IMG/VR virus record: IMGVR_UViG_3300035204_000693
Coordinates: 1-30,263 of that record
Source of the DNA: a virus
Strand: one strand, 5' to 3'
DNA length: 30,263 nt
Positions 1-30,263 of the stretch are shown here, piece after piece. Made by a program: the position numbers and the translations under genes. Each line of letters opens with the position of its first letter. The stretch's first letter is position 1. The notes beneath the pieces were generated by a model. The model was given only the letters and a program-made list of their open reading frames with translations. It was not told where the DNA came from and made no database searches.

Positions 1-316
1 TTGGTATGCCACTCGGATCAGTTACAAACCCACTGATTCTTGCGTCACCAAGGAATTGAATCCCATTTCCTATGTGGTAAGAACCAGAAACAATACCAGC
101 TTTCGTTGTAAGAAATACGTCGTATTGTCCATTAGGTATTCCCGTGGGCATATCGAAGTAAATGTAACTTAATCTGGATACTGGATTTTCTGATACGGAA
201 ACTATGTTAACACCTGTTTCTGTGTACCCACACAAGGGACGAGATACAGCAGCGCACTTCAACTCCATTGCTGAAGTTGTCCCTAGCCTATACCCTTTTA
301 TAAATCCTCGTGCCAT
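1..316 (-). CDS. Partial virion-associated hypothetical protein (N-terminal 105 residues)
   Basis: The start codon ATG is at 316 on the minus strand and the frame stays open to the window edge, so the C-terminus is missing. The protein begins MARGFIKGYRLGTT and the visible part is rich in predicted beta strand, with no membrane segment or catalytic motif that I recognise. It starts 10 bases after the stop codon of the 1045-residue tail protein and on the same strand, so it is probably the next gene of the same late operon and may be another tail-tip or fibre component. No good Shine-Dalgarno sequence precedes the ATG. Function is unknown; a structural role is inferred only from position. Confidence 0.6.
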   Translation of the reverse strand, partial: MARGFIKGYRLGTTSAMELKCAAVSRPLCGYTETGVNIVSVSENPVSRLSYIYFDMPTGIPNGQYDVFLTTKAGIVSGSYHIGNGIQFLGDARISGFVTDPSGIP

Positions 317-326
317 GATCTAAAAA

Positions 327-3300
327 TTAACCAATTAAATTTGTCCCCGGAGAAATTATAGTTATGACCCCAAGGGGGGGGATAACATTGAATTCTTTGC
401 CAGACGGCCAAACAGTACCAACGGGCTCTGTCATATCGGGCCAATAACCTATGCTCGGATCGACATTTATATTCTGCCCCTGCCAAGAAATATAACCCTC
501 TCTGCCAGCCCTGCGCCCCCTCTTGAATAGTTGAACCATACCCACTTGACCGTCTAATGGTATCATTCCGCTCAGGGTAGTCTCATCTACAGTAACATAA
601 TTTTCATATAAGAAGCACCCCGTGGTTGCAGCACCTTCTCCCCATTTAGTTCTAAAAGTATCGTGCTTTTCTTCTTCCCACAGTTTTCCAGCATAACCTC
701 GGTAGACTCCATCATAGTCCTCCACGCAGCCCCCCATTAGCCCAGACTTGAAATTATACCCTTTAATTAAAACTGGCGTCCCAGCGATTCCTCCAGTTAC
801 TTCTATCGGTCCATCATAATAACCCTCACCATAAATAACTTTCATTGCGTCAGCCACTGGCGAATGACCAGACAACCCATCTGGACAGAACCCACTAAAA
901 GTACCATCTCCTTGCATAGATGCATGTAACAGAGATTCCGCACTTAAATCATGACCCAATCCAAGAGAGTGTCCTAATTCGTGAGCCATTACGTATTTAA
1001 TACTCATCGCTGCGGAATACCCGGCAGCTTTTGCTCCAGCAAGTTTTTGGTCTGATGTCCACTGCTCCCACATGTCAAAAAACACATCCCCACCTATATG
1101 ACCTAAGCTTCCCAAGGTTTGATATGGTGAAAAGGCCATAGCTAAAACTCCACCTTGGCCAGCATCAAGGTTTGTTCCAACTATTCTAATGTCTCCTATG
1201 TTTGCTGTTGAGATAGCAGAAGAAGTCAAATCATAAGAACCACCGGGAGAAGGCTGCATTTGTTCGTTGATGTCTAAACCAACTAATCCGGGTGATGCGT
1301 ATCCACCGCCCCCGCCATCACTACCACCGGGGCCTTGTCCGGGTCCTCCTTCTACGTTCTGCTCGATTCCATTGTTGATAAAGTTTAGGGTGAGTCCGGG
1401 GAATGAATTTTCAAATAGATTTTTCCATTCATCAAAAGCTGCTCCCACATCTCCCGTGAATTCTAAAATAGAAGGGAAATTAGAGTTGTCTATATTCGTT
1501 AAAGCGTAGTGGTTGTGATTGAGAAGGCTTTTCCCATACGATACGGGATTATGCACCGCTGTTCTTATACCTACATTGTCTTCGCAGAAACTATATGTAA
1601 TGTTTATTGTCTGCGTCCCCCCCGCCAAAACATTTTGACAAGCCGTCTTAAGTGTTGCCCAAGGATTACCTAGTGGTTCCCAAGTTGAAGTATCCCAAGG
1701 GCTCTGCATAAACCCTGTGATAACAGGGTCTGTTTTCATACTATTTTCTTCGGGACTATCACCAAATATTCTATACTTAGGCGTCTGCCCCTCTGTGCCT
1801 CGCGAAGAATGCTCGTATTGGTCTTTGCCGTATACCCTGATTGTCCCGTGATAATCTCCTACTGGGATTGTTGCAGAAATACCGCTAGAACTATCTATGC
1901 TAAACGCCACCGCAGTTTGGTGGCTTTCGCCCCAACCCATGTAAACCCCAGTAACATCTGTGAAACTAGTGCCCAGTATTGTAATTACGTCCCCCGGAGA
2001 ACCTTGCTGGGCACTGATTCCTGTTATCGAGGGAACAGGAGTAAATGTGAAAGGACACTTGGCTGTCTGGCCCTTTTCAGTAGAGGTAACGTAGACTGGC
2101 CCTCTGTCTGCCATTACTGGAATTTCTGCTTGGATTAAACCAAATTCATGGTTAATGCCATCTTCGTTCGGGGGGATCGGCGTTGAGGGCGTTATCGTTG
2201 GATCAGTATACCACTCGCGAGTTACTCTAAAATCTGCGGAGTGACCATTTCCGAAGTAGACCCCATCTACCCGCGTTAAATCTTTTCCTCTGATTATAAC
2301 TGTTTGGCCAGCTTGCCCTGTATATGTAAGTCTCTCGTATTTGTTTGACCCACCAAAATAAATTTCTGTTGAACCGTATACATCTGTAATCTTTTGTCCG
2401 TCTTCTTCCTTCGCTGGCTGCATCGATGGTATGGTCATCGGATAGAACTGAAGATTATAGGGGGTATTAGACTTATCATCACCGCCCATTCCTCTGGCGA
2501 TTATGTATGGGTCAGAAATTGAAGCATTCAATGGGCATCTGACCCTTAATCCTGTTGGGTTCAGGTGCTTTATTTTTGAGCCATGAACACACGTATCTCC
2601 AAAGCAGACCATGCTAACTTCGTGTGCATTTTCGCAAGCTATAGTAACTTCATCTAACTCATAAAAAGACGAAGGCTCAAAATAATTAATAACTGGTGCT
2701 GCGCTTACATAGTCTTGCCTGACGGTAAGATTACTTCTGAGGGGTTCGTTCGAGGAAACCTGAATTTGTTTCGAGGTCATTATTCCCCTAATGCCATAGC
2801 TATCTAAAAATTCTGATGTATCAGATTTCCTTAGGGATATATTTAGACTTGCACCATTGCCCGTTATATTTAAGTCGCCACTCAGATTATCAATGTCTAT
2901 CGACATCTGAGCATTCTTTTTACCAAAATGAATTCGGTGAGGAGTTTTTTGACCAGCTAACATCACTGGTTGAATTTCAGAATTAAAACCGTATTGGACT
3001 TGAAGAACGTTATCTAAGTCTCCTACGCCAGAAATAGTTGTAATTCTTGCGTCTGAAAAATTAAGAAAACTTTGAGAATCCGCTGCCTCATAGACGGGGG
3101 AAAAACTACCCTTGAGATCATCAAAAAATAATATCGTGCTTTGAATTTGTACTGGGTTAGCTGGCGTGGCAGCAAAACTGTAACTCTCCAAGAACCCACT
3201 CTCGAAAGAGAGTCCACCAAAGTTTCCAGATATCACCCCTGTTTCATTCGATATGAAATCTTTTAGTGGGTCTGACCCAGTAAGATAATATTGGAGCCTT

Positions 3301-3464
3301 AATTGGCCACCAATATGAGAATCAGCAGAATGATTGTGAGCGTGTCTTTCTAATACTCGGTACTGAGGGGTATTAGTGGTCCTTTCTTGTACTTGAGCAT
3401 CTGTAACAAAAAGGTTCTTCCCGTTCAGTTTTACTCTACAGTTTTTATAAGTATAAAAGGCCAT
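327..3464 (-). CDS. Large tail protein: paralogous N-domain, IPT/TIG-like domains and matrixin-type metalloprotease
   Basis: This is a 1045-residue modular virion protein, probably at the tail tip or on a fibre. Residues 1-250 resemble the two proteins encoded just upstream. Residues about 256-350, 372-475 and 476-570 look like IPT/TIG immunoglobulin-like domains (for example PSITGISAQQGSPGDVITI). A glycine-rich linker lies near 707-722. Residues about 740-880 form a matrixin-like domain with HELGHSLGLGH: zinc ligands H828, H832 and H838, catalytic E829, followed by D839 and a possible Met-turn at M850. Upstream of that, GDIRI and GGDVFFD...W match the matrix-metalloprotease pattern. A further Ig-like segment begins near 884. 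Its ATG overlaps the stop of the preceding gene (TAATG), which suggests translational coupling. The protease may cut host surface proteins or a virion protein; the substrate is unknown. No signal peptide is evident, as expected for a virion part. Confidence 0.85.
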   Translation of the reverse strand: MAFYTYKNCRVKLNGKNLFVTDAQVQERTTNTPQYRVLERHAHNHSADSHIGGQLRLQYYLTGSDPLKDFISNETGVISGNFGGLSFESGFLESYSFAATPANPVQIQSTILFFDDLKGSFSPVYEAADSQSFLNFSDARITTISGVGDLDNVLQVQYGFNSEIQPVMLAGQKTPHRIHFGKKNAQMSIDIDNLSGDLNITGNGASLNISLRKSDTSEFLDSYGIRGIMTSKQIQVSSNEPLRSNLTVRQDYVSAAPVINYFEPSSFYELDEVTIACENAHEVSMVCFGDTCVHGSKIKHLNPTGLRVRCPLNASISDPYIIARGMGGDDKSNTPYNLQFYPMTIPSMQPAKEEDGQKITDVYGSTEIYFGGSNKYERLTYTGQAGQTVIIRGKDLTRVDGVYFGNGHSADFRVTREWYTDPTITPSTPIPPNEDGINHEFGLIQAEIPVMADRGPVYVTSTEKGQTAKCPFTFTPVPSITGISAQQGSPGDVITILGTSFTDVTGVYMGWGESHQTAVAFSIDSSSGISATIPVGDYHGTIRVYGKDQYEHSSRGTEGQTPKYRIFGDSPEENSMKTDPVITGFMQSPWDTSTWEPLGNPWATLKTACQNVLAGGTQTINITYSFCEDNVGIRTAVHNPVSYGKSLLNHNHYALTNIDNSNFPSILEFTGDVGAAFDEWKNLFENSFPGLTLNFINNGIEQNVEGGPGQGPGGSDGGGGGYASPGLVGLDINEQMQPSPGGSYDLTSSAISTANIGDIRIVGTNLDAGQGGVLAMAFSPYQTLGSLGHIGGDVFFDMWEQWTSDQKLAGAKAAGYSAAMSIKYVMAHELGHSLGLGHDLSAESLLHASMQGDGTFSGFCPDGLSGHSPVADAMKVIYGEGYYDGPIEVTGGIAGTPVLIKGYNFKSGLMGGCVEDYDGVYRGYAGKLWEEEKHDTFRTKWGEGAATTGCFLYENYVTVDETTLSGMIPLDGQVGMVQLFKRGRRAGREGYISWQGQNINVDPSIGYWPDMTEPVGTVWPSGKEFNVIPPLGVITIISPGTNLIG
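825..1247 (-). other. Matrixin-like zinc metalloprotease domain inside the large tail protein
   Basis: This covers approximately residues 740-880 of the 1045-residue tail protein. The HExxHxxGxxH zinc-binding motif is complete (H828, E829, H832, G835, H838) and is followed by Asp, the usual metzincin family residue in matrixins. A methionine at 850 could supply the Met-turn. Before the motif, GGVLAMAFSP, GGDVFFD and a following Trp resemble the strand and calcium/zinc loop segments of matrix metalloproteases. The domain is therefore likely to be a folded, active peptidase, but its boundaries are estimates. Confidence 0.8.
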
Positions 3465-4303
3465 TAATAATTCCTATTCATCCCTATCTTGCTCTTTACC
3501 AATTCTCCCACGGTAGCGTTAAGTGAGCTATTCACAACCACTCCACCACTCATTCCTATTTGAAGGCATTGACCAGTGTCTGAATCGCAAAGCAAATTCA
3601 ACCTAATCGCCTCTATTGTGAAATCATTACCAAAATCCGCCCCAAATGCGTCTTCCACTTTTTCCCCAGAAAACTGAACATGTTTAAATTTGTCCCTAGT
3701 AAAAACTAACATCTCCCCAGCGGATAATAGTTGCACTTGCTTTGGGTAAGGTCTACCTATCGCGTAGATTGGGTTCCACTGTGCTCTAAATTGATACTCG
3801 AATTCGTAAGTCGGCACTTCTCTGGCAACGCCACTGTTTGTGATGTATGTCGTCCATCCATGAGCCAAAGAATTCGTTTGGTTGTAGTTTATTGCTTTAT
3901 CGCCTACACGTTTTGCCCCAATATCTCCTGTAAGGGGATCGTAGCTTACAAACGAAGCGGAAGCTTTCACTGTTTGGTTTGGTTGGACTCTGATGTTATA
4001 GTCCTCTAGATAAAAACTCCCCGAAATATTTGCTACTTCTACCGTGAACGGCTTAGCGTCATGGTCATCAGTTCTGAACTGTTTAATAGAGTTTACGATT
4101 CCTAAAGATGGTTCATGGTCAACCTCGACAAAATAACCTACCTCTATTTTAGAACGAATTGAGTCTTTAACTGGCTGACTCATCTCACCTCTTTTCTCAA
4201 GGACATAGGCAGGGTCGAGATAATTGACTTGTGAAATTCTAGCACTTTCAGCCAATATCCCTGAACCATTTATGGCAACATCAATGTTGTCGTAAAAAAC
4301 CAT
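3464..4303 (-). CDS. Phage tail structural protein, paralogue of its two neighbours (279 aa)
   Basis: This 279-residue protein has no membrane segment. It shares a pattern with the 291-residue protein upstream and with the N-terminus of the 1045-residue protein downstream. The shared elements are a short NG...L beta segment, a Y.L.. segment, then ISGSFYLEDYNI and a following strand ending in FVSYDPLTGDIG. The family therefore appears as three tandem copies of one structural domain, resembling tail-tube-like or tip beta-sandwich proteins; that fold assignment is inference. A Shine-Dalgarno-like AAGGAAAAAGGG stands just before the ATG at 4303. The stop overlaps the ATG of the next gene (TAATG), so the two are probably translated together. 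I recognise no enzymatic motif. Confidence 0.75.
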   Translation of the reverse strand: MVFYDNIDVAINGSGILAESARISQVNYLDPAYVLEKRGEMSQPVKDSIRSKIEVGYFVEVDHEPSLGIVNSIKQFRTDDHDAKPFTVEVANISGSFYLEDYNIRVQPNQTVKASASFVSYDPLTGDIGAKRVGDKAINYNQTNSLAHGWTTYITNSGVAREVPTYEFEYQFRAQWNPIYAIGRPYPKQVQLLSAGEMLVFTRDKFKHVQFSGEKVEDAFGADFGNDFTIEAIRLNLLCDSDTGQCLQIGMSGGVVVNSSLNATVGELVKSKIGMNRNY

Positions 4304-4344
4304 TTACCCTTTTTCCTTGTGAAAAATTACACTAATTTAGGCGG

Positions 4345-5220
4345 TCAGATACTCGGATTTCTTAACATACATGAATATTGTAGCTCTAATACAGGAGGGC
4401 CACCAGCGGAAGCCGAATAAGATTGAGATACCAATCGCATGTCTTTGAAGTTGTATTCCTGAATAACCTGATCGTTGTAAAAATCTTTAAGCTTTAAATT
4501 GAAATCTCCAGTATTTGGGGAGCATGGATAATCGTAGTTGTTTTTAGGTTGGAACCTTGCAAGCTCTACGCTAAGAGCCAAATCTACTTTCACCGGGTAT
4601 GTAGTAGTTACCCTGTAAGGATTTTCCATTCCCAACACATAATGAGGCTTTCTTTCTACATTAACATCGAACTGATAAGATGTTATTCTGTCTTGATCGA
4701 ACTCTTCACCGAAACTTATATCGATAGAACCAGCATTAACGTTTTTTAACTCGTGTGTTGGTCCAGTTTGATTTAATACATTGTCTAAATCTGTATCAAT
4801 TTGATCAGAATCCAGTTGCGTCAACTTCCCAACCCTTCCGAAGACTGTAAAAGACGTACTTATTTGTGGTAACGCTCCAACTGAGCATCTATGGCTATAA
4901 TTGGACAAATATCCCGACTCGAAGCTAAAATTATCGTCGATTTTTTGGCTATCTTTTACTAAATACCCATTGAATCCGGTTTCTCCTGTCAAATTTATAA
5001 AAAAATCATGCCCAAGCATGAATGCAGAAGTCCTAACTTGTCCGATTTTTGGGCCATTATTCGTAAAATTGTTTTCTCCCATTCCCAAGTGAAGTATCGG
5101 CTGCTCAGTAGAGCTAAAATTCAGATCAAAACTTTGGAGTCCTGAGACTTGCTCTCCACCAAGGTATAGGTGCTGTTGCCCCCTCCCAAGTCTCGTGGTT
5201 TTGTTGAAATCAAACATCAT
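4345..5220 (-). CDS. Phage tail structural protein, first of three paralogues (291 aa)
   Basis: This is the first gene of the leftward operon and starts in the short divergent region. There are two successive ATG codons (5220 and 5217) and neither has a clear Shine-Dalgarno sequence. The 291-residue protein is rich in beta strand. It has the family signature FSFESGYLSNYSH, comparable with LSFESGFLESYSF in the 1045-residue protein, followed in both by a strand and then a DxDNVL segment (DTDLDNVLNQ versus VGDLDNVLQV). These shared words show common ancestry directly. A virion role at the tail tip or tube is inferred from position beside gpM- and gpL-like genes. No catalytic motif was seen. Confidence 0.75.
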   Translation of the reverse strand: MMFDFNKTTRLGRGQQHLYLGGEQVSGLQSFDLNFSSTEQPILHLGMGENNFTNNGPKIGQVRTSAFMLGHDFFINLTGETGFNGYLVKDSQKIDDNFSFESGYLSNYSHRCSVGALPQISTSFTVFGRVGKLTQLDSDQIDTDLDNVLNQTGPTHELKNVNAGSIDISFGEEFDQDRITSYQFDVNVERKPHYVLGMENPYRVTTTYPVKVDLALSVELARFQPKNNYDYPCSPNTGDFNLKLKDFYNDQVIQEYNFKDMRLVSQSYSASAGGPPVLELQYSCMLRNPSI

Positions 5221-5295
5221 TTTATATTACACTTTGAGAGTTTTTTTCATAAAATAATTGTATGATGTGTAAATTAAACGAAGGAATAAGGAAAA
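5221..5295. promoter_or_regulatory. Divergent intergenic promoter region between the leftward and rightward tail operons
   Basis: This 75-base, very AT-rich gap separates two divergent gene starts, so promoters for both directions are expected here. For the minus strand there is a candidate -35 TTTACA (5273-5268) and -10 TATGAA (5251-5246) with a 16-base spacer, near the sigma70 consensus. For the plus strand, TATGAT at 5261-5266 is a possible -10 but has no well-spaced -35 (TTGAGA at 5234-5239 is 21 bases away). The rightward gene has a good ribosome site (AAGGA at 5288-5292). The assignment is by eye and by context. Confidence 0.4.
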
Positions 5296-5853
5296 ATGTC
5301 GGTTTATAGCGCAGACGATTGGATAGCGGGGGAAGCATACTCCCAGCACACGATAATAAAGCGGGAAGCTGATCAGGTTGATCAGAGTCTTGGCTTACCC
5401 AGTCCAGCATACTTCTACTGTATTGCCAGTCATGATAATGTTAGCACCAAACCAGAAGTCGATGCCACAAACTGGGCTGGATATGGAACTGCTGCTGATT
5501 CTAGTAAAAGGCCAAAGTTCTTATGGACGCCTTCATACGGGGTAACAAATACAATCTCACCACGGACTAGATCAATAAAACTGGGAGACGGGTATGAACA
5601 AAGAATGGCTGACGGAATAAATACTGTACTTCTATCAGTCGGACTGACTTTTGAAACTAGAACCCAAGCCGAAACCGAGGCTATATCTCATTTTCTCCAC
5701 CAAAGAGGGGGTCATGAAACTTTCCTTTTCACCCCGCTACCGCCATACGATAAAGAAAAACTTTTTTTAGCAAGAGAGTGGAATAGCACTTATAACTTCT
5801 TTGATAATTATAGTGTGTCGGTATCATTCGAAGAATTGCCACTTATTTCTTAA
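5296..5853 (+). CDS. gpM-like minor tail protein with an N-terminal carbohydrate-binding-like module
   Basis: Residues about 74-185 match the lambda gpM-type minor tail protein family (Phage_min_tail). The core words are LWTPSYG, IKLGDGYEQRMADGIN, a helix with FLHQRGGHETFLFTPLPP, and a final strand VSVSFEELP. In lambda, gpM is a distal tail-tip component that joins the tip complex near the tape measure end. Residues about 8-62 are extra: DDWIAGEAYSQHTIIK, then YFYCIASHDN...P..D..NW, resembling the CBM5/12-type fold of chitinases and fibre proteins (inferred). The ATG at 5296 follows AAGGAAAA, a good ribosome site. It is the first gene of the rightward distal-tail operon and lies 5 bases before the gpL-like gene. 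Confidence 0.85.
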   Translation: MSVYSADDWIAGEAYSQHTIIKREADQVDQSLGLPSPAYFYCIASHDNVSTKPEVDATNWAGYGTAADSSKRPKFLWTPSYGVTNTISPRTRSIKLGDGYEQRMADGINTVLLSVGLTFETRTQAETEAISHFLHQRGGHETFLFTPLPPYDKEKLFLAREWNSTYNFFDNYSVSVSFEELPLIS

Positions 5854-5858
5854 CGGTT

Positions 5859-6893
5859 ATGATGAACAAAACCCAAGCTCAGGGGTCTATCAAAAGGTTA
5901 AACGCTGAATTATTCTCGCTTAACCCCTCTGCCTTGTTGACTTTTTTCACTATAGACCTATCGCAACTTATGTTTGATAAGGGATTCGGTCCCACTGTCG
6001 AATCGAATGAACAGAGTAGAATTTTTAGGTTTCATAATAATGTTTTTCTAACCCGCGAAACACTTGTTTGGAGGGGAGACACGTATCAGGCTATCCCTTT
6101 GGAGGCCGAAGGGTTTGAGTTGTCTAGTCAGGGGGCTCTTCCGACACCAAAATTAAGACTCTCTGTATCCGATGAAGGAGCACCAGTACTTGGGCTACTC
6201 AAATCCCAAATTCGTTTGCTAGGGGATGCTGCCGGGGTAAAGGTAACCAGACAAAGAACGCTGGCTAAGTATGTAGATGCATCTAACTTCGGGGATGAAG
6301 ATGCTCCCCCTGATCACTCAGAGGATTTAAATGCAGAGTTTCCTAAAGATATTTTCTTCGTTGAGAGAGTTACTCAAGAAAACAAAAATGTAATAGAGTA
6401 CCAACTGAACTCTGCTCTTGACCTTGAGAATGTAAGATTGCCCGCGAGAATGATGATTCAACAAAGATGTATGTGGTTTTACAGGGGGGAAGGTTGCTCT
6501 TATGAGTTTTCAGGTGGCTTGAACGAAAAAGAAACAGAAGTTCATGGGTCAGCTACGCTTCCACCATCCGCGCCTCCTATCAGTACGTTAGATGACAAAT
6601 TATTTAAAGAGTTGCTACCGGGGGTATCGCTACAAAACAAGGGCGACCACTCAACTACAAATGCATACTCGAAGGGTGATTATGTTTTTATCCGTAAAGA
6701 CGGACATAGGTACTATTTTGTCTGTGTGAGTAATGCACCATATGGAACTGCAATCACCAGCACTTTTCACTGGGTTGCTGACCAATGCAGTAAGTCTGTA
6801 AGAGGCTGCAAAAATAGGTGGCAAAGAAGTGAACCAAATCTCAGAACGGCTTTACCATTCGGCGGGTTCCCAGCATTAGGAAGGATTAAGTAA
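5859..6893 (+). CDS. gpL-like minor tail protein with Fe-S cluster cysteines and an inserted module
   Basis: This 344-residue protein resembles lambda gpL. An N-terminal beta domain (RETLVWRGDTYQAIPLEAEGF) is followed by a C-terminal domain with four cysteines at 204, 213, 310 and 317. Lambda gpL binds an iron-sulfur cluster through four cysteines; as I recall their spacing, the flanking pairs are also C-x8-C and C-x6-C, as here, and the ending PFGGFPALGRIK is typical. The middle gap is 96 residues, against about 22 in lambda. The extra stretch contains AYSKGDYVFIRKDGHRYYFVC and ends with W, resembling a CBM5/12-like beta module. Two ATG codons occur at the start (5859 and 5862), with no strong ribosome site, 5 bases after the gpM-like stop; translation is probably coupled. 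Confidence 0.88.
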   Translation: MMNKTQAQGSIKRLNAELFSLNPSALLTFFTIDLSQLMFDKGFGPTVESNEQSRIFRFHNNVFLTRETLVWRGDTYQAIPLEAEGFELSSQGALPTPKLRLSVSDEGAPVLGLLKSQIRLLGDAAGVKVTRQRTLAKYVDASNFGDEDAPPDHSEDLNAEFPKDIFFVERVTQENKNVIEYQLNSALDLENVRLPARMMIQQRCMWFYRGEGCSYEFSGGLNEKETEVHGSATLPPSAPPISTLDDKLFKELLPGVSLQNKGDHSTTNAYSKGDYVFIRKDGHRYYFVCVSNAPYGTAITSTFHWVADQCSKSVRGCKNRWQRSEPNLRTALPFGGFPALGRIK

Positions 6894-7691
6894 GTGCATC
6901 TATCTGATAGAATAAAAAAAGAGATCAAAGATCACTCACTACAAGAGTCTCCGAAGGAATGCTGTGGACTAATCATTTACGACGATAACATAGGAGAGAT
7001 TAGGGCGATCAGGTGCGACAACCAAAGTAAAAACAAAGAACAGCACTTTCAAATATCTGCTTCCGATTACTTACGCGCTTCTTTATCTGGAAAAATTTTA
7101 GCCATGTATCACTCCCACCCAGATACATCCGATTCTTTTTCCGAGCACGACAAATACCAAAGCAATGGTCATAAAATCGATTCCGTTTTGTACATTATGG
7201 AATCTGATAAATTTGATGTGTATAAACCAAGCAAATCAAACAGTTCTTTTTGGACTAAAGAATTCAAGATGAATCATAACGATTGCCTAACGGTAATTTA
7301 CGATTTTTACAAAGAGCAACTTGGGATTGAATTAGCTGAATTTAACACTGGCCCTAAAGATATAGAAGATATTGTAAAAAACAGAGATGATAATTGGGAC
7401 AATGTTCCGAGTCAGCAATTGGACTACAGCAAGATAGAGGAAATGTTTCAAAAGCGTAAGTCAATATCCTGCGTAACTGGTATTGAAATAGATGGCTTTG
7501 ATCCTGATGTCCTTAAGAAATACGATATGCTTTTGTTAGACCTTCATGGTAGAATTTACCATATGGCTATTTATCTTGGTGGCGAGTCAATCCTCCACCA
7601 CCCGCCCAAGGGGTATCCTCGCGTAGAGAATATAAAGTCCTCTTGGAAAAAAAGAACGAACATAGCGTTGAGGCACGAAAAATTTTTATAA
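6894..7691 (+). CDS. gpK-like tail assembly protein: JAMM metallopeptidase plus NlpC/P60 peptidase
   Basis: This 265-residue protein has two peptidase domains, as in lambda gpK. The N-terminal JAMM (Mov34/MPN) domain has E22 in KECCGLI, then HSHP with H73 and H75, S83 and D86, which fits the complete H-x-H-x7-S-x2-D zinc motif. The C-terminal NlpC/P60 domain has catalytic C131 in NDCLTVIYDFY and H223 in YHMAIYLG. Such proteins act in tail tip assembly and in peptidoglycan cleavage during DNA entry. The start is GTG at 6894, directly after the gpL-like stop, with AGGAAGG about 10 bases upstream; no ATG is suitably placed. The neighbouring gpI-like protein supplies the ubiquitin-like partner that JAMM domains of this family have been proposed to process. 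Confidence 0.92.
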   Translation: MHLSDRIKKEIKDHSLQESPKECCGLIIYDDNIGEIRAIRCDNQSKNKEQHFQISASDYLRASLSGKILAMYHSHPDTSDSFSEHDKYQSNGHKIDSVLYIMESDKFDVYKPSKSNSSFWTKEFKMNHNDCLTVIYDFYKEQLGIELAEFNTGPKDIEDIVKNRDDNWDNVPSQQLDYSKIEEMFQKRKSISCVTGIEIDGFDPDVLKKYDMLLLDLHGRIYHMAIYLGGESILHHPPKGYPRVENIKSSWKKRTNIALRHEKFL

Positions 7692-7692
7692 A

Positions 7693-8805
7693 ATGAACGA
7701 GTTCACCAAAGTTAGATTGCACGGAGATTTAGGTAAGGAAGTAGGCCCGGAATGGGAACTCGATGTTTCTACCGTTGGTGAAGCTATGAAAGCCGTAGAG
7801 TATCTTTCTAGAAGGAAACTTTTCAAGCATCTTGTAGATAGCAGTAAGCAAGATGTAAAATACCAAGTTCTGATTAATGAAAAACTGATCACCTACAAGA
7901 ACGGGAATATAGATGAAGAGAATTTAGCGGACGTAGAGCATTCTGAATTGGTGATGAAAATCAACGACCTCGAAACAATCGACGTTGTACCAGTTCTGGA
8001 AGGTTCTGGATGTTTGCTTGCGGGTACTAAAATCTCTATGGCTGATGGCTCCAAAAAGAATATCGAGGATGTCCTCAAGGGAGACATGGTTGTGTCTTAC
8101 AACGAAAAAGATGGTTCCTTGTGTGAATCAAAAGTATTGAAGACATTTAGTCACCCAGAGACAGAGGGGTATCTAACCATTAACAACCAAATAAAGTTAA
8201 CCGACAATCATCCAGTATATGTTGTTGGTCGTGGTTGGATTAGCGCAGGAGTATTAGAAATAGGTGATATACTTAAGTGTGAAAATGGCGAGGAAAAACC
8301 AGTAGAGCATATCGAACAGAGTAGCGAATTAGTTACTACTTTTAATATAGAAGTCGAGGATCACCATAACTATTTTGCTGATGAATACCTAGTACACAAT
8401 AAGGGGTTTCTGGGCATAATACTAGGGGCAGCGTTGATGTTTGCAGCATTCATACCGGGCTTAAACGTATACCTCGCAACTGCTCTATTTGTAGCTGGTG
8501 CTGGTCTGCTCGCAGCGGGAATCATGACTATGCTTGCGAAGCCTCCCGTAATGGAGCCTCCGAAAGATATTGAGATAAAAGGAGCTACGTCTTACCTATT
8601 TTCGAATATTGTTAATACTAACAAAGAGGGTAATCCTGTCCCCGTCTGCTATGGAAGATTGAGAATTGGGTCATACGTACTTGAATCTACATATGACTCG
8701 TACAACGTAGAGGCGCACGAAACCCCAACAAATAGCGAACAAATATCGACAATTGATTCGACTGTGACAGTTATCAACCCAGCGACAGAGGTTGTTCACA
8801 CATAA
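7693..8805 (+). CDS. gpI-like tail assembly protein interrupted by a Hint/intein-like domain
   Basis: This 370-residue protein has three parts. Residues 1-104 resemble the N-terminal ubiquitin-like domain of lambda gpI (VRLHGDLGKEVG..., a helix, and ...VVPVLEGSG). Residues 107-236 are a Hint (intein-like) domain. From 237 the gpI sequence resumes with a Gly/hydrophobic stretch (FLGIILGAALMFAAF), a second hydrophobic segment and PPKDIEIKGATSYLFSNIVNT, a typical gpI ending that leads into gpJ. Extein +1 is Lys (VHN|K), so normal splicing through a side-chain nucleophile is not expected; cleavage is more likely. The gene starts 1 base after the gpK-like stop, and its own stop overlaps the gpJ-like start (TAATG). 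Confidence 0.87.
   Translation: MNEFTKVRLHGDLGKEVGPEWELDVSTVGEAMKAVEYLSRRKLFKHLVDSSKQDVKYQVLINEKLITYKNGNIDEENLADVEHSELVMKINDLETIDVVPVLEGSGCLLAGTKISMADGSKKNIEDVLKGDMVVSYNEKDGSLCESKVLKTFSHPETEGYLTINNQIKLTDNHPVYVVGRGWISAGVLEIGDILKCENGEEKPVEHIEQSSELVTTFNIEVEDHHNYFADEYLVHNKGFLGIILGAALMFAAFIPGLNVYLATALFVAGAGLLAAGIMTMLAKPPVMEPPKDIEIKGATSYLFSNIVNTNKEGNPVPVCYGRLRIGSYVLESTYDSYNVEAHETPTNSEQISTIDSTVTVINPATEVVHT
8011..8400 (+). other. Hint (intein / bacterial-intein-like) domain in the gpI-like protein
   Basis: This covers residues 107-236, about 130 residues, which is too short for a homing endonuclease, so it is a mini-intein-like unit. Block A begins CLLAGTKISMADGS with nucleophile C107. Block B is TDNHPVYV with the conserved T-x-x-H. 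Block F is FNIEVEDHHNYFADEYLVHN, ending with the conserved His-Asn pair (N236). The next residue is Lys, not Cys, Ser or Thr. That is unlike a classical intein and closer to A-type bacterial-intein-like domains, which favour N- or C-terminal cleavage. Confidence 0.88.
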
Positions 8806-11800
8806 TGAAAAATTACATCCCACATAGACCATTTAGATATCATGGGGAAATAATTTCCTTCAAAGAAGAAGTGCCAGTTGCCCTATCTGCAACCAAAGCC
8901 AACCGAATTCCTGACGAGGCAGACGAGGGAATAACCGAGCAGAAAACTAGAGATGGCTCAAGTATAGATAGAGCAATATCTATATCTGAGAACAGGGTAA
9001 TAGATTTAATTTGTGAGGGAGAGATTGAAGGTTTAGTCGAATCAGAATACGTAGGAGAGGGGACCGATGGAAATGTTGGTTGGACTAAAGTAAGGGAAAA
9101 ACTGTTTGCAGAAGTTGGGCTTCAGGGGGGCTCTAGTGGAGTTAGGTGGCTACCATCAGTACTATGGAATGAGCTACCTATCTTAACAAAACAATCGACA
9201 CCCAAACTTAATTACCAACAGGTAGACGTAGTTTACGGTAAAGGTGGTCCAGATGGCTCTGACGGCCTTGGTATAAACGGGGAACTAACAATTAACAGAG
9301 GTGTAGGAGAAAGACTCCGTGGCGGTGGAGAAGACAACGAAACATTCGCGAAGAAGTACAGAATTAACAACGTGAGATGTAAGGGTGTTGCTGTAACAGT
9401 TAAATTTGTCCAACTCATGTATCAAGAAAAGGGTAACGAAGATGAGTATGGTGACATAAGAGATACGACTGTTGTTTATTCTACCTACTACAGAAAAGTC
9501 TACAACTACACTGGGGCAGGGGAGCAGGATTGGACGTTTCACGAGACCGTTAGTGTGACTGGTAAATTGAGTAGTGCTTTCCTGAAGCAAACCCAAATAA
9601 TGTTCGCTAACGTTCCTGACATAAACGAAGAAGGATTTGTGGGATGGGAAGTAAAAGTAGTAAGAACAACCGCAGATACACTATCAACTACAGTTCGAAA
9701 TACGACTTATGTAGACAGCATAGCTGAAATTTACGGAGACATTTACTCTTACCCACACTCCGCTATCGTTCAGCAGAAATTTAGCTCAGAGTTTTTCCAA
9801 AGAATACCTGACAGGCAATTTGATGTAAGAGGAATTAAGGTCAGAGTACCAGCGGATTACAACCCCATAGTTAAAAGCTATGGAAATGCATACAAGGGTA
9901 TAGCCAACCCATATTGGAAAGGAAACTTTAAAGACGAAAAAGAGTGGACAGATAATCCAGCTTGGGTTTTTTACGACATCCTAACAAATAAGAGATACGG
10001 TCTGGGTAAGCACTTAGAACAAGAAGCAATAGACAAATGGACTCTTTACGACATTGCACAATATTGCGACACCTTAGTCCCCGATGGGTATGGAGGTAGC
10101 GAGCCAAGGTTCACATGCAACGCTCTTATTTCGAGTAGAGACGACGCGCATAAAGTTGTAAATGACTTGGCTAGTGTTTTTAGGGGGATAACTTACTACG
10201 CTGGAAATACTATATTTGCCTCGCAAGATAGGGGAGGGAAAACTCCAGTAGTGTCATTCACAAACGCAAACGTTGAGAACGGAGATTTTACCTACTCTAC
10301 AAGCTCAAAAAAATCTAGACACACAGTTTGTATTGTTAAATATAGGGACGCTAGAGATAACTACAGACAGAAAGTCGAATACGTAGAGGATGTTGACGGA
10401 ATAAGAAAACACGGGATTCGTGAATTAGAAATAGCTGGGGTTGGCGTTACGTCTAGGGGGCAAGCGCAAAGATTTGGAAAGTGGGCTTTGTTTTCTGAGC
10501 AAACCGATGTCGAGACATGCAGCTTCATGACTGGTCTTGAGGCTGTAGTACTAAGACCCGGAGATGTAATTAACATCTCGGATGCGAATAGAAGCACCAA
10601 GAGGTACGGTGGAAGAACTTTCTCGATAGATAGCCTCGGAAGATCAGTTGTTTTAGACACCGACGTTCCGCTTTCAACTCTCCCTGAAGCTACTTACCAA
10701 ATACAAATCATGACGCCAACGTTCCAATATGACACTACAATAGTAGAGTCAGACGACGGAACTGGTTCCGGTGGGATAAACGCATCAGATATACCCAATA
10801 TAAGAAGGTCGCAGATTCAAACTGTAGATTTCACGGGGGCCAATGTCTCTAAGGAAACTGGCAGCGACGGAATAGTAAGAACAAAAATAGCTCTTCCATC
10901 TTACCTTAACGTAACTAATTACGACACAGAAGGAATACGGGGAAATGGAAGTGGGCTTGTGTGGATGATTCAACCAAGAGACGTTGGGGCGGTTTCTTGG
11001 CAGGAAGCAGAATTAGAAAAGCGTTTTGAAAGCTATAAAATTCTGAACATAGAGGAAAAGGAATCTAACAAGTACGCTATTACTACACTTGAATACAACG
11101 AAGATAAATTCGCTAGGATAGACGGAACAGACGGGTTCGATACTGATCCTACCATTGGTGATGTCGAACCACCAGTAGGATGTGTCCTAACCACTAATCA
11201 TTTGACTGAAAACTCGGTCGAGGTTAACTACCAAATAATTCCCGGAAACTTAAGGGATGTATATACTTATCAGGTCTATGTCAAATACGGATCAGATTGG
11301 ACTGCTACTGATTTCGCTGAGACGGACCCAAGCGCAACGGGGCCATTAGACACGATTCCAGATTCTAGATATTTTTACCAGAGCTTAAGTATAGCCTCTC
11401 AAAATGGAGTGTATTTCCCTACGCAAAATGGCAGATATTACTTTAGGGTTTATACAGCTAATAGACTAGGTATAGCGAGTATCACACACGCAGAAGGAAG
11501 GTGGACAGACGGTGGGGGAGTAAACAGGGGATACATAGAGATACAGGGCATTAACCCAATGCACGACGTAAGAATTAAGGCTCTTACCCTATCTACTTCT
11601 GACGTATTATCTTCTGAGGAACTCGCTGCTGGTACAACCTATCAAAGAACCCACGATTTTGTTGAGCCATCTTTCAGTTGGGAAATGGATGTGGCTGGAA
11701 CTAACCCTCACGTTTTATTCGACTATAGACTAACAATCAGGCCCCCTTCATACGGGAATAATCCAAGCCTCACTGTCCTTGGCACGATAGATTTGACAGG

Positions 11801-13241
11801 AATGTCATCCAATCATTTAAGCTACATCTATGAGGTTAGGAAGCAGATAGAAATTGCTAATGCTAACAACGATATGCCTTATAGAGACTATGATCTCGTT
11901 GTAGAAGCAATAGAACCAAATACAGGTGAATCTTCCGCTGGCACATTCACAACTTCTGGAGCATCGAATCCAGTCGGATACGATATTTTACGTGTCACAA
12001 ACCCATCTATATCAGGATGGGAACTTACTCCATTTGACTTAGTGGACACATGCTTAAACGGTGGTTCGTCCGCCCCAACGTATTGTTCTGACCAATGGTT
12101 AACAGATGATGGCGATGTAAAGGTTTTATACACGCGAACGGTAGGTGATAAAGACCTTGATGCGATGATGGGAGTTTTGTTCATCTCTATGGAACAATTT
12201 GATCCAAACGCAATTGATTTAACTGATGACAATGTTTTAGCAGATAACGAGATCGCTAGAGTTGTATTCTACAATAACACAAATAACCCCAAAGGTATTG
12301 ATGTGCCGATGGTTAACTGGAAGCATCCTAATGCTTATATTTGTGTCGGTTACGGTGATGAATTAGATAGAGCACTTTATCAGGCTTCTCAAGAAGAAGA
12401 CGATTTCCCAGCCGACATGAGTCCTGTCGGCCAAATGACTGCAAACGTTACTAATGTAGTCTATGTCGAACAAAGGACAACCCCTTTACCACCGCATATC
12501 TCACAAGGAGCTTGGAAAGGCTTAATGATTGGCCATTGGCAGGGGTGGGGCGCGGGACAGAATGACAACCCCGCAATTCCGACAGTAAATACTCAGGTAG
12601 GCATGAGCGTACCTTCATTTGCCATATATAGACCAATGGGGCATTACTGGGACCATCACGGTAACGGATGGGGACACCCGAAAGCAGTTCGGGAGGCTGG
12701 ACCAAGACACGGTACTGCTCCACCTCAACACTGGTACTGGGAAAATCATCCAAATTATGATTTCCGAGGACCGGACGGTGGCCATACTTGCCTTAGGTTA
12801 GCTAATCCGGGGTATGGCTATAGAGGCTATGGGTGGACTTGGGAATACATTCTTGTTATGAAGTTTGCCTTCGATACTGCTCAACTAAGCAATTCCTATT
12901 CGGTAATTTGGAACTGGGACTCCACTATGATTGGAACAAATGGACAATCATCACAACTTAAAACAGAAGAGGTACAAATCGGTTCCATAGGTCAACTTCT
13001 TGAAGAAGACGAAGTAGACCCACCAGAAGGACTAACTTACCCATTGCAATTTCACAGAAATCATTGGAATCATGATTGTAACTGCTGCGGTGGATGGTCA
13101 AGTCAAGGACATATGACATATAACTCTATGGCAATGAAGGCATACAAAGCCAAGGATGGCGTTGTTTTGAAAATGCAAGTTAGTGACGCAGACAAGTGGC
13201 TTTTCGAAAACGGAAAAAGATTTATGATTGGAATTATATAA
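8805..13241 (+). CDS. gpJ-like tail tip / host specificity protein (1478 aa)
   Basis: This is the central tip protein that receives the gpI/gpK-assembled complex and usually determines receptor binding. Early residues contain the gpJ signature SENRVIDLICEGEIEGLVE. Residues about 412-480 match the Phage-tail_3 region (YDIAQYCDTLVPDGYGG, CNALISSRDDAHKVVNDLASVF). A strand-rich segment near 780-900 resembles fibronectin type III repeats. The last 220 residues differ from lambda gpJ. They are rich in His, Trp and Gly (GHYWDHHGNGWGHP near 1280) and include a Cys cluster at 1425, 1427 and 1428, so this may be the variable receptor-binding end. The start ATG overlaps the gpI-like stop. The stop is followed 10 bases later by the next gene. 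Confidence 0.9.
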   Translation: MKNYIPHRPFRYHGEIISFKEEVPVALSATKANRIPDEADEGITEQKTRDGSSIDRAISISENRVIDLICEGEIEGLVESEYVGEGTDGNVGWTKVREKLFAEVGLQGGSSGVRWLPSVLWNELPILTKQSTPKLNYQQVDVVYGKGGPDGSDGLGINGELTINRGVGERLRGGGEDNETFAKKYRINNVRCKGVAVTVKFVQLMYQEKGNEDEYGDIRDTTVVYSTYYRKVYNYTGAGEQDWTFHETVSVTGKLSSAFLKQTQIMFANVPDINEEGFVGWEVKVVRTTADTLSTTVRNTTYVDSIAEIYGDIYSYPHSAIVQQKFSSEFFQRIPDRQFDVRGIKVRVPADYNPIVKSYGNAYKGIANPYWKGNFKDEKEWTDNPAWVFYDILTNKRYGLGKHLEQEAIDKWTLYDIAQYCDTLVPDGYGGSEPRFTCNALISSRDDAHKVVNDLASVFRGITYYAGNTIFASQDRGGKTPVVSFTNANVENGDFTYSTSSKKSRHTVCIVKYRDARDNYRQKVEYVEDVDGIRKHGIRELEIAGVGVTSRGQAQRFGKWALFSEQTDVETCSFMTGLEAVVLRPGDVINISDANRSTKRYGGRTFSIDSLGRSVVLDTDVPLSTLPEATYQIQIMTPTFQYDTTIVESDDGTGSGGINASDIPNIRRSQIQTVDFTGANVSKETGSDGIVRTKIALPSYLNVTNYDTEGIRGNGSGLVWMIQPRDVGAVSWQEAELEKRFESYKILNIEEKESNKYAITTLEYNEDKFARIDGTDGFDTDPTIGDVEPPVGCVLTTNHLTENSVEVNYQIIPGNLRDVYTYQVYVKYGSDWTATDFAETDPSATGPLDTIPDSRYFYQSLSIASQNGVYFPTQNGRYYFRVYTANRLGIASITHAEGRWTDGGGVNRGYIEIQGINPMHDVRIKALTLSTSDVLSSEELAAGTTYQRTHDFVEPSFSWEMDVAGTNPHVLFDYRLTIRPPSYGNNPSLTVLGTIDLTGMSSNHLSYIYEVRKQIEIANANNDMPYRDYDLVVEAIEPNTGESSAGTFTTSGASNPVGYDILRVTNPSISGWELTPFDLVDTCLNGGSSAPTYCSDQWLTDDGDVKVLYTRTVGDKDLDAMMGVLFISMEQFDPNAIDLTDDNVLADNEIARVVFYNNTNNPKGIDVPMVNWKHPNAYICVGYGDELDRALYQASQEEDDFPADMSPVGQMTANVTNVVYVEQRTTPLPPHISQGAWKGLMIGHWQGWGAGQNDNPAIPTVNTQVGMSVPSFAIYRPMGHYWDHHGNGWGHPKAVREAGPRHGTAPPQHWYWENHPNYDFRGPDGGHTCLRLANPGYGYRGYGWTWEYILVMKFAFDTAQLSNSYSVIWNWDSTMIGTNGQSSQLKTEEVQIGSIGQLLEEDEVDPPEGLTYPLQFHRNHWNHDCNCCGGWSSQGHMTYNSMAMKAYKAKDGVVLKMQVSDADKWLFENGKRFMIGII

Positions 13242-13251
13242 GGCTGCTGAC

Positions 13252-14118
13252 ATGAAAAACAACGTATTACTTTTTTTTAAAGGGGGCTACCAAGTATCGT
13301 TTGCAAATCCTCATGACGAGGATGCTCTCAAGAAAAGGATTGATGTGGAGTTGTTGATGACCCACGAATCTTACGGAAGGGATTACGAGGTTTTCTTTTT
13401 GTCTGATGAAGAGCTAAAAAGTTACTCTTGGAGTAAAGAGCTTGTTGGTGGAAAGCCAAACATCTCCAGTGTGAGCGACCAAAGGAGTCGCGAGATTAAA
13501 GAAGGCAAATTAAATGAGATAAATGATTTTGTGAAAGATCAATTTTCTATTTTAGATATAGAAATGATACGCTCTATAGAGGGGGACTCTAGGTTCGATA
13601 AGGAAAAAATAAAAACGAAGAAAGAGTATTTGAGGTCCCTACCTAAAGAAGATAAAGATTGGATTCAGAAAATGGAAACTGAAAATTGGTCTGTCATGAA
13701 CCCATTTAATAACATATTTAACATAGAGTTGGTAAATGGCGGGGCTGGGTATCTCACGCCCCCGAACGTAGCAATATCTCCACCTATAAGGTCCGCTGGG
13801 TTCAAAAAAATAATAGGTAAAGAGGAAAACAAAACCAACACGGAATACGATATTTTTGCTGAAGAGTCCGAGCATAAAGAGGAACACCAGTACATGCCTA
13901 ACGATGTGGTAGAGATTTTCGAGCCTGACCCCGGTAAAAAAGCAGCTAGAGCAGTGGCGGAAGTGTCTAATGGAAGTGTAGTTAATATAAAGGTAGTAGA
14001 CCCCGGCTATGGATATTTAAGAATCCCAATGATTCAGATATCCCCGCCAGATGAGGGAGATAAGAAAGCGAAAGCTAAAGTCCCCAATATAGATTTTTTA
14101 TTTGAGACACCAATATAA
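13252..14118 (+). CDS. Distal tail protein: tail-assembly-chaperone-like N-part and GxGY beta repeats
   Basis: I choose ATG 13252 (288 residues). An upstream TTG at 13228 is in frame but overlaps the gpJ-like gene, while AAGG eight bases before this ATG is a reasonable ribosome site. Residues about 85-135 (EIKEGKLNEINDFV...FDKEKIKTKKEYLRSLPKE) resemble small tail-fibre assembly proteins that end in an LRxLP-type helix; this is a weak similarity. Two copies of a beta motif follow: LVNGGAGYLTPPNVAISPP and VVDPGYGYLRIPMIQISPP, near 155 and 250. This repeat is familiar from tail and fibre proteins of marine phages. It could be a fibre-attachment or fibre protein acting after gpJ. Function is not established. 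Confidence 0.72.
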   Translation: MKNNVLLFFKGGYQVSFANPHDEDALKKRIDVELLMTHESYGRDYEVFFLSDEELKSYSWSKELVGGKPNISSVSDQRSREIKEGKLNEINDFVKDQFSILDIEMIRSIEGDSRFDKEKIKTKKEYLRSLPKEDKDWIQKMETENWSVMNPFNNIFNIELVNGGAGYLTPPNVAISPPIRSAGFKKIIGKEENKTNTEYDIFAEESEHKEEHQYMPNDVVEIFEPDPGKKAARAVAEVSNGSVVNIKVVDPGYGYLRIPMIQISPPDEGDKKAKAKVPNIDFLFETPI

Positions 14119-14135
14119 TTTAAGAAGGAAAAAAA

Positions 14136-15053
14136 ATGGCTAAAAACATTGATTATCATGCGTCTATCGTAAACGGCACAAACAGGATAGTAGGAGAGTC
14201 GCACAACGACTGGAATACGGTAAGGGAAGGGAGCTACGTTAAGTTCCAACAAGACCCTGCTTACTTCACTGTGAGCAATAAGAAAGAGTTCTTTTTTATA
14301 TCATCCTTCGAAAGCGATGGAGTTAGCCCTAACTTGGTTCTAGATACAGACTGCGGGATCGACATACTTAAGGGCGACTCCGTAACAATAACGTACAAAG
14401 AATCTGAGGCGTTAAATTTCTCCTCGATGGAAATGCCGGGAGAATCATACTTAGAAGGAGATATTCTTGAGGTCGCTGGTGGAGATCATTCCGTAGGCAT
14501 TCTTGACAACATGAGACAGCCAGCAATCTTCCGCGTAGATTCTGTTGATGACAATGGAGGCATAAAATCTATCTCGATACAAGAAAGAGGAAAATACCTT
14601 TCCCCCCCAAGTGAACTGGTTACTTTGATCAGGGGAAATGGCCACGGAGCAAAAGCAAGAATTTCTTGGACTGAAAGCCCTCAAAGACAAAGCCTCGAAA
14701 AAGAAATAGAAAAAGTACATACAGACGATAATGGAGTATCCACTCTAACACTTAACTACCCGCTACCTAATGGAGTAAAAAAGGGAAAAGTGTCAGTCAA
14801 AAAATGGGAACTCCACATATCTACACCTTACAACTGCGGAAGCAAACTTGGGGCGGTATGCAACATAACCAGAGACTTTAGCCCTCACTTTAAGCTTCCA
14901 CTCATGTCTGATAACCAACACCCTTGGTTGTTAAACCAAGAGGTAGCGCATAATTCAGCCATCTCCAAAATGGATGTTATACTGAAGGAAATGATGGATA
15001 GGATTGAAAAGCTCGAAAAATCCAATAATGAATCTGGCCTGTACGGCGATTAG
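14136..15053 (+). CDS. Probable tail fibre/tip protein with C-terminal coiled coil (305 aa)
   Basis: This is the last gene of the rightward operon. The ATG at 14136 follows AGAAGGA (14123-14129), a strong ribosome site. The 305-residue protein is beta-rich. Near residues 130-170 it has a degenerate copy of the same Y..P repeat as its neighbour (IFRVDSVDDNGGIKSISIQE then GKYLSPPSELV). A distinct domain with HISTPYNCGSKLGAVCNITRD precedes a C-terminal heptad-like helix (MDVILKEMMDRIEKLEKS), a likely short trimerising coiled coil. The pattern fits a virion appendage that multimerises, but I do not recognise a named family. It ends 39 bases before the stop of the convergent tape measure gene. Confidence 0.7.
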   Translation: MAKNIDYHASIVNGTNRIVGESHNDWNTVREGSYVKFQQDPAYFTVSNKKEFFFISSFESDGVSPNLVLDTDCGIDILKGDSVTITYKESEALNFSSMEMPGESYLEGDILEVAGGDHSVGILDNMRQPAIFRVDSVDDNGGIKSISIQERGKYLSPPSELVTLIRGNGHGAKARISWTESPQRQSLEKEIEKVHTDDNGVSTLTLNYPLPNGVKKGKVSVKKWELHISTPYNCGSKLGAVCNITRDFSPHFKLPLMSDNQHPWLLNQEVAHNSAISKMDVILKEMMDRIEKLEKSNNESGLYGD

Positions 15054-15092
15054 GTTTAAGTTCCCCCGAATATAAAAAAGTTATTTTATTCC
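15054..15092. other. Convergent intergenic gap with a weak AT hairpin
   Basis: This 39-base gap lies between two convergent stop codons. It contains ATAAAA (15072-15077) and TTTTAT (15084-15089), which could form a six-pair AT-only hairpin. That is a poor terminator by itself, and I see no GC-rich stem. Transcription from both sides probably ends here or runs into the opposing gene. Confidence 0.25.
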
Positions 15093-18000
15093 CTAGTCTG
15101 ACAGAGTACCGCCCGGTCTTTGCTCCCTGTGGATAACCTCCATGATCTTGGCCTCCATCATTAGGCTCATTCTCTTGTTGTCTTCCTTCTCTTTTCGGTC
15201 ATCTCTCTGTTCGGACTCTGTTCCTCTACTATCCACATCTTGACTTTCGCTCGATACTTCGGTGCTAGTCCCCTTCTTGCTAACGTTTACTGTTATGCTA
15301 ATGTTATTGGAGATATTTCTTGTAGCTCCACCTCCCTGCACTTTTGCACCGTCATCCCTCGGTGTTTTTGCTGCGTCTTGACTAGCTTCTTCCAGTGAGT
15401 GTAGTTTTTCTACTGCTCCAAGGAGAGCCACTAAATTATCATTCATCGCGTCAAAACCGCCACCAAGGCCCGAACCTCCACTTGGTGCGTTGGCTCCTTC
15501 GCCAACTAATCCTCCAGAAGCATAACCACGTATTCTGCCACCGCCAAGAGCACTATAGAACCCAATCATATCCCCTCGGTTTAATGCTTCCGCTGCGTCA
15601 GTGCCGATATTTCTAACTGTGTCTTTGTTAAGTACAAATTCACCATTTGACAAACGAACGGCTTCTGAATCTCCACCATACACGCTGCCTCCTCTGGCGA
15701 ATGCCTTCTCACCGCCAGCAGCCAGATTTGAGAAGGCTGGTGTTGCCATCGATAAAGCTGCATCAGGAACATTAGGTTGCCCCATCAGTTGGTCAATCGG
15801 TGTCATGCGACTGAAGTTAGAGAGACCTAAACTTTGGGCTCCTCCAAACATACCTCCACCAGCAAAACCTCTAATCATTCCACCTCGACGGAAGAATGGA
15901 ACTTCACCCTTGTGGTCTCCACCCCAAAAACCTTTAGTGAAAATTCCTTCGCTACCTAGAGAATGTTTCCACGCCTTCCCCGGAAAACCTTTAACGCCAG
16001 ATTTAAATCCCTTCCACCCTTCTTTAAGCTTTTGACCAGCGGTTTTCTCTACGGGTGCTTGCCAAGAAAATGGGTCTTCTCCAGCAGGAACTTTTTTGTA
16101 GTGATCTAGTAGAGATTGAAGTCTTTGTTTCTCTCCGGGAATTTCGATTGCGTCAAGTTGGGTTTGGGTTTGGCCAATTAAACCTTGTTGACGTTGAAAG
16201 TTTGCGAGTTTTGTTTTGTGCTTTGGATCAGATAGTACCTCGTACACTCGCTTGTCGAACATCTTCCGCTGTTTTGCCATTTCTTGAGCTTTGGCCTTCT
16301 GCTCGAACTTGCCAACAGCATGAGCGGTTAAGCCTCCGATTCCGCCCATGATTGCTCCTTCTGTCCCTCCCATGAGAGAGCCGAAGCCAGCACCAACAGC
16401 CATCTTACCTCCCGCTGAGTTTAGGAATCTTCCCAACCCTGTCGTGTTGCCAACGCTCTTTGCGTAACCAGAGGTTATAGTCATGGCAGCATTTATGTAA
16501 GCAGCTTTCATCCTTTGCTTCTGCTGCTTTTCAAATTGGTCCATTTTTTCTTTGTTACGCTTTTCCCTTTGATGCTCGTTGTGTTTATGGGTATAGAAAG
16601 CCTCTTCTCGTTGAAATTTTTTCTGGTTTTGCGGGTTGTTTGTATCTGTTTGACCTACCACTGACAACATTGGGTCAGCGTTATAGGTAAATGTTTTCGG
16701 TCTCTTAGGATCATCGTAATCGATTCTGTTCCTTACTACCGCAGCAAATGAACCACCTATGGAAGCCTTGTTGTTTATGTTCTCCAGAAAACCGTAACCC
16801 AACCTTTTAGCGGAGCTTGCTTTTACTACGAATTCTCCGGGGCTAAGTAACCCTGCAACACTATCAGATGTTTCTGAACCCGGCCCCTTTACTCTACCCC
16901 CTCTAGAAAATCCTTTTACTAATCCTCCTTGTGAGAATTTTTGCCCAAACATGTAAGACATAAAGTTCTCAGAACCAAAGTCTAAAGCTCTATTAAGTAT
17001 GTTATCGAGAATGGAATTAGCCATATCAGCGAACGCTTCTTTAGAGCTTTTTGTTCCACTGGCAAACTCTCTGAAAGCTTGGCTAAAGCCCTGCCTGAAT
17101 GTTACCGCTGTACTCTCAACCATGTCCTTAAGGTCTTGCCAATCATCCGTCGAGTTTCTCGCGAATTGAGAAAGGAATGTTCCCCTCATGTCACCGAAGC
17201 CATAAGTCCCTTGGTTAACTTTTCCTTGGTAATACTGACTTTGAGTACCCCTGTATCCTCTTCCAGATATCTCGCCCCGTTCCATCTTCATACGCGCAGC
17301 AGTTGCTTTAAATTCGTTTTGTAAAGCTTTGGTTGCTTGAGTCACGGAAAGATTTCTCTCATTAACGATCTCAAGTATCTTACTCGCCCTAGACATCGTT
17401 TCATTATAGAACTCTTGCTTGGTCGCAGCATTGTCAGCAGCTTCAGTTTGTAGGTCGAGTGCTGATGCTGACTCCTCCCAAGAACCAGCCAACTGACTCA
17501 TACTAAGACGACCACCTGAAATCTTCTCTCCCATCGGGCCAGTCATCTCTTTTCCTTTAAGTTTAGGAGCTAACATTCCCCATGCGTCCCCTTGGGCTCC
17601 GGTCAAGAAGTTCCGCATCCCCTCTGCCCGGAGTGCTGCTACTGCTGCTGCTGCTTTTGCTTCTTTTTCAATTTGCGCTCGCCTTTTATCACTCTCTCCC
17701 GCTCGCAGATTCGCTCTCTTACCAGAGCCTTGTTGGTACGCTAATCCTATTGCCATTCTTTCTGCATTAAGTGCTCTGTCTGCTGGTCTCGCTACTAACT
17801 GTTTGTCAATTTCTAGTCTTCTGGCCTCAAGCTTATCCAGAGCCTCTGCAACTTCTTTTAATGTGTTAGCTTCGTTTACTGCTCCGTAATGGCCAAATCC
17901 ACCTCGCACATTTTCGTTGAATTTTTCGTTGTAATCTCTCCTCTCTTGCTCCATTTTTTCATAGAAAGGTTTAGCCCATTCTTTTACATTTCCGTCTTCG

Positions 18001-21000
18001 TCTCTGTATTTCTCTGGGTGCTCCAACATATCTTTCTCTAAATTGTCGCCAACCCCTTCAAGTACATCGCCTACTTTTCGGGCTCCATCTTGCAAACTGA
18101 GTAAAGCTTTATTTACCTTTGGCGCAGCATCAATAATTACATCAGCCAGAAAGTCTGTTCCTTGGCCATGTAATTTTTGGATGCTTTGAATGGGCGATGA
18201 AACAAATCCCCCCAGTCTTTGTCCCCAACCGCCACCACTTGGTCCACCTTCCTGCATTTTTCTCGGTGCTCCACCGAAATTAAGCGTGGACAGTATTTGC
18301 TGACCTCTTCTAATGTCTCCACCTCCAATTGCTGCTACGGCGTTTCTGTTCAGCATGTACTCGCCGTCTTCGGCCATCACTAGGTTACTCTTCCTGTCTC
18401 CTATATTTCTTCCAGTAAAGGCCATTCCTGATCTTGCGCCAATCATTCCACCTTGCTGGAATTTTGGCTGAGTTTTCCACTTTGTGTCACGGTCCATCTG
18501 TTGGATTGTAGGTATGTCAGAAATTGATGGACCGTATTGGGGTGGAGCAGTGTAGCCAGTATTGTAACTTATACCGTGAGTCCTGCCTGTCCCATAGTAA
18601 TTTCCTACTGCTCCTTGAGTATTAATCCTGCCAGCAGCAGCCCCTATGGCTCCAGTTAACTGACTAAGGACTGTATTAAGATTAGCAGTTTCAGTCCTCA
18701 AAGCGGTATTCGCTTCATTCATGATTTTGATTTGCTGGTCGTACTCAGAAGAAAGACCTTCTGATTGCCCTCCTTGCGTCAAATCAAATACAAGCTTCTG
18801 GAGTTCTTCCATTGCTTTGATTTCGGCTCCATACTGTGCGGTTCCTGCTTTATCGTCCTCATCCATTTCTCTAGCTAAAGTGGACATGTTCGATACATAA
18901 TCACTAAGGGCCACATCCAACCGCTTGTTGGCGTAAATGTTTTCGCCTTTGTTTGTGATGCGACCCATGTATTCACTTAAGTTCTCCAGCAGTCGATGTT
19001 GTCGTGCTTCGAGCATAGCCATTGGTGTCTGCTCGGTAACCGCTCCGAAGGGCCATTGCTTAGGCAATGCTCCGCCCTGCGTCATATGGGGTGAACCCGC
19101 GCCCATCACTCCAATTAGACCTTGGAGTCTCCTAACGTTCCCTAAGGTTTTTGTCCTCGCTGCGTCTGCCCTGAATCCCGCTTCGCTTGCTTTCTGTTGG
19201 TGTTGGAAGATGTTTCCCCTCAACATCGTTGCTTGAGCAAGGCCACCTTGTTGCCTAAGAGATGCACCTATTGCGCTAGTAAAACCGTTCTTTATACTGG
19301 TTCCGAGAGCTATGAGCCCCGGATTAGTTGCTCCTTGCCCATTAGGCCAAACAGTTTTCATAGCAGCTACAAACCCAGCCATTTGCTGTTGGGTTTGCAT
19401 TTGGTTTTCCCTCGCTATATCTACTCCTAATCGTACCAACTCATTTTTTACTTCTTCAAGTTTTTGAGGTAGTACTTCCTTTAAGCTGGACTGTATTTGG
19501 AACGAGGCAGCGTCCAAAGTCTTTTCGCTCGTTGGGTCTTTCATCCATTCAGGAACATTGACGCCAAGTCTCGTTTCTGCTTCTTGTGCTGCCCTAGACA
19601 TCTGCATTGCTCTTCCAGCAACAGCAGTACCCATTAGGGCTGCTGGAATTTTTTGCCCCATATCGTTCTTAAGAAATTCAGCAATTCCGAGTGCTGACCT
19701 ACCTCTTTGAATCGTTGGCTCGATACTGCTTCTTGATGACTCTATTGCGTGAGCTAAATTATCTATCCTCTCTATGGTCGAGTGCGTCCCCTTCGTGAAA
19801 TCTTCTAGACCGCCTAAGTGCTGAAGCATTTGGGTGTGTTGCAGCATTAACTCACTGTATCTATTGTTCTGTTCTAAAAGTCTTACTTGTTGCTCAGTTG
19901 CTTGAACTTGCTTAATCATTTCTACAGAAAAAGACTCAGATTCCCTATTCATGCCGTGGAGAATTTGATTTCTTAAAGCGGAGTTATCCTTTAAGGCAGC
20001 GAGTTGAGCGTTGTTATCTATTTGATACTCTACAAACTCCTTGAGTTGTTCGCCATTCTTTGCTCCTTGCTGTATCTGTTTATCGACCATAGCAACAAGA
20101 CTAGCTACAGCTTGAGTCTCTGGTCTCGTTTTCTCTGCTTTCATTTGAAGCTCGGTTTTCCTGTTTTCATCACCCTCGATTGCCGAACTATAAGCCCTGC
20201 TTAAATTTGCACTGGACTTCCCTGCTGCCCCTGTTAGAATGCCCAGAATCCCCTGTTTATAACCCGAATCCAATGCTTGCCTAGAGGTAGTATCTTTAGA
20301 CAATATTCCAGCCATGTTTACTGCGCTTTGTAAGCCTAATCCCTGCTCGCTACCTAAGAACGGTTGAAGCAATTGCATCTGGAAACCCATCTCAGCAGTT
20401 TTTAAGCCTCTCTTGTTCGCGAGTCTGCCCGATTTAATAGACTCCCTTCCAGAGGTTAAGGTCTTCAGGCTCTCGATTTCATTTTTTAGTTCTTGTAAAG
20501 ACTCGCCCATCGCATCAGTAAGCTCTTCATGCGCTTTCGCTAAATCTAAAGCATGTTTTTGCTGAGTTTTAATTAGATTTTCCTGAATTTTAGTAAACGC
20601 ATCGACCTCCATTGCTCCTCGAAGTGCATCCATTAGTGATTGTCCCATTGCTGTAATATCACCAACGTTCATGACGCTGAGGGATTCCCTATCTCCTCCC
20701 ATTGTTTCAAATGCATCTCTTATCGACCCCGCTTGCACGGCTGAGCCATATATGTTACCTTTAAGGGCGGGGGCATTGAATATACCAGTCAATGTATCAA
20801 GCATTTGTTGATTTTTTTTCTGGTCCGAAAAGTCCAGTGTGGTCATGTACTTATCGGAAAATCCTCCCAGTTTTTCTCTGCCTTCTTTTGACCCAATCAG
20901 AGCTTTTTGGGATAAGAGCAGCCTTTGCTCATTACCAGACTTGTCCCAGAATTCCGGTCCCATCGCAGCAGATTCCACATTGGCTAAATCTGATCTAAAA

Positions 21001-24000
21001 AATCTCGCCCTCGCCATCGCAGGACCAAGAATTGCACCGATAATTGGGATAAACGACTCTGGTTCCCAAGCATCATCTATAATAGCCCCCATCGTGGATT
21101 GCCTAGAGCCTTTATACTCTTTGTATATATCGGCTCTCTGTTGGGATACTTCAGCGTCTCTCTGAAGTCTTCTTTGGGCCTTGGCTCCTTCAGCTTGTAA
21201 AGCTTTCGGGTCATACATGCTGCTCATGATATTAGATCGCTCTGATTTCGGCACAGACATTAACGTCTCCATTACATCGGCTCTTCTTGCAGAGAGGTCG
21301 CTAGGCGAAACGTTGCCTGAGGTATCCAATAGAGCAGTTTGGTAATTTGTTAACGACATCGTGAATTGACCAATCCCATTGTTGAAGTCGTTTAGTGCTT
21401 TATTGGCTTGTTCAGCAGAAACTTGAAGTTCTGGCCCTCTATCGTAAAGTTTGTCGAAGTAAGAGTTCAATGCCATTGCTCCACCAGCAGCTAAACCAAC
21501 AGCAGCACCAATAGCTATTCCCGCTGGTCCGCCACTGCTACCTGTCATGCCACCTATCATCGCGCCCATCCCCGCCATTCCTAAAGCACTTACTGCACCA
21601 CCTGTAGCAGCAGCGTTTGCTCTCTGTTGACGATTTCCTTGTTGCATGTTTGCGCCTATCATGCTTCCAATCATCGGAGCACCGAAGGCTAGTGGCATTG
21701 CAAATCTGTTCATTCCTGCTAGAGCCCTAATTCCCATCCCTTTCATTCCCTTCGGGAGGGCTTTTCCTGTGAATGGGTCTTTCGGAGCCATAGCTCCTTT
21801 TGCCTCACCTTCCGCTACTTGTGCTGCTCCCAAATTCGCAGCAGCATGTCGTGCTCTTTGGCGTTCTTGCTTTGCTTGTCTTTTCGCTTGCTGCCTCGCT
21901 TGATCTCTCTCTCTTCTAGCGTCTGCTACTTTTTGGGCAGCGTTTGCTCTTTGTTGTTCAGCCCATGATAGAGGAGCCCCAGTGCTACCAGCATTAATCC
22001 ACGCTCTCATCGCATGACCAGCACCCGTGGCTGGCAGAGCACCACCTACGGGCATTCCTTTTGCACCGGAGCCTTTTAGGTCGTTGACCATTTTATCGAA
22101 ATTTTTAAATGCATTCTCTGCCACTCTGACGTTATGCGCTTCCTTGTTTAATACCTTTACTCGCGCTTTATTATTCTTATCGTTATCCCTGTTTTGGTTA
22201 TCATAAACAGATTGCGCTTCTTTAGTAGCTTTCTTGGCTTTGTCAAAAGCCTCCTGCATTAACTTTTTGTGCTCTGCGCCTTGTCCGGGTTGCATACCCA
22301 TAAAGCCCATAGCTATCATTCCCATCATCATACCCATGTCCATATCTCCACTTCCCGTGAAGAAGCTGGGTACATGTCCACCTGATTTTCCTTGGGAGGC
22401 CATTTTCTGGAGACCCATTCCTGTACTTCCTAAGGTAGAACGAGGTTGGCCCGCTGCTAGATGTTGATTGATTGCTGAAGAAAGACTTCCTTGCGAACTT
22501 GTATAGACTCCCGCCCCAACTCTTGGGTCGTATCCAACTCTCGGAGAACCGCCACCTCCACTCATTGAAATACCAAGTTTTTCTCCTGCAATAGCATTAC
22601 TCATTGGCGAGAAAGACGGAATGTGTCCGCCCGCAAACATATGAATATCAATATTTCCTGCTTGAGAACGAACATCCTCCCACGGTCTATGATTATATTT
22701 GCCAAGTTCTTGCTTGAATCTAAAGTGTCTTTCAAAAGGCGACGTAGTTTTAGATATAATTTCTGTTGGGCCACTTCTTATTGAGCCCAAGTCCACCACT
22801 TGAAAATTTCTATTTTGACCTTCTCCCTTCATAGAGTAGTCGAGAATCTTTTTTTCGAGTGAAGCACCGTCAAAGCCATAACCCGTTCCACCTTTGGCTA
22901 TTGCTCTGTCAACCATGGCATAGACATCATCCAAATCTCTCCACATGGCATTTCCGCCGTGCAAATCCCACAAATCAACGTTTGTGCTTTTTTTAATATT
23001 GTGAACACTAGTCTGGTAAGCTTTTCTAAATGCATTCTTGATAGCTTTTCGAGCTTCAAATGGATAATCCAGATAGCGAGGGGTGTCTTTTATATCTTTG
23101 AAAGCCCCTCTTGGGTCCATTGATTTCTTTATTGTTGCTCCAGAAAGAGGAAGGTAGGGGTTCATTCCCACTGGCAATCCCGGTATTGGCGCACCAACCT
23201 CAGCAAGGGCTTGAGCTAACACCGCCTCCCCTTCGGGAGCAATAAACCCACCATGCGGGCCACCCATGGGACCTTCTTGGCTTATACCCTTCCCCAGTGC
23301 TTTGTGCCCTCCTACTGCCAATTTATCAAAAGCAGCCAATCTCCAAGCTTCTTCGTAGGCGACCCCGCTGGACAATCGTTGAGGTGTAAATTTTCCTTTT
23401 TGTTTGTGTAAGGCTCCAAGAATTCCTGTCTGACTTCTACCTAGATTCCCTGTGTACCTCATGACTTCGTTCATGAGGATTTCTTTATCTACTCGCTGCA
23501 TGAGTTCAGAACTTTGGAACCCCCATCTACCCGCTTTAGAACCTAAGTCGGGAATACCCAATTCTTTATATTTTTTCCCAGCCATTCCTGTCCAATCTCT
23601 GGGTATTTTAACTACGTAGTCTGTTCCTTCGATTTTATATACTCTTCCGAACGCACTCTCTCCACCGACTTTTGTAAATGCATTTATACCCTTTTGTTGC
23701 ACCGCTTTCGCAATACCTAAGGTGTTAAGGTCTGCGCCCAAAGAAGCTTCTAGTGGCGTCATTTTTGTCCCCAAAAATCCGAGATCATGAGACTGTTTGT
23801 TTAGGTTACTAATAGATAATAAGTCTCCCTTCCCAGTTTGAGGCTTCGGAAGTGGGGGGAGCCCAATTTTCGCTGGCGCATTTTTCGGAATTGGAGGAAG
23901 GAATGGCGTTGATGCTGACACCGACTTAGCCCTTGATTCCTCCCACGATCCTCTATTTCGAGTACCCCCACCTACGGTTCGGACTCTTTGTTGAGCAGTT

Positions 24001-27000
24001 GGAACAAGCCATTCCCTGATGCTAACCATGTCCCCAATTTTCACGGCTTCGTGCAACTCTGGTAATTTTCTTCCGGTTCCCGCCAGACCCTTGCCTGTCT
24101 GTTTCGCTTGGTTTATTTTAATCAACAATAATTCTTTTTCGCGTTCAAGCCGTTGAGAAGGACGCCCCATCAATAAATTTGGTTGTATTTTTGATGCCCC
24201 TGCAACTTGGCTCTTGTGTTTCAGCAGTAAATATCTTTCAACCATCCATCTCAGGGGACCTTCTGGTATTGCAAATCCGGGGATTCCAGTTAATTCTCCA
24301 GAAGTTTTTGTGACATTCGTTCCTTTATAGCTGTTAAGGCCAAAAAGTGGACCAAACTGAGAAGGAGCCTCTCCTTTTTTCATAGAGTTTAATATGCTTC
24401 TCATTTTTGCAGTGTTAGAAGCTTTTAAAAAATCATCCATCCCAACTTTATCAGGATGTATTCGTTTAAAGTATTCGGCTGGGTTGGCATTCATTGGCAT
24501 CTTCATGAAATGTCCGGGGTCCACAACATGCATGTGACCACCTTCAGCCATCATCTTCAACAAATCAGTATCGTGTTGGAACAATGATTGTCCTCTGTCG
24601 GGGACTCCTCCGGTTCTCCTATAGTAATCAGCAGCCAACTTAACGCCCTTGTTAGATATCATTATGTTTTCATAATGAAGATCGTGAGGCATAAATGGAG
24701 TCTTTAATCCTGCGCCACCTGTCATGGCTTTAGTCTCCATGAACTTTGATGGCCATCTTTCCATCCAATTGTAAACTCTTTTGCCTATGCTATGTGCTAT
24801 TAAGGGATTCCCCCCTGTTTCCATAATGTGCTGCATCGCCTTTCTATGCGAATCTTTGACGGTGACGCCCTGAATCATGGGTTTTATAATTCCCGCTTGA
24901 GGAAGCAATCCGAGTGATGGAGTAACTGGATAACGCGACCCACTAAAGATTCCAGTCGGCACATCACCACCTCTGACCATTAGTCTTTTAACTTGATCTC
25001 TAACACTGGGGGGTAAGGAGCCCAAGCCTCCGATCATCGCTTGCTCTAAATAGTTCTTTCCGTGCTTACCTTCTTGAAAACCGGGCCGAAATTCTTTTCC
25101 TACGTGCGGGGCTGCTTTCTGTCCTCTCAACATACCAGCTAAAATAGAGCCCCTGTTTCTCCCCGCCCCGTGCATCTCAAACTCAGTCCCCGGCCCTGTT
25201 CCGCTACGACTGCCGAGTGATTTTGTATGGAATGCTTTTATTCCAAAAGGTAGTCCTTCCAACCCATAAAATGCGCCATCCACACCCTTACCTATTTTGA
25301 TAAGGTCATTCGGATTTGCTGTCTTAGCCCAGTTAGCAACACTTTTCATAGCTTCCGCTTGTTCTTTTCTCGACATCCCATAACCTATGTGACTCGGTAT
25401 GGTTGTCCTTATGCTGGCGAACGGCAGAGGTGAAAAATTTGGAACGTAAGGATCAATCCCGACTTGAGATATCGATGATTTCCTATGTTGTCTACCCGCT
25501 TGCGAATTTCTTGGTGGACTTATAAATGGCTGAGAAAATCCCGGCACATGCCTTACTCTTTCTGCGCCGTTGTAAGTCACCTTACCAAGACCGGGCATAG
25601 ACATTGTTTTTACTGGGCCAGCCTTGTACCCCCCCATCGCTGCTCCAATTCCTTCGGAGATAGCACCTCTTATGTTGAAGTTTGGAATGTGCCCCTCTGA
25701 GCGTGTCGCTCCCGGCATTGATGACCGCATTGATGCCGATCTTGATACTCCAGCAAGGACATGAGCCGACGCTCCAGCAGCAGCCAAATTTGCTACTTGT
25801 TTTGATATTTGGGCTCTTATGACTAGTTCTTCTCTCAGCCCCCTTAGTATTTGGTTTTGAACTTGAGCATAGTTCATTCCCTTGGAAACCATGTCTGCAA
25901 TTAACCTTGGGTTGTCAGCTAACCTAGCGTGAATCTGTTCTTGAAGCTTAGCTTGAGTTGCAGCCTGAGAATTTAAGCCCAACATGCTACTTACCGAAGT
26001 TTTAAGGAATCCGAAAAATTGACCCATTAACTTGGTTACTAGAGCCATTCCCACGGCAATTCCCGGACCCGATAGTGCCTTCCCTATTCCCTCAAATAAT
26101 CCAGCTAAGGTTTTCCCAATACCCGAATCCGCATCTAAACTTGAGAACCATTTAAATATGGTGTTAACCCCTTTAAATAAACCCTCTATAGCTGGGCCAA
26201 CCGCTGATTTACCTATCGCAGCAGCAAACTCTTTGAAGTTCTGCACTGTTTCATTTATGAGAGCAGCAAGCGTTTTATTTAGGTCCTCATTTCTTCGTAT
26301 GGCTTGGTCTGTCGTCTGATTGGCAACTTTCAGTGCGTTATTGTATATAGAGTAGTTACCACTTAAGTCACGAATAGCAGCTTTAAGAATGTTGACCTGA
26401 TACAAGCCACCCATCAATTGAGTTATCTGAGACTTCTGCGCGTGAGCCAGCGTATCGTATTTTTTGGATAGGGCGTCTAGTATCTGAATGGTGGATTTCA
26501 TTTGTCCACCCTGTTTTGTCGTTTTAATCCCTATCTGCTCCAACATTTCCAAAGTTCTTGGTCTTTGGATTTTGGTAAAAATAGATTTAAATGCATTACC
26601 AATTACAGCACCACCACGAGCGGTATTTTGTTGTGCTGCGGTAACGATAGCAATCAGTTGATTGAAGCTTACCCCTGCTTCTTTAGCTGTGCTACCAGCA
26701 CGTTTAAGTGCTTCAGCTAAGTCTGCTGAACTAACCGCAAATGCAGCATCAACATTCGCCATTCGGTTTACAACTGCGGTAGAGTTTAACCCAGCTTCGT
26801 TAAATCCGTTGATAGCAGCAGTGAGAGATTCAACGGCAGACTTTGCGTCCATACCCGTCAGCCTGACGAGTATCATTGCATCTTTAACTCTTCTTAGCGA
26901 TTGCTCTGTTCCTAAACCTTGACGAGATAACTCGGTCATGGCAGTTGCAACCGTGCGGAAAGTTTGACCTGTTTGACCAGCGATCTGGAACAATTTATGC

Positions 27001-27398
27001 CCCATCTTCTCCATCCCTGAAGTTGTCTCGCCTAAAATTACATTAATGTCTTTGAGGCTTTTTTCTACATCGATTGTTGACTTAACAACCTCGCTCATCG
27101 CTCTAGCAACGCCGTATACAACACCAGCAGATGCGCCAAAGGCTAAAACACGAGCGTGAGAAGCATTTAGTGCTTTTGTGAATTCGTTGGCATTTGCAGT
27201 AGCTGCTGACAAGCCAGAGCCAAGCGCACCCGCTGCGTGTGCTCCTCCTCTCGCTCCTCCAGCCCCACCACCAATGTTGACATTTATTCTTCCAGCAGAC
27301 CTTTGGGCTGCTTGTACAGCCCTCCTAACATCCGCTGTCAGTCTTCTGGTATCAACCTTTGCGGTAACCGTAAATGTTGCAGCACTTCTAGTAGACAT
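15093..27398 (-). CDS. Giant tape measure protein with two embedded kinase-like domains (4101 aa)
   Basis: This tape measure protein sets tail length and is ejected during DNA entry. Residues about 85-440 resemble the TP901-type tape measure core (DVEKSLKDINVILGETTSG). Two kinase-like domains follow at about 690-1000 and 1235-1575. Near 1720-1860 there are charged coiled-coil stretches, and at about 1893-1975 Gly/Ala-rich hydrophobic segments that could insert in a membrane. Long helical regions continue to about 3400. Residues 3412-3487 resemble the lambda gpH C-terminal region (FADMANSILDNILNRALDFG). Three GE(F/Y)-type motifs occur near 3020, 3520 and 3930, and the end ITVNVSKKG...HREQRPGG is typical of tape measures. 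The ATG at 27398 has GGAATAAGG just upstream. At about 0.15 nm per residue a fully extended helix would reach roughly 600 nm; the globular parts make a shorter tail likely. Confidence 0.95.
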   Translation of the reverse strand: MSTRSAATFTVTAKVDTRRLTADVRRAVQAAQRSAGRINVNIGGGAGGARGGAHAAGALGSGLSAATANANEFTKALNASHARVLAFGASAGVVYGVARAMSEVVKSTIDVEKSLKDINVILGETTSGMEKMGHKLFQIAGQTGQTFRTVATAMTELSRQGLGTEQSLRRVKDAMILVRLTGMDAKSAVESLTAAINGFNEAGLNSTAVVNRMANVDAAFAVSSADLAEALKRAGSTAKEAGVSFNQLIAIVTAAQQNTARGGAVIGNAFKSIFTKIQRPRTLEMLEQIGIKTTKQGGQMKSTIQILDALSKKYDTLAHAQKSQITQLMGGLYQVNILKAAIRDLSGNYSIYNNALKVANQTTDQAIRRNEDLNKTLAALINETVQNFKEFAAAIGKSAVGPAIEGLFKGVNTIFKWFSSLDADSGIGKTLAGLFEGIGKALSGPGIAVGMALVTKLMGQFFGFLKTSVSSMLGLNSQAATQAKLQEQIHARLADNPRLIADMVSKGMNYAQVQNQILRGLREELVIRAQISKQVANLAAAGASAHVLAGVSRSASMRSSMPGATRSEGHIPNFNIRGAISEGIGAAMGGYKAGPVKTMSMPGLGKVTYNGAERVRHVPGFSQPFISPPRNSQAGRQHRKSSISQVGIDPYVPNFSPLPFASIRTTIPSHIGYGMSRKEQAEAMKSVANWAKTANPNDLIKIGKGVDGAFYGLEGLPFGIKAFHTKSLGSRSGTGPGTEFEMHGAGRNRGSILAGMLRGQKAAPHVGKEFRPGFQEGKHGKNYLEQAMIGGLGSLPPSVRDQVKRLMVRGGDVPTGIFSGSRYPVTPSLGLLPQAGIIKPMIQGVTVKDSHRKAMQHIMETGGNPLIAHSIGKRVYNWMERWPSKFMETKAMTGGAGLKTPFMPHDLHYENIMISNKGVKLAADYYRRTGGVPDRGQSLFQHDTDLLKMMAEGGHMHVVDPGHFMKMPMNANPAEYFKRIHPDKVGMDDFLKASNTAKMRSILNSMKKGEAPSQFGPLFGLNSYKGTNVTKTSGELTGIPGFAIPEGPLRWMVERYLLLKHKSQVAGASKIQPNLLMGRPSQRLEREKELLLIKINQAKQTGKGLAGTGRKLPELHEAVKIGDMVSIREWLVPTAQQRVRTVGGGTRNRGSWEESRAKSVSASTPFLPPIPKNAPAKIGLPPLPKPQTGKGDLLSISNLNKQSHDLGFLGTKMTPLEASLGADLNTLGIAKAVQQKGINAFTKVGGESAFGRVYKIEGTDYVVKIPRDWTGMAGKKYKELGIPDLGSKAGRWGFQSSELMQRVDKEILMNEVMRYTGNLGRSQTGILGALHKQKGKFTPQRLSSGVAYEEAWRLAAFDKLAVGGHKALGKGISQEGPMGGPHGGFIAPEGEAVLAQALAEVGAPIPGLPVGMNPYLPLSGATIKKSMDPRGAFKDIKDTPRYLDYPFEARKAIKNAFRKAYQTSVHNIKKSTNVDLWDLHGGNAMWRDLDDVYAMVDRAIAKGGTGYGFDGASLEKKILDYSMKGEGQNRNFQVVDLGSIRSGPTEIISKTTSPFERHFRFKQELGKYNHRPWEDVRSQAGNIDIHMFAGGHIPSFSPMSNAIAGEKLGISMSGGGGSPRVGYDPRVGAGVYTSSQGSLSSAINQHLAAGQPRSTLGSTGMGLQKMASQGKSGGHVPSFFTGSGDMDMGMMMGMIAMGFMGMQPGQGAEHKKLMQEAFDKAKKATKEAQSVYDNQNRDNDKNNKARVKVLNKEAHNVRVAENAFKNFDKMVNDLKGSGAKGMPVGGALPATGAGHAMRAWINAGSTGAPLSWAEQQRANAAQKVADARRERDQARQQAKRQAKQERQRARHAAANLGAAQVAEGEAKGAMAPKDPFTGKALPKGMKGMGIRALAGMNRFAMPLAFGAPMIGSMIGANMQQGNRQQRANAAATGGAVSALGMAGMGAMIGGMTGSSGGPAGIAIGAAVGLAAGGAMALNSYFDKLYDRGPELQVSAEQANKALNDFNNGIGQFTMSLTNYQTALLDTSGNVSPSDLSARRADVMETLMSVPKSERSNIMSSMYDPKALQAEGAKAQRRLQRDAEVSQQRADIYKEYKGSRQSTMGAIIDDAWEPESFIPIIGAILGPAMARARFFRSDLANVESAAMGPEFWDKSGNEQRLLLSQKALIGSKEGREKLGGFSDKYMTTLDFSDQKKNQQMLDTLTGIFNAPALKGNIYGSAVQAGSIRDAFETMGGDRESLSVMNVGDITAMGQSLMDALRGAMEVDAFTKIQENLIKTQQKHALDLAKAHEELTDAMGESLQELKNEIESLKTLTSGRESIKSGRLANKRGLKTAEMGFQMQLLQPFLGSEQGLGLQSAVNMAGILSKDTTSRQALDSGYKQGILGILTGAAGKSSANLSRAYSSAIEGDENRKTELQMKAEKTRPETQAVASLVAMVDKQIQQGAKNGEQLKEFVEYQIDNNAQLAALKDNSALRNQILHGMNRESESFSVEMIKQVQATEQQVRLLEQNNRYSELMLQHTQMLQHLGGLEDFTKGTHSTIERIDNLAHAIESSRSSIEPTIQRGRSALGIAEFLKNDMGQKIPAALMGTAVAGRAMQMSRAAQEAETRLGVNVPEWMKDPTSEKTLDAASFQIQSSLKEVLPQKLEEVKNELVRLGVDIARENQMQTQQQMAGFVAAMKTVWPNGQGATNPGLIALGTSIKNGFTSAIGASLRQQGGLAQATMLRGNIFQHQQKASEAGFRADAARTKTLGNVRRLQGLIGVMGAGSPHMTQGGALPKQWPFGAVTEQTPMAMLEARQHRLLENLSEYMGRITNKGENIYANKRLDVALSDYVSNMSTLAREMDEDDKAGTAQYGAEIKAMEELQKLVFDLTQGGQSEGLSSEYDQQIKIMNEANTALRTETANLNTVLSQLTGAIGAAAGRINTQGAVGNYYGTGRTHGISYNTGYTAPPQYGPSISDIPTIQQMDRDTKWKTQPKFQQGGMIGARSGMAFTGRNIGDRKSNLVMAEDGEYMLNRNAVAAIGGGDIRRGQQILSTLNFGGAPRKMQEGGPSGGGWGQRLGGFVSSPIQSIQKLHGQGTDFLADVIIDAAPKVNKALLSLQDGARKVGDVLEGVGDNLEKDMLEHPEKYRDEDGNVKEWAKPFYEKMEQERRDYNEKFNENVRGGFGHYGAVNEANTLKEVAEALDKLEARRLEIDKQLVARPADRALNAERMAIGLAYQQGSGKRANLRAGESDKRRAQIEKEAKAAAAVAALRAEGMRNFLTGAQGDAWGMLAPKLKGKEMTGPMGEKISGGRLSMSQLAGSWEESASALDLQTEAADNAATKQEFYNETMSRASKILEIVNERNLSVTQATKALQNEFKATAARMKMERGEISGRGYRGTQSQYYQGKVNQGTYGFGDMRGTFLSQFARNSTDDWQDLKDMVESTAVTFRQGFSQAFREFASGTKSSKEAFADMANSILDNILNRALDFGSENFMSYMFGQKFSQGGLVKGFSRGGRVKGPGSETSDSVAGLLSPGEFVVKASSAKRLGYGFLENINNKASIGGSFAAVVRNRIDYDDPKRPKTFTYNADPMLSVVGQTDTNNPQNQKKFQREEAFYTHKHNEHQREKRNKEKMDQFEKQQKQRMKAAYINAAMTITSGYAKSVGNTTGLGRFLNSAGGKMAVGAGFGSLMGGTEGAIMGGIGGLTAHAVGKFEQKAKAQEMAKQRKMFDKRVYEVLSDPKHKTKLANFQRQQGLIGQTQTQLDAIEIPGEKQRLQSLLDHYKKVPAGEDPFSWQAPVEKTAGQKLKEGWKGFKSGVKGFPGKAWKHSLGSEGIFTKGFWGGDHKGEVPFFRRGGMIRGFAGGGMFGGAQSLGLSNFSRMTPIDQLMGQPNVPDAALSMATPAFSNLAAGGEKAFARGGSVYGGDSEAVRLSNGEFVLNKDTVRNIGTDAAEALNRGDMIGFYSALGGGRIRGYASGGLVGEGANAPSGGSGLGGGFDAMNDNLVALLGAVEKLHSLEEASQDAAKTPRDDGAKVQGGGATRNISNNISITVNVSKKGTSTEVSSESQDVDSRGTESEQRDDRKEKEDNKRMSLMMEAKIMEVIHREQRPGGTLSD
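22674..23696 (-). other. Protein-kinase-like domain 2 inside the tape measure protein
   Basis: Residues about 1235-1575. The glycine loop is GGESAFGRVYKI (G1245-G1251), followed by YVVKIPRDW (K1264), and a C-helix candidate EILMNEVMRY with Glu 1306 or 1311. The catalytic loop is DLWDLHGGNAM (D1478, N1483), and the metal-binding segment is FQVVDLGSI (D1536). The DLHxxN form is typical of the aminoglycoside phosphotransferase and related kinase families. It is a clearer match than domain 1, with which it shares the same motif order. Confidence 0.8.
24399..25331 (-). other. Protein-kinase-like domain 1 inside the tape measure protein
   Basis: Residues about 690-1000. The order of motifs matches the kinase/aminoglycoside-phosphotransferase fold. 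There is a glycine loop GKGVDGAFYG (703-712), an ATP-binding lysine in GIKAF (K721), a catalytic loop PHDLHYENIMI (D906, N911), and a metal-binding aspartate in VVDPG (D960). The 49-residue gap between N911 and D960 is longer than usual and suggests an insertion. All key residues are present, so activity is possible. Boundaries are estimates and the substrate is unknown. Confidence 0.72.
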
Positions 27399-27426
27399 AC
27401 CTTATTCCAATTATAGGTAATTACAC

Positions 27427-28494
27427 TTAATCTTTGCCAACTCCGTGCAATTTTATAAGGTCCTGCATATTCAATTTACCGCCCTTTTCTTGAGCTTCTT
27501 TGCTTAAACTGATTGATTCATGACTATCTTGACCAATTCCCATTCTCTTAAGGTCGTCGTTCGAAGCCCCAACTAGACTAGTCCCTTGAGCACCAGATGC
27601 ATGTTTACTAGATTCGGCAGATTTTCCAGCTTTAGACTCTAATTTAGACATCGCCTCTTCAGCAGCTTTAGATTGCTCAAACCAATTTATCAATTCGTCT
27701 GGATCATCCATAAACTCATCTGGCGGTGGATTTTTTGATTGAGTAAGCACAGCTTTAAAATACTTACCCTGACCGAATAAAGAGATTTGATTAAAACTGA
27801 GTTCTACAATTGGTTTCCCATAAAAAATTAAAGGATTGTCGTCACAAAGATAAAAGTTATTTAGAAAATACGGCATAAGCGCAATTCGCTTCATGTTTCG
27901 CTCGTTAAACTTTTGATAAACTACGTTGTATACCTCAATTAGTTCCGAAAGGTTTTTTTCCTCTAAATGGTCAAACTCCTCATCCGAGAAAAACATTTCC
28001 TTACAGTCGTCCCCTTTGAATAGGCCAGTTTGCAAATGGTACTCGTTCGCTTTCTTGTCTGAGTATGTCTCCGCTGTATTACCTAAAAGCTCGACCCTTT
28101 TCTTTTTCAGCTTGAACAATTCTTCTTCTGTGTCGCCTATCTTCTGTTTCAATCCATCTTGTTGCGTTTTAATGAACATTTTTGATAGGGAAACCTTTAG
28201 ATTTTTTAAGTAAAATTCCAATTCTCTAATGGACTTTTCTTCTCCCTCTGTCCAAAGTTCCTCTTTAGTCAGGTAATCTATTCTTTCTTGTTCGGTGGGT
28301 AGTCCCTCTTTTTTTGCTTTTTCTAAAGCAGTATATCTAACAACATCAACCTTGTTAGCGTCCCTTGAGGAATTGTGCTTAACAAAGAAGTCTTGGCCAT
28401 CTCTACGTACTTTGGTGACCCCTTCAAGTATCTCTGTATAAATCAACCTAAGAACTTCTTTGGGGTAAGATTCTTTATTTTCTTCAGCGTTCAT
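27427..28494 (-). CDS. Probable tail assembly chaperone / tape measure partner (355 aa)
   Basis: The gene lies directly upstream of the tape measure gene, the place where gpT-type chaperone products are encoded. I choose ATG 28494 (MNAEENKESYPKEV). A GTG at 28509 is in frame, but it lies inside a terminator-like hairpin. The protein is highly charged and mostly helical, with a coiled coil near 90-140 (QKIGDTEEELFKLKKKRVEL). A more ordered core follows at 150-250 (YNVVYQKFNERNMKRIALMPYFLNNFYL), then a low-complexity tail rich in Ser, Ala and Gly. I do not recognise a named family; the chaperone role is inferred from gene order. It ends 28 bases before the tape measure start. Confidence 0.6.
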   Translation of the reverse strand: MNAEENKESYPKEVLRLIYTEILEGVTKVRRDGQDFFVKHNSSRDANKVDVVRYTALEKAKKEGLPTEQERIDYLTKEELWTEGEEKSIRELEFYLKNLKVSLSKMFIKTQQDGLKQKIGDTEEELFKLKKKRVELLGNTAETYSDKKANEYHLQTGLFKGDDCKEMFFSDEEFDHLEEKNLSELIEVYNVVYQKFNERNMKRIALMPYFLNNFYLCDDNPLIFYGKPIVELSFNQISLFGQGKYFKAVLTQSKNPPPDEFMDDPDELINWFEQSKAAEEAMSKLESKAGKSAESSKHASGAQGTSLVGASNDDLKRMGIGQDSHESISLSKEAQEKGGKLNMQDLIKLHGVGKD

Positions 28495-28501
28495 AAAAAA
28501 A

Positions 28502-28523
28502 CCCCACACTATTTCATGTGGGG
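28502..28523 (-). terminator. Terminator-like hairpin ending at the start codon of the 355-aa gene
   Basis: On the minus strand, TGTGGGG and CCCCACA arms form a seven-pair stem with an eight-base loop, followed immediately by seven T residues and then the ATG at 28494. This has the form of an intrinsic terminator or attenuator between the two chaperone genes. The GTGGGG arm could also serve as a poor Shine-Dalgarno sequence seven bases before the ATG, so the hairpin might limit both transcription and translation of the downstream gene. Confidence 0.65.
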
Positions 28524-28547
28524 ATTTGTTTTGTAGTTAACTAATAT

Positions 28548-29582
28548 TTATTTTTCACCTTCTGCCTTTTCGATTTCTTCCGTTTCTGACTCTTCTGTCT
28601 CGTTTCCCTCTTCGGGAGCCTCCTCTTCGGGAGCCTCCTCTTCGGGAGCCTCCTCTTCGGGAGCCTTCTCTTCAGAGGTTTCCTCTTCAGCGGTTTCCTC
28701 TTCAGAGGTTTCCTCTTCAGAGGTTTCCTCTTCCTTAGATTCTTCTTTCTCAGGCTTTTCTTCGGCAGACATCTCTTCTACTATCTCATCTATAATTTCT
28801 CCTTGCTCCTCGAAGTCTTCTTTTTCTTCTTCTGTTTGGGTAGCCAAGTTTGCAAAGTCTTCTTCTGTGGATGCTTTACCTACGTACCAAAAGCTTATGA
28901 AGTATGCGAATTTACGCATCACCTCCGCTGCGAACTCATCGGTTTCCTCCTGCTCCTCGATGGAGTCATAGATTTCCAATTTTTGTTCCACGTTACCGTC
29001 TCCAAAGTAATGTGATTCCACCACATCGCCGTCCTCCATCTCAACCGACTCCATAGCCAGCATAAGCGTCCACCACATGATTGTTTTGTTTCTGGCCCTG
29101 TTTTCTGCTGTTTGATCAAACACGCTTGACTGAGCAGATTCAAAATCTTGTATTCTTTGCTTAAGGTCTACTAGAGTTTTAACTACCTCCTTGATTCTCT
29201 CGTGTTCTTCTCCAGTGCGTTTAGCTTTGTCGGTTAGCGAAAGTCTTTGGTATTCGTTCTGTAGCTCGAACTGCGTAAAATACATAGCCGAATACCTGTT
29301 TTTCTCATCATCACTTAGCACCCCTCCATCATTTTCGAATCTTTTAGCTAAGAGGGCTCTAGTCATCATCCCTGCTTTAATCCCTTCTGAGAGCTTAACT
29401 CCATAGTACAACTCGGCTTCGTCATACATTTTCCTAGTGGGCTTTCTAATAAAGAAATTTCTCGCTTTATCTACCGTATTTGTCTTCGTGGTAGTGACTT
29501 CATTACCATCCTCGTCTGTTGAGGTTACGGTTTCCTTTTCCTCTACCTGATCGGTCATCGTAAACTTGTACAATTTCTTCAT
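28548..29582 (-). CDS. Probable tail assembly chaperone (gpG-like position) with acidic repeat tail (344 aa)
   Basis: The gene sits between the probable tube gene and the tape measure gene, where lambda encodes gpG. Residues about 1-235 form a helical, charged domain (RNFFIRKPTRKMYDEAELYYGV, KTIMWWTLMLAMESVEMEDG). The last 100 residues are almost all Glu, with EEETS and EEEAP pentapeptide repeats. An acidic, probably unstructured tail may bind the basic and hydrophobic tape measure before assembly; this is inference. The ATG at 29582 overlaps the stop of the 76-residue gene (ATGA), indicating coupling. No slippery site was found that would join it to the following gene. Confidence 0.62.
   Translation of the reverse strand: MKKLYKFTMTDQVEEKETVTSTDEDGNEVTTTKTNTVDKARNFFIRKPTRKMYDEAELYYGVKLSEGIKAGMMTRALLAKRFENDGGVLSDDEKNRYSAMYFTQFELQNEYQRLSLTDKAKRTGEEHERIKEVVKTLVDLKQRIQDFESAQSSVFDQTAENRARNKTIMWWTLMLAMESVEMEDGDVVESHYFGDGNVEQKLEIYDSIEEQEETDEFAAEVMRKFAYFISFWYVGKASTEEDFANLATQTEEEKEDFEEQGEIIDEIVEEMSAEEKPEKEESKEEETSEEETSEEETAEEETSEEKAPEEEAPEEEAPEEEAPEEGNETEESETEEIEKAEGEK
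28608..28734 (-). repeat. 15-bp tandem repeat encoding Glu-rich pentapeptides
   Basis: Eight consecutive 15-base units plus a partial ninth. Read on the plus strand, four units are CTCTTCGGGAGCCTC or one base away, and four are CTCTTCAGAGGTTTC or one base away. They encode EEEAP and EEETS repeats. Near-identity at the DNA level, including codon choice, suggests recent expansion by slippage or unequal recombination. Confidence 0.9.
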
Positions 29583-29809
29583 ATCAATGATTTTATATAA
29601 ATTTTCGTATTTTTAAAGTTGGCTCTCCCTCCAACTAACACAAAAAATTGGTTTTGTTTTTTTGGTTCCCACCTATCAAATTTTCGCAGAAAAGTTTTCC
29701 CCTTGATTCCTTTAACCGAATCAATTCGAACTCCGAAGTCTTGCTCAAGTTTTCTCTGTGTACTTTGATATTTAAGCCGTTCTTCGATGACATTTTCCAC
29801 ATCCCTCAT
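29579..29809 (-). CDS. Small hypothetical protein between tube and chaperone genes (76 aa)
   Basis: This 76-residue basic protein starts at ATG 29809, overlapping the stop of the preceding gene (ATGA), and its stop overlaps the next ATG in the same way. These tight overlaps support it as a real, translationally coupled gene. It has an N-terminal helix (VENVIEERLKYQSTQRKLEQ) and a short beta-like C-terminal part (QNQFFVLVGGRANFKNTKIYI). I recognise no family. Gene order would allow a role as a tail completion or assembly factor, but this is not shown. Confidence 0.6.
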   Translation of the reverse strand: MRDVENVIEERLKYQSTQRKLEQDFGVRIDSVKGIKGKTFLRKFDRWEPKKQNQFFVLVGGRANFKNTKIYIKSLI

Positions 29810-30033
29810 TTTAACTTAACGTCAAAATTTTCCAAATATTCCTCTAATTCCCTTACCGTATCGTTTCCGTGGTCAAGAATACGCTTCCTGTACCGCTGGA
29901 AATCATCTTCGCTGATATTATATCCATCAGCATTCATGTCCTCTAAAATAAATAGGAAATGCTTATAGAGGTTTTTAACCTTACGGTTTACCTGAAAAGA
30001 CAGAAATTTCTGATACTTATCCCTTTCTTCCAT
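29806..30033 (-). CDS. Small helical hypothetical protein, first gene of the chaperone operon (75 aa)
   Basis: The protein is helical and charged, without membrane segments. I choose ATG 30033 (MEERDKYQKF, 75 residues). A GTG at 30057 would add eight residues, but nothing resembling a ribosome site precedes it, whereas GGGGAAAGG lies about 12 bases before the ATG. TATAAT at 30041-30046 (minus strand) could be a promoter -10, which would place transcription start almost at the ATG, but no convincing -35 was found. The stop overlaps the start of the 76-residue gene. Function is unknown; it follows the terminator of the probable tube gene, so it begins a new transcription unit or depends on readthrough. 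Confidence 0.55.
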   Translation of the reverse strand: MEERDKYQKFLSFQVNRKVKNLYKHFLFILEDMNADGYNISEDDFQRYRKRILDHGNDTVRELEEYLENFDVKLK

Positions 30034-30091
30034 AACCTTTATTATACCTTTCCCCACTATATTCTACACATTTTGAGAAAGTCGTAGAAAT

Positions 30092-30117
30092 AAAAAAACC
30101 CCCCGGAAACCGGGGGG
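30092..30117 (-). terminator. Strong rho-independent terminator after the probable tube gene
   Basis: On the minus strand the arms CCCCCCGG (30117-30110) and CCGGGGGG (30106-30099) pair around a three-base loop. The stem can be extended by two AA/TT pairs, and seven T residues follow on the transcript. It lies 24 bases beyond the stop codon of the partial gene at the right edge. A strong terminator here fits an abundantly expressed virion gene. Confidence 0.92.
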
Positions 30118-30140
30118 TTGGTTAATGTTATTTAACTTGA

Positions 30141-30263
30141 TTACTGCTGTGCAGAAGCGTCTCTCTCCAAGTCCAAGTTGTCGTGAGCAACACCGCTCAT
30201 CCACAAGCCTTGGTTAGCTTGGTTCGGTCCACCAATTTGCGTAGCGAATTCGAACGTAACGCT
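30141..30263 (-). CDS. Partial protein, C-terminal 40 residues; probably the major tail (tube) protein
   Basis: The frame is open from the window edge to TAA at 30143-30141, encoding 40 residues that end MSGVAHDNLDLERDASAQQ. Too little is present for family recognition. Its place just upstream of the chaperone and tape measure genes, and the strong terminator right after it, both fit a highly expressed tail tube protein. The N-terminus lies outside the window. Confidence 0.55.
   Translation of the reverse strand, partial: SVTFEFATQIGGPNQANQGLWMSGVAHDNLDLERDASAQQ

Follow-up and report, generated by a model that had tools for sequence, protein, structure and literature searches.

The window, by which we mean the whole 30,263-nucleotide stretch analysed here, encodes a tail tape measure protein with a slot that is conserved in related tape measures and delimited by a repeated separator motif. 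In the window the slot holds a pair of kinase-like domains and nothing else. The conserved slot with its separator is a more general finding than the kinase pair. We lean towards a modular tape measure whose cargo, of the protein kinase/aminoglycoside phosphotransferase (APH) type, would be ejected into the host and phosphorylate a target there; its fold, activity, ejection, refolding and target are what we infer. The coordinates of the features are listed in Table 1.

Table 1. Features of the window discussed in the text
Feature	Coordinates	Strand	Support
Tape measure protein, 4101 aa, one unbroken ORF	15093..27398	-	PF10145; tape measure PHROGs
Conserved N-terminal tape measure domain, residues 1-545, PF10145 inside	25764..27398	-	profile match; relatives
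Constant module A, residues 569-655, GHIPNF (569-574) to PYVPNF (650-655)	25434..25694	-	shared with relatives
Kinase-like domain 1, residues 657-1060	24219..25430	-	motifs; L002; phrog_18305; APH-profile alignment
Domain 1 glycine-rich loop GKGVDGAFYG, residues 703-712	25263..25292	-	
Domain 1 candidate ATP lysine K721	25236..25238	-	invariant in L002
Domain 1 catalytic loop DLHYEN, residues 906-911 (D906, N911)	24666..24683	-	L002: DLHAGN
Domain 1 metal-binding strand VVDPG, residues 958-962 (D960)	24513..24527	-	HVVDPGHF invariant in L002
Proline-rich linker joining the two domains, residues 1160-1205	23784..23921	-	L002 has one too
Kinase-like domain 2, residues 1206-1588	22635..23783	-	motifs; L002; APH-profile catalytic-loop alignment
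Domain 2 glycine-rich loop GGESAFG, residues 1245-1251	23646..23666	-	ESAFGR invariant in L002
Domain 2 candidate ATP lysine K1264	23607..23609	-	invariant in L002
Domain 2 catalytic loop DLHGGN, residues 1478-1483 (D1478, N1483)	22950..22967	-	L002: DAHGGN
Domain 2 metal-binding strand VVDLGS, residues 1534-1539 (D1536)	22782..22799	-	L002: LVDIGS
Constant module B, residues 1591-1679, GHIPSF (1591-1596) to GHVPSF (1674-1679)	22362..22628	-	
Rest of tape and C-terminal part, residues 1680-4101	15093..22361	-	sequence; homology
Lambda-like tail-tip genes: minor tail proteins, tail assembly protein, central fibre J	5296..13241	+	
Matrixin-type metallopeptidase	327-3464		

The tape measure protein and its slot

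A sequence-only reading of the window had placed two ordered sets of kinase-like motifs in a tape measure protein. Both sets were present at the residues it gave, and on profile evidence the carrier is a tail tape measure protein, as judged from PF10145 (residues 141-329, E 1.6e-28) and several tape measure PHROGs, among them phrog_4211 (E 8.9e-56). The N-terminal domain is mostly 42-76% identical in relatives, the C-terminal part is homologous to L006, L007 and L023, and the tape measure of L002 can be aligned to that of the window with 46.6% identity over 2828 columns. Lambda-like L/K/I/J-type genes lie on the strand opposite to the tape measure ORF, indicating that the tape measure belongs to a tailed phage. 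The source is probably an uncultured phage with a long, non-contractile tail. For phages with a PNF-type tape measure, marine flavobacteria are a candidate host group.

The motif G(F/Y/H)(I/V)PNF occurred 408 times in 95 related tape measures, where 0.2 copies were expected. At least two copies were found in 93 of the 95, and in these the motif marks off a series of interchangeable segments downstream of the N-terminal domain. Outside tape measures, there was one chance-like copy in 2.3 Mb. Constant module B, which follows the slot, has 74% of its residues identical in L002. The slot and its repeated separator had gone unremarked in the sequence-only reading.

The kinase pair of the window occupies the same slot as other enzyme-like segments of the relatives. 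First, one slot segment is a CCA-type tRNA nucleotidyltransferase (phrog_2244, E 8.5e-58; PolyA_pol, 53.6 bits against a cut-off of 23). In addition, a GNAT was recognised at 30.6 bits, above the Pfam cut-off of 20.7, and a GHKL-like ATPase segment scored 24.2 bits, just under the cut-off of 25. A common slot domain was represented by 18 divergent segments in which G, F, E, D and K are invariant and the second residue ahead of the K is nearly always D; judged by this PD-(D/E)XK pattern, they are likely nucleases. A PDB search with the profile of the presumed nuclease gave no clear match, and BsaWI endonuclease was among the weak ones. Finally, a single ORF of L094 combines a GNAT above the cut-off with P-loop-like, HExxH and HAD-like segments, the last three being read by eye.

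Two kinase-like domains in the slot

Both domains of the window carry a glycine-rich loop, a lysine, a D(x4)N catalytic loop and a metal-binding aspartate in the order of the kinase/APH superfamily. The refined boundaries are residues 650-1590 for the slot, about 657-1060 for domain 1 and about 1206-1588 for domain 2. The canonical HxD histidine, which the sequence-only reading did not mention, is absent from both domains (PHD in domain 1 and LWD in domain 2); some members of the kinase/APH superfamily also lack it. A half-signature, D[LIVAM]H..N and then hhD at kinase-like spacing, served as a loose pattern for the second half of the kinase motif set. It occurred twice in the window protein, whereas none of 3000 shuffles contained it; this is a sanity check only, because the pattern was written after the motifs were seen. 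When the two domains were compared directly, the alignment was confined to the catalytic loop (E 0.089), so a duplication is not demonstrated.

One close relative with a kinase pair was found, L002, in which domain 1 is 55% and domain 2 is 39% identical to its counterpart. Both motif sets recur in this homologous tape measure, and the lysine, catalytic aspartate, asparagine and metal-binding aspartate are kept in both domains of both phages amid diverging surroundings. The motif windows were more conserved than random windows: of 20000 random sets drawn for each domain, 111 (domain 1) and 262 (domain 2) were at least as identical. For domain 1, dN was 0.40 and dS about 2.5, the latter being saturated. 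Besides L002, no direct relatives of the kinase domains were found in viral contigs and phage records, and a domain 2 profile had no match when 296 genomes from a single bacterial order were searched without a positive control.

Profile and structure comparisons were then set beside the motifs. Neither domain had a significant kinase match in Pfam, NCBIfam or PDB sequences, and PDB sequence searches started from one or two sequences returned chance matches only. The best result against kinase and APH families was phrog_18305, a kinase family and the sole match of domain 1 among 38,880 PHROGs in both phages (E 0.013 and 0.049, not significant), with the alignment at the catalytic loop. The APH profile aligned at the catalytic loop in all four domains (two in the window and two in L002), and 0, 0, 0 and 19 per 1000 shuffles scored as high, although several unrelated tape measure segments equalled the scores of the kinase domains. 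The Pkinase profile scored the kinase-like domains no better than shuffles, and Kinase-PolyVal (PF18762) gave no match to the window domains up to E 10. Members of Kinase-PolyVal and phrog_18305 were sought for a profile comparison, and the genomes searched held none. AlphaFold models of the two domains, built from two-row alignments, had a pLDDT of 36 and 44, too poor to use, and Foldseek returned nothing significant with them. The kinase-like reading is well motivated by how the motifs are ordered and spaced and by their conservation in L002; the kinase fold itself is a proposal, for which the profile searches gave no significant match and the models were unusable.

These results also bear on the possibility that the segment is real and ejected but that its domains are pseudokinases, or another nucleotide- or protein-binding fold without phosphate transfer. 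The lack of profile or fold support, the missing HxD histidine in both domains and the fast evolution of domain 2 are all compatible with this. We nevertheless consider it unlikely, as the lysine, catalytic aspartate, asparagine and metal-binding aspartate have been retained in both phages although their surroundings diverged.

Proposed function and alternatives

On our reading, the tape measure of the window resembles those of its relatives in having an exchangeable enzyme segment at a fixed place, the slot that follows the conserved N-terminal domain and precedes the remainder of the protein. A constant module lies on either side of it, each with a G(F/Y/H)(I/V)PNF-type motif at both ends. 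In the window, this segment of about 940 aa would consist of a pair of divergent phosphotransferases, of the protein kinase/APH superfamily, joined by a proline-rich linker. It would be packed in an extended form in the tail tube, exit with the tape measure as the DNA enters and fold in the host cytoplasm. Its target there, within minutes of the start of infection, may be a host protein or a small molecule, whose phosphorylation would favour take-over or blunt defence.

The recognisable enzymes in the same slot of the relatives provide independent support for catalytic cargo that enters the host, as the sequence-only reading had suggested. The CCA-type nucleotidyltransferase, the GNAT and the likely nucleases need cytosolic substrates, and enzymes using tRNA, acetyl-CoA or NTPs would, in our view, make sense only in the cytoplasm; the ejection itself we infer. 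The enzyme-like domains in this slot suggest that tape measures of this family bring enzymes into the infected cell together with the DNA.

The other role suggested earlier, action during tail assembly, found no support. In a broader form, the domains would act in virion assembly or remain in the particle (for example as regulators of tape measure folding or of the tail chaperones) and never enter the host. The carrier is a structural tail protein and kinases could work in the producing cell, but the slots of relatives contain unrelated enzymes such as tRNA nucleotidyltransferase and acetyltransferase. Since no shared assembly role explains unrelated enzyme types in one slot, we regard this as improbable. 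We give slightly less credence to the idea that proteolysis at the PNF-type motifs releases the slot content while still inside the producing cell, with the cargo working there or being packaged separately. A regular motif at each slot boundary and a matrixin-type metallopeptidase gene nearby would fit, and tape measures of some phages undergo processing. However, such cleavage is hypothetical, and a motif confined to tape measures would be an unusual target for a general virion protease, which weakens that candidate role. Coincidental motifs in fast-evolving filler, with no kinase at all, would account for the failure of every profile and fold test but hardly for two complete ordered motif sets, their conservation in L002, a half-signature absent from the shuffles and the calibrated APH alignment, and we give this reading equally little credence.

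Delivery of enzymes through the tape measure, the reading we prefer, may extend further. We see about even odds that in a large lineage of phages, as yet uncultured, the tape measure serves as a modular vehicle, with a fixed internal PNF-bounded slot for cytosol-acting enzymes that are threaded through the tail and refold in the host as first weapons. The enzymes covered by such a vehicle would range over kinases, tRNA nucleotidyltransferase, acetyltransferase, nucleases and proteases.

Comparison with known systems and significance

Tape measures with lysozyme or peptidase domains are known examples of an enzyme inside a tape measure, and several Bacillus and Staphylococcus matches were annotated as lytic transglycosylase or lysostaphin. 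Those domains have their substrate in the cell wall and thus outside the cytoplasm, whereas the substrates of kinases, GNATs and CCA enzymes are cytosolic. Known phage enzymes that alter host proteins, or that enter together with the DNA, include T4 Alt, the T7 protein kinase, which is made after infection, and the N4 virion RNA polymerase; to our knowledge, none of them is part of a tape measure.

Iyer et al. 2017 (PMC5512222), who also discuss Alt and the T7 kinase, describe the polyvalent proteins of phages and plasmids. Several domains, among them kinases, GNATs, nucleotidyltransferases, ARTs and peptidases, are combined in these proteins, for which injection along with the DNA has been proposed; they include a distinctive kinase group, Kinase-PolyVal (Pfam PF18762). 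The protein of the window is likewise a multidomain phage protein, and its injection would follow from its tape measure identity. Unlike in polyvalent proteins, it is the tape measure that acts as the carrier here, and its slot is fixed and set off by a recurring separator motif; the passages of PMC5512222 considered here make no mention of tape measures. Tme of Streptomyces davawensis (PMC11126660) is a tape measure-related effector of a contractile injection system, and Sle1-type effectors of Actinobacteria (PMC13277306) are tape measure-related proteins whose functional domain is C-terminal. Common to these and the window is a tape measure-related carrier for swappable functional domains. 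However, Tme and Sle1 belong to bacterial injection systems, whereas here a phage tape measure carries other enzymes, and the Sle1 domain is C-terminal while the window segment is internal (residues 650-1590 of 4101). No instance of this tape measure architecture was found in the cultured phage records and literature searched.

The PNF-type separator offers a simple handle for finding and delimiting such cargo in metagenomes. Should the cargo of the slot arrive in the cytoplasm, tape measures would count, alongside capsid-packaged proteins, among the carriers of first-minute effectors, and they would show how enzyme cargo is handled within a narrow tail tube. The slot would then be a catalogue, readable from sequence, of host targets and counter-defences.

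Tape measure ORF and its tail region

The 30,263-base virus record contains a 4101-aa ORF whose N-terminus is that of a tape measure, as evidenced by a PF10145 match at residues 141-329 (E 1.6e-28) and by eleven matching tape measure PHROGs (best 8.9e-56). The tail module is divided between the strands, with plus-strand tail-tip genes (5296-15053) converging on the minus-strand tape measure. A long minus-strand ORF was observed at the matching position of a related locus, L041 (G004). No family matches were found for the 360- and 344-aa ORFs.

The Hint/intein-type domain of the lambda I-like protein (PT-HINT, 59.2 bits) ends in HN, and the next residue is K, not C/S/T. Orthologues of this protein in the related loci L030, L032, and L033 align full length. 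L033 also encodes a protein 66% identical to the 1045-aa matrixin-type protein, a putative metallopeptidase that is possibly a virion or processing protease. In L039, a related phage contig, a 4453-aa repetitive protein (901-14262), probably beta-rich, precedes a 1530-aa tail-fibre-like protein.

Features of the window and of the exchangeable tape measure segment (slot) in related loci; HExxH, HAD and P-loop labels are by-eye motif readings, leads rather than tests
Locus	Feature	Positions	Strand	Remarks
Window	Matrixin-type (M10) metallopeptidase domain, 1045-aa protein	327-3464	minus	HELGHSLGLGH at residue 828
Window	Lambda-like tail-tip genes	5296-13241	plus	Opposite tape measure strand
Window	Lambda I-like tail assembly protein	7693-8805	plus	In-frame Hint/intein-type domain, residues ~107-238
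Window	Tape measure, single ORF, 4101 aa	15093-27398	minus	Holds both kinase-like motif sets
Window	Two ORFs, 360 and 344 aa	27427-29582	minus	Upstream of tape measure; usual place of tail assembly chaperones
L014	Apparent CCA-type tRNA nucleotidyltransferase within tape measure ORF	13463-14887		phrog_2244 8.5e-58; PolyA_pol above cut-off
L094	Slot, GNAT			Above cut-off; neighbouring P-loop-like, HExxH, HAD-like segments
L083	Slot, GHKL-type ATPase			Just under cut-off; HExxH motif
L109	Slot, cytidyltransferase			Weak match, E 0.0014

Kinase-type motifs in the tape measure

The sequence-only reading had proposed two tandem kinase-like domains in the tape measure, and all the motifs it named are present at the residues it gave. 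The domain boundaries used here are residues ~657-1060 (domain 1) and ~1206-1588 (domain 2). The half-signature D[LIVAM]H..N followed by hhD was found at both sites and in 0 of 3000 protein shuffles, although the pattern is loose and was drawn up after the motifs were seen. Conservation in L002 (IMGVR_UViG_3300031605_000005, 46 kb), the one relative alignable across the whole kinase-pair region, is a better test than the shuffle count. Both domains keep their motifs in this homologous tape measure: K721, DLHxxN, and HVVDPGHF in domain 1 (55% identity), and ESAFGR, K1264, D1478, HGGN, and (V/L)VD(L/I)GS in domain 2 (39% identity). The motif windows were conserved above same-size random windows, the observed identity being reached by 111 (domain 1) and 262 (domain 2) of 20000 random sets. 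For domain 1, dN was 0.40 and dS ~2.5; the dS of domain 2 is saturated and hence without value.

The kinase assignment itself fared less well: three weak lines point toward it, and neither profiles nor models demonstrated the fold. First, domain 1 matched a single PHROG, in the window and in L002 alike: a kinase family, with the alignment falling on the catalytic loop (E 0.013 and 0.049). Second, all four domains of the two loci aligned at the catalytic loop with an APH profile that we built from bacterial sequences; 0, 0, 0, and 19 of 1000 shuffles scored as high, but several unrelated tape measure segments equalled or exceeded these scores. Finally, the best alignment between the domain 1 and domain 2 profiles was the catalytic loop (E 0.089). 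These sequence alignments weakly suggest a kinase. The HxD histidine, missing from both domains, counts against it. The catalytic-loop Asn lies ~50 residues from the metal Asp in both (N911 to D960, N1483 to D1536), a spacing that exceeds that of typical kinases. No kinase family was matched in Pfam (to E 10), NCBIfam, or PADLOC, and PDB sequence searches gave chance matches only. AlphaFold models from two-row alignments had pLDDT of 36 and 44, and Foldseek returned nothing meaningful for them.

A slot bounded by PNF-type motifs

Searches with the N-terminal domain yielded 28 and 80 loci in viruses and 17 in assembled bacterial genomes. Among 95 non-redundant tape measures no shorter than 1500 aa, the separator-like motif G(F/Y/H/M/L)(V/I/L)P(N/S/G)F was counted 408 times, where shuffles predict 0.2; at least two copies were present in 93 of them, and only two copies fell within the first 500 residues. 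A common layout is the N-terminal domain, a motif at ~545, ~80 aa, a motif at ~627, a segment of ~280-340 aa, a motif at ~905, ~75 aa, a motif at ~985, and then tape. The window matches it (motifs at 569, 650, 1591, and 1674), its 940-aa segment holding the kinase pair. The motif may separate segments so that they stay independent, mark a recombination seam or a processing site, or signal folding or chaperone binding. A general virion protease site is disfavoured because the motif is confined to the tape measure, with one chance-like copy elsewhere (2.3 Mb, six frames).

A common slot segment shows a PD-(D/E)XK pattern: G, F, E, D, and K are invariant in 18 sequences, most of which share 16-29% identity with the first, and a D two residues ahead of K is nearly invariant. 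Carriers include L120, L008, L010, and L016 (alignment A5). A search of the PDB with a profile gave no confirmation of the fold; by its residue pattern, the segment may be a nuclease that enters the host.

Novelty and proposed delivery of the slot cargo

None of 50,697 phage genomes matched the slot region taken from a typical member; phage-record matches end at the N-terminal domain (~25-30% identity). Relatives in assembled genomes came from Flavobacteriales, Neomarinimicrobiota, Halobacteriovorax, and Verrucomicrobiales bins, in which contigs can be misassigned. In the literature searched, which took in few subscription journals or preprints, neither kinases nor swappable cytosolic enzymes were described for phage tape measures. 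Sequence mosaicism in tape measures was noted in a study of mosaic phage proteins, which could not confirm recent cases (PMC10684548). Conceptually closest are polyvalent proteins (PMC5512222) and the effectors of contractile injection systems that are related to tape measures (PMC11126660, PMC13277306).

The tape measure sits in the tail lumen and exits together with the DNA. This behaviour is reviewed in PMC13277306, and the lambda tape measure associates with inner-membrane ManYZ at injection (PMC13190303). The earlier argument that the lumen is too narrow for a folded kinase stands; slot cargo would be packed extended in the tail and then refold. Kinases, acetyltransferases, and tRNA nucleotidyltransferases all depend on substrates found in the cytosol, and therefore delivery into the cytoplasm would explain the slot most simply across these enzymes.
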